From Lachnospiraceae bacterium (lineage in GTDB: Bacteria; Bacillota; Clostridia; Lachnospirales; Lachnospiraceae), in NCBI GenBank assembly GCA_017461775.1, contig JAFTXD010000100.1, positions 59,949-123,948 on the forward strand: a DNA stretch of 64,000 bases, written 5' to 3'. Positions 1 through 64,000 of this stretch are shown here, piece by piece. Each line of letters starts with the position of its first letter. Position 1 is the stretch's first letter. Both the position numbers and the translations under genes were made by a program. Below the pieces are notes generated by a model that ran no database searches, was not told the origin of the DNA, and saw only the letters and a program-made list of their open reading frames with translations.

Positions 1-575
1 ATTCTTGCCGCCCATAAAATACTGTGCGGCTTTTTACCTGCCATCAGCTTATCCACATCATAGTGCTTGGTTTCCGGAAAATATCCCCATTTTAGGAGCT
101 TATCCGGATAAGCTCTGACAATATGAAAATCAGAGGGTACATACCCACCGGAACAAAGCATAAATACAGGCTCCTTCCGATATCTGGTGTGGTCTAAGTA
201 TTTTTTCCGAAGGCCTCTGGGAGATATAGCCTTCCACTGCCCAGTCTTGTAAAGCCTCTCACTGTACCGGATAACTGTTTTCCTACTTTGCAGGCGATGC
301 TGAATAAAGCTTTCATCATCCGTCCCCCCAAAGAATACTACCTGACAGTTGTCAATCTGCGTCTGCACCTCTTCCGGGTTCTCCCCATACATCACCAAAT
401 AAGGAAGCTCATGTCCCTCTGCCCAGCCCATGGCAATCCGCTCCTGCTCCACTGCTTGAGTCTGACAGAACATAAAGTCCCCACCCAATAGCGCATACAT
501 AGCATTACAAAAGGGAATCTGATGATGATTGATGTAATTTGATACAAAGATAAATTTAGCTTGAGATTTCTGCAT
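1..575 (-). CDS. Glycosyltransferase, N-terminal part (runs off window)
   Basis: The reading frame starts at an ATG at 575 and stays open for 191 codons to the window edge, so the C-terminus is missing. The N-terminus (FVSNYINHHQIPFCNAM) is typical of GT-B fold glycosyltransferases of exopolysaccharide clusters, which open with a 'SNYxNHHQ' donor/acceptor loop. Its start overlaps the last 20 bases of the upstream glycosyltransferase gene, so translation is probably coupled. It is the last visible gene of the polysaccharide operon. The substrate sugar cannot be told from sequence. Confidence 0.8.
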   Translation of the reverse strand, partial: MQKSQAKFIFVSNYINHHQIPFCNAMYALLGGDFMFCQTQAVEQERIAMGWAEGHELPYLVMYGENPEEVQTQIDNCQVVFFGGTDDESFIQHRLQSRKTVIRYSERLYKTGQWKAISPRGLRKKYLDHTRYRKEPVFMLCSGGYVPSDFHIVRAYPDKLLKWGYFPETKHYDVDKLMAGKKPHSILWAAR

Positions 576-1920
576 ATATTTCCACCATTTTACGGTAATT
601 TCCCTCTGGATTGTGGGTGATTTTTGCATGTTTTCTTGCATTATCAGAATACCGTCTCATCTGCATCTCATCGGACCACATTGCCAAAACCGCATTTTTC
701 AAGGATTCTACGTTTTTTTTCAGTTGCTCCTCTGAGCTCTTCTTTTCATCACACACGTTATCAAATGAATTCTGTGCTGTCCGGAAGCCTCTGTACAGGA
801 TTCCATCCTGCCCATCCACAAACATGCTGGTGATTCCTCCCACATCCGCACTGACACAGGGCACACCCAAAATCATAGCCTCACCCAAGGAATTGGGGCT
901 GTTCTCTATCGTTGACGGACATACAAAAAGTCCTGCCTGAAGATACGCTTTTTTCATCTGCTCCGCATTAAGGCGCCCTAAAAATACCACCTGCTTCTCA
1001 AGAGAATTCTCCTTAATAATTCTGCGCAAATACCTTCCATACGCAGAAATTTTAATGGCGTCCTTCCAAGATTTGTAGCTGACGATATCATCTCCTGCCA
1101 CATAGACCTTCACATCAGGATATACCTTACGGATTTCTGGCAGCGCAAGGAGCATGTAGTGAAGCCCCTTAATAGGATAATTTCCCTGGCTTAAGAAAAT
1201 GGAATGTCTTTCACAAGTATCCGGATTCCACAATTCCTCCGGATTCTCCCCGTAAAAATTACTCCGAAGTGTCTCGTTCATATGAAAATATCTTACTCCG
1301 GGATGCCACTCGCCGGTATAATGCTTGTCCCAGGCAGTCCGTCCCGTTACATTTCCGGCAAGCTTTACTGAAAGCACCTCCAGCTGACCGCGTGCTGCAA
1401 ATTTTTCCTGCTGCTGTACCAAAGAGTCCTGCTTTAGCCAGTCACGGAAGGTCTTAGAAGCTACCGTTTTCTCATCCAAATTGGCAAAATACGTATTTGC
1501 ATACACAGAAACCAGTCCCTGAATACTGATTAATATCCTCTCTTTATGGGGGTATGCCTTGCACATTGCCAAGGTATGGGGATATTCCGTACCATAGCAA
1601 TGAATCACATCAGGTTCAAAGGCTTCCGTAATCCGTAAAAGACGCGCTTCCAACGCCACATCATAGTTCTCCGGATGACGGGTATCCTCATAAAATCCAT
1701 AGCAATGTAGTGGACTTCCTCCCACGGATATAATCTCCTCATACCCATCCTGATTCTCTCCCACCGGAAAGGCAACTGCCAGCTCTATATCGTTATTTTT
1801 TTTTCGCTCTAAAATCACCGAAGAAAGCCCGGAAAGCCACCCTTCCTTATTCGACGCCTCCAGCCCCAGATGCTCTGCCACCACCGGCAGCATGATATTA
1901 CAAAGCCAAAGAACCTTCAC
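556..1920 (-). CDS. Glycosyltransferase family 4 (GT-B)
   Basis: Predicted 454-residue cytoplasmic GT4 enzyme that adds a sugar to a lipid-linked polysaccharide intermediate. The C-terminal half has the Glycos_transf_1 pattern: a 'LSQGNYPIKG' strand-loop near residue 245, 'DVKVYVAGDD', and the nucleotide-sugar binding segment ENSPNSLGEAMILGVP with its E-x7-E-like pair near residues 345-355. The start is GTG, chosen because GGAGG lies 7 bases upstream. It overlaps the next gene by 20 bases. The donor and acceptor are unknown. Confidence 0.93.
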   Translation of the reverse strand: MKVLWLCNIMLPVVAEHLGLEASNKEGWLSGLSSVILERKKNNDIELAVAFPVGENQDGYEEIISVGGSPLHCYGFYEDTRHPENYDVALEARLLRITEAFEPDVIHCYGTEYPHTLAMCKAYPHKERILISIQGLVSVYANTYFANLDEKTVASKTFRDWLKQDSLVQQQEKFAARGQLEVLSVKLAGNVTGRTAWDKHYTGEWHPGVRYFHMNETLRSNFYGENPEELWNPDTCERHSIFLSQGNYPIKGLHYMLLALPEIRKVYPDVKVYVAGDDIVSYKSWKDAIKISAYGRYLRRIIKENSLEKQVVFLGRLNAEQMKKAYLQAGLFVCPSTIENSPNSLGEAMILGVPCVSADVGGITSMFVDGQDGILYRGFRTAQNSFDNVCDEKKSSEEQLKKNVESLKNAVLAMWSDEMQMRRYSDNARKHAKITHNPEGNYRKMVEIYAEISS

Positions 1921-1936
1921 AAATGTACCTCCAACA

Positions 1937-3055
1937 CTAATTAAAAATCCAGTTCAGATAGGGTAACAATCTGATATCCATGGTATACGCATTCTTTAAA
2001 AACAAAGCAAAATAAGCCATAAATACCAGTGCCACGCCGGCAATAAATAACTTCTTCCAGATGCCATCCTTCATGGACATCAGAAGGCTTGGTATCAGAA
2101 AAACCTGCCCGATAATCAAATAGTACGCCACTCTGGTAACGGTGGGAATAAATGCGCCCACTGTATAAAGCACCAGACCACCGATATTCAAGAAAAAGTA
2201 AAAACGATTACGCTCATTGTCTTTCAGTCCGGTTTTATAACATATCGCAGAAAGCAGGATAGTTCCCAGGCATTTTGCGATATTTGCCAGAGAATAATCC
2301 GTCACGTCAAATGCAGATCCCTCATAATACTCATAGAAGAAGAAAATGATTTCCCTATATAAATCCTTACATACCACAAAGCTGAGAACAAATACCGCTC
2401 CCAACACATAATGCCAGAGCTTAAAACGTATGCCTGCCAGCCATTTCGCCAACAGATACACCGGAATTACCAGCAGTACGGATTTGTGAAACAGGGCAGC
2501 AAAACAAATCCACACAATAAATTTGCCATATTCCCCCTTCAGCACAAACTTCATGGTGTACATGGCAATGGCCAGAACCAGATAATACCGGATGGAATTA
2601 AAACTGGAAAAATAGTATCCATTTGTCAAAAACAGAAACATGGTTCCTAAAAACCACTCACCCTGGTCATAGATGGACTTCACGAAAAAGAACACCGTGG
2701 CAATGGAAACCACAGCAAAAATAGGCAGGTACTGTTCCCTTCCGAACAGTGCCTGCATCCCTCTCACAAACCAGTTAAACCCCGTTTCCGTGGCCACCGG
2801 ACGATACTGGGCTATCAGACTGAAAATCTCCGTATACTCCCAATAATCGTTGCCACTGGCAATGCGGCAGGCCGACAATGCAGTCAGTATAATGTATATC
2901 CCTGCACATATCCAGAGATTCAGAACCCGCTGTCTGCTGCGCACCACAGCACCCTTTCTCTTATCGGTTCCCATATTCAGTTGTACCTGCGTGGTATTAT
3001 TGCAGAAATAGGACATAACCAGCGTCAGCAGGGTTACACCGATAAATAAAGCCAT
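1937..3055 (-). CDS. EpsG-like polysaccharide polymerase
   Basis: A 372-residue polytopic membrane protein with about ten hydrophobic segments. The segment 'SGNDYWEYTEIF' followed by 'ETGFNWFVRGMQALFG' is the signature of the EpsG family, the proposed polymerases of Gram-positive exopolysaccharide repeat units (a functional equivalent of Wzy). The ATG has GGAG 6 bases upstream, inside the short gap after the preceding glycosyltransferase. It sits among glycosyltransferases, which fits a role in joining repeat units on the outer face of the membrane. Function is inferred from family and context. Confidence 0.85.
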   Translation of the reverse strand: MALFIGVTLLTLVMSYFCNNTTQVQLNMGTDKRKGAVVRSRQRVLNLWICAGIYIILTALSACRIASGNDYWEYTEIFSLIAQYRPVATETGFNWFVRGMQALFGREQYLPIFAVVSIATVFFFVKSIYDQGEWFLGTMFLFLTNGYYFSSFNSIRYYLVLAIAMYTMKFVLKGEYGKFIVWICFAALFHKSVLLVIPVYLLAKWLAGIRFKLWHYVLGAVFVLSFVVCKDLYREIIFFFYEYYEGSAFDVTDYSLANIAKCLGTILLSAICYKTGLKDNERNRFYFFLNIGGLVLYTVGAFIPTVTRVAYYLIIGQVFLIPSLLMSMKDGIWKKLFIAGVALVFMAYFALFLKNAYTMDIRLLPYLNWIFN

Positions 3056-3064
3056 AGGACACTC

Positions 3065-3925
3065 CTATCCATTTTTATATAATCGCTTCTTAAGACCCAT
3101 GTAAAATCCGGAAAATAACGGTGATTCCGCCATCCATTTACGAATGGGCTGCAGCGTTACTATCAAAATCAGCTTATACACAAATCTTTTTCCCAGACTC
3201 ATATACTGTGCCGTAATCTGCCGATGCTCCTTCTTAGAGCGCTTATAATGCTGCTCCGAAAAACCACCACCCTCATAGGAGGCCAGCGTCACCGGCACGT
3301 ACTGCATATGTATTTTCTTCACAAAATAGCACCACAAAAAATGCTCGTAATCCCCACGAACCTTATACTCCGGCTTATAGCCCCTCTCTTCAAACAGGCT
3401 TCTATGGTAAAAGCAGGCCTGATGACAGGGCACGTTACGATAGCAGGCAAAATCATTGATTTTCGGGTTAGATGGTACCACCTGCTGCCGCAGCGCATCA
3501 AAAATATCACCGTAGAACAGTAGCGCCTCCTTGGGCTGCTCCTGCAAAAATACGATGTGGGAAGCCTTTTCGATATTTTCCCCAATTCCCAGCGCCATCC
3601 GCTTTAAAGCGGTCTCATCATAAAGATAATCACCACAATTCAGAAAATAAAAGTATTGGCCCTTAGCATAACCGCAGGCCTGATTCATACCATCATAAAT
3701 GCTCTGATCCGGCTCCTGAATAATGCGCACGCGCTTCGCATCTGCGATTGTCCAGCCCTGCAACTCCTTCTTTAAGAGGGACAGACTCTCATCCTTTGAC
3801 CCCCCATCCTTTACAACGATTTCGTAATCCGTAAAGGTCTGCTTTTTAATACTTCTTATGGTTTCTACCAATTTTTCACCGGGATTTAACGATACCACGA
3901 TGATCGAAAATAAAGGTGTATCCAT
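3065..3925 (-). CDS. Glycosyltransferase family 2
   Basis: A 286-residue GT-A enzyme. The N-terminus reads SIIVVSLNPGEKLVETIRSI, followed by 'DYEIVVKDGGSKDESL', the nucleotide-binding half of GT2, and 'FLNCGDYLYDE' stands at the DXD position. The frame is open further upstream, but the start at 3925 is preferred: GGAGAGG lies 7 bases before it and the upstream gene stops 4 bases away. It belongs to the exopolysaccharide operon. The transferred sugar is unknown. WcaA-type colanic acid transferases have the same layout. Confidence 0.92.
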   Translation of the reverse strand: MDTPLFSIIVVSLNPGEKLVETIRSIKKQTFTDYEIVVKDGGSKDESLSLLKKELQGWTIADAKRVRIIQEPDQSIYDGMNQACGYAKGQYFYFLNCGDYLYDETALKRMALGIGENIEKASHIVFLQEQPKEALLFYGDIFDALRQQVVPSNPKINDFACYRNVPCHQACFYHRSLFEERGYKPEYKVRGDYEHFLWCYFVKKIHMQYVPVTLASYEGGGFSEQHYKRSKKEHRQITAQYMSLGKRFVYKLILIVTLQPIRKWMAESPLFSGFYMGLKKRLYKNG

Positions 3926-3929
3926 TTGC

Positions 3930-4718
3930 TTACCTCTCCAGCTGTTTTCCTTCTCTGATGCCATCCAAAAGGATGCCATAGGCCTTTCTCCAGGGGATTT
4001 CCCGACACATCTCTCCCCGCTTTGCAAACACAAAACGAAGCCCCATTACCGGCGCCAGCCCCCGATACAGATGGGCATACAGAACCCCTCTGTCAAAGAA
4101 AAATTTATGATTATATCCGGTAAACCAGGTGGACTCCCTCTCCCTCTCATGTCCAATGCTTACCGGAACCTTATATATTTTCAGACCTGCCCGCAGACAA
4201 CTCATAAGAAACAGACTGTCCTCGCCATTACTATACTTGGCGCCCCCTCCAAAATGCAGGGAAAAGGTAATGTTCTTCGCCTGCACTTTCTTTGTACACA
4301 CCGCCACACTATAGGTGGGATATCTGCCACAGTTAAACCAACGAACCCTGCCGAACTCGGTATTGTGATAGGTTTCCCTGCCCGGCATGGCTTTTACATT
4401 AAATAACAGTACATCCGCCTGGGGATATTTTTCAAACTGCTCAAGTACCCTGTTTTCATAACCGGCGTCATAGATAATATCCTCATCTGAAAATAACCCG
4501 ATATCTGCCGTAGCTTCATAAAGACTGGTGTTACGGTTCAGCCCCACACCCTTCTCCGGCATGGATATATACTGTAGCTTATGTCCCCTGTAGGAATACT
4601 CCGCCCGGGAAGCCTCCAGCTTCTGTGCCACGATAATCGCATCACTGTCAATATTCATTTCTTCCGCCAGTGGCAGAGCCTGTGCTCCCACTGCCGCCAC
4701 CAAAAGCTGTAATGTCAT
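3930..4718 (-). CDS. Glycosyltransferase family 2-like protein
   Basis: A 262-residue protein with a divergent GT-A fold. Near residues 60-80 'GVGLNRNTSLYEA' and 'IGLFSDEDIIYDAGYENRV' carry the metal-binding acidic cluster, and 'NGEDSLFLMSCLRAGLKIY' contains the 'ED' general-base motif of GT2 enzymes. The N-terminal strand is short (LQLLVAAVGAQA), so it resembles the GT2 subgroup that lacks a long Rossmann start. AAGGA lies 7 bases before the ATG. It is in the exopolysaccharide operon, 2 bases from the chain-length gene. The substrate is unknown. Confidence 0.85.
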   Translation of the reverse strand: MTLQLLVAAVGAQALPLAEEMNIDSDAIIVAQKLEASRAEYSYRGHKLQYISMPEKGVGLNRNTSLYEATADIGLFSDEDIIYDAGYENRVLEQFEKYPQADVLLFNVKAMPGRETYHNTEFGRVRWFNCGRYPTYSVAVCTKKVQAKNITFSLHFGGGAKYSNGEDSLFLMSCLRAGLKIYKVPVSIGHERERESTWFTGYNHKFFFDRGVLYAHLYRGLAPVMGLRFVFAKRGEMCREIPWRKAYGILLDGIREGKQLER

Positions 4719-4720
4719 GC

Positions 4721-5686
4721 TTAAGTCCTTCCAAAACGGTATTGTCTGATCAATGCGCTATCCGCATCCACCAGCAGAGCCGCAGTTATTTTAATCCCCT
4801 GCAACCTGCACTGGTTTAATAAAAATTCCAGACTCTTTCCGGTCACATCTCCTGCCGGAACCAGTAAAAGATTGCCATCCATGGCACGGAGTGTCTCTGC
4901 AGAAGCACTCAATCCCTCTGCATCCAGTGCGTTGATTTCCCCGATTTCATGCATATTTCCAAAGAGTAGGGCAAGATTAGCCTCCACCTCCGGGGATACC
5001 TCCCCTTCTTCATCTACATACCCCAGCACGGGAATGTCATAGCGATACATAAAGGTTTCCGGTACATAAATTTTCTCATCCAGGATTCCCACAAAGGCCA
5101 TAGTAAACAGACTTACAAAAAAGCCAATGACTCCGCCAAGCACCAGAGCACGGAACACTCTGATATCCCGATACTGCACCTGAGGTCCCACGGTATCTAT
5201 CAATTCCACACTGGCCACTTCCTTCTGCTCCGGGCCAAAGGCAATCATTCCTTCTGTCAGAATATCACTGATTTCCATTGCAAGAGCCTGGTCTGGATGT
5301 GTTACTGTAAAATATGTCATGCGCAGATCCGCCGGCATGGAAGCCGCATAATAGGTAATAAACTCCTCCGCAGACATCTCCACGGAAAGCTTCTCCAGCA
5401 TGGCCGGCACCACCAGATCACTTTTCATCCAGTCATCCCATGCATATGCGGTAAAATAAGAGAAAGGTTCCTTCTCCTCCGGGTCCACGGCATATTCTAT
5501 ATAAAATTTACTAATCACCTCATAAGGAAGCCTTCCGCAAAAGGTTACCTTACTTAGGTAATAACCGCCCCCGATAAGCAGGGTACCGGCTACCATCCCC
5601 AAAAGCAGCCACTTCCATCTACGAATACTCTGCAAAACAAATAAACGTAAATCAAAGGGCTCCTTTGCATATGAACACTGCCACAT
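4721..5686 (-). CDS. Wzz/CapA-type chain-length protein with degenerate kinase-like tail
   Basis: A 321-residue membrane protein with a transmembrane segment near 30-50, an extracytoplasmic region, and a second segment near 180-205 (VLGGVIGFFVSLFTMAFVGI). This is the layout of the polysaccharide co-polymerases and BY-kinase modulators YveK/CapA. After the second segment it continues for about 110 residues: 'IPVLGYVDEEG', then 'GNLLLVPAGDVTGKSLEFLL' and 'IRQYRFGR'. This matches the end of CpsD-type tyrosine kinases but lacks Walker A and B motifs. The second of two in-frame ATGs is used because AGGAGA is 6 bases before it. No BY-kinase gene is visible in the window. Confidence 0.87.
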   Translation of the reverse strand: MWQCSYAKEPFDLRLFVLQSIRRWKWLLLGMVAGTLLIGGGYYLSKVTFCGRLPYEVISKFYIEYAVDPEEKEPFSYFTAYAWDDWMKSDLVVPAMLEKLSVEMSAEEFITYYAASMPADLRMTYFTVTHPDQALAMEISDILTEGMIAFGPEQKEVASVELIDTVGPQVQYRDIRVFRALVLGGVIGFFVSLFTMAFVGILDEKIYVPETFMYRYDIPVLGYVDEEGEVSPEVEANLALLFGNMHEIGEINALDAEGLSASAETLRAMDGNLLLVPAGDVTGKSLEFLLNQCRLQGIKITAALLVDADSALIRQYRFGRT

Positions 5687-5699
5687 AGCCATTCTCCTA

Positions 5700-7109
5700 T
5701 TACTTCTTGGAATATTTTGCTTCTTCCTTCAGCGCTGTAATCTGCTCAGCCTCCACACCTTCGGTGCTGTCCGGCCAAAACAGAATCTTCAAAGTCAAAA
5801 GCATCAGCTGAATATCCAGCCAGAGAGAATAGTTCTCAATATAGGTTAAATCCAGCTTAAGCTTATCGTATGGAGTGGTATTGTATTTTCCATACACCTG
5901 GGCATAACCTGCCAGTCCTGCCTTTACCTTCATGCGATAGGTAAATTCCGGCATCACTTCCATGTACTGGGCGATAATCTCCGGGCGCTCCGGTCTGGGG
6001 CCGATAAAGGACATATCTCCCTTTAAAATATTAATCAGCTGTGGAAGCTCATCAATACGCACCTTACGGATAAACTTACCGATAGGGGTAATTCGGCTGT
6101 CATTTTTCTGTGCAAGTCTTGCTACACCATCCTTCTCCGCATCCACACGCATACTGCGGAATTTCATGATATAGAATTCCTTCTGGTCTCTGGTACAACG
6201 CACCTGCTTGTAAAGCACCGGACCCCCGTCATACGCCTTAATCACAATGGCTGTAATAAGCATAAAAGGTGACGCCACAATCAATAAAATCAATGAACAG
6301 ACAATATCAATGGTACGCTTAATAAACCGCTGCTCAAGGCTAAGACTGTACTCTCTGGTCAGCAGAATGGGTGTATCAAAGAGATGCAGCTCCTCGGCAC
6401 CAAGTAAAATAACATCCGTTATTTTCGGCATGATATACACACGAATGGAGTGGGCATAACAGTACTTTAACAGAGCATTTCTCTCCTCTGTAGAAATATC
6501 CCACAGCACCACTGCCGTGTACTCCTCCGCCTTACGTCCACGCTCGATTTCCTTAAGCACCTCGTCCACACCGCACTCGATATCCACGCATTTTTCAATC
6601 TTATACTTGTCCTTACGACTGGAAAACTTCGCCATAATTCCCTCGATAGGACGGGGTCCGTGTACAAGAAGAAGCTTTCTGGGCGGGAATATATTCTTAT
6701 ATATAAAGTAGGACAGATTGCTCCATATCATTATCACCACAATCTGTAAAATCGTCATAAGCACAAAAGCCTGTGGTACAAAAAGCGTTTTGGCCATAAT
6801 GGAAAGCTCTGCATATAACAGCACATTTGCGGCTACCGTAGAAAATGCCTGTGAAAAAATCACCTCTGCATTTCGCAGGTATCCTACACGCATACCTCCA
6901 TACATGTGAGTCAGGAAAAAGAGTAGCACCGCATAAAATGCAATCTCCATCAAATCCGCCCTGTACCAGTATTCCACGCCGGTCATTGTTGTGATACTGG
7001 GACTGAAATTCACCTTCCAGTAATAGTAAAAAATCAGCACCTCCAAAATCAGGCCAAGTCCGGATAAGGTCAGTGTAATAATTCTTTTCGATGTTTCCAA
7101 TTTCTGCAT
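5700..7109 (-). CDS. Undecaprenyl-phosphate sugar-1-phosphate transferase
   Basis: A 469-residue polyisoprenyl-phosphate hexose-1-phosphate transferase (WcaJ/EpsL type), which starts polysaccharide synthesis by putting the first sugar phosphate on undecaprenyl phosphate. Four N-terminal membrane segments (1-130) precede a CoA-binding-like domain ('LLVHGPRPIEG'). The catalytic domain begins at 'RTIDIVCSLILLIVASPFM' and holds 'GPVLYKQVRCTR', 'FYIMKFRSMRVDAE', 'RKVRIDELPQLINILKGDMS', 'IGPRPERPE' and 'KAGLAGYAQVYG'. These are the full set of conserved motifs. AGAGAGG is about 10 bases before the ATG. It is the committed step of this operon. Confidence 0.97.
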   Translation of the reverse strand: MQKLETSKRIITLTLSGLGLILEVLIFYYYWKVNFSPSITTMTGVEYWYRADLMEIAFYAVLLFFLTHMYGGMRVGYLRNAEVIFSQAFSTVAANVLLYAELSIMAKTLFVPQAFVLMTILQIVVIMIWSNLSYFIYKNIFPPRKLLLVHGPRPIEGIMAKFSSRKDKYKIEKCVDIECGVDEVLKEIERGRKAEEYTAVVLWDISTEERNALLKYCYAHSIRVYIMPKITDVILLGAEELHLFDTPILLTREYSLSLEQRFIKRTIDIVCSLILLIVASPFMLITAIVIKAYDGGPVLYKQVRCTRDQKEFYIMKFRSMRVDAEKDGVARLAQKNDSRITPIGKFIRKVRIDELPQLINILKGDMSFIGPRPERPEIIAQYMEVMPEFTYRMKVKAGLAGYAQVYGKYNTTPYDKLKLDLTYIENYSLWLDIQLMLLTLKILFWPDSTEGVEAEQITALKEEAKYSKK

Positions 7110-7128
7110 GTTACATTTGCCTCTCTTG

Positions 7129-7890
7129 TTATATTCTTCTGTACACCGCAGTTACGGCCCAGAAACAAAAATAATATATGGACACCGGAACGGACATTCC
7201 TTCCGCCTTCCGATAAAGATTCCAGATACGTCTCACTGCCTCCAGCTTGTTAGAGGACAGGGACTTGGCCGGTCTTCTGTAGGTCACCAGATTCTCATCC
7301 AGCCCATGGGCCTGCCTGCCTGCACGCAGGATTTTCCACCACAGCGCAGTATCCTCACTCTTAATAATCGGCATCCGAATTTCCTCTTTCGGTATCCTCT
7401 CCGTATCAAATACCACCGTAGAGGTAAAAATAGTGGTGTTTTTCAAAGCCTGTCGATAGGAAATTGTCTCAGGAACTCTTACCACTTTCCCGGTTCCCTT
7501 TGCATTCTCATCTCCGAATTCGTAACTGGAAAAGCAAAAACCTGCTCCGGTTTTCTCCATAAATTCCAGCTGTTTTGCCAGCTTGTCCGGACGCCACACA
7601 TCATCCGCATCAATATAGGCGATATATCTGCCCATCGCTTCCTCTACGCCGCGATTTCTCGCATGAGCCGCTCCCTGATTGGTCTCCTGTACCACCAGAC
7701 GAATCCGGGCCTGTGGATGCTTTTCCATGTATTGCCGGATATATGGAATTGTAGGGTCCTGTGCCCCATCCACCACCAGAATATGCTCCAGGTGGGGATA
7801 GCTTTGAGCAACCACACTATTCAAAGTCTCTTCAATATAATCCTGTGCACAATACACAGGCGTTACAATACTTACCAAATCCTGTTTCAT
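7129..7890 (-). CDS. Glycosyltransferase family 2
   Basis: A 253-residue GT2 enzyme with 'VSIVTPVYCAQDYIEETLNS' at the N-terminus and 'HILVVDGAQDPT' for nucleotide binding. 'YIAYIDADDVWRPDKL' carries the DXD metal site (residues near 93-95), and 'KSEDTALWWKILRAG' carries the ED general base. The C-terminus has a weak hydrophobic stretch (VSIYYFCFWAVTAVY) that may anchor it to the membrane. It resembles TeichA/EpsJ-type transferases. It lies between the sugar-phosphate transferase and two membrane proteins in the exopolysaccharide operon. Confidence 0.94.
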   Translation of the reverse strand: MKQDLVSIVTPVYCAQDYIEETLNSVVAQSYPHLEHILVVDGAQDPTIPYIRQYMEKHPQARIRLVVQETNQGAAHARNRGVEEAMGRYIAYIDADDVWRPDKLAKQLEFMEKTGAGFCFSSYEFGDENAKGTGKVVRVPETISYRQALKNTTIFTSTVVFDTERIPKEEIRMPIIKSEDTALWWKILRAGRQAHGLDENLVTYRRPAKSLSSNKLEAVRRIWNLYRKAEGMSVPVSIYYFCFWAVTAVYRRI

Positions 7891-7891
7891 C

Positions 7892-8731
7892 TTATCTCTT
7901 TCTCTGAAGCAATGTGTATTTACCCACTTGCTGTGTTTCGTAGCCGGCAGGAAAATACTCCTTCAACTGCTCATAAGTTATCGTTGGAAAAACTATTACA
8001 TTACCCCCGGCGTTCCCGACGGTTTCAAAAGCAGCATGTGCATTTAAAATAATCTCCTCCGGGGTCTCAAACCACACATAATCCGAATTTTCCATAAAGA
8101 CATTGTATTCTTCCACCGCCAGCATCCATTCATAGGCGGCAATCAGCTCCGGCGCGTAGGCATCCCCATCATAGGCAGCTGCCGCCGCATCCCACATATC
8201 CAAACCATATACCAGCTTCACGTCGCCATGCTTTCTGCGAACCCACTGCATCAAAGACCTCGGCACCCAAAGCATAGTATCTTCGGTAAACGTTTCTCCC
8301 AGCTGCTCGTAACCACTACGAAGGGCAGCCTCCTCCATGGATACCATTTGCACGCAACCTCTGTTTCCCAAAAGAAACAGAATTCCCAGTACTGCAAAGG
8401 CGCCAATCACATACTTCCCCTTGCCCGGCGCCTCAGCCTTAGGAAGTATATCCCACAAAAAGCGTACTCCTGCATAAGCAATCACTGCCACCACCGGCAT
8501 CAGTGTCCACAAAAAGCCATAGTCATATATAGCCGGCTGATAAATAAGCAGCACTGCCGCACTCACCGGAAACAGTAATACGAGCAGGGTTGCCAATACA
8601 TATTTTAAGAATGGGGACAATTTTTCATGCACGAAAAATTCATATAACAAGATAGCAAAACAAACTGTAATCAGTTTATTTGCAGTAAAATATTCACTTA
8701 TTCCAAGAAGGGCTTCCCTCATATAACTCAT
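7892..8731 (-). CDS. Membrane protein with C-terminal soluble domain, partner of next gene
   Basis: A 279-residue protein with about four membrane segments in the first 125 residues, then a soluble region starting at 'MVSMEEAALRSGYEQLGETF', presumably outside the cell. I do not recognise a named family with confidence. The ATG at 8731 overlaps the stop of the upstream gene (ATGA) and has AAGGAGG 7 bases before it, so it is a real separate start and not just a frameshift product. The two genes together look like the two halves of one GT-C-like membrane protein of about 575 residues. The frame is open upstream for 48 more codons, but without a start of comparable quality. Confidence 0.75.
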   Translation of the reverse strand: MSYMREALLGISEYFTANKLITVCFAILLYEFFVHEKLSPFLKYVLATLLVLLFPVSAAVLLIYQPAIYDYGFLWTLMPVVAVIAYAGVRFLWDILPKAEAPGKGKYVIGAFAVLGILFLLGNRGCVQMVSMEEAALRSGYEQLGETFTEDTMLWVPRSLMQWVRRKHGDVKLVYGLDMWDAAAAAYDGDAYAPELIAAYEWMLAVEEYNVFMENSDYVWFETPEEIILNAHAAFETVGNAGGNVIVFPTITYEQLKEYFPAGYETQQVGKYTLLQRKR

Positions 8732-9615
8732 GACGCAGCCTCCTTTAAACTCTTTCTCTCTTCGCACCAGTGCAGAATCACCAATCCCGTAGTAATCAAA
8801 AGACAGAATCCCAGCCCCCACAGGGTCATGCACACACACAGCTCCGCCAGCACGCACAGTGCACACTTCCACCACTGCTTACTGAGACCTCCCTGCAACG
8901 TATACGGAATCAAAATCAGACCACGTATGGTAGTCCCCATGTATCCCCCCTGTAAAAGGCCATAGCCCTCCAGATAGGTGGCTCCGTCCAGCATCCAGAG
9001 CACAAGGGCTACCAATATCAGAAAAGTATACCGCTTTCCAAGATGCTTTCCAAAAAGAATCCCGGATAATTTGTAATATGAAAAATAACATCCGCCCAAC
9101 ACAATCAGCGGCACTATATGGCAAACTGCAATCTCCGGCAAAAGTCCGGTCAACTTACAAACTGCTCCATACAGGGTTGGAAGACACAAAATCTTATATC
9201 TCATAGAGAGAGGATTTATATACGCACCTCCCGTAAGAGGATTCACACGATGAATACCATCCTCCTGCAAAAAGGTGGTTACCGTCTCCAAAGTGATATC
9301 TCCCGGTGTCACAAGCTGCTGCATGCAAAATATATACAGCATCTGCACAAATATAAGCAGCAGGAAACCGATTGGCAGTCCCTTATGACAGGGCACAAGC
9401 TTCCTGTCCCTTCTTCCCAGCTTCCACCATACCAAAATACAAAAGAGCAGAAGCAGGGCAAAAAAGCCGCCCCAGATAAGGCTGACGGTTCCCATTCCAA
9501 GTCCAAGAAAAAGCCCTGCCAGATGAGCCACTTCAGCCGCGCCAATGCAGGCAATAACTCCTGTCACATACAAATCCGCAAAGCTGATATCCAGTTTTTT
9601 AACGAACTGCTGCAT
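8728..9615 (-). CDS. Polytopic membrane protein, first gene of the exopolysaccharide operon
   Basis: A 295-residue protein with about eight hydrophobic segments and a soluble loop 'HRVNPLTGGAYINPLSMRYK' near residues 125-150, as in oligosaccharyl/glycosyl GT-C membrane enzymes and O-antigen-type proteins. An upstream TTG is possible, but the ATG at 9615 follows AGGAGG by 9 bases and is preferred. It is the first gene after the promoter near 9660 and is translationally coupled to the next membrane protein. The family is not recognised. A role in polysaccharide assembly or modification is inferred from position. Confidence 0.78.
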   Translation of the reverse strand: MQQFVKKLDISFADLYVTGVIACIGAAEVAHLAGLFLGLGMGTVSLIWGGFFALLLLFCILVWWKLGRRDRKLVPCHKGLPIGFLLLIFVQMLYIFCMQQLVTPGDITLETVTTFLQEDGIHRVNPLTGGAYINPLSMRYKILCLPTLYGAVCKLTGLLPEIAVCHIVPLIVLGGCYFSYYKLSGILFGKHLGKRYTFLILVALVLWMLDGATYLEGYGLLQGGYMGTTIRGLILIPYTLQGGLSKQWWKCALCVLAELCVCMTLWGLGFCLLITTGLVILHWCEERKSLKEAAS

Positions 9616-9658
9616 GGGCAGACTCCTCCTTTTACTCAAAATGGCTATAGTTAATGAT

Positions 9659-9667
9659 AGTATACCA
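9659..9667 (-). promoter_or_regulatory. Extended -10 promoter of the exopolysaccharide operon
   Basis: On the minus strand the sequence TGGTATACT combines a TGn extension with a near-consensus -10 (TATACT). The -35 region is weak. It lies downstream of the terminator at 9690-9728 and 44 bases before the first start codon, so it can explain transcription of the operon. Confidence 0.55.
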
Positions 9668-9689
9668 CATTTTACAGTATTGGAACACT

Positions 9690-9728
9690 AAAAAAAGAGC
9701 TGCTGCGTAAAAAAACGCAGACAGCCCT
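9690..9728 (-). terminator. Rho-independent terminator after spo0A-like gene
   Basis: On the minus strand a GC-rich stem (CTGCGT pairing with ACGCAG, extended by AGCTC pairs) is followed by seven T residues. It separates the spo0A-like gene from the exopolysaccharide operon. Confidence 0.75.
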
Positions 9729-9776
9729 CAGCCACAACAACGAGATACATTATTTTCACCCTTATACTTTATCACC

Positions 9777-10157
9777 CTACATCGCCTTATAATCCAAGCA
9801 GATTTTATCTGCAATTCTGGCTATGTATTCACTGTTGGTTGGTCTGTTTTTTCCCTGTTCAATGGAATAACCGAATAGCTTCTCGAAGGTCTCCACATTC
9901 CCCCTTGTCCAAGACACCTCGATGGCATTGCGAATGGCACGCTCTACCTTTTGGCTGCTGGTCTTAAACCTTTTGGCAATGGTAGGATAAAGCAGCTTGG
10001 TTACACTGCTCACGACCTCCATATCTCTTCCCGATAATAAAATAGCATCTCTTAAATAATGATACCCCTTCAAGTGCGCCGGAACCCCAATATCCAGCAT
10101 AATTTCCGTAATATATCTCTCTAACTCGTAATCCTTTACAACCGCAATATCCATCAT
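9777..10157 (-). CDS. Standalone Spo0A C-terminal DNA-binding domain protein
   Basis: A 126-residue protein that matches only the DNA-binding (sigma-A-interacting) domain of Spo0A. It has 'ITEIMLDIGVPAHLKGYHYL' at 20-40, 'VTKLLYPTIAKRF' and 'VERAIRNAIEVSWTRGN' (recognition helix region), then 'FGYSIEQGKNRPTNSEYIAR'. The receiver domain with its phosphorylated Asp is absent, so it cannot be controlled by the usual phosphorelay. The ATG pair at 10154-10157 follows AAAGGGGA; the frame is open further up but without a ribosome-binding site. Several TGTCGA motifs lie just upstream, so it may bind its own promoter. Its position next to the exopolysaccharide operon suggests it controls surface polymer genes. 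That role is inference. Confidence 0.92.
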   Translation of the reverse strand: MMDIAVVKDYELERYITEIMLDIGVPAHLKGYHYLRDAILLSGRDMEVVSSVTKLLYPTIAKRFKTSSQKVERAIRNAIEVSWTRGNVETFEKLFGYSIEQGKNRPTNSEYIARIADKICLDYKAM

Positions 10158-10173
10158 GAATTCCCCTTTCATA

Positions 10174-10264
10174 TGTCGAGTATTGCTCATTGTTGCGACC
10201 ACGTGGATTATCTTAACATATCTGTCGATATTAGAAAAGAGCATCCCGTCGATGTACATCGACA
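10174..10264. promoter_or_regulatory. Cluster of TGTCGA (0A-box-like) motifs upstream of spo0A-like gene
   Basis: The 129-base gap upstream of the gene contains TGTCGAG at 10174 and TGTCGAT at 10223 (plus strand), and TGTCGAT at 10258-10264 (minus strand). The last is part of a perfect 16-base palindrome, GTCGATGTACATCGAC, at 10248-10263. The Spo0A box consensus is TGTCGAA, so these are plausible binding sites for the encoded protein or for full-length Spo0A. Confidence 0.5.
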
Positions 10265-10286
10265 GAACACTCTCATATCCGAAAAA

Positions 10287-11216
10287 TTATAACTCTTCCT
10301 TCACCAGATATATGGGGCGCTTTTTCGCCTCCATATAAGTCTTTGCAAGATACTGTCCCACAATTCCCACGCAGAACAGCTGCACACCACTGACCATCAG
10401 GATAATACATACTGTGGAAGCCCAGCCGGACACCGGATCTCCAAACAAAAGCTTTCTGACTACGACAAACACAATGGCCAAAAAAGCCACGATACAGAAA
10501 AACACTCCTATAAAGGATGCTATGGTCAAGGGCGCAGTGGAAAACGCTGTGATTCCCTCGATGGAATACTTGAACAGCTTCCAGAAGCTCCACTTGGTCT
10601 CTCCCTTTACCCTTTCGATATTTTCGTAGGCAATCCACTTGGTCTCAAAGCCTACCCAGCCAAAAATACCCTTGGTGAAACGGTTATACTCTGACATCGC
10701 TAAAATAGCATCCACCATCTGCCTTGTCATCATACGGTAATCTCTTGCACCATCCATAATCTCCGCCTGGGATATCTTGTCCATCAATCTATAAAACAAT
10801 CGTGCAAATAAGGACCTGATGGGCGGCTCTCCCTTACGGCTGACACGTCTGGTGGCCACAGAATCATAACCCTCCTCCATATAGGAGTACATCTCCGGAA
10901 GCAAAGCCGGTGGGTCCTGCAAATCCACATCCATGATTACTACATAGTCCCCCTTACTCTTCTGCAGTCCGGCATACATGGCAGCTTCCTTACCGAAATT
11001 GCGCGAAAAGGAGATAAGACGTATTCTCTCATCCTTTTCCCGAAGCTTCTTCACTTCCCCAGCCGTCCCGTCTCTGGAACCATCATCAATGTATAAAATC
11101 TCTATATCCAGTTTCTTTTCTTCAAAAAATGCATCATTCTTCCTGAATTCCTCATAAAAATAGGATACATTTTCCCGCTCGTTATAGCAGGGCACGATAA
11201 CACTCAATAAACTCAT
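10287..11216 (-). CDS. Polyprenyl-phosphate glycosyltransferase, GtrB/YkcC type
   Basis: A 309-residue GT2 enzyme of the DPM1/GtrB/ArnC group, which moves a sugar from a nucleotide to polyprenyl phosphate on the inner face of the membrane. It has 'LSVIVPCYNERENV' at the N-terminus, 'ILYIDDGSRDGT', the metal motif in 'YVVIMDVDLQDPPALLPEM', and 'RRVSRKGEPPIRSLFARLFY'. Two C-terminal transmembrane segments (about 230-255 and 265-290) are typical. The lipid-linked sugar is probably used to decorate a wall or surface polymer. It has its own promoter, facing the DUF212 gene, so it is not part of the exopolysaccharide operon. Confidence 0.95.
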   Translation of the reverse strand: MSLLSVIVPCYNERENVSYFYEEFRKNDAFFEEKKLDIEILYIDDGSRDGTAGEVKKLREKDERIRLISFSRNFGKEAAMYAGLQKSKGDYVVIMDVDLQDPPALLPEMYSYMEEGYDSVATRRVSRKGEPPIRSLFARLFYRLMDKISQAEIMDGARDYRMMTRQMVDAILAMSEYNRFTKGIFGWVGFETKWIAYENIERVKGETKWSFWKLFKYSIEGITAFSTAPLTIASFIGVFFCIVAFLAIVFVVVRKLLFGDPVSGWASTVCIILMVSGVQLFCVGIVGQYLAKTYMEAKKRPIYLVKEEL

Positions 11217-11258
11217 TTATCCGCTCCTACATTACTTCCAAAGTTTTACTTAAAGAAT

Positions 11259-11264
11259 AGTATA
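11259..11264 (-). promoter_or_regulatory. -10 element upstream of the GtrB-like gene
   Basis: TATACT on the minus strand, 43 bases before the start codon. TTGCGG lies 18 bases upstream as a weak -35. The element is inside a TAGTATACTA palindrome, so it could also be read in the other direction. Confidence 0.4.
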
Positions 11265-11312
11265 CTATTTGGCAATTCTTCCCGCAAGAATTGTTTTATG
11301 CAAAAGTTTTTC

Positions 11313-11341
11313 TAGCCATAATATTGCAAATGCGCTATACT
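11313..11341 (+). promoter_or_regulatory. Promoter of the DUF212 gene
   Basis: TAGCCA, a 17-base spacer, then TATACT, 34 bases before the start codon. The -35 matches four of six consensus bases and the -10 five of six. Confidence 0.5.
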
Positions 11342-11374
11342 GTTATGGTATGGTTTTGAAAGTAGGTAATTATT

Positions 11375-11836
11375 ATGAATACATTTTTTCAGGAATTATT
11401 TTCAAATAGAGTATTTATCGCGGCTGCCCTTGGCTGGACCGTAGCGCAGGTGTTAAAAACCCTGATTCATATGTTCTTTACCAAGAAGTTCGTAGCAGAG
11501 CGTCTGGTGGGAAGCGGCGGTATGCCCAGCTCCCATTCCGCTACCGTATGTGCCCTGTCCGTTTCCACCGCCTTTGAATGCGGCGTGGGAAGTGTGGAAT
11601 TTGCACTGGCCTGCTTTTTGGCTATCATCGTTATGTACGATGCCATGGGTGTGCGTAGAGAAACCGGTATTCAGGCGAAGATGCTCAATGATATGATAAA
11701 GATTTTTGAAGACATGGGCCGCCAGGACATCTCCCCCGATGAAAAGCTGAAGGAATTTGTGGGACATACCCCCTTACAGGTATTGGCCGGAGCCCTGCTT
11801 GGTTCCTTTATTGCAGCACTGTTTTATTTATTATAA
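11375..11836 (+). CDS. Divergent PAP2 / DUF212 family membrane protein
   Basis: A 153-residue protein of the DUF212 family (YuiD in Bacillus subtilis), described as a divergent PAP2 acid-phosphatase relative. It has a conserved 'GGMPSSHSATVCALS' motif near residues 46-60 holding the Ser-His pair of the phosphatase active site, then 'MYDAMGVRRETGIQA' near 87-101. Four or so membrane segments are visible, ending in 'LGSFIAALFYLL'. It is a single gene with its own promoter and terminator. The likely substrate is a membrane lipid or polyprenyl phosphate, which would fit the neighbouring polymer genes. This is unproven. Confidence 0.93.
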   Translation: MNTFFQELFSNRVFIAAALGWTVAQVLKTLIHMFFTKKFVAERLVGSGGMPSSHSATVCALSVSTAFECGVGSVEFALACFLAIIVMYDAMGVRRETGIQAKMLNDMIKIFEDMGRQDISPDEKLKEFVGHTPLQVLAGALLGSFIAALFYLL

Positions 11837-11849
11837 TTGTAAATTATTA

Positions 11850-11886
11850 ATGCCGCCGCATTTAATGCGACGGCATTTCTCTTTTC
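11850..11886 (+). terminator. Terminator between DUF212 gene and leuA
   Basis: Stem ATGCCGcCGCA / TGCGaCGGCAT with a 5-base loop, followed on the plus strand by TTTCTCTTTT. The two genes converge here. The minus-strand side lacks a good T-run, so it mainly serves the plus-strand gene. Confidence 0.75.
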
Positions 11887-11888
11887 AT

Positions 11889-13568
11889 TTATCTTTCACC
11901 AAGACCTAATCTGTTAATTGCTGAGAAAATTGCACGAACAGAGGCTCTGGTAATGTTGGAGCTCACACCCACACCATAGGTTACATGACCGGTATTGGCA
12001 TCCAGCAAATGGATATAAGCCGCAGCCTGAGAAGATGCACCGGACTGGAGCGCATGCTCTTCGTAATCCAGGATCTTAATCTTAATATCCAGCTCATGAG
12101 CGATACCACGCTGTACCGCATCAATCGGTCCGTTACCGATGGCTTCATACTGCTTCTCCACACCGTGGTCTGTGTAAGTTACGATGACCTTGGTATCGAA
12201 CTTGCTCTCGGTCTCCCCACTTAAATCGATTACATTCAGCTTCTTGAAGTGGATAGGCTCCTTCTTCTCCAGATATTCTGTAGTAAAGCTTGCCATAATC
12301 TGATCCGGTGAAACCTCACCCTGCTTCTCGGAGATGGACTGGATTACGGTAGCAAATTCCTTATGCATTGCCTTAGGAAGCTTGAAGCCGTAATAGGTAT
12401 CCATTACAAAGGCTACGCCGCCCTTACCGGACTGGGAGTTGATACGTACGATTGGCTCGTACTCTCTGCCGATATCCGCAGGATCAATGGGAAGGTATGG
12501 TACCTGCCAATACTCATTTCCACGCTCGCGCATCGCCTTCACACCCTTATTGATTGCATCCTGATGGGAACCGGAGAATGCAGTAAATACCAGCTTTCCG
12601 GCATAAGGATGTCTTGGGTGAATGGGAATCTTGCAGCATCTTTCATAAATCTCAATAATATCATTAATCTTCTCAATGTTCAGTTCCGGGTTAATTCCCT
12701 GAGAGAACATATTGTAGGCAATATTAAGAATATCCACGTTACCGGTACGCTCACCATTTCCGAATAAGGTACCCTCCACACGATCCGCTCCGGCAAGGAG
12801 TGCCAGCTCCGCACTTGCAGTACCGGTACCTCTATCATTATGAGGATGTACACTGACAATAACACTGTCTCTCTTATCGATATGCTTAATCATCCACTCA
12901 ATCTGATCCGCATAGACATTGGGGGTATTCATCTCCACTGTGGAAGGAAGATTTAAAATCATAGGGTCTTCCGGGGTAGGATTCCACTCATTGATTACCG
13001 CATTACAAATATCCAGAGCATAGTCCAGCTCAGTGCCGGTGAAGGATTCCGGAGAATACTCTAAAATAATCTTACCCGGGAACTTCTCTGCACGCTCCTT
13101 TACCATTCTGGTACCTTTAATTGCAATTTCGGTAATGTGCTCTTTATCCATATTAAACACTACATCTCTCTGGAGAGTGGATGTGGAATTGTAAATATGT
13201 ACCACTGCCTGCTTGATTCCCTCGATGGATTCAAAGGTTCTGTCCAGAAGCTCTTCTCTACACTGAGTCAACACCTGTACACGTACATCGTCCGGAATCA
13301 GCTTACGATCCACCAGCTGACGAAGGAAATCAAATTCAATCTGGGAAGCTGCCGGGAAGCCGATTTCAATTTCTTTAAAGCCCATATTTACCAGAAACTG
13401 GAAGAACTCTATCTTCTCCTCTACCACCATGGGGTCAATCAGCGCCTGGTTACCATCACGAAGGTCCACACTACACCAGATGGGCGCTTTCTCAATTTCC
13501 TTATTTGGCCATTCTCTCTCCGGATAATGTACTACCGGATTCTTACGATATCTCTTATAATTTAACAT
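11889..13568 (-). CDS. leuA: 2-isopropylmalate synthase
   Basis: A 559-residue enzyme joining acetyl-CoA and 2-oxoisovalerate in the first step of leucine synthesis. It belongs to the long LeuA form found in Actinobacteria and some Clostridia ('NPVVHYPEREWPNKEIEKAP' at the N-terminus). 'WCSVDLRDGNQALIDPM' near residues 31-47 has the catalytic Arg-Asp, 'VSVHPHNDRGTGTASAELAL' holds the HxH metal ligands, and 'GTLFGNGERTGNVD' follows. The C-terminal LeuA dimer/allosteric domain is present ('HLLDANTGHVTYGVGVSSN'), so leucine feedback control is likely. GAGGAGG precedes the ATG. No other leu genes are adjacent and the leader has no T-box motif. Confidence 0.98.
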   Translation of the reverse strand: MLNYKRYRKNPVVHYPEREWPNKEIEKAPIWCSVDLRDGNQALIDPMVVEEKIEFFQFLVNMGFKEIEIGFPAASQIEFDFLRQLVDRKLIPDDVRVQVLTQCREELLDRTFESIEGIKQAVVHIYNSTSTLQRDVVFNMDKEHITEIAIKGTRMVKERAEKFPGKIILEYSPESFTGTELDYALDICNAVINEWNPTPEDPMILNLPSTVEMNTPNVYADQIEWMIKHIDKRDSVIVSVHPHNDRGTGTASAELALLAGADRVEGTLFGNGERTGNVDILNIAYNMFSQGINPELNIEKINDIIEIYERCCKIPIHPRHPYAGKLVFTAFSGSHQDAINKGVKAMRERGNEYWQVPYLPIDPADIGREYEPIVRINSQSGKGGVAFVMDTYYGFKLPKAMHKEFATVIQSISEKQGEVSPDQIMASFTTEYLEKKEPIHFKKLNVIDLSGETESKFDTKVIVTYTDHGVEKQYEAIGNGPIDAVQRGIAHELDIKIKILDYEEHALQSGASSQAAAYIHLLDANTGHVTYGVGVSSNITRASVRAIFSAINRLGLGER

Positions 13569-13660
13569 ATTCTTCCTCCTCTATAACAATGTTTTGTGAA
13601 AATACCTTAATGTATGCGTTTTACCGCTTTGTCACTTTAACTCACAAACGTGTTTTTTAT

Positions 13661-13693
13661 AAAAGCAAGGCCCATCCATTAAGGATAGGCCTT
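13661..13693 (-). terminator. Terminator after ptsH
   Basis: On the minus strand AAGGCCTATCC pairs with GGATGGGCCTT (with a G-U pair), followed by a TTTT-containing tail. It ends the HPr transcript before leuA. Confidence 0.75.
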
Positions 13694-13707
13694 TAAATTC
13701 TTGTAAT

Positions 13708-13971
13708 TTATTCGCCAAGACCATCTTCTACAGCTGCAACTACGGCCGCTAAAGCTTCCACTTCATCCTCACCATCACAAATGAACTCAATTTCATCTCC
13801 GCTCTTAACACATGCTCCAAGAACACTGAGTACACTTTTCGCATTGGCTGTATTATCCTTAAATGTAAAGGTAATTAATGATTTATACTGCATAGCTTCC
13901 TTACATAGGATTCCTGCGGGTCTTAGGTGTAGTCCTGTAGGGTTTTTAATAATAACTTTTTGGCTTACCAT
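13708..13971 (-). CDS. ptsH: HPr phosphocarrier protein
   Basis: An 87-residue HPr of the phosphotransferase system. The active site is 'TGLHLRPAG' with His15, phosphorylated by enzyme I from phosphoenolpyruvate. Ser46 ('NAKSVLSVLG') is in the position phosphorylated by HPr kinase for CcpA-dependent catabolite repression. Usual length and full domain. No enzyme I or hprK gene is next to it, and it has its own promoter and terminator. The acidic C-terminus is ordinary for Clostridia. An HprK-like kinase occurs about 30 kb away but has a different architecture and is probably not its partner. Confidence 0.97.
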   Translation of the reverse strand: MVSQKVIIKNPTGLHLRPAGILCKEAMQYKSLITFTFKDNTANAKSVLSVLGACVKSGDEIEFICDGEDEVEALAAVVAAVEDGLGE

Positions 13972-13999
13972 TTAGTATTCCTCCGTTCTGAACACATGT

Positions 14000-14028
14000 A
14001 TCATACCACAGAAAATGGGGTTCCACAA
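14000..14028 (-). promoter_or_regulatory. Promoter of ptsH
   Basis: On the minus strand TTGTGG, a 17-base spacer and TATGAT with a TGn extension, 29 bases before the HPr start codon. Confidence 0.55.
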
Positions 14029-14047
14029 CCACTTTCACAATTTTCTG

Positions 14048-14093
14048 TAACTGTTCAAAGCCAAACTCGAAAATGCTTGGCTCTGAACAGTTA
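14048..14093 (-). repeat. Long 17-bp hairpin after cdaR
   Basis: Two 17-base arms (14048-14064 and 14077-14093) pair fully on the minus strand if one G-U pair is allowed; on the plus strand the same position is a mismatch. The loop is 12 bases. No T-run follows, so it is an atypical terminator or 3'-end stabiliser of the cdaA-cdaR transcript. Confidence 0.5.
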
Positions 14094-14101
14094 CATCTTA
14101 C

Positions 14102-15418
14102 TTAAATATCCACAAGCGGCTGTTCCACCATCGGAACAGAGATAATTACATCCACAAATACGTCTCCTGCCTGGGTATATTTTTCATCCAGGGTAAATTG
14201 TGCTTCCACAGAATAGGTGCCTTCAATGAGTACTTCCAATCCCACTTCTTCCATATAAGCCTCAAAATCGATGATACCTCTAAGATCATCTGCCTTGAGC
14301 TCAATCAAATCATTACGAAGTCCTCTTACCTTAAGACTCTTGCCACCTAAGGATGCCAGCTCTACAATAAAGCCTTCGGGCACACCTTGAATCTGAAGCA
14401 TATCACCATCTAAAGGAATGGTCTTTTCTGCAACCTTTTCAATATAAACTACCACCTTGGCATTACCATCAAAGTTACTGTCTGCGAAAATGATACCATT
14501 GGGCAGATACTTCTCAATATCTACCATCTGTTCAAAATTATCCGTAGCTCCGGTCACATTAATCTCTTCCGCCGGAATGGTAATGGACTGTACATTTTTC
14601 AGTGTGCTCTGGGTTCCTGCAATTAACACCGTACTAGGATTGCCTTCCACCATGCCGGTTGCAAGATAACCCTCCGCCGGAACTCCCATAGCAAAGTATT
14701 CCACCGGAACCTCCTTGGTCGCAAGGATATCTACGGTAACCTTTACACTGTCTGCATTACTGCTGACGGATTTATAGGAAACAACTTCTCCCTCGGTAGA
14801 AACCAACTTCACATCATACCTGGAAGAGCTGTTGCTGTAGATACCGGCTACGTTCACATCAATGACCGCCCGTTCAATCATGTTAATCTTGGACTCAGGG
14901 CCCTCGATTTCCAGACGGTTCTGATCCAACACGATACCGCCGATGATATAGCCATCTGCCACTTCACCGGTAATATTAGTTTCAATATTAACCCATTTAC
15001 GTTTCTTGTTTTCAATATTTAACTTTACATTACTGATATTTCCGGTAATATTGGTAACATCCGCACTGTACTTGGGACAGGAAAAGGTAATCGCCACGGT
15101 ATTGGTGGCGGTCAGATTCTCAAAATCCGCCTCTGCCACAATATCTCCGGGCTGAATCACATCACGAATGGTCTTGGGTGCATCGAAGGAAACTCTCTTT
15201 AGAATATCCGAGTTGTCCAGCACCTCATACATCATTCCCTTATCCGTCAACAGCTCTGTATTCACCAATTCTACCTGAATATTACTAAAGCTCTTATCAC
15301 TGACCGGGTCATCCACAATGATAACCACAAACCAAAGCGTAAACGCTATCAAAAGGGAGGCCAGCTTTAATAACCAGTTTGACATAAGAGCTTCTTTTAG
15401 CTTTTTTCCACTCTTCAT
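14102..15418 (-). CDS. cdaR: CdaR (YbbR-repeat) regulator of diadenylate cyclase
   Basis: A 438-residue membrane-anchored protein. One N-terminal transmembrane segment (about 13-33, LLKLASLLIAFTLWFVVIIV) precedes an outside region of about four YbbR repeats of roughly 80 residues each, rich in beta strands. CdaR proteins bind and modulate the membrane diadenylate cyclase CdaA. It overlaps cdaA by 4 bases (ATGA), so the two are translationally coupled as in other Firmicutes. No glmM follows here, unlike in Bacillus; the operon ends with the hairpin at 14048-14093. Confidence 0.95.
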   Translation of the reverse strand: MKSGKKLKEALMSNWLLKLASLLIAFTLWFVVIIVDDPVSDKSFSNIQVELVNTELLTDKGMMYEVLDNSDILKRVSFDAPKTIRDVIQPGDIVAEADFENLTATNTVAITFSCPKYSADVTNITGNISNVKLNIENKKRKWVNIETNITGEVADGYIIGGIVLDQNRLEIEGPESKINMIERAVIDVNVAGIYSNSSSRYDVKLVSTEGEVVSYKSVSSNADSVKVTVDILATKEVPVEYFAMGVPAEGYLATGMVEGNPSTVLIAGTQSTLKNVQSITIPAEEINVTGATDNFEQMVDIEKYLPNGIIFADSNFDGNAKVVVYIEKVAEKTIPLDGDMLQIQGVPEGFIVELASLGGKSLKVRGLRNDLIELKADDLRGIIDFEAYMEEVGLEVLIEGTYSVEAQFTLDEKYTQAGDVFVDVIISVPMVEQPLVDI

Positions 15419-16290
15419 ACCTTCGAGCCCTTTCCCTTTTTCCCGCGATTTTTCTGCTTCTTCTGTTCCGGCTGAGTACTCTGTCCAAACAAAAGAAGTC
15501 TCTCGCGAAGTCTTTCCTCATCAAAATTTCTTTCCAGATTACCATCATAGGCCACACTGATTTTACCGGTCTGCTCGGAAACGATTACCGTAACAGAATC
15601 CGTAGCCTCGGAAATACCCACACCGGCACGATGTCTGGTACCCACCTCCTTACTGATGGCATCATTTGCCGTCAGCGGAAGATAACAGGTGGCATAGGTA
15701 ACACGGTTTCTACGCACAATAACTGCACCATCGTGAAGAGGCGTATTGTGCTCAAATATATTAATCAGCAGCTGGCTGGTCACCAGGCCATCCACCTCGA
15801 TGCCGGTTCTTTCGTATTCTGAAAGGGACTGCTTCTGCTCAATAACGATAAGAGCACCGGTTTTCACCTTGGACATCTCCACACAGGCTCTGACAATTTC
15901 ATTGACCGTCTTAACGTTAAAGTTCCCCGTATCCTGCTTGGAATTTTTCTCAAAAGGAAGAACACTGGATAAAATATTCTTCTTTCCCAAATCCTCCAGT
16001 GCCTTTCGAATTTCCGGCTGCAACACTACTACCAGTGCGGTGATGGCAAAGCCGAAGATATTCTTGAACATCCAGAGAATGGTGTTCATATCCATCATCA
16101 GGGCCGCCACCCAGAAGGCAAGGATTACCACCAGTCCCTTGAGAAGTGCCCATGCTCTTGTGGTCTTAATCCAGAGCATAATATGATACACCAAATAGGC
16201 GATAATCAGAATTTCTAATATATCGCCTATCTCCATATTGGTTACGCACCTTCTTAAGTTGAGCAAAATCTCTGTTATGAACTGTAACAT
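15415..16290 (-). CDS. cdaA: Diadenylate cyclase CdaA
   Basis: A 291-residue membrane enzyme making cyclic di-AMP from two ATP. Three transmembrane segments (about 22-100) precede the DAC (DisA_N) domain. The catalytic DGA motif ('PLHDGAVIVRRNRV') and the RHR motif ('GTRHRAGVGISEATD') are both intact. The basic C-terminal tail (KKQKNRGKKGKG) may contact nucleic acid or membrane lipids. AAGGA lies 9 bases before the ATG. c-di-AMP controls potassium and osmolyte transport and wall homeostasis. Here the gene lies downstream of recD2, comF and yvyF on one strand. Confidence 0.97.
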   Translation of the reverse strand: MLQFITEILLNLRRCVTNMEIGDILEILIIAYLVYHIMLWIKTTRAWALLKGLVVILAFWVAALMMDMNTILWMFKNIFGFAITALVVVLQPEIRKALEDLGKKNILSSVLPFEKNSKQDTGNFNVKTVNEIVRACVEMSKVKTGALIVIEQKQSLSEYERTGIEVDGLVTSQLLINIFEHNTPLHDGAVIVRRNRVTYATCYLPLTANDAISKEVGTRHRAGVGISEATDSVTVIVSEQTGKISVAYDGNLERNFDEERLRERLLLFGQSTQPEQKKQKNRGKKGKGSKV

Positions 16291-16305
16291 AAAAATCTGT
16301 CCTTG

Positions 16306-17394
16306 CTAATCTAATGTTTCAAACTCATCATCCTCATATTCCATGGTACTGTGACCAATGGTTACACTCTTGGGCGCGGAAGTACGCTCTCTGTAATAAT
16401 TATTACGGGGACCCGTACGCTCTGTCTCCACTCTTGCCGCAGGCTGCTTATTATATGCCCCGCCGCTTTTCTGTGAGTTTATTTTCTTCACTGTCTTACG
16501 CTGCTTTGCCACATTCATCTTAGGAATGGCTTTCACGTAATAATAATATTCATCATCCTCAAACTGTACTTTTTCTATACGGTTATAATCCACACAGAAT
16601 TTGAAAAATTCTACCAGCTTCGCACAAAGAAGGGCCAGAATGGTACCCAGAAATGCTCCAAAAAAGCCAAATTCCGTATCCAGAATCAAATCGCCAATCA
16701 GCAAAATCATCAGATTCACGATAGCTCCGGCAATCATGGCAATGGTCCAGCTGTAATCAATGCTCATCCTTCTGAGGATATATACCACAAAAACAGTAAC
16801 GGCAAATGCTATAATCATCACTAAAAGCTCATCGTTCCCAAGCAAGGAATCCAGCACCATACGAACCTTTGCCACCGCTTCCTCTTCACCCATGGCATGG
16901 ATTGCTGCTGCATTCCGGGAAATGTTTGCCAGCAAATAATACACTACCAATCCGCAGGCAATGGGAATCACGGACATGGGGCCGGTGATAAGACCTGCCA
17001 CAATGGGCACAATGTACGGAATCTTCATGGATGCCAGTATTGCGGTAAACAGCAAAAGAAGGGAATCCTTAGTGCCAAATCGGAAAAAAATTAAAAATAT
17101 AATCAAATACAGTGCAAATACCACCGCCGCTGCTTCCAGCGAAAGGGCATAAAGATGCAGCAAACTAAATATGGCAGAAAAGAATACCACGCATCCGATG
17201 GGAAGAAATGAGCACATCAACGACGCAATCAGAATCAATCCCAGGTTGTCAACCTTTGCCATATATCCAAGCCGACCGCTTACAATACAGATGGAGGTAA
17301 ATGCCAACATAAATTTTAATACCGGAAGGAGGAACACCTCATTCTTGATATATAAAAATTTTAACTTGTCTCTAACTTCTAAAATATTACCCAT
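16306..17394 (-). CDS. Uncharacterised polytopic membrane protein
   Basis: A 362-residue protein with about ten hydrophobic segments, ending in a polar tail after residue 265 ('EKVQFEDDEYYYYVKAIPK', then a basic stretch and an acidic end). I do not recognise the family. It is probably co-transcribed with cdaA, 15 bases upstream of it, so it may work in the same envelope process. An in-frame TAG two codons before the ATG fixes the start as the earliest possible. The best ribosome-binding site, GGAAGG, is about 14 bases away, which is unusually far. Confidence 0.8.
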   Translation of the reverse strand: MGNILEVRDKLKFLYIKNEVFLLPVLKFMLAFTSICIVSGRLGYMAKVDNLGLILIASLMCSFLPIGCVVFFSAIFSLLHLYALSLEAAAVVFALYLIIFLIFFRFGTKDSLLLLFTAILASMKIPYIVPIVAGLITGPMSVIPIACGLVVYYLLANISRNAAAIHAMGEEEAVAKVRMVLDSLLGNDELLVMIIAFAVTVFVVYILRRMSIDYSWTIAMIAGAIVNLMILLIGDLILDTEFGFFGAFLGTILALLCAKLVEFFKFCVDYNRIEKVQFEDDEYYYYVKAIPKMNVAKQRKTVKKINSQKSGGAYNKQPAARVETERTGPRNNYYRERTSAPKSVTIGHSTMEYEDDEFETLD

Positions 17395-17422
17395 ATACTA
17401 ATATACTACCTTCCGGCTCTTT

Positions 17423-17809
17423 TTATCTGTGATACATTGAACCTAGTTTTTTTAAATTTTGACTGTAGCGCTTCAGACTTTTCCGAGCCTTCATATAGCG
17501 GTACGAATATGCAATATACACCGCTACCAGATAAGCTACCGCCATAATGACATACCACTTAATGAGTTCCTTGGCAAATGCCAGATAATCCATTTTGTAC
17601 AGATTCTCCATAAAGGTTTCCAAATCATACAAAATACTGAGTCCCGCCAGCAGTGCATACACCACCGTTATACATACCCAGGACTTCAGCAGGTGAACCG
17701 ACACATAGTCCCCCCTAAAATACCTACTGATTTTGGACGCATGCCTTCCCTCATTCTCCTCGTAGGAAGCCAGCTTCGTCATCAGTATTACACGTTCTTT
17801 CTTAATCAT
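17423..17809 (-). CDS. Small membrane protein, unknown function
   Basis: A 128-residue protein with two hydrophobic segments (about 45-65 and 85-110) and a basic C-terminal tail ('SYRYMKARKSLKRYSQNLKK'). The start at 17809 is chosen because GGAG is 7 bases upstream; an ATG five codons earlier has no site. It sits 21 bases after the YvyF-like gene and before the polytopic membrane protein. No family is recognised. Co-location with a flagellar-region protein and with cdaA gives no firm clue. Confidence 0.72.
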   Translation of the reverse strand: MIKKERVILMTKLASYEENEGRHASKISRYFRGDYVSVHLLKSWVCITVVYALLAGLSILYDLETFMENLYKMDYLAFAKELIKWYVIMAVAYLVAVYIAYSYRYMKARKSLKRYSQNLKKLGSMYHR

Positions 17810-17830
17810 TTCAATACTCCACAACTATGG

Positions 17831-18238
17831 CTAATTTAAATATCTCATCTTTGCGCCGTCCTTTGATGCTCTGGCCGGTTCCTTCTTTGCCGGATCCGCT
17901 CCACGCATAGCACTGCGAAGAGTTTGTGACATGGACATCTTACACTTGTCACAGAATCTTCCGGAACGAATAGGCTGGCCACAGCTCTCACAATTCAGTA
18001 AAAGCGCAGACGTCTCACATAATTCCAGACGCTCATCTCTAAGCCACTGGTTAATCAGAGTGGTATCCACTTCACATTCCTCAGAAACCTCACGGATACC
18101 AGCTCCCGGATTCTCGCGAATATATGCCTTTACTCTCTGGAATTTCTCTTCCAGGCCGGACCGGCATCCCGGACAAATCTGTGGTCCTGAAATATAGTTG
18201 AAAATTTTACCGCAGCTTCGACAATTCTTTACATTCAT
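17831..18238 (-). CDS. Flagellar-region zinc-ribbon protein, YvyF/TIGR03826 type
   Basis: A 135-residue cytoplasmic protein with two Cys4 clusters: 'CRSCGKIF' with 'CPGCRSGLEEKF' at 6-30, and 'CESCGQPI' with 'FCDKCKM' at 82-102. Between them lies a helix-turn-helix-like segment ('GIREVSEECEVDTTLINQWL'). This is the YvyF family, found near comF and flgM in Bacillus and flagellar Clostridia and annotated as a flagellar operon protein. The same comF-yvyF order occurs here. It probably regulates late flagellar genes, but the biochemical role is not established. Confidence 0.9.
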   Translation of the reverse strand: MNVKNCRSCGKIFNYISGPQICPGCRSGLEEKFQRVKAYIRENPGAGIREVSEECEVDTTLINQWLRDERLELCETSALLLNCESCGQPIRSGRFCDKCKMSMSQTLRSAMRGADPAKKEPARASKDGAKMRYLN

Positions 18239-18263
18239 GAGTAATCCTCCTGTTCCTTTGTAT

Positions 18264-19016
18264 CTAAATACTTTCTCCTATCGCTAAAGTTACAAAGTAT
18301 ATTTTCATAGGTCCCAGTGCAAGCAGTACCTTCGCCACCGCGTCAATGGTAGCTCCGGTAGTGTATATGTCGTCTATGATAATTACTGTACTTAATTTTA
18401 CAACATTTTCACCTAGAATAAAAGCCTTTTTCAAACTATTTTGCCTCTGGGCCGGACTCATATTCTTCAGCGGTCTGGTATTTATTTTTCGCAGAATCAG
18501 ATTTTCATAAACGGGTATCCCCATTTCCTTTCCCAGTGCCCTGGCCAGCTCCGCCGCCTGATTATAGCCTCGCTGCCTTTTTCTCCGGTTATGTATTGGT
18601 ACCGGTACCAGTCCGTCCGGTTTCACTCTGCAGATAAAATCTCCCAGATAATAAGCAATTTCCCCGGCAAAAACCTCCGCATATTCCCTTCTGCCGTGAT
18701 ACTTAAATCGAAAGAGCGCCGCCTTAATACTATGATATTCGTACAGAGCCCGTCCCATTATAAATTCATGCTCTGCATCCCTACAGTCCTGACAATATTC
18801 CTGTGTCTCCTCCTGCAGCTGCTTGCCGCATTTATAGCATCTGGGCGGCAGAATATACTGCACACGTTTTGCACATTCGTGGCAAATTCCCACGGGCAGC
18901 TGCTTTTTCATTCGCAGAAGCTGCTCATCCATCACCCCGTCACAAATGGGGCACTTCACAGGAAACAGCAGCGTTCCCAGCAAGCTCATTCTTTCTCTGA
19001 TTTTCTTAAGACTCAT
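18264..19016 (-). CDS. ComF family phosphoribosyltransferase-like protein
   Basis: A 250-residue ComF/GntX family protein, linked to DNA uptake in competent Firmicutes. It has an N-terminal double zinc cluster ('CPICDGVM', 'CHECAKRV', 'CYKCGKQL', 'CQDCRDAE') and a PRT-type domain with 'VPVPIHNRRKRQRGYNQAAE' near 140 and the PRPP-binding loop 'VIIIDDIYTTGATIDA' near 217-232. The ATG at 19016 is preferred to an upstream TTG because AAAGGA is 5 bases before it. It lies between recD2 and the YvyF-like gene. Only comF of the competence genes is visible. Confidence 0.95.
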   Translation of the reverse strand: MSLKKIRERMSLLGTLLFPVKCPICDGVMDEQLLRMKKQLPVGICHECAKRVQYILPPRCYKCGKQLQEETQEYCQDCRDAEHEFIMGRALYEYHSIKAALFRFKYHGRREYAEVFAGEIAYYLGDFICRVKPDGLVPVPIHNRRKRQRGYNQAAELARALGKEMGIPVYENLILRKINTRPLKNMSPAQRQNSLKKAFILGENVVKLSTVIIIDDIYTTGATIDAVAKVLLALGPMKIYFVTLAIGESI

Positions 19017-19037
19017 CCCTATCCTTTCAGACAAGCC

Positions 19038-21257
19038 CTACTCCGACATATTCTCCTCCAGCTCTGCGATTCTCTCCCGCAGAGAGGTGTATCTTTTATT
19101 CTCACTTTCGTTCTCAATCATTTCCCGCACCGTCTGACTGCTTCCCAGAATGGTCACACAGCCTCTGGCTCTTGTGACTCCGGTATACAGAAGATTTCGG
19201 TTGAACAGCATCCTGGGACCGCTCAGTAGCGGCATAATAACACCCGGATACTCGCTTCCCTGGGATTTATGAATGGTAATGGCATAGGAAAGCTCCAGCT
19301 CCTCCAATAAAGAGAACGTATAACTCACCCGTTTCCCTTCATCGAATTCTACTATCATTTCTCCGGCAGGCTCATTGATGGAAAGGATACGTCCCATATC
19401 TCCATTAAAAACCCCCAGTCCCTTATCCACCGGAATTCCATAGCGAGATACAATCTCCCACTCCAGCTGATAATTATTCTTCACCTGCATGACCTTATCC
19501 CCTTCCCGGTAGATGGTCTCCCCGGACTGATGCTCCTTTTTGTCCGGCGCAGGCGGATTTAAATACTGCTGCAATATTCTATTCAGTTCCATAGCTCCCA
19601 GCGCACCTTTACGCATTGGCGTCAGCACCTGAATATCAAAGGGCGTGGCATTCACGTACTTTGGCAGATTTCCCTGAATCAACTGCACAATATGCTTGTA
19701 TATGACATTTGCGTCATTTCTTTCCAAAAACAGGAAATCCTTGCTCTTTGTACCAAGAGTAATCTGTTCTCCATGATTTATCCGGTGGGCATTGACAACA
19801 ATGTCACTTTCTCCCGCCTGACGGAAAATCTTCTGAAGAACCACCATAGGAAAGCTGCCCGATTCCATAATGTCTCGAAGAACCTGTCCTGCACCCACGG
19901 ATGGAAGTTGGTTTACATCTCCCACCAAAATCAGTCTGGTTCCCGGAGTAATCGCCCGAAGCAGTGACTGAAACAACGGCAAATCCACCATGGACATCTC
20001 GTCAATGATAATCACATCTGCCTCCAGCGGCATCTCCTCGTTTCTCTCAAACCTTGCACTGTGCTTATCATCCTCCGAGGGTGCCCCGTTAATCTCCAGC
20101 ATACGGTGTATGGTTCGTGCCTCATATCCGGTAGCCTCCGTCATACGCTTCGCCGCACGACCGGTGGGTGCCGCCAGAAAGATATCCAGCCCCTCCCGCT
20201 CAAAAAAGCGGATAATGGTATTAATCGTTGTAGTTTTTCCCGTACCGGGTCCCCCGGACAAAATAAAGAGCCCATTCTGTACTGCCTGCAGCACCGCCTG
20301 ATATTGCAAATCATCCAGTTCCATATGAATCTCTTTGGAAATTCTCTCAATGGACTTCCGGGCAAGGGACTCATTTATCTTAAAGGGCATATTCAGCTGA
20401 TGCAGCATATATGCACAATTCAGCTCCGCATAATAATAGGATGCTGCGTAAATGTTCTGCCCTTTTCCAATCAGCTTTTTATCCATCACCAGATTATCTA
20501 CCTGAGGCTGTATGTACCTTTCCTCCACTCCCAGAAGCAGGGAAGTCCTACGCAAAAGGGTATCCAGCGGAAGATAACAATGTCCCTCTCCCACGGACTG
20601 CAAAAGCGTATATAACAAACCACTTCGGATTCGATAATCGGAATCCGTATGAATTCCTATCTTCGATGCAATTTCATCCGCGATTTTAAAGCCCACACCG
20701 GAAATATCCTCCGCCAGGCGGTAAGGATTCTCCTGCATGATTTTATATAATCCCATTCCATAGGTATCATATATCTTTATGGCCAGCGTGTTGGAAATTC
20801 CAAACTGCTGCAAATACACCAGCGCGTCCCGCAAATCCCGCTTTTCTTCCATCTGCGTGGCAATCTCTCTGGCAATTCTCTGACTGATTCCCTTGATTTC
20901 CACCAGTCTCTCCGGCTCCTCCTCAATAATCCGAAAGGTATCGTCCCCAAACCGTTTTATGATACGCTTTGCCAGCGCCGGTCCCACACCCTTGATGGCG
21001 CCGGATGCCAGATACCGCTCCATACTAACCCTGTCTGTTGGAGCCACCACACTATAGGAAACAATTTTAAACTGCTTTCCGTACAAGGGATGCTCCGTGT
21101 ATTCTCCCTGAGCCTCAATATTTTCACCCTCGGAAAGCCCCTTGCAGCTCCCGGTACAGGTAATCTCCTCCTCTTCACAGACAAGCTCCATCACCGTGTA
21201 TCCATTTTCTGCGTTCTGATATATGATATGATCCACATATCCAACCAGCTTTTCCAT
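19038..21257 (-). CDS. recD2: RecD2-type ATP-dependent DNA helicase
   Basis: A 739-residue SF1B 5'-3' helicase. RecD2 proteins act without RecBC in DNA repair and replication fork maintenance. The N-terminal OB-like and helix-hairpin-helix repeats ('GAIKGVGPALAKRIIKRFG', 'LVEIKGISQRIAREI') precede motor motifs: Walker A 'LSGGPGTGKTTTINT' near 335-350, 'APTGRAAKRMTEATG', Walker B 'VIIIDEMSMVD', 'LVGDVNQLPSVGAGQVLRD', and motif V/VI region 'AITIHKSQGSEYPG' and 'YTGVTRARGCV'. All motifs are intact. It is the first gene of a cotranscribed run through comF to cdaR. Confidence 0.97.
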   Translation of the reverse strand: MEKLVGYVDHIIYQNAENGYTVMELVCEEEEITCTGSCKGLSEGENIEAQGEYTEHPLYGKQFKIVSYSVVAPTDRVSMERYLASGAIKGVGPALAKRIIKRFGDDTFRIIEEEPERLVEIKGISQRIAREIATQMEEKRDLRDALVYLQQFGISNTLAIKIYDTYGMGLYKIMQENPYRLAEDISGVGFKIADEIASKIGIHTDSDYRIRSGLLYTLLQSVGEGHCYLPLDTLLRRTSLLLGVEERYIQPQVDNLVMDKKLIGKGQNIYAASYYYAELNCAYMLHQLNMPFKINESLARKSIERISKEIHMELDDLQYQAVLQAVQNGLFILSGGPGTGKTTTINTIIRFFEREGLDIFLAAPTGRAAKRMTEATGYEARTIHRMLEINGAPSEDDKHSARFERNEEMPLEADVIIIDEMSMVDLPLFQSLLRAITPGTRLILVGDVNQLPSVGAGQVLRDIMESGSFPMVVLQKIFRQAGESDIVVNAHRINHGEQITLGTKSKDFLFLERNDANVIYKHIVQLIQGNLPKYVNATPFDIQVLTPMRKGALGAMELNRILQQYLNPPAPDKKEHQSGETIYREGDKVMQVKNNYQLEWEIVSRYGIPVDKGLGVFNGDMGRILSINEPAGEMIVEFDEGKRVSYTFSLLEELELSYAITIHKSQGSEYPGVIMPLLSGPRMLFNRNLLYTGVTRARGCVTILGSSQTVREMIENESENKRYTSLRERIAELEENMSE

Positions 21258-21273
21258 AATATCCTTTCTAAAG

Positions 21274-21300
21274 AAAAAAGAGTTGCAAGCAACTCTTTTC
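21274..21300 (-). terminator. Terminator between flagellar rod genes and recD2
   Basis: On the minus strand AGAGTTGC TT GCAACTCT, flanked by A's and followed by TTTTTTCTTT. It lies 3 bases after the rod-binding protein stop and ends the mreB-flagellar operon. Confidence 0.85.
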
Positions 21301-21303
21301 TAA

Positions 21304-21654
21304 TTACAAACCATAATTTCTTTTCATTTGCTCATAAAGCATCTGCGCAAGACCCAAGCCACTCTGCTCTGTGGAATCCTCCGCAAAACTCTTAATCATT
21401 TCATCCTTGTAATAACTCATCATGGAGTTGGATGCATTGGAAGAGTACTCACTTTCCGGTACAGTACTCCACATTGCCTTGAACATTTGCTCTACAAAAT
21501 AGCTTTCAAACTGCTTGCAGGCATCCATAAGCTCCTCATCCGATGTGGTGGAATTCACAGAGGAAAGATTATTCTTTATTGATTCTGCCGATTGATTAGA
21601 AGCTGCATTTGAATATACATTACTATAATAACCAGATAATCCTGAAATATCCAT
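21304..21654 (-). CDS. Flagellar rod-binding protein (FlgJ N-terminal type)
   Basis: A 116-residue protein of the rod-binding family, matching the N-terminal domain of FlgJ without its muramidase domain. The hallmark helix pair is 'ELMDACKQFESYFVEQMFKAM' (about 41-61) and 'YYKDEMIKSFAEDS...LGLAQMLYEQM'. In Firmicutes the rod-binding and wall-cutting functions are separate, so the short form is normal. It is the last gene of the mreB-flgF-flgG operon, 10 bases after flgG, and precedes a terminator. It likely helps assemble the rod across the cell wall. Confidence 0.93.
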   Translation of the reverse strand: MDISGLSGYYSNVYSNAASNQSAESIKNNLSSVNSTTSDEELMDACKQFESYFVEQMFKAMWSTVPESEYSSNASNSMMSYYKDEMIKSFAEDSTEQSGLGLAQMLYEQMKRNYGL

Positions 21655-21663
21655 TGATTACTC

Positions 21664-22482
21664 CTATCTTCTCAGATTGTTTGCCTGCTGCATCATTTCA
21701 TCAGAAGCAGTGATTGCCTTTGAATTCATTTCATAAGCACGCTGTGCAACAATCATGTTTACCATCTCATCCACTACCTGTACGCTGGAGCCTTCCAGAT
21801 ATCCCTGTACCACAGTACTCTTCCGTACATTGTTGCTGGTAGCTTCGTTAATAGCTTCTCCACTGGCAGGAGACACTGCATATAAGCTGTCCCCTTCCTT
21901 GGTTAATCCCGCAGGATTAAGGAACTGGTATACACCAATGGTTATACCGATAGAAGCTGGATTATTGTTCTCATCCGGATAACAGATGGTTCCATCCTTG
22001 GAAATCGTAATTTCACTTGTTACATAGTTATTATTCAATACGATTGCTTTGCCGGTAGAATCCAGTACCGGAAGTCCATCAGAATTCGTTAACGCGATGG
22101 AATTATTATTTACCAGATTCCATGAGAAATTACCGTTTCTGGTGTAATAGGTATCTCCATCCTCGCCGCGCACTGCAAAGAAACCGCTACCATCAATAGC
22201 AAATGCAGAATCACTCTCGGAATCCAGTAAGCTTCCCTGCTTAAAGATAGAGGTAATGGATGCATTACGCACACCTAAGCCCACCTGCGCACCAACAGGC
22301 TTCTGGGAGCCGTCCGCTGTAGTAGTCTTTGCCTGAATGTTCTGATAAAGAAGAGACTTGAACTCATTCACTTCGGTCTTATATCCGTGAGTATTCACAT
22401 TTGCAAGGTTATTTGCAATGGTATCCACATTATTCTGCTGTGCAATCATTCCTGTTGCTGCTGTCCATAAACTACGAACCAT
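21664..22482 (-). CDS. flgG: Flagellar distal rod protein FlgG
   Basis: A 272-residue axial protein. The N-terminal Flg_bb_rod motif is 'TIANNLANVNTHGYKTEV' (residues 21-38). The D1 domain 'DSAFAIDGSGFFAVRGEDGD' follows, and the C-terminal helix 'VVDEMVNMIVAQRAYEMNSK' is the conserved Flg_bbr_C end. It forms a distal rod or hook-proximal part and is secreted by the flagellar type III system without a cleaved signal. GGAGG is 8 bases before the ATG. Equivalent to FlhP in Bacillus subtilis. Confidence 0.95.
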   Translation of the reverse strand: MVRSLWTAATGMIAQQNNVDTIANNLANVNTHGYKTEVNEFKSLLYQNIQAKTTTADGSQKPVGAQVGLGVRNASITSIFKQGSLLDSESDSAFAIDGSGFFAVRGEDGDTYYTRNGNFSWNLVNNNSIALTNSDGLPVLDSTGKAIVLNNNYVTSEITISKDGTICYPDENNNPASIGITIGVYQFLNPAGLTKEGDSLYAVSPASGEAINEATSNNVRKSTVVQGYLEGSSVQVVDEMVNMIVAQRAYEMNSKAITASDEMMQQANNLRR

Positions 22483-22510
22483 AATCTATTCCTCCATTTA
22501 CGGTATTATC

Positions 22511-23290
22511 CTAACGTAACTTTCCAAGCTGATTCACTGCAATATCAAGACTTCCGTCATAGGTCTGCAGAATCTTCTGATTGGTCTCATATGCTCTGGT
22601 GATGGCAATCATATTCACCATCTCGGATACTACATTTACATTAGCCATCTCCAGATAACCGGAAACCACCGTGGAATCCCCATCAATCTTGCTTGCACCC
22701 TCTACCGGCTGATAGTAGGTGTCGCCATATTTCTCCAGATAATTGTAATCCTCAAAATCTGCAACCTGCACCTTAGCACGCAACACACCATTCTGATAGA
22801 TGCTGCCGTCCTTGGTAATGGTAGCTGTCTGCAACGGGTCTATCTGGATTCTGCGATTACTGTCATCCAGCACATACTGACCATCCTTATCTACAAGATA
22901 ACCGTCCACATTCAAAGTGAAAGAACCTGCACGAGTATACTTGGTCGAGGTCTCTCCTGCACTATTGGTATACTCAATAGCGAAGAATCCCTTTCCACCC
23001 AGCGCCAAATCAAAGGTATTACCGGTCTCACGGAAAGAACCCTGGGAAAAGTCCGTATAATTCTCACCGATTTTCACACCCGGAGTATTTACACCGATAC
23101 GCTGCACATTTGCGATACCTACCGAAGAATCCTTCAGCTTATAAGCCAAAAGTTCATCAAAGGACTGGCTGGTAGCTCCTTCCTTCTTAAAACCAACAGT
23201 AGAGGCATTTGCCAAATTGTTGGTCATGGTATCCATACGATGCTGTTCGTTAATCATACCCGTGTATGCGGTATATAATCCTTTTAACAT
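22511..23290 (-). CDS. flgF: Flagellar proximal rod protein FlgF-like
   Basis: A 259-residue axial protein related to FlgF/FlgG and to Bacillus FlhO. It has 'TMTNNLANASTVGFKKEG' (21-38), the D1 segment 'FDLALGGKGFFAIEY' and 'YTRAGSFTLNVDGYLVDKDG', and the C-terminal 'VVSEMVNMIAITRAYETNQK'. AAAGGAGC precedes the ATG. Order mreB-flgF-flgG is that of mbl-flhO-flhP in Bacillus. Which of the two paralogs is proximal and which distal is inferred from order. Confidence 0.93.
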   Translation of the reverse strand: MLKGLYTAYTGMINEQHRMDTMTNNLANASTVGFKKEGATSQSFDELLAYKLKDSSVGIANVQRIGVNTPGVKIGENYTDFSQGSFRETGNTFDLALGGKGFFAIEYTNSAGETSTKYTRAGSFTLNVDGYLVDKDGQYVLDDSNRRIQIDPLQTATITKDGSIYQNGVLRAKVQVADFEDYNYLEKYGDTYYQPVEGASKIDGDSTVVSGYLEMANVNVVSEMVNMIAITRAYETNQKILQTYDGSLDIAVNQLGKLR

Positions 23291-23316
23291 AGCACTGCTC
23301 CTTTATCTAAAAGTTT

Positions 23317-24309
23317 CTAATCCTCTCTATAGCCTGCAAGGAACTCTACATATCTGCCGGTTCCTACAGCCACTGCAGTCATAGGATCCTCTGCAGTCAT
23401 AGTATTAATTCCTGTCTTTGATTCAATCAGTTCCTCTAAACCACGAAGGAGACTTCCGCCACCGGTAAGCACGATACCTCTGTCTGCGATATCCGCTGCA
23501 AGCTCCGGTGGAGTCTTCTCAAGGACACTGTGAATGGTTTCTACAATCTGTGCTGTTGTTTCACGAAGCGCTTCCTCACACTCCTCGGAAGAAACACGTA
23601 CGGTCTTCGGAAGACCGGTAACCAAGTTTCTACCACGCACATCCATGTAATCAGCCTCTGCTCTCGGGAAGCAGGAGCCAATCTTTATCTTCATATCCTC
23701 TGCGGTTCTCTCACCAATCAGAAGATTATGTTTCTTTCTCATATAACGTACAATCGCCTCATCAAAATCATCACCTGCAATTTTGATGGAAGCGGATACT
23801 ACGGTACCTCCCAAAGAGATTACCGCAATATCAGAAGTACCACCACCGATATCTACAATCATATTTCCGCAAGGTTTTGCAATATCAATACCTGCCCCGA
23901 TAGCTGCTGCAATCGGCTCCTCGATAATGGAAACCTCTCTTGCACCTGCCTGGTAGGTAGCATCCTCTACGGCCTTCTTCTCTACCTCAGTAACACCACT
24001 TGGTACACACACTGCAATTCTTGGCTTACGGAAGGTTCTCTTACCCAGCGCTTTCTGGATAAAGTACTTCATCATTTTCTCAGTAACGGTGTAATCAGAA
24101 ATAACACCCTGACGAAGAGGTCTTACTGCCACGATGTTGCCCGGCGTTCTACCAAGCATCAGACGTGCATCCTCTCCAATTGCTTTAATTCTGTTGGTAT
24201 CTCTATCAAAAGCTACTACAGAGGGCTCTTTTAAAACTACACCCTTTCCTCTGATGTAAACTAAAATGCTGGCGGTTCCTAAATCAATTCCGATGTCTGT
24301 ACACTGCAT
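23317..24309 (-). CDS. mreB: MreB/Mbl family cell-shape protein
   Basis: A 330-residue bacterial actin homologue. 'TDIGIDLGTASILVY' is the phosphate-1 loop, 'MIVDIGGGTSDIAVISLGG' the phosphate-2 loop, and 'DRGIVLTGGGSLLRGLEELI' the adenosine motif. It polymerises under the membrane and guides wall synthesis. The ATG at 24309 follows AAAGGGG by 7 bases; a TTG two codons earlier is possible. mreC and mreD are absent, and flagellar rod genes follow, as at the mbl locus of Bacillus. A sigma-D-like promoter upstream suggests co-expression with motility. Confidence 0.96.
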   Translation of the reverse strand: MQCTDIGIDLGTASILVYIRGKGVVLKEPSVVAFDRDTNRIKAIGEDARLMLGRTPGNIVAVRPLRQGVISDYTVTEKMMKYFIQKALGKRTFRKPRIAVCVPSGVTEVEKKAVEDATYQAGAREVSIIEEPIAAAIGAGIDIAKPCGNMIVDIGGGTSDIAVISLGGTVVSASIKIAGDDFDEAIVRYMRKKHNLLIGERTAEDMKIKIGSCFPRAEADYMDVRGRNLVTGLPKTVRVSSEECEEALRETTAQIVETIHSVLEKTPPELAADIADRGIVLTGGGSLLRGLEELIESKTGINTMTAEDPMTAVAVGTGRYVEFLAGYRED

Positions 24310-24371
24310 TTTCAATCCCCTTTCACCTTGTTATCTATTTCCATCTAACGATAATATCTCATAGTACGTGC

Positions 24372-24401
24372 ATATTAATTGCATCATAATTTAGTTTACA
24401 A
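24372..24401 (-). promoter_or_regulatory. Candidate sigma-A promoter of mreB operon
   Basis: On the minus strand TTGTAA, an 18-base spacer and TAATAT, 63 bases before the mreB start codon. It would allow expression of mreB independent of motility. Confidence 0.45.
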
Positions 24402-24509
24402 GGCGAACGCCAAAAATGCAAGGAAATCCTAGGGGATTTCAAAAAATTTTAATAAATAAAGTACAAGGGTTTGAAAAGGGACATGAAAATACTCCATGCC
24501 ATATTAATT

Positions 24510-24536
24510 TTATCGGTTTATTTTCAGAATACTTTA
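24510..24536 (-). promoter_or_regulatory. Sigma-D (sigma-28)-like promoter of mreB-flagellar operon
   Basis: On the minus strand TAAA, exactly 15 bases, then ACCGATAA. The motility sigma factor consensus is TAAA-N15-GCCGATAA, so only one base differs. It lies about 200 bases upstream of mreB with no gene between. Confidence 0.6.
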
Positions 24537-24547
24537 GTACTACACAA

Positions 24548-24593
24548 AATAAATGCAGGGAATTTTTGCATTTATCCACACAAAAATCCCCTG
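24548..24593 (-). terminator. Hairpin terminator after uvrA
   Basis: On the minus strand CAGGGgATTTTTG pairs with CAAAAAtTCCCTG around a 12-base loop, followed by CATTTATTTT. It lies 6 bases after the uvrA stop. Confidence 0.6.
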
Positions 24594-24598
24594 TAAAA

Positions 24599-27451
24599 TT
24601 ACGCCTTATCCAGCATTTTCTTAATATATTTTCCGGTGTAGGATACCGGCGACTGCGCCACCTCCTCGGGAGTACCCTTGGCAATTACGGTACCGCCCTT
24701 ATCACCGCCCTCCGGGCCGATATCAATAATATAATCCGCCGTCTTAATTACATCCAGATTATGCTCAATAACGATGACGGTATTTCCACCATCTGCCAGC
24801 TTCTGGAGAATCTCCGTCAACTTGTGTACATCCGCAAAATGAAGTCCTGTGGTAGGCTCATCCAGAATGTAAATAGTCTTACCGGTGCTTCGGCGGGACA
24901 ATTCCGTAGCCAGCTTGATACGCTGTGCTTCGCCGCCGGAAAGCTGGGTGGATGGCTGTCCTAATTTAATGTAGGACAATCCCACATCATTTAAGGTTTC
25001 AATCTTACGACGGATGGAAGGCAGATTTTCAAAGAAAGGCAATGCCTCCTCCACCGTCATATCCAGCACGTCAAAAATACTCTTTCCCTTGTACTTGACA
25101 TCTAATGTCTCCCGGTTGTAACGCTTACCGCCACATACCTCGCAAGGCACATAAACATCCGGCAGGAAGTGCATTTCAATCTTGATAATACCATCACCAC
25201 TACATGCCTCACAACGCCCGCCCTTTACATTGAAGCTGAAACGTCCCTTATTGTACCCCTTTGCCTTGGCATCCGGAGTGGACGCAAAAAGGTCACGAAT
25301 CATGTCAAACACACCGGTGTAAGTAGCCGGATTGGAACGGGGCGTACGTCCGATAGGGGACTGGTCAATATCAATAACCTTGTCCAGCTGCTCGATGCCC
25401 TTAATATCCTTATGCTTGCCGGGAATACATCTTGCACGGTTTAAATCCCTTGCCAGGCGCTTGTAAAGAATCTCATTTACCAGAGAACTCTTGCCGGAGC
25501 CGGACACACCGGTAACGCAGGTCATAACCCCTAAAGGGAATTCCACATCGATATTCTTTAAATTATTCTCTTTTGCTCCCACAACCTTTAAATGGCCGGT
25601 GGGCTTTCTGCGCATCTTGGGCACCGGGATGCGATACTCACCACTGAGATACTTCCCGGTAATGGAATCCGGATTCTTCATAATATCCTCAGCAGTACCT
25701 ACCGCTACCACTTCACCGCCATGACTTCCGGCATGTGGTCCGATATCCACAATATAATCCGCAGCCAACATGGTGTCCTCGTCATGCTCTACCACTATCA
25801 GGGTGTTTCCCAAATCCTTCAGGTGCTTCAAGGTCGCAAGCAGCTTATCGTTGTCCCTCTGATGCAGACCGATGGAGGGCTCATCCAGAATATAACACAC
25901 ACCAACAAGACCGGAGCCAATCTGGGTTGCAAGACGAATACGCTGCGCCTCTCCGCCGGAAAGAGTACCGGTAGCTCTGGATAAAGAAAGATACTCCAGC
26001 CCCACATCCATAAGGAAGCCCACTCTGGCTTTGATTTCCTTTAACACCTGCTTACCGATAAGCTGCTGCTGATTTGTCAGCTGCATTTCCTGCAAAAATT
26101 CATGCAATCCCCCAATGGAGGTGGAGGTAATTTCATGAATATTCTTATCACATACCGTAACTGCCAGAGATTCCTTTTTCAAACGCATTCCCTTACATTC
26201 ATCGCAGGGAGAGATGCGCATGAAGGTCTCATACTCAGCCTTCATGGTCTCGGAAAAAGTCTCCCGGTACTTCCGCTGCACATTCTTAATCAGTCCCTCA
26301 AACACAATGGGATACACGCCTCTGCCGCGTTGCCCCTCATAATATACATCCACGGACCTATCCGTACCATATATCAAAATATCCTGCACTTCCTGTGGAT
26401 ACTGCTCGAAAGGCGTCTCCAAATCAAAGTTAAACTCTTTACAAAGAGCCTGTAAAATAGCATTGGTAAAGCTTCCCTTATCCGCGCAGGACTGCCATCC
26501 CATGACCTGGATTGCCCCATCCTTAATACTGAGTCTCTTGTCCGGAATCATCAAATCCACGTCAAACTCCATCTTATATCCCAGACCCACACATACCGGA
26601 CAGGCACCAAAGGGATTGTTGAAGGAAAAGCTACGTGGCTCAATCTCTGAAATGCTTACGCCACAATCCGGGCAGGAAAAGCTGTCAGAGAAGGTCAAAG
26701 GTTCCCCACCGATAACATCCACCAGAAGAAGTCCTTCCGCCAAATCCATAACATTTTCAATGGAATCGGACAATCTGCGCTGAATACCATCCTTTACCAC
26801 CAGACGGTCTACCACAATTTCTATATTGTGTTTAATATTCTTATCCAGAGAAATCTCCTCGGACAGCTCGTAGAGACTACCATCCACGCGCACGCGTACA
26901 TAACCACTCTTCTTGGCTCTGTCAAAGACCTTCTCATGCATACCCTTACGACCACGTACTACCGGCGCAAGCAGCTGTATTCTGGTTCCCTCCCCAAGCT
27001 CCATAATCTGATCCACCATCTGATCCACGGACTGCTTGGCAATCTCACGACCACACTCCGGGCAATGGGGAATGCCGATACGAGCATATAAAAGGCGGAA
27101 ATAATCATAAATCTCTGTCACCGTACCTACGGTAGAACGAGGATTTCGATTGGTTGACTTCTGGTCAATAGATATGGCCGGAGAAAGTCCTTCAATTCGC
27201 TCCACATTGGGCTTCTCCATCTGCCCCAAAAACATTCTGGCATAACTGGAAAGGGACTCCATATATCTGCGCTGTCCCTCTGCATAAATGGTATCAAAAG
27301 CCAGAGAAGACTTTCCCGAACCGGACATACCGGTCAATACCACAAACTTATTTCTGGGAATATCCACATTTATATTTTTCAGGTTATGCTCCTGAGCACC
27401 CCTGATTTTGATATACTCCTTTTTCGGGAGCATTTTTACTGATTCTTCCAT
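24599..27451 (-). CDS. uvrA: Excinuclease ABC subunit A
   Basis: A 950-residue nucleotide excision repair protein that finds DNA damage with UvrB. Two ABC ATPase units: Walker A '[20 protein letters not shown]' near 35-55 and '[20 protein letters not shown]' near 635-655, signatures '[14 protein letters not shown]' and '[14 protein letters not shown]', and Walker B '[15 protein letters not shown]' and '[15 protein letters not shown]'. Zinc modules are visible as 'CPECGREI', 'CPVCVGLG' and 'CEACSGDG' with 'CEVCGGKRY'. Full length. It follows uvrB by 11 bases with its own AGGAG site. Confidence 0.99.
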
Positions 27452-27462
27452 AAAAACTCCTA

Positions 27463-29472
27463 CTATTTCTCCTCCAAAGCAAGTAAATTCTGCTTCAGCT
27501 CTATCATCTTGTCACGCAGCTCTGCCGCAACCTCGAAATTCAAATCCGCCGCAGCCTTCTGCATCTGCTTCTGCACCTGGGCAATCAGCTTTTCCAGCTC
27601 CTGTCTGCTCATGGATTCCGGATCTTTCTCGAACTGTACCTCCTCCTTGGCAATTTCCTTGGAAATACTGATTAAATCACGCACCGCCTTCTTAATGGTC
27701 TGGGGCGTAATACCATGCTCCTCATTATACTTCATCTGAATCTGACGACGGCGATTGGTCTCCTCAATGGCATTTCGCATGGAATCGGTCATATTGTCCG
27801 CATACATGATTACGTGACCATCACTGTTTCTCGCCGCACGACCGATGGTCTGAATTAGCGAGGTCTCGCTTCGAAGGAAGCCCTCCTTATCCGCATCCAG
27901 AATCGCCACCAGGGTAATCTCCGGAATGTCCAGACCCTCTCGCAGAAGGTTAATACCTACAAGTACATCAAACACATCCAGGCGCATATCACGGATAATC
28001 TCCGCTCGTTCCAGCGTATCAATATCGGAGTGCATATATTTTACACGAATTCCCACATCCCGCATATACTCCGTCAAATCCTCTGCCATGCGCTTGGTAA
28101 GAGTGGTAATCAGCACCTTGTTTTTCTTTTCGATTTCCTTCTTACACTCCGCAATCAGGTCATCAATCTGCCCCTCCACCGGACGCACATCCACCTCCGG
28201 GTCCAAAAGACCGGTAGGACGTATCACCTGCTCCGTACGCAACAGTTCATGCTCCGCCTCATATTTGGAAGGTGTCGCAGATACAAAAAGCATCTGGTCA
28301 ATATGCTGCTCAAACTCCTGGAAATTCAGCGGCCTGTTGTCCAGCGCCGAGGGCAGACGGAACCCATAATCCACCAGCGTGGTCTTACGGGAACGGTCTC
28401 CCGAATACATGGCTCCGATCTGGGGAATGGTCATATGAGACTCATCAATGATGATAAGGAAGTCGTCCCCAAAGAAATCCATCAGGGTCATGGGCGGCAT
28501 CCCGGGCTCCGAGCCTACCAAATGTCTGGAATAATTCTCAATACCGGAACAAAAGCCGGTTTCCCGAAGCATCTCTATATCAAAATTGGTACGCTCAGCG
28601 ATACGCTGGGCTTCAATCAGCTTATCCTCCCCCTTAAAATAACGTACCCGTTCTTCCATTTCTTTCTCAATATTTTCACAGGCAAGCTTAATCTTCGCCG
28701 GATTCACCACATAATGGGATGCCGGGAAAATTGCCACATGATTTAAACTGGACACCACCTTGCCACTGAGAGGCTCTACCTCACAGATACGGTCAATCTC
28801 ATCCCCGAAAAACTCCACTCGAATCAGATAATCGCCGCCCTGGGCGGGATAAATCTCCACCACATCCCCCCGCACACGGAAGCATGCTCGCTGCAAATCC
28901 ATATCGTTGCGGTCATACTGAATATCCACCAGCTCCCGCAGCACCTGATCCCTGTCCTTCATCTGCCCCGGACGCAGGGACACAATCATATCCTGATATT
29001 CATCCGGGCTACCCAGACCATAAATACAGGACACAGATGCCACCACGATTACATCCTTCCTCTCCGAAAGAGATGCCGTGGCCGAAAGACGAAGCTTATC
29101 AATTTCATCGTTAATGGCCGAATCCTTGGCAATATAAGTGTCCGAAGACGGTACATACGCCTCCGGCTGGTAATAATCGTAGTAACTAACAAAATATTCT
29201 ACTGCATTCTCAGGGAAAAACTCCTTGAACTCCCCGTAAAGCTGTCCTGCCAGTGTTTTATTGTGGGCAATAATCAGCGTAGGCTTATTCAGCGCAGCAA
29301 TGACATTGGCCATGGTAAAGGTCTTACCGGAGCCAGTAACACCCAGCAAAGTCTGGAATTGATTGCCCTGCTTGAAGCCTTCCACCAGCTCCTTGATAGC
29401 TTGGGGCTGGTCGCCGGTTGGTTTATATTCTGAATGCAATTTAAATTCACATGATTTCTCAGATTGATTCAC
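27463..29472 (-). CDS. uvrB: Excinuclease ABC subunit B
   Basis: A 669-residue DNA repair helicase-like protein that receives damaged DNA from UvrA and recruits UvrC. It opens with '[18 protein letters not shown]', Walker A '[17 protein letters not shown]' and the beta-hairpin '[16 protein letters not shown]'. Motif '[12 protein letters not shown]' and '[19 protein letters not shown]' follow, and the C-terminal UVR domain '[18 protein letters not shown]' binds UvrC. The start is GTG with AAGGAGG 7 bases before it. It is first in the uvrB-uvrA operon. uvrC is not in the window. Confidence 0.99.
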
Positions 29473-29524
29473 GAAAGTGCCTCCTTTATGAATCTTAGAA
29501 CTAGTATTCCATTAATCATACATG

Positions 29525-29533
29525 ATTATAGCA
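29525..29533 (-). promoter_or_regulatory. Extended -10 promoter of uvrBA
   Basis: TGCTATAAT on the minus strand: a perfect -10 with a TGn extension, 53 bases before the uvrB start. No clear -35 is needed for such promoters. Confidence 0.6.
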
Positions 29534-29543
29534 GAAGACGCAA

Positions 29544-29585
29544 AGAAAGTACAGAACAAAATCGAACTTTTGTTCTGTACTTTCT
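29544..29585 (-). terminator. Terminator after mgsA, overlapping a LexA-box-like site
   Basis: A perfect 18-base inverted repeat (29544-29561 and 29568-29585) with a 6-base loop, 3 bases after the mgsA stop, followed by TTTCTTTG. Part of it, GAACTTTTGTTC at 29564-29575, matches the Firmicute SOS box pattern GAAC-N4-GTTC and lies just upstream of the uvrB promoter. Confidence 0.75.
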
Positions 29586-29588
29586 AAA

Positions 29589-30062
29589 CTAATTCAATAT
29601 CTCTGCTCGCTTCTCAACGGTTTTCGTGAAATTCTCCACCTGATGTGTATATTCCTCATCCATATAGGACGAATGAAGTAAGAAATCCGCCGTAGCAATA
29701 TTGTTTGCCATAGGAATATCATAAACTTGTGCGATTCGAAGCAGCGCCTTCACATCCGGATCATGAGGTTGTGCCGCCAATGGGTCAGAAAAGAATATTA
29801 CCATATCAATCTTTCCTTCCACTATCTTAGCTCCAATCTGCTGGTCGCCGCCTAATGGTCCGCTATTATACCCTTTCACTGATAGGCCCACATGTTCTGT
29901 AATCATTCTTGCCGTTGTTCCAGTTCCCGAAAGTCTGTGCCCACGCAAAATCTCTTTATTCTTCGCACACCATTCTAACATTTCTTGTTTCTTTCCATCA
30001 TGTGCAATCAGCGCAATATTTTTCTCTTTTTTGATTGTCATTGTCAGGTAATCCAAACTCAT
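29589..30062 (-). CDS. mgsA: Methylglyoxal synthase
   Basis: A 157-residue enzyme converting dihydroxyacetone phosphate to methylglyoxal, a bypass that frees phosphate when sugar phosphates build up. 'IALIAHDGKKQEMLEWC' at 16-32, phosphate-binding 'LSGTGTTARMI', 'SGPLGGDQQIGAKIVEGKID' and 'DPLAAQPHDPDVKALLRIA' with the catalytic Asp/His are all present. The start codon overlaps the stop of the upstream AraC gene (ATGA), so translation is coupled. An ATG seven codons in is a possible alternative. It is followed by a strong terminator. Confidence 0.97.
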   Translation of the reverse strand: MSLDYLTMTIKKEKNIALIAHDGKKQEMLEWCAKNKEILRGHRLSGTGTTARMITEHVGLSVKGYNSGPLGGDQQIGAKIVEGKIDMVIFFSDPLAAQPHDPDVKALLRIAQVYDIPMANNIATADFLLHSSYMDEEYTHQVENFTKTVEKRAEILN

Positions 30063-30871
30063 TCATATGCCTCCGTTTTTATATACTGACTCATTCTGTT
30101 ACGATACTCTCTAGGAGTCATCTTGTATTGTTCCTTGAAAACTCTGTTAAATGTTCTTTGACTTTCAAATCCACATTCCAAGCATAGATTAGTGATAGAT
30201 TCTTTTGTATTCTCTAATATAGACGTTGCATAATTTAACCTAACCCCATTAACATATCTGTTAAAATTGCAATGAAAAGTTTTTGCAAATATCCTGGACA
30301 GAACATATTTGCCAACGCCCAAATCGATTGCCATTTTATCCAAGGATATTTCTTCCCTAAAATTCCTTGCTACATACTCAACTGCATTATATACAATATC
30401 ATCTCCACCTATGGAACTCTTTTCAACCATTTTCATTTCAGAAAAAACATGGGCTAATATCATTTGCACATATGCTCGAACAAGCATCTCATTATAATTT
30501 TTCATCTCTGCCAATACTTTCATTGAATTCACAACATCTGAATGCAAGTATCTTTTAGAGATGATAGGATGCGCAGGACTATACTTTTGTAATTCATTCA
30601 TATAAACAGGAAAAGCTATCGGATCTACAAATACATATATTGCTCTATTCTCATTTTTACCAAAGACCTGATAATGATGGATTACATTTGGAAATACGAT
30701 TGCGAAATCGCCCTTTTCCATATGATATAGTTCTTGCCCAACCCCCAGCTCCAATGTTCCTGATGTTACATACACAATTTCCATTGCTTCATGCAGATGC
30801 GGCGGCACATGAACAGACTTTTTCCACTCTATGCCAATTTCTTTATTTTTGTTCTCATATTTAGGTATCAA
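30059..30871 (-). CDS. AraC family transcriptional regulator
   Basis: A 270-residue regulator with an N-terminal cupin sensor ('HVPPHLHEAMEIVYVTSGTL', then 'GDFAIVFPNVIHHYQVFG') and a C-terminal double helix-turn-helix ('ISLDKMAIDLGVGKYVLSRI' and 'ITNLCLECGFESQRTFNRVF', ending 'KEQYKMTPREYRNRM'). The proposed TTG start at 30871 follows GGGGGA by 6 bases; the frame is open 11 codons further up to another TTG with no site. It is coupled to mgsA, so it may sense a carbohydrate signal and control its own operon. The ligand is unknown. Confidence 0.9.
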   Translation of the reverse strand: MIPKYENKNKEIGIEWKKSVHVPPHLHEAMEIVYVTSGTLELGVGQELYHMEKGDFAIVFPNVIHHYQVFGKNENRAIYVFVDPIAFPVYMNELQKYSPAHPIISKRYLHSDVVNSMKVLAEMKNYNEMLVRAYVQMILAHVFSEMKMVEKSSIGGDDIVYNAVEYVARNFREEISLDKMAIDLGVGKYVLSRIFAKTFHCNFNRYVNGVRLNYATSILENTKESITNLCLECGFESQRTFNRVFKEQYKMTPREYRNRMSQYIKTEAYE

Positions 30872-30975
30872 AAAACATCCCCCATGCAAGAAATGACCAA
30901 ACAAAACTTATTTTTGGCAAGCAATAACTTAACTAACGCTATATACTTAAACAAAAAAATAAAGGAGGTCCAATC

Positions 30976-31056
30976 ATGACAAACAAATTAAAAGCATTCT
31001 TAAACAACGTAATGTGTTTTTACGCAGATTATTTCAATCACAACTTCCACATGTAA
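30976..31056 (+). CDS. Possible 26-residue small protein
   Basis: A short reading frame starting with ATG 6-7 bases after a perfect AAAGGAGGT ribosome-binding site. The peptide is MTNKLKAFLNNVMCFYADYF plus six further residues (NHNFHM): amphipathic, aromatic, with one Cys. A TATACT -10-like element lies at 30942-30947. No family is recognised. It is divergent from the AraC gene and converges on lacM. It could be a small membrane-associated protein or a leader peptide with no following gene. The start signal is better than chance would suggest, but translation is unproven. Confidence 0.45.
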   Translation: MTNKLKAFLNNVMCFYADYFNHNFHM

Positions 31057-31094
31057 TGTGTCTTGGCAATAATGCAAACAAGGCATTACGCAAC

Positions 31095-32051
31095 CTAAGA
31101 TATCTTGAATTCAAAAAACATATCTGTTTCCGCGCTGATGTGGTACAGTTCTTCCACATCACTTCCCCAGCTGTCAATTCCACCTACACCTCTTACTGCA
31201 CCGTAAATACAAAGCACCGTCCTTCTTGCAGGAGGGAGTTCTTCGTGATGCGTTGCATTTTCGATTTCAGATGCTGTATAAGGCAAACAGGAAAACGCAA
31301 ATTTGTCATCACATTTCTCAATGCGAAGTGTCTGGGCAGAAGAATCCTTTCTGCTGTTATCCAGACTGGTATGTCTGGTGATTTCCACCCAATCGGTATC
31401 CATCCTCATGCCACACTCCTGAGGCACAAGATATGGCGTTAGGGACAAATCATCAATTTCATAAACACCCTTCTCCGCTCCCATCATTCTATCCGGATAG
31501 GTTTCTCCGGATAATCCCTCATAAACATACTTATCTGCAAGAGTAGGCATGATAAAGCGCATTCCAAAGGTCGGCAGCTCCGGCAAGCCCTTTACTCCAT
31601 AATAATGAACCTTAACCGTCATGCTTCCTGTTGCTGCAACTGTATAAATCACTTTTACCTGGGTAACCGGATTGGTAACTGTTTCATAAATGAAGCTTAC
31701 ACAAACTTCCTCCGCATACACCTCTGAGCCGTATCGATTATTATCCGGTGCACATGGCTTTCCCTGCGAATCGCCATCAGTAACCACCTCTACATCCTTG
31801 CAGGCAATAAACATATCCGCAGCCAGCCAGCTTCCACTTTTAACATGGAACTGACTGCCCCTATCATTATCTGTAAGTGCCCTCCAAAAGGTAGGCTTTG
31901 GACAGCGATAAAGCCATTCATACCCATTTTTTCTCAAGGATTCCAGGCCTCCTTGTGCATAAGAGAAAATATAATCAAAACCTTCTCCATGCACACCCAA
32001 TGTAAAATCTCCGTACACAACTTTTAAAGGTAATCTATTTGTACAATCCAT
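31095..32051 (-). CDS. lacM: Beta-galactosidase small subunit LacM
   Basis: A 318-residue protein matching the C-terminal part of LacZ (Bgal_small_N domain). It has 'PTFWRALTDNDRGSQFH' near 52-68, with Trp/Asp residues that complete the substrate site, and 'LPELPTFGMRFIMP' and 'ECGMRMDTDWVEI' as in LacM. It is the small subunit of a heterodimeric GH2 enzyme that splits lactose. It overlaps lacL by 17 bases, as I recall for lacLM of lactobacilli. Neither subunit alone contains a full GH2 enzyme. Last gene of the lactose operon. Confidence 0.95.
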   Translation of the reverse strand: MDCTNRLPLKVVYGDFTLGVHGEGFDYIFSYAQGGLESLRKNGYEWLYRCPKPTFWRALTDNDRGSQFHVKSGSWLAADMFIACKDVEVVTDGDSQGKPCAPDNNRYGSEVYAEEVCVSFIYETVTNPVTQVKVIYTVAATGSMTVKVHYYGVKGLPELPTFGMRFIMPTLADKYVYEGLSGETYPDRMMGAEKGVYEIDDLSLTPYLVPQECGMRMDTDWVEITRHTSLDNSRKDSSAQTLRIEKCDDKFAFSCLPYTASEIENATHHEELPPARRTVLCIYGAVRGVGGIDSWGSDVEELYHISAETDMFFEFKIS

Positions 32052-33942
32052 AATAATACCTCACTTCCTGCATTGCTGGTTTCTCTCTGCGATCTGCAAA
32101 TACGATTCCGTTTCCGGAGAATTCATAATCCGCCGGTCTGTCATCAAAATCTCCGCCATAACGCAGTACCTCTTTTCCGGTTATTTCGTCCTTTACCAGA
32201 ATGGCCTGGTCAATGAAATCCCAGATAAATCCGCCCTGATACATTTCATACTTATCAATTAGCTTCATGTAAGAACCCAGTCCCCCCATAGAATTTCCCA
32301 TATCATGCATAAACTCGCACAAAATGTATGGTTTCTTAGGATTATTCTGCAAGTACTCTTCCACTGCCTGAGGAGTAGTATACATGCGACTTTCCATGTC
32401 CGAAATGGTATCCTCATAAGCTCTGTTGTAAGCAACGCTCTCGTAATGCACCAGCCTGCCATCCTTTTTATTCTTAAAATAAGTATTCATCGCCTCTATA
32501 TCATCTCCGGCATAAGACTCATTTCCAAGCGACCAGAATAGAATGGATGTGTGATTCTTAAACGTTTCAAAATTGCTTCTGGCTCTATCCACCACAGCCT
32601 CTCTCCACTGTGGAACGCAGCCCGGTACGTTCCAGGAAGGTTCGATAGCCCCAAGCTTTTGGAAGGAGCCATGGCTCTCCAGATTTGTCTCTGACATTAC
32701 ATAGATGCCTTCTTCGTCACACATGTAATACCAGGGAATCTGGTCCGGGTAATGACAGGTTCTGACTGCATTGATGTTGTTTCTCTGAATACACTTCATA
32801 TCCGCAACCATTTCTTCCATACCGATACATCTACCGGTCTTAGGACTCCATTCATGGCGATTTACTCCCACCAGCACTAATCTCTTACCATTCAGATACA
32901 TCACCTTATCAATGATTTCTAACCTACGAAAGCCTATTCTGTAAGGAACAATTTCTAACAGCTTTCCATCAGCATTCGTGATTTCAATGTACATCGTATA
33001 TAAGTAAGGATTATGATTATCCCAAGGGTGGACACTTGCAACAGCGCCACTCAGCACTACCGGTGTATCACTCCCATCACCTGCAACACTCACGTGGGTA
33101 CTCTGTTCAAGAAACCTCTTATTCTCTTCATCCTTAAGCACTACTGCCACTTTCAGATTCTGTTTCTTCACTGCGGACAACTCCAGCTTCACCAGAAGAC
33201 TTCCGCTGCAATTGTCAAGATTTAAGACCGGCTGAAGCCACAAATCCTCCACATGGACATCCGGCTTAGCCTTAAGCGTTACATTTCTAAAGATACCAAA
33301 GAACCTGAAGAAATCCTGATCCTCTAAAAATGCTGCTGTACTCATCTTATGAACCTCCACAGCCAGCACATTTCCCTGCTCCTTTATGTATGGCGTAAGA
33401 TCAAATTCTGAGGGTGTAAAACTGTCCTCTGCATATCCAACAAAGTGTCCATTTAACCACACATACATTGCCTGCTCCACGCCTTCAAAATAAATAGTTA
33501 TTCTCTTTCCTTTCATGTTTGGCGCCAAATCAAATCTCTTTATATAAGACCCTACCGGATTGTATTCTGCTTCACTGAACATTCCCTCGCCTCTTCCGGC
33601 AGTGTCTAAGCTATATGCCGCACGACGATACTCATATCCTTCCCACGGATACATGGTATTGATATATCTGATTTTGTCATATCCTGCCAACTCAATATGA
33701 CCCGGTACAGTCATTTTATCAAAACTACTAGAATCAAAATCTTCTCTATAAAAATCCGATGGTCGAGCTTTTGCATTAATACTGAAGCAAAAATCCCATT
33801 GACCATTTAAGGATTGCGTAAGCCCATTATCTTTTACTTCCATATCCGCATAGTTTACATAATACTCGTGGTCGCTGTGAGCTACCATCTGATTCACCCG
33901 GAATACTTCCGGATTATCCAGCCATCTAATGTCTGCCTTCAT
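32035..33942 (-). CDS. lacL: Beta-galactosidase large subunit LacL
   Basis: A 635-residue GH2 protein holding the sugar-binding, Ig-like and TIM-barrel domains. Acid/base Glu475 lies in 'FWSLGNESYAG' and the nucleophile Glu543 in 'YILCEFMHDMGNS'; 'GVNRHEWSPKTGR' and 'AVRTCHYPDQIPWYYMCDE' are barrel motifs. It ends at 'GNGIVFADRREKPAMQEVRY', where LacZ would continue into the domain found in LacM. No signal peptide, so it is cytoplasmic, hydrolysing lactose brought in by the adjacent GPH permease. It is not a truncated lacZ: the companion subunit follows immediately. Confidence 0.97.
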   Translation of the reverse strand: MKADIRWLDNPEVFRVNQMVAHSDHEYYVNYADMEVKDNGLTQSLNGQWDFCFSINAKARPSDFYREDFDSSSFDKMTVPGHIELAGYDKIRYINTMYPWEGYEYRRAAYSLDTAGRGEGMFSEAEYNPVGSYIKRFDLAPNMKGKRITIYFEGVEQAMYVWLNGHFVGYAEDSFTPSEFDLTPYIKEQGNVLAVEVHKMSTAAFLEDQDFFRFFGIFRNVTLKAKPDVHVEDLWLQPVLNLDNCSGSLLVKLELSAVKKQNLKVAVVLKDEENKRFLEQSTHVSVAGDGSDTPVVLSGAVASVHPWDNHNPYLYTMYIEITNADGKLLEIVPYRIGFRRLEIIDKVMYLNGKRLVLVGVNRHEWSPKTGRCIGMEEMVADMKCIQRNNINAVRTCHYPDQIPWYYMCDEEGIYVMSETNLESHGSFQKLGAIEPSWNVPGCVPQWREAVVDRARSNFETFKNHTSILFWSLGNESYAGDDIEAMNTYFKNKKDGRLVHYESVAYNRAYEDTISDMESRMYTTPQAVEEYLQNNPKKPYILCEFMHDMGNSMGGLGSYMKLIDKYEMYQGGFIWDFIDQAILVKDEITGKEVLRYGGDFDDRPADYEFSGNGIVFADRREKPAMQEVRYYYGLYK

Positions 33943-33963
33943 TTTACTCTCTCTTTCTAAGAC

Positions 33964-33992
33964 AGCCCCTAAAGTCCAACTCTTTAGAGGCT
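33964..33992 (-). other. Intercistronic hairpin between permease and lacL
   Basis: On the minus strand GCCTCTAAA and TTTAGGGGC pair around a 9-base loop in the 62-base gap. No T-run follows, so it is more likely a processing or stability element than a terminator. Confidence 0.4.
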
Positions 33993-34004
33993 ATCCTATT
34001 ATTC

Positions 34005-35366
34005 CTAATCTTTCTTTTTCAGTTTCTCATTAGTCTCTTCCACATTCATAAAGGAAAGAATTATGGTAATAATCAAATCAATTACAAAGGGAATCCAAAG
34101 ATACATAATATACATCATATTGATGCAGCTATCCGGCTGAATCGCTGTATCTCCGTTTACAAAACCACTTAAATCCAGCATCCAACCTGCAATTGCAGTA
34201 CCAAGTCCTCCACCAATTTTTACACCTAAGGAAGTACAGGAATACATGGTTCCATCAATTCTCTTGCCTTTTGTCAAATATGTATACTCTGAACAAGATG
34301 CGATTACTGCGTTCATATCTCCCTGCCATGGTCCCTGACCAAGCGCAGCTACTGCTGTAAACAATAACATTAACGGAACACTTCCCATATAACCTGCCAC
34401 TACAACCAACAAACGCCCTACTGTCGCAAGCATGTAGCTATATTTATTTAACTTGTACATACCCTTCCATTTTGCCACGAAGGTTGGGGTAAATATTAAC
34501 GCAATAATCAGCGGAATGTTGATTGCCCACGAGAATACACCGTACAGATTCTTGTTAAACAGCACATAGGTCATGAAATAGATTCCAATATTCAACATTG
34601 CCCCATACAACTGCTGAAGGATATACACGCCACAAATCATCAAATAATATTTATTGCTGAACAATAATTTTGCAGCCTGAATCAGTGTAATCTTTTCTTC
34701 CTCTTCTGCTTCTTCCTCACCCTCTCGGAGCTCTTCTTCCGAAAGCTCCTTCACAGACATAACCGAAATAGTATTGGTAATCAAACCAACAATACAGTAA
34801 ATGATTGCCACAGCTCTCCAACCGGCAGCTCCACCACCAAAGAAATCTACTGCACCGACTGTAATGGTCTGAATCAACAGACTGGTACTAAACGCAAAGA
34901 TAAATCTGTAAGAACCCATCTGTACGCGTTCCTTGCTGTTTTTGGTAACCAGAGCAGTTAATGCAGAATATGCTATATTATTTGCCGTGTAAAAGATTGC
35001 GTTTAAAAACGTATATGCCAGGAAAAACCACACATACTGTGCTGTTTGCCCCATATCCGTCGGGATCGAAAAAACTGCTGCTAACGTAACTGCACATCCT
35101 ACAAATCCCCAAAGCATCCAGGGTCTTGCCTTGCCCATTTTAGTTTTTGTCTTGTCAATCATGGTTCCGAAGAAAACATCCGTTACACCGTCAAAGATCT
35201 TGGATACCGCAATCAATGTACCCACAATTCCAGCATTCAACCCCACAGTATTGGTCAAATAAATCATTACGAACGAGGACAAAAATGCATATACCACATT
35301 TCCTGCAATATCCCCCGAACCATAACCCACTTTGTTGTACCACTTCAAATACCTCTTTTGTTCCAT
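34005..35366 (-). CDS. GPH family sugar:cation symporter (lactose permease-like)
   Basis: A 453-residue MFS transporter of the glycoside-pentoside-hexuronide group (MelB/LacS/XylP relatives) with 12 membrane segments. 'KVGYGSGDIAGNVVYAFLSS' at the start and 'DGVTDVFFGTMIDKTKTKMG' near 50-70 are family signatures; the Asp there binds the coupling cation. There is no C-terminal EIIA domain, unlike LacS of Streptococcus. The ATG at 35366 follows GGAG by 7 bases. It heads the lacL-lacM operon, so lactose or a related beta-galactoside is the likely substrate. Confidence 0.95.
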   Translation of the reverse strand: MEQKRYLKWYNKVGYGSGDIAGNVVYAFLSSFVMIYLTNTVGLNAGIVGTLIAVSKIFDGVTDVFFGTMIDKTKTKMGKARPWMLWGFVGCAVTLAAVFSIPTDMGQTAQYVWFFLAYTFLNAIFYTANNIAYSALTALVTKNSKERVQMGSYRFIFAFSTSLLIQTITVGAVDFFGGGAAGWRAVAIIYCIVGLITNTISVMSVKELSEEELREGEEEAEEEEKITLIQAAKLLFSNKYYLMICGVYILQQLYGAMLNIGIYFMTYVLFNKNLYGVFSWAINIPLIIALIFTPTFVAKWKGMYKLNKYSYMLATVGRLLVVVAGYMGSVPLMLLFTAVAALGQGPWQGDMNAVIASCSEYTYLTKGKRIDGTMYSCTSLGVKIGGGLGTAIAGWMLDLSGFVNGDTAIQPDSCINMMYIMYLWIPFVIDLIITIILSFMNVEETNEKLKKKD

Positions 35367-35408
35367 ACGCCACTCCTTCTCTAAAAATATATTTATATAA
35401 CCGTTCCC

Positions 35409-35436
35409 TTGATTTGATATAATCATATCAAATCAA
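35409..35436. promoter_or_regulatory. Perfect palindrome (operator) upstream of lactose operon
   Basis: TTGATTTGATAT and ATATCAAATCAA are perfect 12-base arms around AATC, 43 bases before the permease start. It contains -10-like TATGAT on the minus strand and TATAAT on the plus strand. It is the best candidate binding site for a repressor or for the adjacent AraC protein. Confidence 0.6.
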
Positions 35437-35459
35437 CTATTCGAAATACATATCTTAGA

Positions 35460-35539
35460 TTAGACAAAACATGCACAAAATGATACTATATAAGTGCACA
35501 ATCGTGTTTTTAGTGGGGCTTTGCATGTTTTGCATGCAC
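35460..35539 (+). promoter_or_regulatory. Promoter region of the lac-linked AraC gene with ATGCA repeats
   Basis: TTAGAC, 18 bases, TACTAT (35484-35489) form a weak promoter. It is bracketed by a 10-base inverted repeat, CAAAACATGC at 35465-35474 and GCATGTTTTG at 35523-35532, with a further GCATGCAC at 35532. These may be AraC-binding half-sites. Confidence 0.4.
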
Positions 35540-35567
35540 TTTTTAACACTACAGGAGATCTGAGACA

Positions 35568-36422
35568 ATGTATATAAACAATGCATATTTAAACAACTCG
35601 TTAGTTGATATCAAGGATAAAACCAAGCCCTTGATTGTTACCAGTTGCGGAACCTACCACTTGTTTACCCGTCCAAAGCTCCCTACCTGGAGGCCCAAGG
35701 GCAGAGTGGATTTCCAGCTATTATATATCGCATCGGGAAAAGCACATTTCCATTTTGGAGAAAAAGAAGAGATTGTAACTGCAGGGCATATGGTTCTCTA
35801 TCGCCCCAAGGAGCCCCAGAAATATGAATATTATGGAGTAGACCAGACCGAAGTATATTGGGTACATTTTACTGGAGGCAACGTTACAAATCTGCTCCGT
35901 TCCTATGGCCTTACAGATGACAAAAAAATATTCTATTGCGGTTCTGATCTGGAATACAAAAATCATTTCCGCGCCATGATTCAGGAATTGCAAATGTGTA
36001 GGGAGGATTATCCGGAAATGTTGGAAATCTATCTCCGGCAGATTTTTATCAAATTACACCGGTATTTACAAACGGTTTCCAGAGTAGACAACAGCCAAAT
36101 CGCTGAAGAGATAGATAAAGCCACTATGTATTTCAGCGAGCATTACAACGAAGATATCTGCATTGAAGAATACGCAAAAAACCATAATATGAGTACCAGC
36201 TGGTTTATCCGCAACTTCAAGCAGTACACGGGCTCCACACCAATGCAATACATTCTGGCTATCCGCATACACAACGCAGAGGCTTTGCTGAAAAGCAATC
36301 AGTACAATATTACAGAAATAGCCTCCATCATTGGATATGATAATCCTCTTTATTTCAGCCGTATCTTCAAAAAAGTCAAGGGCTTATCCCCCTCTGAGTA
36401 CCGCAAAAACATATCTCTGTAA
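35568..36422 (+). CDS. AraC family regulator of the lactose operon
   Basis: A 284-residue regulator. The N-terminal AraC-type cupin has 'FQLLYIASGKAHFHFGEKEE' and 'AGHMVLYRPKEPQKYEYYG'; the C-terminal helix-turn-helix pair has 'ICIEEYAKNHNMSTSWFIRN' and 'ITEIASIIGYDNPLYFSRIF', ending 'KKVKGLSPSEYRKN'. It is divergent from the permease-lacL-lacM operon with a 200-base shared regulatory region holding a perfect palindrome. It most likely activates that operon in the presence of a galactoside. AGGAGA lies 9 bases before the ATG. Confidence 0.93.
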   Translation: MYINNAYLNNSLVDIKDKTKPLIVTSCGTYHLFTRPKLPTWRPKGRVDFQLLYIASGKAHFHFGEKEEIVTAGHMVLYRPKEPQKYEYYGVDQTEVYWVHFTGGNVTNLLRSYGLTDDKKIFYCGSDLEYKNHFRAMIQELQMCREDYPEMLEIYLRQIFIKLHRYLQTVSRVDNSQIAEEIDKATMYFSEHYNEDICIEEYAKNHNMSTSWFIRNFKQYTGSTPMQYILAIRIHNAEALLKSNQYNITEIASIIGYDNPLYFSRIFKKVKGLSPSEYRKNISL

Positions 36423-36423
36423 C

Positions 36424-36480
36424 AAAAAAAACTGGTCAAACCATCTTTTTGCAAGATTTGACCAGTTTTTATTATTTTTT
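36424..36480 (+). terminator. Terminator after the AraC gene
   Basis: AAAAACTGGTCAAA pairs with TTTGACCAGTTTTT around a 16-base loop, followed by ATTATTTTTT. It is nearly symmetrical and could act on both strands; the toxin gene ends about 80 bases away on the other strand. Confidence 0.8.
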
Positions 36481-36560
36481 GACACGTAATTACTTCCTTC
36501 ATGCAATATACTCTAAGCAGCAAATATCCGTTCCAAATACTCACTGCACTTTGTTTTTAC

Positions 36561-36890
36561 CTACAATGGGAGTTCATTTGAAAAAATCCCTTCATAATCC
36601 TGCAATTCATGAAACATGCCATCAACAATAACGTTTCCTTCATGTATTCTATATATCATAACAAAGTCGTGTTTCTCGAATTTAATCTTACGATATCCAT
36701 GTTTTGCAAGGACAGGGGTCTCGCATATTTTTAGAGAATCGGCCACAATAGCCAGCCTCTTCGCAGTTGCTTTGGCATCTGCAAGAATCAATTTTGCCGC
36801 TTGTCTATTCTTCAGTGTTTCTATTGTATAATACACATACATATCCAGCCTGCGCTTTGCAGGTGGCGTAATAATTACCTTATAAATCAT
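36561..36890 (-). CDS. RelE/ParE superfamily toxin
   Basis: A 109-residue protein with the small RelE/ParE fold: 'YKVIITPPAKRRLDMYVYYT' at the N-terminus, then 'AKRLAIVADSLKICE' and the C-terminal strands 'RKIKFEKHDFVMIYRIHEGN' followed by 'VIVDGMFHELQDYE'. RelE members cut mRNA on the ribosome; ParE members inhibit gyrase. The sequence does not decide which. The conserved C-terminal 'H' and Arg/Lys residues suggest it is intact. It overlaps the upstream small gene by 11 bases, the typical arrangement of a type II toxin-antitoxin pair with the antitoxin first. Confidence 0.85.
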   Translation of the reverse strand: MIYKVIITPPAKRRLDMYVYYTIETLKNRQAAKLILADAKATAKRLAIVADSLKICETPVLAKHGYRKIKFEKHDFVMIYRIHEGNVIVDGMFHELQDYEGIFSNELPL

Positions 36891-37110
36891 ACCTCACACT
36901 AATTTCATCAAGTGCCTTGTCGAAATCTTCCCCCTCTTCATTGTCGTAACACATTCTTGCTTCGGCAAGTTCTGACAAAATCTCACTCCCACTTAAGGGC
37001 ATAAAAGGATTATTTCTACAAAAATTCATCCGAAGATATCTCTGTATTTCCTCTTGACATTCTTCCGGAATCGTTGATAACAACGCAATATTCGCTTCAC
37101 GTGTACTCAT
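36880..37110 (-). CDS. Putative antitoxin
   Basis: A 76-residue acidic protein ('ILSELAEARMCYDNEEGEDF' near 43-63) with no recognised ribbon-helix-helix at the N-terminus. Its role is inferred from position: first in a two-gene unit, 11-base overlap with a RelE/ParE-type toxin, acidic C-terminal half that could wrap the toxin. The ATG at 37110 follows GGAGG by 7 bases, and a TTG just before it is less likely. The lack of an obvious DNA-binding motif leaves autoregulation uncertain. Confidence 0.72.
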   Translation of the reverse strand: MSTREANIALLSTIPEECQEEIQRYLRMNFCRNNPFMPLSGSEILSELAEARMCYDNEEGEDFDKALDEISVRYDL

Positions 37111-37131
37111 CAAACCGCCTCCAATCTCTTC

Positions 37132-37160
37132 AACATACTATTTTATCATACCTCTAACAA
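37132..37160 (-). promoter_or_regulatory. Promoter of the toxin-antitoxin pair
   Basis: On the minus strand TTGTTA, 17 bases, TATGTT, 22 bases before the antitoxin start codon. Confidence 0.5.
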
Positions 37161-37200
37161 CATGCTTCTACTAGATTTATTATATCATGTAATACACAAA

Positions 37201-38118
37201 CTACAACCGATTTTGTCGAATTCTATAAACTTTCTCCGCAACGGGCTTGGACTCTGCAATCATAATTGTCAGCGCCACCAAAGTCTGGTCTTCCATCAGC
37301 TTCCGATCTCCATCAAAGAGAACACCATTTCGATCTAGAAAATAGAGAAACATCGCTGCTGCAATCCTTTTATTCCCATCAAAGAAGCTATGATTCTTTG
37401 TAACAAAGTACAAAAGATTCGCCGCTTTCTCCTCCAGGCTCTCATAGATATCCTGTCCGGCAAAGGACTGATAAATATTACCAATACTTCCTTTAAAGGA
37501 ATCATCCTTCTCCTTCCCGAATAGGTCTGATTCTGCGCCAAAACGCATGGCTTCAATCACCGTCCGGCACTCTTCATATGTCAAAACATAAGTAGCATCA
37601 TTGCCCTTGGGGCGCACCATTGTCTGATGGTCATAAGAATCCAGAAGCTCCAATGCGGTATTATATTTCTCTATCACCGAAAGTACCTGTTTACTGTCCA
37701 GTGATTGCTCCGTACGTTTCATAATTCGTATCACCTCGCCCAGTTGTTTGATACGATTATTATTCACTGCGTAACCCTTAATAATGTATTGCTTTAATAC
37801 AGAATTAGCCCACTTGCGGAATTCTACGCCTCGCTTCGATTTTACACGATAGCCTACAGAGATGATGACGTCCAATGTATAAAAAGGCACCAATTGCGTT
37901 ACTCCTACAACACGCATTTTTTGCGTGTTGTAAAACTTATCAACCTCTTCTTCTCTGAATACATTATTAATGTGCTTTCTTATTGTTTTTTCATCTCTAT
38001 CAAATAATTCAGCCATCTGATTAGCACTTAACCACACAGTCTCATTCTCCACCGCCACCGGCAAAGAAACACTCTTATCTGTGGTCTCAAATAAAATAAT
38101 CTCCTGTTCCTTTTCCAT
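37201..38118 (-). CDS. RhuM-Fic fusion protein
   Basis: A 305-residue protein. Residues 20-120 match the RhuM/virulence-protein DNA-binding-like domain ('VWLSANQMAELFDRDEKTIR', 'GVTQLVPFYTLDVIISVGYR', 'GVEFRKWANSVLKQY'). Residues 175-290 form a Fic/Doc domain with the complete motif HSFFDGNKR at 243-251. Fic enzymes attach AMP or another nucleotide monophosphate to a target, and Doc phosphorylates EF-Tu. There is no inhibitory S/TxxxE(G/N) motif that I can identify. It has its own promoter and lies next to a toxin-antitoxin pair, suggesting a small defence or stress island. Confidence 0.93.
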   Translation of the reverse strand: MEKEQEIILFETTDKSVSLPVAVENETVWLSANQMAELFDRDEKTIRKHINNVFREEEVDKFYNTQKMRVVGVTQLVPFYTLDVIISVGYRVKSKRGVEFRKWANSVLKQYIIKGYAVNNNRIKQLGEVIRIMKRTEQSLDSKQVLSVIEKYNTALELLDSYDHQTMVRPKGNDATYVLTYEECRTVIEAMRFGAESDLFGKEKDDSFKGSIGNIYQSFAGQDIYESLEEKAANLLYFVTKNHSFFDGNKRIAAAMFLYFLDRNGVLFDGDRKLMEDQTLVALTIMIAESKPVAEKVYRIRQNRL

Positions 38119-38156
38119 ACCATTTTATCTCCCCATAAAGTAAATACCTACAATTC

Positions 38157-38185
38157 ACTATAACTCTTTAATATACATTTGTCAC
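38157..38185 (-). promoter_or_regulatory. Promoter of the RhuM-Fic gene
   Basis: On the minus strand GTGACA, 17 bases, TATAGT: each hexamer matches five of six consensus bases. It is 39 bases before the start codon. Confidence 0.65.
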
Positions 38186-38198
38186 TATATCATCCGTA

Positions 38199-38240
38199 TA
38201 AAAATAAGGCACAAAGCAGTATCTCTCCGCTTCATGCCTT
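38199..38240 (-). terminator. Terminator of the ABC exporter operon
   Basis: On the minus strand AAGGCA/TGCCTT and AAGC/GCTT stems with a small internal loop, followed by ATTTTTAT. It lies 15 bases after the ABC gene stop. Confidence 0.65.
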
Positions 38241-38254
38241 CTAATTCTCACATA

Positions 38255-40138
38255 TTACGCCATCTTCTCCGTATAATACTGTGCCTGTGCATGCCACAGC
38301 TCATAGTATTTTCCGCTCTCCTCCGTCACCAGCACTTCATGGCTTCCCTGCTGGATAACCGTACCTTCATGAAATACTGCAATTTCATCACAGAACTTGC
38401 AGGAGGACAATCTGTGGCTAATATAAATCGCCGTCTTATCCCCAACAATATCGTTAAACTTACTGTAAATCTCCGCCTCCGCGATAGGATCCAGTGCCGC
38501 TGTCGGTTCATCCAAAATGATGAAAGGCGCATCCTTGTACAAGGCTCTGGCGATGGCAATTTTCTGGGCTTCCCCTCCGGAAACCTCCACACCTTCTTTG
38601 TCAATATCCTTGTACAAATAAGTTTCCAGTCCATGAGGCATATCCTCCAGACGCTCATCAAAGCCCGCATCCTTCAGGCATTTACGAACTCTTTCTTCAT
38701 CATACTCGGTACTGCCAGCAATATTCTCCCCAAGGGGCAGCGCCAGCAGCTGAAAATCCTGAAATACCACGGAGAATACATCAATGTAATCCTCATATCT
38801 GTACTTCCTTATGTCGATACCATTCAGCAGTATTTCCCCTTCCGTAGGGTCGTAGAGACGGCACAGAAGCTTGATAAAGGTGGTCTTACCACTGCCGTTC
38901 ATGCCAACCACCGCCAGACGGCTTCCAATCTTGAATTTCATATTCACATGGCGCAGCGCCCAGATATCCGTTCCCGGATATTTAAAGGACACATCCTTAA
39001 ACTCCACCTCGTACTGTCTGTCGGAACGTTTTTCCGTGGTGAGGCTGCCTTGGTACATTTTGTTTGGTATATCCAGCAGTTCAAAGGTTTTTCTCAAAAA
39101 TGGTACGTTGCAATGCATATCTCCCACAATGCTAAGAAGCTCAGAAATCCCCGATGCCATATTGGTAATCGCACCGATATACTGGGTCACCGAGCCCACC
39201 CCATAGGCTCCCGCCCATGCCTTTACACATACAAAAATGTAGCATATAGCGATTACCAGTTGATTTAAACTGGCCTTCGCCACCTCACAAATACCCATTG
39301 GACCTGCGGCACATTTTGCCATTTTCCCCCCCGGGGTCCACATATTCAATTTGGTAAGATAAGCATCACAAACCTGCTGCTGATTATAGATTCGTATGTC
39401 TGCAGCCCTGTTTTTCTCCTGGGTTAAATATCCAAAAAAAGCAAACATCCGATTTCCGAACTTCGCATCCTCTGCCATACTTGCCCAGATTCCATTTGTG
39501 ATTACTCCAAACAGCGGAGACAACACACTCATACCAATCAGCAAAACGATAATAAATACTGCAAATAAGGGATGATTCAAAAACACCAATTCTTCGTTAT
39601 ATTCCGGTACCTTTGAGGTAAATAAGGATACCGTAAGGGCAATGGCTCCCACAATGCGGCATACCGCATTTACAATAGTTTCAAAATACCAGTTCATTTT
39701 CCCAATGCCCCAGCCACTCCAGCGCTGATTTTGCTGTATCTGAAAACGCAAATCATGGGTTTTCTGGTCATCCATATCTTCAAAATCCATATACAGCATT
39801 TTATCCGTATATATTTTTTCTCGATGGAACCATGACGAGCCATCCTTCGCCGCCTTACTTCTCTCCAAAACCGCATTCGCCAGTGCCAGTATACCATTTA
39901 CAACTACTGTGATTACCACCAGCCTCCACAATACCTCCGGGCTGCGACTTCCTGCCAGTTCATTGATAATCTGTGCCGATAGCCAGATATTAATATATGG
40001 TGCAACTGCCTTACAAATACTTTTCAAGGCGATGATTTTATAAAAATCTCCATGATAACGATTCATAATCTGAAAAGAGCGCCATGTGAGACTTAACGTT
40101 TCCCGGATACTCGCTCTATCTTGCTTCTCCTTCTTCAT
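38255..40138 (-). CDS. ABC exporter, fused permease-ATPase (subunit 2)
   Basis: A 627-residue type IV half-transporter: six membrane segments in the first 330 residues, then an ATPase domain with Walker A 'AVVGMNGSGKTTFIKLLC', Q-loop 'VFSVVFQDFQLL', signature 'VSGGEAQKIAIARALYKD' and Walker B 'FIILDEPTAALDPIAE', with the H-loop 'ISHRLSS'. The ATG at 40138 follows GGAGG by 9 bases and overlaps the upstream ABC gene by 23 bases. The pair is likely a heterodimer. Located under a LytTR/GHKL pair and divergent from a putative peptide-modification locus, it may export a peptide or give self-protection. Confidence 0.94.
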   Translation of the reverse strand: MKKEKQDRASIRETLSLTWRSFQIMNRYHGDFYKIIALKSICKAVAPYINIWLSAQIINELAGSRSPEVLWRLVVITVVVNGILALANAVLERSKAAKDGSSWFHREKIYTDKMLYMDFEDMDDQKTHDLRFQIQQNQRWSGWGIGKMNWYFETIVNAVCRIVGAIALTVSLFTSKVPEYNEELVFLNHPLFAVFIIVLLIGMSVLSPLFGVITNGIWASMAEDAKFGNRMFAFFGYLTQEKNRAADIRIYNQQQVCDAYLTKLNMWTPGGKMAKCAAGPMGICEVAKASLNQLVIAICYIFVCVKAWAGAYGVGSVTQYIGAITNMASGISELLSIVGDMHCNVPFLRKTFELLDIPNKMYQGSLTTEKRSDRQYEVEFKDVSFKYPGTDIWALRHVNMKFKIGSRLAVVGMNGSGKTTFIKLLCRLYDPTEGEILLNGIDIRKYRYEDYIDVFSVVFQDFQLLALPLGENIAGSTEYDEERVRKCLKDAGFDERLEDMPHGLETYLYKDIDKEGVEVSGGEAQKIAIARALYKDAPFIILDEPTAALDPIAEAEIYSKFNDIVGDKTAIYISHRLSSCKFCDEIAVFHEGTVIQQGSHEVLVTEESGKYYELWHAQAQYYTEKMA

Positions 40139-41969
40139 TCTGTACGCCCTCCTCTCTGTAATATTTACTCTGTACTTCAAATAATTCTGCATACTTCCCA
40201 CCGGTGGCCATCAAGCTCTCATGGGTTCCCTCCTGCACAATTCTTCCAGCCTCTAAAAACAGAATCCTGTCACAAAATCTTGTGGAAGCAAGGCGATGAG
40301 AAATAAATACAGAGGACTTGCCCTTCGTCATCTCATTGTATTTCATGTAAATGTCATTTTCTGCAATGGGGTCGAGAGCAGCTGTGGGTTCATCTAACAT
40401 TATCATTGGTGCGCCCTTATACAAGGCTCTTGCAAGCATCAGACGCTGCACTTCACCACCGGAGAATTCCACGCCATCCTCATACACCTGCTTGCCCAGA
40501 TGAGTGTCCAGCTTCTGGGGAAGCAATTGTATCTTTTCCCAAAGTCCCGCCTTTTTCACACATTCTTCCACACGCTCTTTATCAATATCCGTAGGCGATT
40601 GTGCGATATTTTCCGCCAGTGTTACCGACAGTAAGGAGAACTGCTGGAATACCCCCGAAAACAGCTGATAGTAGTCTCTGCGGTTATATTTGCGGATATC
40701 AACACCGTTCAGCAGTACTTTACCCTCCGTGGGGTCATAAAAACCTATCAGCAGCTTTACCAGTGTAGTTTTTCCTGCACCGTTTAAGCCCACAATTGCC
40801 ATATTTTCTCCCGGATGAAGTGTCAGATTCATATGGGAAATGGTATCCTTTTCCGCTCCCGGGTAGCGGAAGGATACGTTTTTCAATTGTATTTCATAAT
40901 CCATGCCTGTGACCACCTGCAATGGCTCACCTTCTTCAAACAAAAAGGGTTCCGGCAACTCTACAAACTCTCTCACTTGTGAGATATCTACACTATGCTT
41001 ATGCAATGTATAAATACTGTTTAAGATTCCCAGAATCCAAGTGGTAAATCCGGAAATTGCAGAGAAATACAGTACAAATTCTGCCGCAGACAATCCACCA
41101 TTTATTGCCTTGGTAACTAAATAAATATAAGCAATGGCATTCCGAAGAATGGACAGAACCACATCTGCTCCTGATGCAACCATATAAACCATTTCTCTGC
41201 GCTGAAGGTATGCCTGATAACATCTCATAGCACTGCTATAAACACTCTCCAGCCAATCTCTCATGCCAAAGATACGGATATCCTTCGCAAGCTTTGCATC
41301 CTCTGCCCGCTTCCTTACATACATCAGCCGGTTTATGTACTTCTCTTCCTCCTCCTTATGACGATATCCCCACTCCGTAACGTAATGATTCACCATATAG
41401 CTGATGACTGCAGTCGCAATAACTACTAACAGCAAATACCCATCCAGTGCAGATAAAATCATCAAATACGTGAGAAATCCCAATACATTTAACAAAATCT
41501 CCTGAAGGGTCTTCCAAACCGCTTCTGTTGCAGCTATATTACTTTCCAAAGCACGATTTGCCTTTTCCAGCTTTTGCCTTACCTCCGCAGACTCTGTATT
41601 GGGATAGGACGTGATTGCCATCTTTCGTTGTAAATCTCGCAAAATATCCAGACGCACTTCGATTCTACCAAAGTTTGTAATCCCATTCACATATACCTTG
41701 CCAGCAGCAAAAAACATGGAAAGCACGTAAAAACCTATAATGGTAAGTAATAACTCTTTAAGCGCCTTTGCAATTTCTACTTTCTGCAAAACGGCCGGTA
41801 CCAGAAACAACTCTACCACATTACCCGCCAAACCGATTATTACCAGCAAAAGGCACAGCCAAATAACGCTTTTCCTAACCTTCCACGCCTTTCCTAACAT
41901 ATACATGGTATTCTGCCACATATTGTATTTGGGTCGTTCTTTTTCTTGTTTTTTCTCTTTTACTGTCAT
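40116..41969 (-). CDS. ABC exporter, fused permease-ATPase (subunit 1)
   Basis: A 617-residue half-transporter. The first 330 residues hold six membrane segments. The ATPase has Walker A 'AIVGLNGAGKTTLVKLLI', Q-loop 'LFSGVFQQFSLL', a slightly altered signature 'FSGGEVQRLMLARALYKG', Walker B 'MIMLDEPTAALDPIAE', and 'ISHRLAS'. Both subunits keep the catalytic Glu after Walker B, so both nucleotide sites could be active. AGGGAG is about 9 bases before the ATG. The terminator-like hairpin just upstream suggests that expression from the regulator genes is attenuated. Confidence 0.94.
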   Translation of the reverse strand: MTVKEKKQEKERPKYNMWQNTMYMLGKAWKVRKSVIWLCLLLVIIGLAGNVVELFLVPAVLQKVEIAKALKELLLTIIGFYVLSMFFAAGKVYVNGITNFGRIEVRLDILRDLQRKMAITSYPNTESAEVRQKLEKANRALESNIAATEAVWKTLQEILLNVLGFLTYLMILSALDGYLLLVVIATAVISYMVNHYVTEWGYRHKEEEEKYINRLMYVRKRAEDAKLAKDIRIFGMRDWLESVYSSAMRCYQAYLQRREMVYMVASGADVVLSILRNAIAYIYLVTKAINGGLSAAEFVLYFSAISGFTTWILGILNSIYTLHKHSVDISQVREFVELPEPFLFEEGEPLQVVTGMDYEIQLKNVSFRYPGAEKDTISHMNLTLHPGENMAIVGLNGAGKTTLVKLLIGFYDPTEGKVLLNGVDIRKYNRRDYYQLFSGVFQQFSLLSVTLAENIAQSPTDIDKERVEECVKKAGLWEKIQLLPQKLDTHLGKQVYEDGVEFSGGEVQRLMLARALYKGAPMIMLDEPTAALDPIAENDIYMKYNEMTKGKSSVFISHRLASTRFCDRILFLEAGRIVQEGTHESLMATGGKYAELFEVQSKYYREEGVQNEEGEAR

Positions 41970-42002
41970 TATTCATATCTCCCTTCTGCCATCCTACCAT
42001 AG

Positions 42003-42035
42003 CAAAAAGAAGTCCCCAAAATCGACTTTGGGGAC
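42003..42035 (-). terminator. Terminator/attenuator between the GHKL kinase and ABC genes
   Basis: On the minus strand GTCCCCAAA pairs with TTTGGGGAC around a 6-base loop, followed by TTCTTTTT. No promoter is evident between it and the ABC genes, so partial read-through is likely. Confidence 0.75.
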
Positions 42036-42065
42036 GAATTGTCAAAATCAGGTGACCAACTGCAC

Positions 42066-42728
42066 TCACACCTGAGGTATTAATATTTCCGTAGTAAAGG
42101 CACCATCCTCACTATTTCGGCTAAGGTACCCATCCAATCTCTCAATGATATTATCAATGCGCACCAGTCCGAAGCCATGTCCCTCTCCCTTGGTAGAGCC
42201 AAAGATTTTGCCCACCTTCACCAGCTTCTTTCCTGCGGTGAAATTGGTGAAGGATATGTAGAGTTGTGTACCCTTCATATCCATGTACACGCGAATCATG
42301 CGCTTCTCCTTGGGGAGCTCTAAGCTGGCCTCCATAGCATTGTCAAAGAGGTTTCCGATGATACAGCATAAATCCAGCTCCGACATTTTCAGCTCCACCG
42401 GAATGTGGGCATCCACCTGCACCGCAATATCCCGGGACTGTGCCAAGGATATTTTGCTGTTCAATATGGCATCCGCCATACGATTGCCGGTCTTTATCAC
42501 CGTATCCACCGTATTCAAATCCGTATCCAACTCATCCAGATAAGCCTTGATGCCATCCATATCTCCATTCACTGCCAGCACCTTCATCATCTGGATATGA
42601 TTGCGGTAATCGTGCCGCCAGCCGCGAATCTGGCGGTACATATTATCCACTTCCTGATAGTGGGTCTCTATCAGCTCCCGCTGGTATGCGGCAATTCTTT
42701 TATCTATCTGTTTTGAAAAAAGTCCCAT
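42066..42728 (-). CDS. Soluble GHKL-domain histidine kinase
   Basis: A 220-residue kinase of the AgrC-like GHKL group without any transmembrane sensor domain. A short coiled region is followed by the phospho-acceptor motif 'GWRHDYRNHIQMM' (His39). The ATPase N-box is 'CCIIGNLFDNAMEASLEL' near 118-135, and the G-box is 'STKGEGHGFGLVRIDNIIER'. Because it cannot sense outside peptides by itself, it may respond to a membrane partner such as the ABC exporter. The adjacent LytTR regulator is 9 bases upstream and is the presumed target. Confidence 0.92.
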   Translation of the reverse strand: MGLFSKQIDKRIAAYQRELIETHYQEVDNMYRQIRGWRHDYRNHIQMMKVLAVNGDMDGIKAYLDELDTDLNTVDTVIKTGNRMADAILNSKISLAQSRDIAVQVDAHIPVELKMSELDLCCIIGNLFDNAMEASLELPKEKRMIRVYMDMKGTQLYISFTNFTAGKKLVKVGKIFGSTKGEGHGFGLVRIDNIIERLDGYLSRNSEDGAFTTEILIPQV

Positions 42729-42737
42729 AATGACTCC

Positions 42738-43436
42738 TTATGTATACTTAATTATGGCTCTGTTTAACTGCTCATAACACCCTCTGGGCAGGGGAAGCAC
42801 CGCGCCGTCCGCCAGATACACCTCCGACCTGGTGACTCTGCGGATATGCTTTAGATTTAAAATCATACCACGCCCCACCCGGCAAAAGGACTCGTCCAGC
42901 TCCTCTTCAAACTCCTTCAAAGTACGCTTCACCGTATAATCCTCTTTTCCATGGACCGTCACATAATTCTTCTGCACCTCCAGATACCCAATCTGGTAAA
43001 AGGGAATCCGCACCATTTCCCCAGACAGCATCAGATTCAGGCACCTCTCATTCTGCATCTGCTTTTCCAGTGCCTTATCCAGCACGACATGCAGCTTTTC
43101 TGCATTTACCGGCTTCACCAGATAATGCAGTGCCGCCACCTCATAGCCCTCCGCAATGTATTCCGAATAACCGGTAATGAACACAATCTGCACCGTCTCG
43201 TTGTCTCTGCGCACCTTCTTTGCCATGGTGACGCCATCCATGGCTCCCATCTCAATGTCCAGAAGAAGAACATCATAGGACTTATCCTCCTCATAATGGA
43301 ACAAAAAGCTTTCTGCGGAAGGAAACACCTTGGTATCCACCGTTACCTGCCGCTCCTGCGCCCAATGATTTATAATATCCTGTACAAAATCTGCATCTGC
43401 TTTGCTGTCATCACAGATAGCTATCCGATATGCCAT
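42738..43436 (-). CDS. LytTR family response regulator
   Basis: A 232-residue AgrA/LytR-type regulator. The receiver domain (1-120) has acidic 'AICDDSKAD', phospho-acceptor Asp60 in 'DVLLLDIEMG' and Lys108 in 'YLVKPVNAEKL'. The LytTR DNA-binding domain (about 135-230) has 'QIGYLEVQKNYVTVHGKED' and 'FCRVGRGMILNLKHIRRVTR'. LytTR proteins bind pairs of direct repeats; a candidate pair lies just upstream at 43478-43507. It is first in the operon with the GHKL kinase and two ABC genes and is divergent from the kinase-substrate-exporter operon. Confidence 0.95.
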   Translation of the reverse strand: MAYRIAICDDSKADADFVQDIINHWAQERQVTVDTKVFPSAESFLFHYEEDKSYDVLLLDIEMGAMDGVTMAKKVRRDNETVQIVFITGYSEYIAEGYEVAALHYLVKPVNAEKLHVVLDKALEKQMQNERCLNLMLSGEMVRIPFYQIGYLEVQKNYVTVHGKEDYTVKRTLKEFEEELDESFCRVGRGMILNLKHIRRVTRSEVYLADGAVLPLPRGCYEQLNRAIIKYT

Positions 43437-43460
43437 AGCTTCACCTCCATGCCGGATTTT

Positions 43461-43469
43461 ATTATACCA
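43461..43469 (-). promoter_or_regulatory. Extended -10 promoter of the LytTR-GHKL-ABC operon
   Basis: TGGTATAAT on the minus strand: perfect -10 with TGn extension, 25 bases before the LytTR start codon. Confidence 0.6.
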
Positions 43470-43477
43470 AAATATCG

Positions 43478-43507
43478 TAGGAATTCCATTCTTTTCTTAG
43501 GCACCCC
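43478..43507. promoter_or_regulatory. Direct repeats between divergent promoters (candidate LytTR site)
   Basis: TAGGAATTCC at 43478 and TAGGCACCCC at 43498 are spaced 20 bases apart, two helical turns, and directly abut the -35 of the plus-strand promoter. LytTR activators bind two ~9-base direct repeats about 21 bases apart next to the -35. The base match to known LytTR sites is weak. Confidence 0.35.
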
Positions 43508-43536
43508 TTGCCCCCTTCTTCGGAAAAAAGTATAAT
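43508..43536 (+). promoter_or_regulatory. Promoter of the PqqD-HprK kinase operon
   Basis: TTGCCC, 17 bases, TATAAT: perfect -10 and a four-of-six -35, 38 bases before the ATG. Confidence 0.6.
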
Positions 43537-43573
43537 AAATCCAAAGCAATACAACCTTATGGAGTCGCATTAT

Positions 43574-44737
43574 ATGAAACGTAACCCTTATTATCAATTA
43601 CGATATTTTGCAAATGTGCCCTATCTGGTGACTTTCGGGCAGGGACATGCAGATTTTCTGCATGATTTACAATTAAATGACACCGGCGTATTTCTATGGG
43701 AACACTTGGAGGAGGTTGCATCTCCTGAGCAGCTGGCGGAGCTTTGTCTGGCGCATTTTCAGTGTTCCCAGGAGCAGCAGGCTACTATGGAAAGTGTTGT
43801 AGAGGATTTTGTGGGAGGACTTCTTTCCAGAGGCATCCTTCTTGCAGATGCCCGGGAGCCCTCCTGCCCCTATGGCAAACGAATCTTGGAAATCGCCGGG
43901 CTCTCCTGCTGCGTGCACGCACCTGCGAACCTGTTTTCTCCGGAAATGCTTGCCTTTGAAGTAGCGGATAGCAATGTTACAAATACTCCTGTACAAAATA
44001 TTTATACTGTTACAGAATCTCCCTCATTTACGGAAAACGGACAGGTTCTTGTCCGAACTGCGCAGCTGACCATTCTGGAAAATGAGAATAAATATATGCT
44101 TTTTTTCCCTTCTTTTTCCAAGGTGAGGGAAGCACACATCCGCAAGGATGGTTCTACTGCCTCCATATACTGTGCCGCAGACGTATCTGAAGTTGATACC
44201 GGGGAATTTTCCTATGCAGTGCGCATGCTTTTTTTCTATTTTGCATTACAGCATCGGGTAGTAGCTCTGCACAGTGCTTCTATTCTTTACAACAACAGGC
44301 TGTGGCTCTTTTCCGCCCCTTCCGGTACCGGAAAATCCACTCATACAAATCTGTGGAAGGAATTGTTTCAGACACCGATCATCAATGGTGATATCAATCT
44401 AATCACCCTTCAGCATGGGCAACCCACCGTCTGTGGGAATCCCTGGCACGGAACCTCCGGCATTTTCGACACTCGGGATTACCCTCTGGGCGGTGTTATC
44501 TTATTAAAGCAAGGATCCCAAAACATAGTTACGAACTTAACCAAAGATCAAAAAGAACTATTTCTTCTCCACCGCTGCATCACCCCTACCTGGACCTCAG
44601 CGCTGCTGGACAAAAACCATGACATTATAAAAAAAATTTGTCCACATATACATGTAACGACTCTGACCTGTACTCAAAATACCTCTGCCGTCCATTGCTG
44701 CAAGGAGGCAATAGACCAGTGTTCGATGCAGAAATAA
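43574..44737 (+). CDS. PqqD-like domain fused to HprK-like kinase
   Basis: A 387-residue protein. Residues 1-95 look like a PqqD/RRE leader-peptide recognition domain ('LNDTGVFLWEHLEEVASPEQ', 'VVEDFVGGLLSRGIL'). Residues 225-385 resemble the HprK/PEPCK-like kinases of lasso-peptide loci: 'VVALHSASILYNNRLWLFSA', P-loop APSGTGKST at 248-256, Asp273 in 'IINGDINLI', and 'CGNPWHGTSGI'. Such kinases phosphorylate a Ser/Thr on a peptide or HPr. The ATG at 43574 has GGAG 9 bases upstream; the frame is open 22 codons further. It is followed by a small Cys-rich secreted-looking protein and an ABC exporter, so it is probably the modifying enzyme. No cyclase or protease genes are nearby. Confidence 0.88.
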   Translation: MKRNPYYQLRYFANVPYLVTFGQGHADFLHDLQLNDTGVFLWEHLEEVASPEQLAELCLAHFQCSQEQQATMESVVEDFVGGLLSRGILLADAREPSCPYGKRILEIAGLSCCVHAPANLFSPEMLAFEVADSNVTNTPVQNIYTVTESPSFTENGQVLVRTAQLTILENENKYMLFFPSFSKVREAHIRKDGSTASIYCAADVSEVDTGEFSYAVRMLFFYFALQHRVVALHSASILYNNRLWLFSAPSGTGKSTHTNLWKELFQTPIINGDINLITLQHGQPTVCGNPWHGTSGIFDTRDYPLGGVILLKQGSQNIVTNLTKDQKELFLLHRCITPTWTSALLDKNHDIIKKICPHIHVTTLTCTQNTSAVHCCKEAIDQCSMQK

Positions 44738-44764
44738 CATTTTTGTTAGATTATGGAGATTTTC

Positions 44765-44793
44765 TTGACGTTTTTCATAAAGGAGGATAAACT
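44765..44793 (+). promoter_or_regulatory. Promoter of the putative substrate protein
   Basis: TTGACG, 17 bases, TAAACT: five of six and four of six matches, 55 bases before the ATG. It would let the substrate be made separately from the kinase. Confidence 0.5.
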
Positions 44794-44848
44794 GCAAGAT
44801 GTGAGAATGTATTAAGAAGAAGTATTTTGTCTTATGAGGAGGACTCTT

Positions 44849-45343
44849 ATGAAAGAATTTGTAACACCGACTTTAATAGACCTTGATATAAATGAAACCG
44901 CAGAAGGCATGTATGCAGGAAGCGGTTCTCATAATGATGACCCCACCGATGTTGTGATACCTTCCCCTGAACCGGGCGATAGCTGTTGGGTGAACTGGAA
45001 ATGTACTTGGACCGGTCACAATAATGGAAGTCACTCTGTGTGTAATGTAACCGCAAACCATTGTGGAGACCACAGCGGCAATACCCTTGTTATGAACTTC
45101 CTTACCAATTTCCCGATAAAAGAAATAAAGGATTGTGAATTTCCGGTTTCCAATGTGGGCTTATACACCTTTACCATTACTCGTACTAATTTCTTTAACC
45201 CCACAGAAAACATCGGCTTTAACTTCCAGATCGTTTCTTCAGAAACCTTCTATGATGCCTCAGGCAATCCTTATCATGGTGCCATCGGCGAAAATAATGC
45301 AGCGTCTTACTATTGCAAGGTAGTAAGCCATTACTGTAGTTAA
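44849..45343 (+). CDS. Putative leader-bearing substrate protein of the kinase/exporter system
   Basis: A 164-residue protein without a Sec signal. The N-terminus 'MKEFVTPTLIDLDINETAEG' followed by 'MYAGSG' is like the short leaders of Firmicute modified peptides (charged, Pro, alternating hydrophobics, then a small-residue Gly end). The rest is polar, with seven Cys, many Ser/Thr/Asn, and a likely beta-rich core ('NVGLYTFTITRTNFF', 'ENIGFNFQIVSSETFYDASG'). GAGGAGG is 6 bases before the ATG. It is long for a RiPP precursor. Kinase upstream and exporter downstream make it the likely cargo. Family not recognised. Confidence 0.75.
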   Translation: MKEFVTPTLIDLDINETAEGMYAGSGSHNDDPTDVVIPSPEPGDSCWVNWKCTWTGHNNGSHSVCNVTANHCGDHSGNTLVMNFLTNFPIKEIKDCEFPVSNVGLYTFTITRTNFFNPTENIGFNFQIVSSETFYDASGNPYHGAIGENNAASYYCKVVSHYCS

Positions 45344-45365
45344 TTCTATACAAAAAGATATTTCA

Positions 45366-45394
45366 AAGCATCACTTTCAAAGTGGTGCTTTTTT
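45366..45394 (+). terminator. Attenuator between substrate and exporter
   Basis: AAGCATCACTTT pairs with AAAGTGGTGCTT (one G-U) with a tight loop, followed by TTTT directly before the AGGAG site of the exporter. Partial termination would give more substrate than exporter, as is common for exported peptides. Confidence 0.8.
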
Positions 45395-45406
45395 AGGAGT
45401 ATACTT

Positions 45407-47188
45407 ATGTTTTCTCGCTTAAAACACTACATTCGCCGGATTAAATCCGGACGGCTCACAGAACTCTTTTCCCAGCTGGCATGGATTTACCAATATGCCA
45501 GGGAACATATCTGGTATGTAATCATTTACACCCTCCTGGGGTTATCCGGTACTGTCATATCTCTGATTAGTGGACTGGTATCCAGAGATTTGATTGATAT
45601 CATTACGGGACACGATTCCAGCGAATTGATACGTACCTTTGTCATGATGATTGCCATTGCTCTGACCAGCAGCGTCATCAGCCAGATTTCCAGCTATCTG
45701 TCCACAAAAATCAGCATGAAGATCGACAATCATATCAAATCCCGGGTTTTTGACGATATCCTTATAACCGATTGGGAATCTTTAACCCGATATCACTCCG
45801 GTGATTTGCTTGTACGATGGAGCGGTGACGTGGGAGCCATTTCTTCCGGAATCCTGACCACATTGCCCAACCTGATTATTTACATATTCCGCTTCTTTTC
45901 TGCACTGGCGATGGTGCTATACTATGACGCGTCCTTTGCTGTTTTTGCTTTGGTCAGCATCCCTGTGAGCATCTATACCTCCAGAACCACACTGAAGAAA
46001 ATGCAGAAGGGAAATATGAGCAGTCTGGCCATCAATTCCCAAATGTCTTCCTTTAATCAGGAGACCTTTGCCAACATCCAGACCGTCAAAGCCTTTGACC
46101 TGCTTCCGCTTTACTCCAAAAGACTCCGCATGCTGCAACAACAATATACCGACGTGCGGATGAAATACCAGCGGGTTGCAATAATGAATACTCTCCTTCT
46201 CACGATAGTATCCATGGCAGTTACCTATTCCTCTTACGGTTGGGGAATCTATAAGGTATGGAGCGGACAAATCTCCTATGGTACCATGACCATGTTTTTG
46301 ACCCTCTCCGGCTCCTTGAGTGGCACTGTTGATAATTTAATCAGCTTTATTCCAAGCACCATTTATCTGTGCAACTCAGCCAAACGTCTGATGGGCATCG
46401 TGGACCTCCCCAAAGAGGACTACAGCCAGAAAAAAGAGATTGCCCGGTTCTTTGAAACTCACAAGGATACTGGCGTGGGCCTCAGCATCCGTGACGTGGC
46501 CTACACCTACGCCACCGGTACCGAAGTCTTTGAGCATGCAAGCTTTGATGCACATCCCCACGAGGTGATTGCACTGGTAGGACCTTCCGGTGAAGGCAAG
46601 ACTACTATGCTGCGGGTTCTCTTATCCATTATCCGCCCCAAGGAGGGTGCCGGATATATCTGCGCAGGAGATTCCACCCCGGAAAGCGGCGGTCCCTGCA
46701 TGGATTTGACGGCTTCCGCACGTCAGCTTTTTGCTTATGTGCCACAGGGTAATACCATGTTCTCCGGAACCATCGCAGACAATATGCGTAATGTAAAAGA
46801 GGACGCTACGGATGAGGAAATTATAGAAGCTTTAAAAATGGCATGTGCCTGGGATTTTGTGGAGAGGCTTCCACAAGGAATTGACAGTGAGATTAAGGAG
46901 CGAGGCGGCGGCTTTTCCGAAGGACAGGCCCAGCGCTTATCCATCGCCAGAGCCATCCTTAGGCGCTCACCCATTCTCCTGTTGGACGAAGCCACCTCCG
47001 CTCTTGATATGGCAACAGAGCGCAAGGTTTTACAGAACATTATGGCGGATAAATATCCCCGCACCACCATCGTTACTACCCACAGACCGTCCGTGCTGAA
47101 TATCTGCAAGCGGGTGTACTCCATTGGTAGTAAGCGATGTGTCCTTTTAAGCAAAAAAGAAATTGACGAGCTGATAAATGGCTACTAG
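45407..47188 (+). CDS. ABC exporter of the kinase/substrate locus
   Basis: A 593-residue fused permease-ATPase without a C39 peptidase domain. Six membrane segments precede the ATPase: Walker A 'LVGPSGEGKTTMLRVLL' near 395, Q-loop 'AYVPQGNTMFSGT', an unusual signature 'FSEGQAQRLSIARAILRR' (E in place of G in LSGGQ), Walker B 'ILLLDEATSALDMATE' and 'VTTHRPSV'. From general recall, FSEGQ-type signatures are seen in exporters of lasso-peptide-like loci. Since no protease domain is present, leader removal would need another enzyme. AGGAG is 7 bases before the ATG. Third gene of the divergent plus-strand operon. Confidence 0.93.
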   Translation: MFSRLKHYIRRIKSGRLTELFSQLAWIYQYAREHIWYVIIYTLLGLSGTVISLISGLVSRDLIDIITGHDSSELIRTFVMMIAIALTSSVISQISSYLSTKISMKIDNHIKSRVFDDILITDWESLTRYHSGDLLVRWSGDVGAISSGILTTLPNLIIYIFRFFSALAMVLYYDASFAVFALVSIPVSIYTSRTTLKKMQKGNMSSLAINSQMSSFNQETFANIQTVKAFDLLPLYSKRLRMLQQQYTDVRMKYQRVAIMNTLLLTIVSMAVTYSSYGWGIYKVWSGQISYGTMTMFLTLSGSLSGTVDNLISFIPSTIYLCNSAKRLMGIVDLPKEDYSQKKEIARFFETHKDTGVGLSIRDVAYTYATGTEVFEHASFDAHPHEVIALVGPSGEGKTTMLRVLLSIIRPKEGAGYICAGDSTPESGGPCMDLTASARQLFAYVPQGNTMFSGTIADNMRNVKEDATDEEIIEALKMACAWDFVERLPQGIDSEIKERGGGFSEGQAQRLSIARAILRRSPILLLDEATSALDMATERKVLQNIMADKYPRTTIVTTHRPSVLNICKRVYSIGSKRCVLLSKKEIDELINGY

Positions 47189-47196
47189 TACTACAC

Positions 47197-48048
47197 CTAT
47201 TCATTATTGGCCCGCCGTTTGGTATAGCTGTCACGATAGTCACTGGGCGTAAGTCCGGTGACTTTTTTAAAGGCGTTGGTGAAATTGTGGGGGTCACTGT
47301 AGCCGATATTATAGCCAATCTGGGAAATGGAATGATTGGTCTCGCTGAGCTGTGCCTTGGCACTCTCCATCTTGGTCTGCAAAATAAACTGTTTGATGGA
47401 CACCTTGGACCACTTTTTAAAATAAGTGGTCAGATACTTTTCATTGTACCCAAAATAATCCGCCACATCTGCCACCTTTAAATTGGAGCACACATTCAGC
47501 CGGATATAATCTGCGATGTCGTTGTATAGCTGGCTACTGTTGTCGGAGTTGTCATACTTACGGTAAATGGACGCCTGGGCACTGAGCTCCGCCAGAATCA
47601 CAGAGGTACTGAAATTATTCAAGGAGCGCATACCATAGCGGCGTTCACTATCCTGAAGCTGCTTCATCAGCACCACCATTCGCTCAAAGGACTGCAGTTC
47701 CCCATACACCGGCACTATCAGGGACGTGGCATCCTGAGCCGCTCCCGCATTCTCCACTTCCAAAAGCTCAAATGCCGAAGAGGGATAAAAGTGCAGCCAG
47801 TAAAAGCTACAATCACCGGTTCGATATCCGTGTTGCTTCTGGGTAGGAGGCATTAAAAGATACTCCCCCTTTTTCACCGCATATTCCACTTCATTTTCCG
47901 CAATATACAATACCCCTTCCGTCACCACAAAAAGCTCAAAATCAAAGAGCTGTCTGGTGAGATGCATCCACTCACTTCCCGGTGCAGTGAATCTTCCTGC
48001 AAAGTTGTATTGAAAAGGTAATGCCGAATTGAATTTAATCACTTTCAT
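47197..48048 (-). CDS. AraC family transcriptional regulator
   Basis: A 283-residue regulator with an N-terminal cupin ('QLFDFELFVVTEGVLYIAEN', 'GEYLLMPPTQKQHGYRTG', 'FYWLHFYP') and a C-terminal helix-turn-helix domain ('LKVADVADYFGYNEKYLTTY', 'ISQIGYNIGYSDPHNFTNAF', 'VTGLTPSDYRDSY'). It is divergent from the large GH127 lipoprotein gene and likely regulates it in response to an arabinose-containing glycan, by analogy with sugar-locus AraC proteins. It converges with the ABC exporter gene, only 8 bases apart, without a visible terminator. Confidence 0.93.
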   Translation of the reverse strand: MKVIKFNSALPFQYNFAGRFTAPGSEWMHLTRQLFDFELFVVTEGVLYIAENEVEYAVKKGEYLLMPPTQKQHGYRTGDCSFYWLHFYPSSAFELLEVENAGAAQDATSLIVPVYGELQSFERMVVLMKQLQDSERRYGMRSLNNFSTSVILAELSAQASIYRKYDNSDNSSQLYNDIADYIRLNVCSNLKVADVADYFGYNEKYLTTYFKKWSKVSIKQFILQTKMESAKAQLSETNHSISQIGYNIGYSDPHNFTNAFKKVTGLTPSDYRDSYTKRRANNE

Positions 48049-48204
48049 CTAACAAAATCACACCTTATCTTACCAAAAATAGTCATTAAATACCCATCTA
48101 CCCTGATAATATCCTAAAAATCGTCCTCCGTAAAGCATAAAATTACAACTGAACTTTTCACACTTATTCCAATGTATGAGAATTTACTTTCCGAAGGAAA
48201 AAAC

Positions 48205-48221
48205 GTTATGCTTACCATAAC
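48205..48221. promoter_or_regulatory. Small palindrome upstream of the GH127 gene
   Basis: GTTATG cttac CATAAC, a 6-base perfect dyad 25 bases before the GH127 start codon in the divergent AraC/GH127 spacer. A possible regulator site; no strong promoter hexamers were found in this spacer. Confidence 0.3.
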
Positions 48222-48246
48222 AATATATATGGGGAGGCAATACGCC

Positions 48247-51200
48247 ATGAAAAAGTTACATTTATTATTAGCACTGACTTCTGCTCTGGCACTTACCGCC
48301 TGTGGTGGAAGCCCGGAAGAAGCTCCTGTGGACAAAAGCATGCCTACGGAAGCGCCGGTAGCTACGATAGCGCCCACGCCGGAGCCCACACCCGAGCCGC
48401 CGGTTTACGAACAGTATAAGGTACTGGGCTTATCCTTTGACGGCAATGTGGAGGATTCCTCTGCCACAGGCATCAGCGCTTCTTTGAGCAAGGATGGTGC
48501 TTATGTAGAAGGTGTCAGCGGACAGGCTCTTGCACTGGACGGCTCCACCTACATTGACCTTGGTACGGACACATCCCTCCAGCCGGAGAACCTGACCTTC
48601 ACATCCTGGATTAAGGTGGACGAAAATCTGGCCGGGGAGCATATGATTACCTGGTTTAAGCCCAGCGGAAACTACCAGGGCGAAGGCTGGTATCTTTCCT
48701 GTCTGGACAACAATACACCTTTAAAGCTTTCCGTAGGTAAGGCCGCAGGGCAGCCCATGGAGATGTTTGTTTCCGGCAGCCGCGCGGAGTTCTTCCCGGT
48801 GGGAGAATGGGTGCATATCGCTGTTACCTATGATTCCGCTGTCCACAGCTGCAATATTTATCGTAATGGTGTGGCACAGGATGTGCAGTATATCAACGAA
48901 GCAAAAGAGATTCATGCGGATGAAAACAGCCATAAATACATCGGCTTTAATTCCCCGGGCTACAATGGTGGCTTTGCCAAGATGACTCTGGATGAGCTGG
49001 CAATTTACAATCAGGTGCTTTCCTCCAATGAGGTTATAGAGCTTTATACGGCTTTCGGTGCCGAGTTTGACGGTTCCAAGGTAGTAACCGCAGACTATAA
49101 CAGCCTTGGCATCTCCTTAAAATCCATCAAAAATGACATTACCCTTCCTACCCAGGGTGCCGCAGGAAGCACCATTACCTGGTCTTCCTCGGATGAAAAC
49201 ATACTGAGCCCGGAAGGAAAGGTTACCAGACCTGCCTCCGGCGAAAACGATGCGCAGATTACCTTGACCGCAACCCTTTCCTATGCAGATTTTGTGCAGG
49301 AAAAGAGCTTTGAAATCTGCGTGGAAGCAGAGCCTGCCTTTGGAGATTTACAGGACTTTGCCATGGGTGATGTAACTCTTCTGGATGCTTACGAAACCAA
49401 CGCCTTTGCTCTGGAGGTGGACTATCTGAAGTCTCTGGATGCGGACCGATTGCTTAAGGGCTTCTGTACCATCGCCGGCATCGAAAGCGACGCTGCTCTC
49501 TATGGTGGCTGGGAGAATTCCGCCATCAAAGGACATACCCTGGGTCATTATTTAACCGCTCTGTCACAGGCCTATGCCACCAGTGGTGACAAGGAGCTTT
49601 TAAAGACCACCGGGCACATTGTGGAAGTACTGGCAAAGTGCCAGAATGAGGAAACCGGTTACCTTGCAGCCATCCCGGAAAGTCATTATACCCAGATTGA
49701 AAATGGTAATACCTCCGGTACCTGGGTTCCCTGGTACACCATGCATAAGGTACTAGCGGGACTGATCGATGCCTATGAGCTGACCGGAAACGAGCAGGCT
49801 CTCAACGTGGCATCTTCCTTAGGTGACTGGGTATATTCCAGAACCTCCACCTGGTCAGAAGCAACACAGGCCACCGTCCTCAACGTGGAATACGGCGGAA
49901 TGAACGATTGCTTATACCAGCTTTACAGCCACACCGGCAATGAAAACCATTTATCCGCAGCTCACAGCTTCGATGAGATGGACTTATTTGAATCCCTTTA
50001 CAATGGCGAGGATGTGCTCAACGGCTTACATGCCAACACCACCATCCCCAAGATTGTAGGCGCACTGAACCGCTACATGGTTCTGGGCGAATCTGAAGAA
50101 TACTACTTACAGGTAGCAGAGAATTTCTGGGAAATCGTTGTGAATAACCACACCTATATCACCGGTGGCAACAGTGAGTGGGAGCATTTCGGCGAGGCAA
50201 ACATTCTGGACGCAGAGCGTACCAACTGCAACTGCGAAACCTGTAATACCTACAACATGTTAAAGCTCACCAGAGAGCTGTTTAAGATTACCGGTAACAG
50301 CAAGTATTCCGCATATTACGAGAATACCTTTATCAACGCCATCCTGTCCTCACAGAATCCACGGACGGGTATGACCACCTATTTCCAGCCCATGGCTACC
50401 GGATATTTCAAGGTGTACAGCTCTGAAACCGGACATTTCTGGTGCTGTACCGGCTCCGGTATGGAGAACTTCTCCAAGCTGGGAGACAGTATTTATTACA
50501 AGGATGAAAACAGTATTTATGTAACCCGCTTTACTTCTTCGCAGGTATGCTGGGAAGAAAAAGGACTGACCCTGACACAGGAAACAGATATTCCCTACTC
50601 AGACACTGCCACCTTCACCGTAAAGACAGATGGCAATGAGGTTTCCGCAGATATCGTACTGTATGTACCGGACTGGACCAGCACTGCGCCTACTGTAGCA
50701 GTAAATGGTACTGTGGTGAATACAGAAGTAGTAAACAACTATATCCGCCTTTCCGGTCCTTGGAAGGATGGAGACGTGATTACCTACACCCTCCCTATGG
50801 AAATCGTGGTATACAATCTGCCGGATAACGAAAACGTGGTGGCTTTCAAGTACGGCCCCATCGTCCTTTCCGCAGACCTTGGTACCGAGGATATGGCCAC
50901 CGGAAGCACCGGTGTAAACGTAACCGTTCCCACCCTGTTCATCGATATCAGCGATGTACTTGCCATTACCGATGTAAGCATTGAAGACTGGCTGGCAAAT
51001 ATTAACGATAAGCTGGTGCGCAAGGAAGATACTTTGGAATTTACCTTAACCGGTACGGACAGAGAGCTCACCTTCTCACCTCACTATATGCAGCATACCA
51101 ACAGATACGGTATCTACTTTGAACTGACCGATGCAGATACCGCAGTGATGGAGGATGAATCCGACAAATATGTGGTTATCGACTCCCTGCCGGTTGCCAA

Positions 51201-51582
51201 TGACCAGTACGAATTTTCTCACAACCTGGATGGTGACCTGACCAATACCGGTACCCACAAGGGCTTAAACTACCGTGATGCTGCACCGGGTGGCTATTTC
51301 AGCTATGAATTTGCGGTGGAGGAAGGTGTGACCAATCTCCTCTTTGTAAAATACTTTAGCGGCGACGCCGGAAGAGCCTTCCGCATCACCATCGACGGCG
51401 AAACCTTAGAGGATGAAGTCATCGAGAATATTAACCCGGACGATTTCTACGACTGGTACTATGAAATTCCTACAGAGCTTACAGAAGGCAAGGATACCAT
51501 CACTGTGACCTTTGAGGCAAATGGTACCCACTACGCCGGTGGAATCTTTGATAAGATTGGAATTGCCAAAGAAAAAGAATAG
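48247..51582 (+). CDS. GH127-type multidomain surface lipoprotein (beta-L-arabinofuranosidase-like)
   Basis: A 1111-residue lipoprotein. The signal is 'MKKLHLLLALTSALALTAC' with Cys19 as lipid site, then a Pro/Thr spacer (about 25-52). Domains in order: LamG/concanavalin-like (about 55-265, 'YIDLGTDTSLQPENLTFTSW'), a bacterial Ig-like repeat ('STITWSSSDENILSPEGKVT'), and the GH127/DUF1680 catalytic region (about 365-920). Zinc and nucleophile Cys motifs are visible: 'RTNCNCETCNTYNM' and 'FWCCTGSGMENF', matching the E-x-C and C-C sets of beta-L-arabinofuranosidases. A C-terminal beta domain follows. The GGGGAGG site fixes the start. It acts on the outer cell surface on an arabinose-containing glycan; exact linkage unknown. 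Confidence 0.95.
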   Translation: MKKLHLLLALTSALALTACGGSPEEAPVDKSMPTEAPVATIAPTPEPTPEPPVYEQYKVLGLSFDGNVEDSSATGISASLSKDGAYVEGVSGQALALDGSTYIDLGTDTSLQPENLTFTSWIKVDENLAGEHMITWFKPSGNYQGEGWYLSCLDNNTPLKLSVGKAAGQPMEMFVSGSRAEFFPVGEWVHIAVTYDSAVHSCNIYRNGVAQDVQYINEAKEIHADENSHKYIGFNSPGYNGGFAKMTLDELAIYNQVLSSNEVIELYTAFGAEFDGSKVVTADYNSLGISLKSIKNDITLPTQGAAGSTITWSSSDENILSPEGKVTRPASGENDAQITLTATLSYADFVQEKSFEICVEAEPAFGDLQDFAMGDVTLLDAYETNAFALEVDYLKSLDADRLLKGFCTIAGIESDAALYGGWENSAIKGHTLGHYLTALSQAYATSGDKELLKTTGHIVEVLAKCQNEETGYLAAIPESHYTQIENGNTSGTWVPWYTMHKVLAGLIDAYELTGNEQALNVASSLGDWVYSRTSTWSEATQATVLNVEYGGMNDCLYQLYSHTGNENHLSAAHSFDEMDLFESLYNGEDVLNGLHANTTIPKIVGALNRYMVLGESEEYYLQVAENFWEIVVNNHTYITGGNSEWEHFGEANILDAERTNCNCETCNTYNMLKLTRELFKITGNSKYSAYYENTFINAILSSQNPRTGMTTYFQPMATGYFKVYSSETGHFWCCTGSGMENFSKLGDSIYYKDENSIYVTRFTSSQVCWEEKGLTLTQETDIPYSDTATFTVKTDGNEVSADIVLYVPDWTSTAPTVAVNGTVVNTEVVNNYIRLSGPWKDGDVITYTLPMEIVVYNLPDNENVVAFKYGPIVLSADLGTEDMATGSTGVNVTVPTLFIDISDVLAITDVSIEDWLANINDKLVRKEDTLEFTLTGTDRELTFSPHYMQHTNRYGIYFELTDADTAVMEDESDKYVVIDSLPVANDQYEFSHNLDGDLTNTGTHKGLNYRDAAPGGYFSYEFAVEEGVTNLLFVKYFSGDAGRAFRITIDGETLEDEVIENINPDDFYDWYYEIPTELTEGKDTITVTFEANGTHYAGGIFDKIGIAKEKE

Positions 51583-51593
51583 AACAAAATAAA

Positions 51594-51635
51594 GACGGCG
51601 GTTGCATAACACCATTTGCAACCGCCACATTTTTA
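51594..51635 (+). terminator. Bidirectional terminator after the GH127 gene
   Basis: GGCGGTTGCA and TGCAACCGCC pair around a 10-base loop, followed by ATTTTT on the plus strand; it touches the stop codon of the convergent membrane protein gene. Confidence 0.85.
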
Positions 51636-52511
51636 CGCTTTTTTCATGAAAAGCTTTCTACCTACTACATAGATGATGATAAAAAGAACTGCCAGTCCGG
51701 CACAGATTCCGGCGCCTTTAAACATGGCTGCGGACAAAACTGACAAAATAGGCTCCGCCACAAGCTCAGCCATAGATCCTGCTACAGATACCAACAGGGC
51801 ACCTGCACCGCCGATTCCGAAGGATGCCAGAAAGACTACCAATGCAGAAATCAGATAATCCACTCCAAGCCACATGAATCCTTTAAAATGAACCCAGCGA
51901 AGCAGCAGTATCAGCACAGAAAGCACCGCTATGGCAATAACCAATACGGTCACAATCCTTCCTTCTCCCAAAAGACGTACTCCCATAAGTACATCCTCAC
52001 TAAGCCCCAAATCCTCTATGGATGGAAGCTTGTTGATAATAGTGTCCCCATAGGATTCCAGATAAGTAACAACGTATTTCTCAATCTCTTCCTCGGGTAA
52101 AAGGGATGCCACATCTCCCATCTGGGATTTTACGATAGGCATAATTTCATCCATATGCGCTACCATAATTTCCTTCACTGCCTCCACAGTCAGATGCTTT
52201 TCTCCACTGCCTTCCAAGGCATTCATCACATCTTCTACGTATAAATCCACAACGTCCTCCAGAACGGCAGTTTCACTGATTGCATCCAGAAGAGGACCAT
52301 ATTCCCCTAACTGCTGCTCCAGCTGACCATTTCCAAGAAGCAGTTCATTAAAATCAAGGCTTCGCACAATCTTACTCAGATTCTCTGCTTCAAAAAAGGA
52401 TGCTGCCCCGGAAACCACAGGGGTCGCAATCAATACTACAGCCAATACCAGACTTACGATTATCGCCAGAAAAATTCCCAGCACATTCATGATTTTCTTA
52501 AAAACATCCAT
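51633..52511 (-). CDS. Membrane protein of unknown function
   Basis: A 292-residue protein: one N-terminal hydrophobic segment (about 8-35), a long outside helical and acidic region (about 38-190), then three or four C-terminal membrane segments ('VTVLVIAIAVLSVLILLLRW', 'YLISALVVFLASFGIGGAGA', 'GICAGLAVLFIIIYVVG'). No catalytic motif is visible and the family is not recognised. It follows the ROK sugar kinase by 12 bases with a GGAGG site 8 bases before the ATG, so the two are cotranscribed. No link to sugar use can be shown. Confidence 0.75.
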   Translation of the reverse strand: MDVFKKIMNVLGIFLAIIVSLVLAVVLIATPVVSGAASFFEAENLSKIVRSLDFNELLLGNGQLEQQLGEYGPLLDAISETAVLEDVVDLYVEDVMNALEGSGEKHLTVEAVKEIMVAHMDEIMPIVKSQMGDVASLLPEEEIEKYVVTYLESYGDTIINKLPSIEDLGLSEDVLMGVRLLGEGRIVTVLVIAIAVLSVLILLLRWVHFKGFMWLGVDYLISALVVFLASFGIGGAGALLVSVAGSMAELVAEPILSVLSAAMFKGAGICAGLAVLFIIIYVVGRKLFMKKA

Positions 52512-52523
52512 CCTTCATCCCTC

Positions 52524-53402
52524 CTACTTCTCCTGCAGTGCCAGCATGCCCAGCTTCACAGCTCCTAAAATACCCGGGTCTTCTCCAAGCGCCGGCTTTA
52601 CAATATATTCCTCCATTTTGTCAAATATCATCTCATGGGAGATGTAGTCCCCCAGCAATTCCTTCACCTTTGCCCTAATCATGGGAAAGAGCTCTTCCTG
52701 ATGCATTACTCCACCCCAAAGAATAATCTTCTGGGGAGAATAGGCAAGAATATAATTGGTCACCGCCTGGGCGATATAATAGGCTTCCAGCTCCCAGACC
52801 TCTGCTCTGCCGGAAAGCTCTGCACCCTTGGCTCCCCAGCGCTCCTCCAACGCCGGCCCCGCCGCCAATCCTTCCAGGCAGGTATGGTGATAAGGACATT
52901 TTCCCGTATAGGAATCCTCAGGGTGCCTTGCCAGAAGCATATGCCCCGCTTCCGGATGCACCAGACCGTGAAGGAGTCCGCCATTTACATATACTCCCAC
53001 GCCCACGCCGGTTCCAATGGTAATATAGATGGCACAATCCACACCTTTCGCCGCGCCCCAGGTCACCTCGCCAAGAATTGCTCCGTTCACATCGGTATCA
53101 AAACCAACGGGCACTCCCAGCGCCTCCTGAAAGGTTCCCACCACATCCACATTGGCCCAGCCGGGCTTGGGAGTACTGGTGATAAACCCGTAAGTGGGTG
53201 AAGCCTTATGTAAATCTATGGGGCCAAAGCATCCGATACCCAACGCTGCAATTTCCCACTTTTTAAAATAATCTATCATATCTCCAAAGGTTTCCTTCGG
53301 TTCTCTGGTAGGAAAGGTCACCCTGTCAATTAATTTTCCATTCTCATCCGCTACAGCGCACACCATCTTGGTTCCGCCGGCCTCTATTGCACCAATTTTC
53401 AT
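52524..53402 (-). CDS. ROK family fructokinase
   Basis: A 292-residue sugar kinase with the N-terminal ATP loop 'IGAIEAGGTKMVCAVADENG', 'GIGCFGPIDLHKASPTYGFI', the ROK signature 'YITIGTGVGVGVYVNGGLLH', and the zinc-binding cluster 'HMLLARHPED...CPYHHTCLEG' (His/Cys near 150-175). It is closest to the ScrK/GmuE-type fructokinases (ATP:fructose 6-phosphotransferase) rather than to glucokinase or NagC repressors, as there is no DNA-binding domain. GGGGG is 6 bases before the ATG. Fructose or mannose as substrate is inferred from family. Confidence 0.93.
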   Translation of the reverse strand: MKIGAIEAGGTKMVCAVADENGKLIDRVTFPTREPKETFGDMIDYFKKWEIAALGIGCFGPIDLHKASPTYGFITSTPKPGWANVDVVGTFQEALGVPVGFDTDVNGAILGEVTWGAAKGVDCAIYITIGTGVGVGVYVNGGLLHGLVHPEAGHMLLARHPEDSYTGKCPYHHTCLEGLAAGPALEERWGAKGAELSGRAEVWELEAYYIAQAVTNYILAYSPQKIILWGGVMHQEELFPMIRAKVKELLGDYISHEMIFDKMEEYIVKPALGEDPGILGAVKLGMLALQEK

Positions 53403-53532
53403 ATGCTGCCCCCTTTTTATGACCAGTATATCATAAACTACCCGGCTTGGGTATGTGGCAGTTACTTTTCTTTTCGTGGCGCAGGTATATTGTTCTCCCC
53501 TTTGCAAATACTGTGGATATGCACTTGACTTT

Positions 53533-53553
53533 CATTCGCATAATGCCATTCGC
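53533..53553. promoter_or_regulatory. CATTCGC direct repeats upstream of the small XRE gene
   Basis: Two CATTCGC copies spaced 14 bases apart (53533 and 53547), followed by a TATAAT -10 at 53575-53580. They overlap the -35 region, so they may be operator half-sites for the small XRE regulator. Confidence 0.35.
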
Positions 53554-53611
53554 CCATTTTCAATCCTGTGAATACTATAATAAATCTAAGAAGAAAGAAG
53601 GGATTTATAAC

Positions 53612-53944
53612 ATGGATTATCAACAGCAATTAGAGATACTACAGCGGAATTTATATAAACTGATGCACGATTCCAACACATCCATGCGCAGGCTCAGCGC
53701 GGATGCCGGTGTGTCTCCCAGTTATGTGCAAAAGCTTTTGTCCGGTGAAATAAATCCCAAATTAGACAAGCTGGTAGAACTTGGTAACTGCTTCTCCACC
53801 AGCTCCAGTGAATTGTTAGATGATTCTATTGAACCGTCCGCACTCCGCCAGGAAATAAATACCTATCTGGTGGAATTTGACGACAGTTCGCTAGAATTTA
53901 TTCTTCAGATGTGTAAACGTATGAAAGGTGAAAAACACACGTAG
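53612..53944 (+). CDS. Small XRE-family helix-turn-helix protein
   Basis: A 110-residue DNA-binding protein. Residues 8-65 form a Cro/C1-type helix-turn-helix ('MRRLSADAGVSPSYVQKLLS' then 'GEINPKLDKLVELGNCF'). The C-terminal 45 residues are helical and probably dimerise. GAAGGGA lies 8 bases before the ATG. It is alone, divergent from the ROK kinase operon with about 200 bases between them. It likely regulates itself or that operon. Confidence 0.88.
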   Translation: MDYQQQLEILQRNLYKLMHDSNTSMRRLSADAGVSPSYVQKLLSGEINPKLDKLVELGNCFSTSSSELLDDSIEPSALRQEINTYLVEFDDSSLEFILQMCKRMKGEKHT

Positions 53945-53945
53945 A

Positions 53946-54107
53946 TTGTAGACGAAGACACAAAAAATAAACCAGTCCCTCTTGGTCAGAAACTATCCAT
54001 TATAAATTTTGTTAAGACTCGGAAATAGACGGGCGAACGCCCATAAGAATAACTCAGAAGTAAGAATGTGTCTCCGGCGTAAAGTCGGAGGCACTTTTTG
54101 TCTACAA
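53946..54107 (+). ncRNA. Possible structured RNA with terminator
   Basis: A 160-base non-coding stretch between convergent genes. TTGTAGAC (53946-53953) can pair with GTCTACAA (54100-54107) to close it. GACACA (53957-53962) can pair with TGTGTC (54067-54072), competing with a strong terminator stem GTGTCTCCG/CGGAGGCAC (54068-54076, 54086-54094) followed by five T's. A GGGC-GAAC-GCCC tetraloop hairpin also occurs inside. This looks like a small RNA or the structured 3' end of the XRE transcript. No known RNA family is recognised. Confidence 0.35.
54068..54099 (+). terminator. Terminator after the small XRE gene
   Basis: GTGTCTCCG / CGGAGGCAC stem with a 9-base loop followed by TTTTT, about 125 bases after the XRE stop. 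Confidence 0.75.
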
Positions 54108-54125
54108 CCAACGTGTATGCTCCAC

Positions 54126-54177
54126 ACATTCCCTTGCCGCGCGCACCAGGGAAAGCCATAGTACACGCGGGGAATGT
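54126..54177. repeat. Bulged inverted repeat near the BlaR1-like gene end
   Basis: ACATTCC...CCGCG pairs with CGCGG...GGAATGT (12 base pairs with a 4-base bulge) around a 24-base loop. It has no T-run and lies 29 bases beyond the metallopeptidase stop. Confidence 0.4.
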
Positions 54178-54205
54178 TTATGGGAAAATATGAATCGCTA
54201 TTTAA

Positions 54206-55573
54206 TTATTTGACTATATAGGAACCTTCTACAGAGGCATCTGTGTATGTGTCGTTCTGAATGTACACACGATATGCCGCGGCTTCTTCAATTGGAAATG
54301 TATATGAGCCCACATCCGTAACAGTAATATATCGTCTGATTCCAAATTCACTCTCCACTCCAACTTTAAGTTCTACACCAACCGGAATCACAGAGGCAGT
54401 TACTGTTATCGATTGTCCTTCCTCCAGCGCAAACCATGCAGCACTTACACGACTTCGACCAGGTACATCCCAAACAATATTATATAATGCGCGCGTAATT
54501 GAAACTGGAGCGTTTTCAATCAATGTAATTCCCGGTGTTTCACCACTCTCAGAATACATTACAAACTCCCCTTCACTCATTTCAGTAGCCGAAGTCACCT
54601 CAGAAACCCTATACAAATACTCATAAGCCTTTGCCGCCTGCACCGTAGTTGCACAAACGGATAAGCTACTGGTCATGAAGGCCATACACACTACTAATAC
54701 TACACTTAATTTTGCTCTCTTTTTAATCTTACTAACCTTACTCAATTTCTTCACCCTCTCTACCAGCCCCAGCTGGTTATCGTATAGCTGGGATGAAAAG
54801 AGTTTTCGCTTTGTCTCTCCTGTGGCAACCGCCGTCAGCACTTGAAAATAATGCTTCATACCACCACAATGGGGATAAGCACGATAATCACAGGAAAACT
54901 CACTCCATACTTGTATTCTCTCATACAAAAGCCACGCCAATGGATTGAAGAAATGGAGGATTACTACTACCATGGATATCCTTTTCAGTAATAAATCCTT
55001 CTGCTTGAAGTGTGTCAATTCATGGGTCAGAATCACCCGCAACGTCTCCTCCTCAAATACTTCCACAGGAAGTATTACCTTGGCACGTCGAATCCCTGTC
55101 ACACAGGGAACATCCACCCGATAGGAGCGCTTCAACGCCACCTTATGTACGGAAATGTTCAGTTCTTCGCAAATCTCCTCAAGGAGTCTTTGCTCTGTCA
55201 ACTTCGCCGGAAATGCACTCTTGAAATAATGGTTCATCCGATAGACTTCATAGCCCATAAAGGCGCATCCCAGCACCACTACTGAGCCCCATATTCCAAG
55301 AATCCACAGGAGTTCCTTCCACATGAAGGAGATGGGCGTAAATAGAAATCCTCTGCCCAGACTAGCTTCAAACAGCTTTAACCCAATATAGGAAACCGGT
55401 AGAAAGAAAAACAGGATCACCATCTTGAGTAGCTCATACACAATATTGATGAAGCCCAGTTTTTCCAAAAGTGCACCGATTCCTAACCAGATTACTACCA
55501 GTAGCCCTCCGGTAAGGGAGGTCATTAACATGATAATTACAAAATTATTCAGTAGATTAGTTGTCCAAACCAT
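54206..55573 (-). CDS. BlaR1/MecR1-like M56 family metallopeptidase
   Basis: A 455-residue membrane protein with four segments in the N-terminal 310 residues. The gluzincin motif HELTH (184-188) lies between segments 3 and 4 and 'QVWSEFSCDYRAY' supplies the third zinc ligand (Glu225). The outside C-terminal region is only about 140 residues, has no penicillin-binding STxK motif, and is rich in Thr and Val, so it is not a beta-lactam sensor. In this family signal sensing leads to cleavage of a BlaI repressor. It overlaps the BlaI-like gene by 17 bases. The start lacks a good ribosome-binding site, which fits coupling. Confidence 0.93.
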   Translation of the reverse strand: MVWTTNLLNNFVIIMLMTSLTGGLLVVIWLGIGALLEKLGFINIVYELLKMVILFFFLPVSYIGLKLFEASLGRGFLFTPISFMWKELLWILGIWGSVVVLGCAFMGYEVYRMNHYFKSAFPAKLTEQRLLEEICEELNISVHKVALKRSYRVDVPCVTGIRRAKVILPVEVFEEETLRVILTHELTHFKQKDLLLKRISMVVVILHFFNPLAWLLYERIQVWSEFSCDYRAYPHCGGMKHYFQVLTAVATGETKRKLFSSQLYDNQLGLVERVKKLSKVSKIKKRAKLSVVLVVCMAFMTSSLSVCATTVQAAKAYEYLYRVSEVTSATEMSEGEFVMYSESGETPGITLIENAPVSITRALYNIVWDVPGRSRVSAAWFALEEGQSITVTASVIPVGVELKVGVESEFGIRRYITVTDVGSYTFPIEEAAAYRVYIQNDTYTDASVEGSYIVK

Positions 55574-55955
55574 CCAGCAGGTTCTTGATTTCTGCTACGT
55601 CCTCTTTCGAAAGATTTCTCTTGCTGACTAAAGCAGATACCATCTTTGGAACCTGTCCGTCAAACCAGAAGTCAGCCTCTTCCGATAAAAGCTTTGCCTT
55701 GTAATCTTCCTCACTCTTCATGATATGAGCATAGGACAGCTTACCCTTACGATAAGTTCTTACAAAGCCCTTGTCTGATAATTTCAATAAAAATGTAACT
55801 ACCGTTGTTCTGGCATAGTCTTTGCCGTACTCTTCTCTCAGCTTGTCAATTAAATCCGGTATGGAAATGTCATCTTTTGCATCCCAAATCGCTTTCATAA
55901 TTACAGTTTCGCTTGCGCTTAAGTTTCTCTCTTCTTCGAAGAATTTTTCGTTCAT
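55557..55955 (-). CDS. BlaI/MecI/CopY family repressor
   Basis: A 132-residue winged-helix repressor ('LSASETVIMKAIWDAKDDIS', 'YARTTVVTFLLKLSDKGFVR' as recognition helix, then 'TYRKGKLSYAHIMKSEEDYK') with a C-terminal dimerisation and cleavage region. Its partner is the adjacent M56 protease. AGGAG is 6 bases before the ATG. The promoter just upstream contains a perfect 14-base palindrome between its -35 and -10, so the pair is probably autorepressed. No beta-lactamase gene is next to it, so the regulated genes may lie elsewhere or be the pair itself. Confidence 0.95.
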   Translation of the reverse strand: MNEKFFEEERNLSASETVIMKAIWDAKDDISIPDLIDKLREEYGKDYARTTVVTFLLKLSDKGFVRTYRKGKLSYAHIMKSEEDYKAKLLSEEADFWFDGQVPKMVSALVSKRNLSKEDVAEIKNLLDGLDN

Positions 55956-55988
55956 ATGAATCTCCTTTTCTTTTCCGTCGACTCCCTT

Positions 55989-56019
55989 AGTCTACTAAGT
56001 ACTTAGTGTTTTGTCGACT
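55989..56019 (-). promoter_or_regulatory. blaI-type promoter with internal operator
   Basis: On the minus strand TCGACA (five of six), 17 bases, TAGACT. ACTAAGTACTTAGT, a perfect 14-base palindrome at 55994-56007, fills the spacer and would block RNA polymerase when bound. GTCGAC motifs flank it at 55977 and 56013. Confidence 0.7.
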
Positions 56020-56082
56020 ATTTTTTTACATTTTTATATAAATAGATACCCGCATTATGCAAGGTAAATTATTTCCATATAC

Positions 56083-57270
56083 TCAGCGTGGTTTCACCAC
56101 TCCTTGAGGGTCAATTTCCACATTCACGGATATCTCCTCCAGAAAGTCAAATATCCGTTCCTTTTCTTCCTCATCTGTCACTGCCAGAGTCTGTGCTTCC
56201 TTCTGAATCGCCGGTATCACCCTTACCTCCAGATGCTCCTGCTCATCATTTCCCCAAAAATGGAGCTGCAAAAGCATGGTATCCAGTGTCCGCTTGTTGA
56301 ACCAATAATTCCCCAGACTATAGATAATGGGCTTGTCCCCATAGTACTCCATCCCCTGTAGACAATGAGAATGTGCCCCAATGATAACATCTGCTCCTGC
56401 ATCCAGATACTCCCTGCCGGTCTGGAGCTGCACCTCCTCCAGCTCATGGCTGTACTCCGTGCCCCAATGCACATAAGCCAGTACAAAATCAGCGTTGGCG
56501 GATGCCTCTTCAATCACCTGCAGAAAAAGCTCTGTGTCGTAGCATCTTAAAATCCCCGGTGAGTCTTCTGTGGCCTGTGGCGTCATTTTATTTTTTTCTG
56601 CTCTGGACGCCCCTACAAAGGCAATGGTTTTATCATCCACTGTCATATATATCGGCTGCATAGCCTCGCTTAGATTAGCCCCCGCTCCAAAATATGATAT
56701 ATCATAATCCCACAGTGTGTCAAATGTATCAGTTATTGCATCCCTTCCATAATCGTATACATGGTTATTGGCAAGGCTTACAATATCCACTCCCATTTCC
56801 AAAAGCACTTCCGCTCTCTCAGGGTCTGCCCGAAAGGTATATGCTTTCCCCGGCAACGGCTCTCCCCGGAGACTATAGGTAAACTCATTGTTCAGACAAA
56901 AAATATCGGCCTGATTCATGTACTCCATAAGCTCAGCGGAAATACAATCATAAATTCCATTTTCCGAATTGTCCATACGCTGGGTTGTGACCGCCCCTTC
57001 TGCCAGGCTGATGTCCCCCGCAAAGCATATGGTAAAATTATATTCCCCGGGAATGGGTGTGGGCGTAGGCTCCGGAGTTGGTGATGGAGTCTCTGTCGGA
57101 ATCGGCATGGGCGTATGCACAATCTCCGGCGGAGGAGAGGCTGTCTCCAAACTCTGCGACAGCTGGGATACCTCTACCGGTTTTGGTTCTCCGCTACCAC
57201 AGCCTCCAAGAATTCCTGCCACCAAAAGCAGGATAATACCCGTTTTTTTCACCTTATACCAGCTTTCCAT
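56083..57270 (-). CDS. CapA-like metallophosphatase lipoprotein
   Basis: A 395-residue protein of the CapA/PgsA family (poly-gamma-glutamate synthesis-type calcineurin-like phosphoesterase). A lipoprotein signal ends in 'LLLVAGILGGC', then a Pro/Thr linker. The catalytic domain starts at 'FTICFAGDISLAEGAV' and has 'LNNEFTY', 'VDIVSLANNHVYDYG', 'VLAYVHWGTEYSHELEEVQL' and 'ADVIIGAHSHCLQGMEYY', the metal-binding set. The upstream zinc-ribbon gene overlaps by 17 bases; the ATG at 57270 has no ribosome-binding site, and a GTG at 57252 just after the upstream stop is a serious alternative. Natural substrate unknown. Confidence 0.9.
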   Translation of the reverse strand: MESWYKVKKTGIILLLVAGILGGCGSGEPKPVEVSQLSQSLETASPPPEIVHTPMPIPTETPSPTPEPTPTPIPGEYNFTICFAGDISLAEGAVTTQRMDNSENGIYDCISAELMEYMNQADIFCLNNEFTYSLRGEPLPGKAYTFRADPERAEVLLEMGVDIVSLANNHVYDYGRDAITDTFDTLWDYDISYFGAGANLSEAMQPIYMTVDDKTIAFVGASRAEKNKMTPQATEDSPGILRCYDTELFLQVIEEASANADFVLAYVHWGTEYSHELEEVQLQTGREYLDAGADVIIGAHSHCLQGMEYYGDKPIIYSLGNYWFNKRTLDTMLLQLHFWGNDEQEHLEVRVIPAIQKEAQTLAVTDEEEKERIFDFLEEISVNVEIDPQGVVKPR

Positions 57271-57586
57271 CACAATACTTACAATATCTGCTTCCATCAG
57301 TAGCTGCCGCACAGTTGGGACACTCTGCCGGATATCTGGACATTTCATCCTCTCTGACATAATTGGGATCCGGTCTGGCTGCCTCCTCCAAGGCCTTCTT
57401 TTGCTGTAATTTATACTGTGCCAGCTCCGCCTCCTTGGTGGCCTTATATTTGTTCACAGAAGTATCCACCACCGTATTAGCCACCTTATGCACCGTAGTA
57501 TGAATCACACTGCTTAAGGCATTATTAATCGCATTGGTGATGGTTCTTTCCAAAAAGCTCCCTCGCCGATCTTTTCTTGGACGCAT
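57254..57586 (-). CDS. Small zinc-ribbon protein
   Basis: A 110-residue basic protein. The first half is helical and Thr/Val/Asn-rich ('NAINNALSSVIHTTVHKVAN'), the middle is a charged helix ('ATKEAELAQYKLQQKKALEE'), and the C-terminus is a zinc ribbon ('CPNCAAATDGSRYCKYCDGK'). GGAGG is 8 bases before the ATG at 57586. It is first in a two-gene unit with the CapA-like lipoprotein, with translation coupled by overlap. No function is recognised; such zinc ribbons are common in uncharacterised Firmicute proteins. Confidence 0.8.
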   Translation of the reverse strand: MRPRKDRRGSFLERTITNAINNALSSVIHTTVHKVANTVVDTSVNKYKATKEAELAQYKLQQKKALEEAARPDPNYVREDEMSRYPAECPNCAAATDGSRYCKYCDGKLV

Positions 57587-57640
57587 CTTAATATCCTCCA
57601 CTCATTTGTAAGACTCGCAAACCTGCACTTCTCTGTGTAC

Positions 57641-57649
57641 ATTATAACA
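57641..57649 (-). promoter_or_regulatory. Extended -10 promoter of the zinc-ribbon/CapA-like operon
   Basis: TGTTATAAT on the minus strand, perfect -10 with TGn extension, 55 bases before the start codon. Confidence 0.6.
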
Positions 57650-57691
57650 TAGATTTTGGGAAGATATATCTGTTTTGTGGCTAAAAATGCA

Positions 57692-57720
57692 GAAAAAGGA
57701 GCATTGACTTCAATGCTCCC
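57692..57720 (-). terminator. Terminator after the Rpn-family gene
   Basis: On the minus strand GGAGCATTGA pairs with TCAATGCTCC around 2 bases (effective loop of four), followed by TTTTT. It lies 32 bases after the stop. Confidence 0.85.
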
Positions 57721-57752
57721 ACGGTTCTTGTCCCCTATATCCCTTTCACCAA

Positions 57753-58715
57753 CTATGGCATGGTATATCCTGCTGCCTGCAATCCTTCAAGAAATTCACT
57801 TTCTGTCAAATTCAGCTCTATGTCCTCCAAGGCTTCCGCAACCGTCTCCCTGCCGCGTGCCACCATCTGATAGGCATGAAGCAGAATTCCCTGCTCCAAG
57901 CCCTGCGCTCTACCTTCTTCTCTTCCCTTTTCACGCTCTTCTTTGATAATCATACGAATCGCATAACACATATCCACTTCCTCCTCACTTGTGCTTTCTT
58001 CCCAGAACCTGTCCAGTTCTTTTAAATTTGTATGTACGCGCATCACTTCATAGGCATCCTTCGATACGCTTTTATATGCCTCGTTTCCCAGCAGAAGCCC
58101 TCGCATTCCCTCCGGCTCCTTCGTCTGCTTCATGAAGTCAAATACCAGCTTCAAATCCGTCTTAAAAACGTCCGTATTGCCGAATTCCCGCACTTTTACA
58201 AGGTACATGCGATAATTATTCACATAAGGCCGTAGAGGCTCTGGAATCGCCTCTAAATTCACCATGTCCAGCAATTCCTCAGGGCCATCCCAATGCTCGC
58301 CCCAGAAAAGCACCAGCGTAACACAGGGATTCAGCCTGTCATTTTTCTGAAACTGACTCAAATACTCCGCACCGGTTACATCCTTTTTCTTTCGATGCTT
58401 TTTCTCCTTCTCCGAGATTTGCCGGCCATACTCACCGATTTCATATTCCATTACACGAAAAGGCATCGTATAACTGACATTTTCTTGATTTTCTACTCCC
58501 AAAACCGCATATCCAACATCTCTCTCATACTTCCGTATTACATCCCGATAACGTCCCTTTTTCTTCCCAGCGGAGGATATTACGAGCTTCGCATCTTCTC
58601 CCTTCAGCTTCTCTGCTACAAGTACCTCTTCTCCTCCAAACAATACTCCGTTAAATAAATCCGCATAGCGCGAATTATCTGATAGATATGCATAATCCAC
58701 CAAATCCTTTTCCAT
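57753..58715 (-). CDS. Rpn family recombination-promoting nuclease-like protein
   Basis: A 320-residue protein of the Rpn/transposase_31-like group with a PD-(D/E)XK-type N-terminal domain ('LSDNSRYADLFNGVLFGGEE', then 'KGRYRDVIRKYERD' and 'YAVLGVENQENVSYTMPFRV' with the E-x-Q core). The C-terminal part is helical and charged ('KEEREKGREEGRAQGLEQG'). Rpn proteins in E. coli are RecA-independent recombination nucleases. Members are numerous in Lachnospiraceae and not necessarily mobile; no ends or repeats are visible. The ATG at 58715 follows AAGGA by 6 bases. It has an almost consensus promoter. Confidence 0.88.
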   Translation of the reverse strand: MEKDLVDYAYLSDNSRYADLFNGVLFGGEEVLVAEKLKGEDAKLVISSAGKKKGRYRDVIRKYERDVGYAVLGVENQENVSYTMPFRVMEYEIGEYGRQISEKEKKHRKKKDVTGAEYLSQFQKNDRLNPCVTLVLFWGEHWDGPEELLDMVNLEAIPEPLRPYVNNYRMYLVKVREFGNTDVFKTDLKLVFDFMKQTKEPEGMRGLLLGNEAYKSVSKDAYEVMRVHTNLKELDRFWEESTSEEEVDMCYAIRMIIKEEREKGREEGRAQGLEQGILLHAYQMVARGRETVAEALEDIELNLTESEFLEGLQAAGYTMP

Positions 58716-58858
58716 ATTCATTCCTTCCCGCAGGTCAGCCCCGCTTTTGTTTCTTGTGAAATACGCAGGGGTTTCCTGACACACGGCAGAATCGCCATCG
58801 AAAAGTCGTAGAATGCAGCCTCACTGCAAGATTGGCTCCCAGATTTTCACTTAACTAC

Positions 58859-58887
58859 AATATACTACCAGATACACCACTTGTCAA
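58859..58887 (-). promoter_or_regulatory. Strong promoter of the Rpn-family gene
   Basis: On the minus strand TTGACA, 17 bases, TATATT: perfect -35 and five of six at -10. The 5' untranslated part is about 135 bases and contains TGCAG/CTGCA complementary arms. Confidence 0.75.
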
Positions 58888-58933
58888 CTACCCTTTTAGG
58901 CATCTAATAAAAAACAATGTGGCAGAGCGTTTT

Positions 58934-60592
58934 TTACCCTACCACAATTACTTCCTCCGCCATGGCAATGGTAGAGGGCCTATGGGCTATCATAATGGTT
59001 GTTCTTCCCTCACATACCCTGTCCAGTGCCTGATTAATAAGCTGCTCTGATTCGTTATCCAGAGCAGAGGTCGCCTCATCCAGAAGGAAAATGGGTGCAT
59101 CCCGTAGTACCGCTCTGGCGATGGCAATCCGCTGCCGCTCACCACCGGAAAGAGTATTTCCCCGCTCCCCGGGTACTGTCTGATAGCCCTCTGGCAGCTT
59201 CATAATAAAATCGTGGGCATTTGCCTTTTTTGCGGCCCGGATAATATCCTCCATAGGCACCTGTTCTGGAAAAACCCCTTCTCTTCCGTATGCAATATTT
59301 TCTGCAATACTAACCCCATATAAATAGGGTTCCTGAGGAACATAACTGATTAACTTCCTGCGTGATGCAAGGGTATCTCCTTCTCCTGCCACCACTATCC
59401 TTCCCGCTTCCGGTGGATAAAAGCCCAGCAAAAGCTTGGCAAGTGTACTCTTTCCGCAGCCGGATTCTCCCACCAGAGCAACGCATGTTCCGCTCTTAAT
59501 CCCCATGGAAAAATCTTTTAAAATCACTCTGTCCCCTGAATAAGAAAACCGGATATTCTCCATCACCACCGCATCCTCGCACGTGCTTACCATATTCTCT
59601 ACAGTATAGCTTTCCGCCTCTTCTTCCAGCTGCAAAAAATCATACAGTCGCTCCACGTTTGCCATACATTCCATCATCTGCGGAAGATATTTTCCGATAT
59701 CCGAAAACACATAACGAAAAGTTCCATACAGGGTATAAATCGCCGTCAGCTCTCCCAGTGTAACCAGCTTCCGGGCTACAAACCAGACTCCAAGTCCCAA
59801 AAAGATAAGTGCACTCAATAACTCAAACATGCACTGGAAGCTTTCCAGCAGCGCCGACACCCTGCTGCCTTCCTTTTGCATATCACATGCAGCTTTATTA
59901 GCAGTCCGATATTCCATCCCCAATACCCGGCCAATGGGGAAGGTCTTTATTAATTCGGTTCCCCCAAGAATATTGGTGAGGGCTTCCGTCATCCTCCCAT
60001 TCTGCACCGCAAGCCTTTTCCCAATACCTTTCATCGGTTTTATGAATATACTGTTTACTATAACCGAAAGGATGCTGATAAGCAGAAGACATCCCGTCAA
60101 TTGAGGACTATAGCTGTACATGGGTATCAGATACAATAAAGCAGAAAGCACCGCTGCGGAAAGTCTTCGCAACCGGGAGCCGTAAATATCCCCCGCTCTT
60201 TCGGTATCATAAATCAGCTTAGAGATAAAATCTCCGCTGTGATGCTCCTCATAATAGCTCATGGGAAATCGCATGGCCTTGGAAAAGACCAGCTTCTCCA
60301 ATTTTGCAATTCCTCTTTTTCCTTCGATATTGTATTGCATGATTCCTGCCCTCCACAAAAAGGCACTCAGTACAAAGAAGAAAAACTCTACGCCTACCTG
60401 CATACATATTCCATCAACTACTTTGGACTGTGCGGCCGATACAATCGTTTCCACGATTTCCGCATTCGCAATGTTTCGAAGAGCCATTCCCAGAGTAGAA
60501 GCCATAATGCCCAGCAGATATAACGGCAAACGCTTTCCCATTAGGCCCATGAACCAGAAAAATAAATTCTTTTTCTTTCCCTCCTTATGCAT
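58934..60592 (-). CDS. ABC exporter, fused permease-ATPase, short C-terminus
   Basis: A 552-residue half-transporter. Six membrane segments, then Walker A 'ALVGESGCGKSTLAKLLL', Q-loop 'ISYVPQEPYLYGVS', signature 'LSGGERQRIAIARAVLRD', Walker B 'IFLLDEATSALDNESE' and the H-loop 'MIAHRPSTI'. The protein ends a few residues later at 'EEVIVVG', where most homologues continue about 25 residues, so the C-terminus is clipped but all catalytic motifs remain. The ATG overlaps the stop of the partner gene by 8 bases and follows AAAGGAGG. It likely forms a heterodimer with it. Confidence 0.93.
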   Translation of the reverse strand: MHKEGKKKNLFFWFMGLMGKRLPLYLLGIMASTLGMALRNIANAEIVETIVSAAQSKVVDGICMQVGVEFFFFVLSAFLWRAGIMQYNIEGKRGIAKLEKLVFSKAMRFPMSYYEEHHSGDFISKLIYDTERAGDIYGSRLRRLSAAVLSALLYLIPMYSYSPQLTGCLLLISILSVIVNSIFIKPMKGIGKRLAVQNGRMTEALTNILGGTELIKTFPIGRVLGMEYRTANKAACDMQKEGSRVSALLESFQCMFELLSALIFLGLGVWFVARKLVTLGELTAIYTLYGTFRYVFSDIGKYLPQMMECMANVERLYDFLQLEEEAESYTVENMVSTCEDAVVMENIRFSYSGDRVILKDFSMGIKSGTCVALVGESGCGKSTLAKLLLGFYPPEAGRIVVAGEGDTLASRRKLISYVPQEPYLYGVSIAENIAYGREGVFPEQVPMEDIIRAAKKANAHDFIMKLPEGYQTVPGERGNTLSGGERQRIAIARAVLRDAPIFLLDEATSALDNESEQLINQALDRVCEGRTTIMIAHRPSTIAMAEEVIVVG

Positions 60593-62336
60593 CTGCTCCG
60601 GCCTCCTTTCCATACAAACCTGCATATATACCCTCCCGGGCAAGCAGCTCCTCGTGTTTTCCCATTTCTGCAATCCGTCCCTTATCAAGAACATATATCC
60701 TGTCAGCATGTCGAATAGTAGAAAGTCTATGCGCTACAATCAACACCGTTTTTCCCTTGGAAACATTGTTTAATGCCTGCTGAATCCCGCCCTCTGTGAA
60801 GGTATCTACCGCCGCAGTTGGTTCGTCCAGAAGAAGGATGGGTGCATCCTTTACCAGCGCTCTGGCAATGGCTATTCGCTGCCGTTCTCCACCGGACAGC
60901 TTTATCCCCCTCTCTCCTACCATGGTATCGTAGCCTTCCGGCAGGCTCATGATGTACTCATGAATATTGGCAGCCTTACATGCATTCACCACCACATCCA
61001 TAGACACATCTTCTTTACCACACACTATATTGTCAAAAATGCTTTTAGGGAGCAGAAATACATTTTGAGATACATAGGAAAAGCAGCTCCGAAGGGCACC
61101 CGGACTTATTTCCTCGTACCGTTTTCCAAATAAGCGGTACTCCCCCTGGGTTTTCTCATAAAATCCAAGAAGCAGCCGGAGAATCGTACTTTTCCCCTCA
61201 CCTGAGCCTCCCACAAAGGCCACCGTCTCCCCAGGCTTTATTCGCAGGGATACATCCTTTAAAATCTCCTGTTCCTTTTCATAAGAGAAATGTACATTCT
61301 CCCAGCAGATAACCGTATCCGCGCCCCCAATATCAAGGCTGGCAACGCCACACTTTCGTTCTCTTTCCAGCTCACAGATTCCTTGTAATCGTTTAAAAGC
61401 CACTCCCGACGTACGGATGTCATTCATACAAAAAACCACATCTCCAATGGGATAAATGATACGTCCCAGCAGCACCGTAAATGCCAGCATCTCTCCCACC
61501 GTAATTCTTCCGGATATGACTTCAAATAATCCAAACAAATAACAGGCAATTACAGGTATCGTAGTTAATACACTTTTCAGTACCCAGGCCATGGAGCTGA
61601 TACGTGTGCTTTTACAGCCATTTTCTGCGATTTCATCAATGGCAGCGTCCATTCTCCTTTTTATAACTGGGTAGAGATTATAGCTTCTGCCCACCACGAT
61701 TCCCTGTATGGAATCGTAGGCAATCTGTGTCCGCTCATCCATTTTTGTGCGGTAGTGCGTAACGATTGCTGCCAGTCGCTTAGACATTTTATCTGCCACA
61801 ATTAACATTACCGGATAGCTGAGAAACAGTATCACTATGAGCATCCTGTCCAGCTCCAGAAAATAGAAGGTCACAGATAAAATTGTAACCAAATTCACCA
61901 GAACGCCCGGCAAAACCTCTGAAAAAAATCTCCCCACCTCCTCCATATCCGAGGAGAACCGGGTCATAATACTGCCCGCCCCTTTTTCATCCAGATAACA
62001 GAAAGGTAGCTGTAATAAGTGCTCTGCCAAAGTTCCTCGCATCTCTCTCTGCATAATGACACTATAATAGCTGCCACAGATACTCTTTCCATAAGCTACC
62101 AGTGTTCCTGCCAATACCATACCGCATAATGGTAACATCAAATCTCGAAATACCACCTGACGCCCCATGAGCACCTCATCCATGGCTCCTGCAATGGTAT
62201 CATTTCCCTGAATAATCACTTGATTAAGTATCGCTGCCAGTAAAATGTAAAGTATCAGCAGCGGACTATATGTAATTCCTAATCTCCAAAACAGATTTTG
62301 TGACTCTCTTACAACGCCAGCTCTCCTATCGTCCAT
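60585..62336 (-). CDS. ABC exporter, fused permease-ATPase
   Basis: A 583-residue half-transporter. Six membrane segments, Walker A 'AFVGGSGEGKSTILRLLL', Q-loop 'FSYVSQNVFLLPKS', signature 'LSGGERQRIAIARALVKD', Walker B 'ILLLDEPTAAVDTFTE', H-loop 'VAHRLST', and a complete C-terminal end ('IYVLDKGRIAEMGKHEELLA'). Its start overlaps the XRE-PurM-like regulator by 28 bases. It is the partner of the shorter ABC protein. The cargo is unknown; drug, lipid or peptide export are possible, and control by a purine-related signal is suggested by the first gene. Confidence 0.94.
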   Translation of the reverse strand: MDDRRAGVVRESQNLFWRLGITYSPLLILYILLAAILNQVIIQGNDTIAGAMDEVLMGRQVVFRDLMLPLCGMVLAGTLVAYGKSICGSYYSVIMQREMRGTLAEHLLQLPFCYLDEKGAGSIMTRFSSDMEEVGRFFSEVLPGVLVNLVTILSVTFYFLELDRMLIVILFLSYPVMLIVADKMSKRLAAIVTHYRTKMDERTQIAYDSIQGIVVGRSYNLYPVIKRRMDAAIDEIAENGCKSTRISSMAWVLKSVLTTIPVIACYLFGLFEVISGRITVGEMLAFTVLLGRIIYPIGDVVFCMNDIRTSGVAFKRLQGICELERERKCGVASLDIGGADTVICWENVHFSYEKEQEILKDVSLRIKPGETVAFVGGSGEGKSTILRLLLGFYEKTQGEYRLFGKRYEEISPGALRSCFSYVSQNVFLLPKSIFDNIVCGKEDVSMDVVVNACKAANIHEYIMSLPEGYDTMVGERGIKLSGGERQRIAIARALVKDAPILLLDEPTAAVDTFTEGGIQQALNNVSKGKTVLIVAHRLSTIRHADRIYVLDKGRIAEMGKHEELLAREGIYAGLYGKEAGADA

Positions 62337-63568
62337 ACCTTCTCTCCATTGCGCTGTGTATTTCTTTCAATTCTACCAATACACCAGCATTCTTTGGTTT
62401 TTCCTATAATTTCCATGGCCCGTTCACAATCCTTTTCCTTTACCGCTATCATCATGCCGATACCAAAATGAAAATGATAGGGCAGTACATTTCTTCCAAT
62501 CAGATCCTGCTCCGCCAGGAAACGATACAGGGGCAGAATGGGCACCTTCCGTAAATCAATACAAGCTCCCACCCCCTCCGGCAAGGCTAAATACGTTCTA
62601 TCATTCAGCAAATGATTTCGTATCAAAAACACCCCCTGAAGGACGTTTTCCCCTTGTAGCTCCATCACTTCTTTGGTAAAAGCCGTATTAGGTTTCATCA
62701 TCTCTTCCACAAAATAATGTTCCTCATCAATCTTGGCATATGCCAGCTCCGGTTTTCTGTCCATCATCACCTTGATAATCGGATAATTGGTTCCGTTGAT
62801 TCCCTCCGTCCTTATCCCAATCAAAATATCTCCTTTACTGACATGACTTAAATCCTGCAGTTTCTCCCTATCCTGCACCGCTACCAGACTGGCACTGACT
62901 CTGTATTCATCCTGCCTGTAGTTTACCGGCTGTGCAGCAATCTCCATCCCGGCAAACATCACATTATTTTCTACACATACTCTTTGAAAAGTCTGTGCCA
63001 TGCGATATAGCTGGTCTGAGCCGTTATTACCACACAGAACCATTGCCTGCAAGATAACAGGCTTCATTCCATGCTGCAACACAAAATTCATGGCATTTGC
63101 TGCCACATCCGCACAAATTTCTTCATCATATCCATGCTCTCTGGCGTATCTCTCCTTGGAGCCCGGCACGCAATTTAAGCTGGCATACACCGGCTCCTTC
63201 ATCCCAGAGGTGTCAATCTTAAAGATTGTCGCATCCGCAAATTGCGCAGAAATCAATTCCTCATCCGGAGATACCAGCTCCTGAATCTCTCTCTTAAGCG
63301 CATAGAGCTTTTTTGTATCCAGACCGGTATCCATATAACTAATCCAGCGATTGTCCCGTATATTGTCATTCAGCAGACTATCCACGATAACATTCATCGC
63401 CACCGCAACCTCATAAAGCATTTCCACCGAAGGAAGGCTGACGCCTGCCTCCCATTTTGACACTGCTTGATAGGAGATATGCAGCATATCCGCCAGATTT
63501 TTCTGGGTAAGCCCTCTCATTTTCCGATATAGTGCAATGGTTTTTCCCACCTTTTCCTTATCTATCAT
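62309..63568 (-). CDS. XRE regulator fused to a degenerate PurM-like domain
   Basis: A 419-residue protein. Residues 8-62 are an XRE helix-turn-helix ('GLTQKNLADMLHISYQAVSK'). Residues 75-415 resemble PurM (AIR synthase): 'MDTGLDTKKLYALKREIQEL', 'GDILIGIRTEGINGTNYPII', 'LPYHFHFGIGMMIAVKEKDC' and 'ECWCIGRIE'. The substrate and ATP motifs are altered: 'NCVPGSK' replaces DGVGTK and 'AGMEIAAQP' replaces GGETAE, so catalysis is unlikely and the domain probably binds a ligand. AGGAGG is 8 bases before the ATG. It heads the two-gene ABC exporter operon and probably controls it. The combination is unusual. Confidence 0.85.
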   Translation of the reverse strand: MIDKEKVGKTIALYRKMRGLTQKNLADMLHISYQAVSKWEAGVSLPSVEMLYEVAVAMNVIVDSLLNDNIRDNRWISYMDTGLDTKKLYALKREIQELVSPDEELISAQFADATIFKIDTSGMKEPVYASLNCVPGSKERYAREHGYDEEICADVAANAMNFVLQHGMKPVILQAMVLCGNNGSDQLYRMAQTFQRVCVENNVMFAGMEIAAQPVNYRQDEYRVSASLVAVQDREKLQDLSHVSKGDILIGIRTEGINGTNYPIIKVMMDRKPELAYAKIDEEHYFVEEMMKPNTAFTKEVMELQGENVLQGVFLIRNHLLNDRTYLALPEGVGACIDLRKVPILPLYRFLAEQDLIGRNVLPYHFHFGIGMMIAVKEKDCERAMEIIGKTKECWCIGRIERNTQRNGEKVWTIGELAL

Positions 63569-63698
63569 CCCACTTCCCTCCTTTTCGTATCACTACTGTA
63601 GCACAGCCTTTAAAAGCTCTTCAATAACCGCATCTGCGAGTTATAATCTCTCTATTCAACCATACGTTGAGTCGGCTTCTACATGCATAAATGCAATA

Positions 63699-63734
63699 CA
63701 AAAAGGGCGTTTCGGCACACCAGCCGAAACGCCC
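63699..63734 (-). terminator. Terminator after the purine permease
   Basis: On the minus strand GGGCGTTTCGGC pairs perfectly with GCCGAAACGCCC around a 6-base loop, followed by TTTTT. It lies 77 bases after the permease stop. Confidence 0.9.
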
Positions 63735-63810
63735 ATATTATCTACTTTGAAATAAATTGACTTTATTCCCCTTGTCTGTATTACAGCTTCATTGGTGAAC
63801 TCAGCTATAA

Positions 63811-64000
63811 TTAGAGGACTGTCAACAAAATGAAGTTCAGAATGAACAGAGCAGTGCACCCCCACAGGAGAGGATGTACTTCCTTTGCCTTACCAGCACA
63901 AATCTTAACGATGCAGTAGGTGATGAAACCAAATGCAATACCATAAGAGATACTGTAGCACAAAGCCATGAACAGACCGGCAAAGAATGCAGGAAGTGCT
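63811..64000 (-). CDS. NCS2 family purine permease, C-terminal end (runs off window)
   Basis: The last 63 codons of a membrane transporter, cut by the window edge. 'FMALCYSISYGIAFGFITYC' and 'GKAKEVHPLLWGCTALFIL' match the C-terminus of the AzgA/PbuG branch of the NCS2 nucleobase:cation symporters, which import guanine, hypoxanthine or adenine. It is followed by a strong terminator and then, on the same strand, the XRE-PurM-like regulator. Its start and any purine riboswitch lie outside the window. Confidence 0.85.
   Translation of the reverse strand, partial: ALPAFFAGLFMALCYSISYGIAFGFITYCIVKICAGKAKEVHPLLWGCTALFILNFILLTVL

Follow-up and report, generated by a model that had tools for sequence, protein, structure and literature searches.

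The nearest known system is that of the Linear Polyphosphorylated Peptides (LPP), published in May 2026 for the lpp cluster of Paenibacillus alginolyticus, in which phosphorylation was abolished by deletion of the kinase as well as by the substitution S3A (PMC13381572). The system is described there as having an HprK-like kinase, a discrete RRE, an MsbA-like exporter, a SipW-like SpI leader peptidase and an NTP transferase. Its precursors of 35-200 aa have a conserved leader and a variable C-terminus, the hosts treated are Bacilli, and residue D70 of LppB hydrogen-bonds the leader Tyr; an RRE that is joined to a tailoring enzyme is given there as the typical RiPP case. For lasso-tailoring kinases, another study describes a His-Lys-Asp-Asp (HKDD) motif as necessary (PMC9266682). 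The paeninodin-type lasso kinases (PadeK, ThcoK, PsmK) are also HprK-like, modify a Ser of a leader-bearing precursor, the C-terminal one, and have an RRE in their pathway.

The locus studied here lies in a stretch of 64,000 nucleotides from a Lachnospiraceae bacterium (the window, meaning the whole of the DNA that was analysed). Its features are collected in Table 1. We consider it probable (about 0.7) that this three-gene cassette of a gut bacterium encodes an LPP pathway in minimal form, with RRE and kinase fused. Its RRE half would bind the N-terminal leader (FxxPxL) of the 164-aa protein, the tethered HprK-like kinase would then place one or more phosphates on the invariant Ser25 (A-x-S-G, at the leader-core junction), and the MsbA-type pump would export the product with its predicted CBM2-like core.

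Table 1. Features of the cassette, with positions in the window
Feature	Position	Strand	Basis
RRE (PqqD)-HprK-like kinase fusion gene, 387 aa	43574..44737	+	
PqqD/RRE domain, residues 1-92 of the fusion	43574..43849	+	Pfam over cut-off and profile match
RRE residue Val75 of the window fusion	43796..43798	+	
HprK/PEPCK-fold kinase domain, residues 100-387	43871..44734	+	predicted fold
P-loop APSGTGKST, residues 248-256	44315..44341	+	conserved site together with His233 and Asp273
Leader-bearing substrate protein, 164 aa	44849..45343	+	
Predicted leader, residues 1-22 (FxxPxL ... EGMY)	44849..44914	+	
Ser25, predicted phosphorylation site, A-x-S	44921..44923	+	invariant in alignments; LPP analogy
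Predicted CBM2-like beta-sandwich core, residues 45-164	44981..45340	+	fold prediction
Hairpin with U run, substrate-exporter intergenic, attenuator-like	45365..45394	+	
MsbA-type ABC exporter, 593 aa	45407..47188	+	

The window locus shares with LPP the HprK-like kinase (in the window by its predicted fold), the RRE, the MsbA-like exporter and an A-x-S by the leader-core junction (A1-Q2-S3 in LPP), where Ser25 takes the place of the Ser that is phosphorylated in LPP, and the precursors of the fused loci are of the LPP type in their size, conserved leader and variable C-terminus. The suggestion of the first-pass annotation that this is a phosphorylation system has a precedent in the linear phosphorylated RiPP family (PMC13381572). 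The two differ in that the RRE of the window is fused to the kinase, in the absence of a SipW-like peptidase and an NTP transferase from the window locus, in the predicted folding of the core and in the leader, where FxxP...EGMY-AGSG does not match the LPP consensus YxxPxVLxHQxIxFET-xxS. The distance from the leader aromatic residue to the Ser is 18 in LPP, 19 in the relatives of the window (+1) and 21 in the window clade (+3). Compared with RiPP tailoring enzymes that have a built-in RRE, the window protein is similar except for the partner, which is an HprK-type kinase; no paper describing the pair of RRE and HprK-type kinase was found in the literature. Recognition and phosphorylation would be joined in a single enzyme. 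HPr kinase/phosphorylase (HprK/P) shares the fold, the P-loop, the His and one Asp with the window kinase, but has another N-terminal domain, and the window locus lacks an HPr-like partner.

Judged by our rule, 67 of the 80 named loci encode the fusion as a single full-length ORF, the other 13 being cut, without the RRE half or, though long, failing the rule (L110, L117). The counts of 67, and of the 46 full-length fused loci flanked by 4 kb or more on each side, rest on these 80; a further set of 20 loci was left out because several repeat contigs (e.g. L047/L084, L049/L103). The exporter was present in 44 of the 46 loci and missing in two. The leader protein was found in 38 by gene calls and in L059 by a six-frame scan, which leaves seven without it. 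Two divergent fusions without an intact P-loop (L054, L056) had neither exporter nor leader in their stretches. When four exporter candidates were scored in each of 299 family genomes, an exporter of at least 53% identity occurred in 17; this set coincides with the genomes that carry a full-length fusion with intact P-loop, and the next-best identity outside it was 46%. At E<=1e-4 the leader profile retrieved the same 17 genomes and one that is 68% complete. Domain, alignment and linkage data bear out the RRE-kinase fusion, leader-bearing protein and linked exporter of the first-pass annotation as a real and coherent locus, and homologues of the fusion are generally accompanied by substrate and exporter genes. 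The linkage suggests that the substrate is exported by the neighbouring pump. Fused loci occur in Coprococcus catus, Anaerobutyricum hallii and Fusicatenibacter saccharivorans, which are human-gut commensals, and they extend the recently published LPP idea to the Lachnospiraceae.

The N-terminal half of the window fusion scored 30.7 bits with PF05402 (PqqD; gathering score 23.4). Among crystallised RREs, a profile of the 67 fusions matched TbiB1 (5v1u, E 1.3e-5) and, weakly, PbaB1 (9x90, E 0.021), TfuB1 (6jx3, E 0.058) and LppB (9x8z, E 0.097), while the window fusion as a single query against the PDB by sequence found neither RRE nor kinase. Pfam, profile and predicted fold agree on the PqqD fold that had been proposed for this N-terminus. 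RRE residue 75 is Asp in 64 of the 67 fusions. The window fusion and that of L057 have Val at this position, that of L037 has Ser, and it is these three whose leaders carry Phe in place of Tyr together with two extra residues. Residue 75 stands in the column of LppB D70 (column checked), and its co-variation with the leader Phe fits the D70-Tyr hydrogen bond. The three cases form one clade, and two proteins depart from the pattern: L111 has a Phe leader with an RRE Asp, and the second kinase of L127 has Lys at 75 with a Tyr leader. The RRE family and this co-variation suggest that the leader is bound by the RRE.

The leader of the window protein, FxxPxL...EGMYAGS, is mostly YxxPxVL...LAEGVYAAS in relatives (YxxPx[VLI]). 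In alignments of 20 and 39 rows E19, S25 and G26 were invariant; the pattern by which candidate substrates were selected prescribed E/D/N/Q and accepted S, G, A or T in the Ser position, so that the invariance of the leader is partly due to selection. Identical proteins were removed, and so were three motif-less sequences among the 88 distinct candidates; in the remaining 85 the distance from aromatic residue to Ser was 19 in 83 and 21 in two. Of the three candidates dropped, two look spurious and that of L129 is a leader longer by a single residue. By analogy with LPP and the lasso kinases, Ser25 would be phosphorylated, which gives one exact predicted phosphosite, at the start of the core and not at the C-terminus as in the lasso kinases; analogy with LPP also suggests cleavage of the leader after Tyr22. 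A small folded domain of CBM2-like type is predicted for the core, by a weak fold match with 11% identity to CBM2 and chitin-binding modules, and the substrates resemble folded proteins rather than peptides. No Pfam family, CBM2 included, was over cut-off for the window substrate. For 20 substrates nothing in NCBIfam or Pfam was over cut-off (best E 0.0046 and 0.045, respectively, each for one or two members), and a PDB profile search with substrates gave no match below E 0.098. A lipobox reading of 'ASGC' was dropped, as Cys follows SG in just 12 of 87 cores (identical proteins removed) and no hydrophobic segment was seen by eye.

A gene for a SipW/S26-like peptidase accompanies 49 of the 67 fused loci (33 of the 46 with at least 4 kb flanks), one for an NTP transferase (NTP_transf_5, PF14907) 32 (22 of 46) and one for a flippase 29; all parts occur together in 21 of the 67. 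The peptidase label stands for a blastp match to four examples, of two of which one matched Pfam Peptidase_S24 below cut-off and the other nothing; for flippase and Stealth, Pfam confirmed the examples used (Polysacc_synt and Stealth_CR2, respectively). Given these frequencies, phosphorylation as the only modification, as first proposed, does not stand as a rule of the family. It may hold for the window clade, whose loci have neither peptidase nor transferase gene: no SipW/S26-like peptidase was found among the ten neighbouring proteins scanned at the window locus, nor is there a PF14907 gene, the single one of the window genome lying in a lasso-type cluster on contig C47.

The HprK/PEPCK fold predicted for the C-terminal half (pLDDT 94.8), with a P-loop in all 67 full-length fusions, points to kinase activity. 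This activity is not assured, since Gly replaces the first Asp of the lasso-kinase HKDD motif in 66 of the 67 fusion rows (H233-K254-G272-D273), a placement read beside the lasso-type kinases of L143 and not by superposition; of 13 related kinases that have no RRE attached, 12 likewise read GD and one DD. No NCBIfam kinase model was above cut-off either. The Gly of the fusions and the lack of a model match would suit an ATP-binding HprK-fold chaperone that holds the leader protein and hands it over to the pump, or else a phosphate-removing phosphorylase. We regard such a function as unlikely: His233, Lys254 and Asp273 are each kept in 66 of 67 rows, GD is also found in four of the five related RRE-less kinases with an S26-like neighbour (L052, L053, L132, L134, L136), and in pseudomycoidin the target of NTP_transf_5, whose gene is often close by here, is a phosphorylated Ser. 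The HKGD variant raises the question of how far the complete lasso-kinase motif is required. The window locus might instead be a decaying LPP locus that has lost peptidase and transferase and is losing the rest. Its clade is nested among loci of which the nearest four include three with S26, and at E<=1e-3, with no positive control genome, no S26-like match was found in the window genome (G000, 82% complete) or in G096 (99% complete). Yet decay seems very unlikely when the window, L037 and L057, a clade with FastTree support of 1.0, all have the three genes in the same order and with intact reading frames, the window exporter shares 76% identity with that of L037 and 73% with that of L057, and leader and RRE have changed in concert. 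As a minimal variant, the three-gene version would reveal which parts are dispensable.

A lasso peptide was rejected because the locus has no cyclase or protease and the core is long; as the first-pass annotation had remarked, neither enzyme, the B2 protease of paeninodin-type clusters included, is among the ten proteins scanned (35568-51582). That lasso enzymes elsewhere in the genome mature the product in trans is barely credible. The window leader does resemble leaders of lasso type found in its own genome (L143: MKTWNAPEMVELDITETADG; its contig carries two Asn_synthase genes) and lasso leaders printed in PMC7533575, but the core of ~140 residues contains a predicted folded domain and lacks Asp or Glu at positions 7-9 (counting from Gly20), the locus has its own RRE-kinase and exporter, and no B2 lasso protease (PF13471) was above cut-off in the window genome. 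It is highly improbable, too, that the locus forms a regulated bacteriocin or quorum system together with the adjacent, divergent LytTR, GHKL and heterodimeric ABC genes. The GHKL label occurred in none of 100 loci, the LytTR label in two, and the two ABC genes in two and 10 at 25-40% identity; because they are not conserved with the fusion, these genes, once counted as parts of the system, were rejected as such. A rather doubtful alternative is leader-guided secretion and tagging of small folded carbohydrate-binding surface proteins instead of a peptide natural product. The junction Ser would be phosphorylated, and relatives with NTP_transf_5, flippase and Stealth would add a sugar-phosphate, giving a phosphodiester that ties the protein to the capsule; the window clade would be a stripped version exporting a phosphoprotein whose leader is kept, or cut by an unlinked peptidase.

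Between substrate and exporter, 45350-45405 folds with -17.4 kcal/mol (z -4.96), and the hairpin there is absent from the list of the consensus scan. Promoter-like sites (12, shuffle mean 10.0) and terminator-like sites (3, shuffle mean 4.8) were not above chance. A tblastn search of plasmids gave two weak kinase matches, one of which belongs to a discrete LPP-type cluster on pNP243 of Butyrivibrio fibrisolvens.

The distribution of the RRE-kinase fusion was determined in 299 family genomes. Some match to it was found in 74 of these, and both halves were matched in 19, a count for which the search rows were read by the author, split matches being joined by their common open frame and that of G213 also by alignment. 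The exporter was present at 53-76% identity in 17 genomes, the next best match being 46% (four candidates scored per genome). The same 17 remain when G049 and G023 are taken out of the 19 fusion genomes; the fusions of these two (L054 and L056) do not have an intact P-loop; the P-loop is intact in the other 17, window included. L054 and L056 are divergent RRE-kinase fusions with neither exporter nor leader gene within their fetched stretch. Fusion and exporter lay on one fetched stretch in 16 of the 17 genomes (the window and 15 loci), and in G135 the exporter is about 37 kb from the fusion on the same contig. A 24-position leader profile (E<=1e-4) matched 18 genomes, i.e. the same 17 and G146; as leaders of this kind went into building the profile, its exclusivity carries more weight than its sensitivity. 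Weaker matches (E 0.0018-0.048) in 11 further genomes look like chance. Some leader genes are distant from the fusion (e.g. G034:C75:1892 and those on G022:C55, G029:C51 and G240:C345). The three leader matches of G146 (68% complete) are on C2, C7 and C31 (L145 in part), and neither fusion nor exporter was found in this genome, as though its leader proteins lay dispersed or the contig with the kinase were missing.

Gene content was compared in 80 named loci from a scan of genome contigs, a sample consisting of the best 80 of 351 passing candidates. The fusion was full length (a single ORF of at least 350 aa, match starting at residue 35 or earlier) in 67. By blastp labels, these 67 fused loci of the best 80 of 351 carried the exporter in 61 cases, the leader protein in 54, an S26/SipW-like peptidase in 49, NTP_transf_5 in 32, a flippase in 29 and Stealth in 15; exporter, leader, peptidase and transferase were all present in 21. 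For the 46 with at least 4 kb on each side, from the same best 80 of 351, the numbers were 44, 38, 33, 22, 22 and 12, respectively, and 13 for all four. Pfam agreed with the NTP_transf_5 label in two of two examples and confirmed the flippase and Stealth examples; of two S26/SipW-like examples one matched below cut-off and the other was unmatched. Six-frame scanning revealed a leader in L059 that gene calling had overlooked, and none in L068, L071, L077, L088, L115, L123 and L125. The same leader also occurs with a second, Cys-rich family of cores (12 of 87), many of whose members have CDSxYMxGxWQAPDYS.

According to the parts of PMC13381572 consulted, deletion of the LPP kinase leaves only unphosphorylated precursor, phosphorylation (up to four phosphates seen) is lost in S3A, the leader is cut off by the SipW-like LppS aided by the RRE, and LPP clusters were found in capsule loci. 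Judged by analogy, the fused family follows the LPP plan. Where LPP has A1-Q2-S3, the fused family has A-[AG]-S, and Ser25 would by this likeness be the predicted phosphosite, provided that cleavage is after Tyr22. The window system is placed among LPP-like systems as a novel variant, not as an LPP member, because four defining features (discrete RRE, SipW-like peptidase, NTP transferase in the cluster, leader consensus) were not found at this locus. No description of an RRE-HprK fusion was found in searches of the literature on HPr kinases, RREs/RiPPs, lasso peptides and LPP; in other cases, tailoring enzymes commonly have an RRE built in (PMC13381572, parts consulted). In the passages of that paper examined 'fused' refers to laboratory constructs, and Clostridia and Lachnospir are absent from the text; loci with the fusion may be listed in its data tables.

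A search with the L040 protein, run without a positive control, found no S26-like protein at E<=1e-3 in the window's own genome, G000 (82% complete), or in G096 (99% complete). The NTP_transf_5 of G000 is on contig C47, inside a lasso-type cluster (L143). A lasso protease above cut-off was not found in G000; G096 has one.

Lasso kinases have a His-Lys-Asp-Asp motif of which all four residues are required (review PMC9266682, in the part consulted). The lasso-type kinases of G000 read H..K..DD, with Hpr_kinase_C below cut-off. H..K..GD was found in 66 of the 67 fusions, and 13 related kinases without attached RRE have GD in 12 cases and DD in one (L134). On these motifs, the fusion lineage would either work with one Asp or use ATP for something else.

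D70 of LppB, the RRE of LPP, hydrogen-bonds the leader Tyr (PMC13381572, parts consulted). The aligned RRE column (residue 75; checked against LppB) is Asp in 64 of the 67 fusions, Val in the window and its closest relative L057, and Ser in L037 (separate alignment); in these three, leader Phe replaces Tyr. A Fisher test of RRE column versus leader aromatic over the 55 rows with a leader gave p 0.006. There was one exception each way (L111 and L127); the second kinase of L127 may not be the partner. The three residue-75 changes are non-independent events, since window, L037 and L057 form one clade (support 1.0), which stands beside four loci, three of them with S26.

The divergent genes upstream of the cassette look like a separate unit.

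Neighbours of the cassette in the window and features of other loci
Feature	Location	Strand	Remark
LytTR regulator, soluble GHKL kinase, two half-size ABC exporters	window 38255-43436	-	divergent
AraC regulator	window 47197-48048	-	
GH127 beta-L-arabinofuranosidase with LamG-like, aBig_2 and DUF6805 domains	window 48172-51582	+	beside the cassette
77-aa ORF	L057:6115-6348	+	precedes the three-gene cassette; lasso-like leader (MKRWNSPDFVSLDITETAG)
Second core family	L038:10733-11098		with relatives
Lasso-type cluster L143	G000:C47:1-18000		three W-leader precursors, two Asn_synthase genes, PqqD, kinases, exporter; also a 681-aa protein, HprK-like part (Hpr_kinase_C below cut-off) joined to NTP_transf_5
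Discrete LPP-type cluster L148, Butyrivibrio fibrisolvens plasmid pNP243	NZ_CP146964 178000-196000		S24/S26 peptidase, PqqD, HprK-like 'hypothetical protein', ABC genes, nucleotidyltransferases; adjoins pssD/pssE
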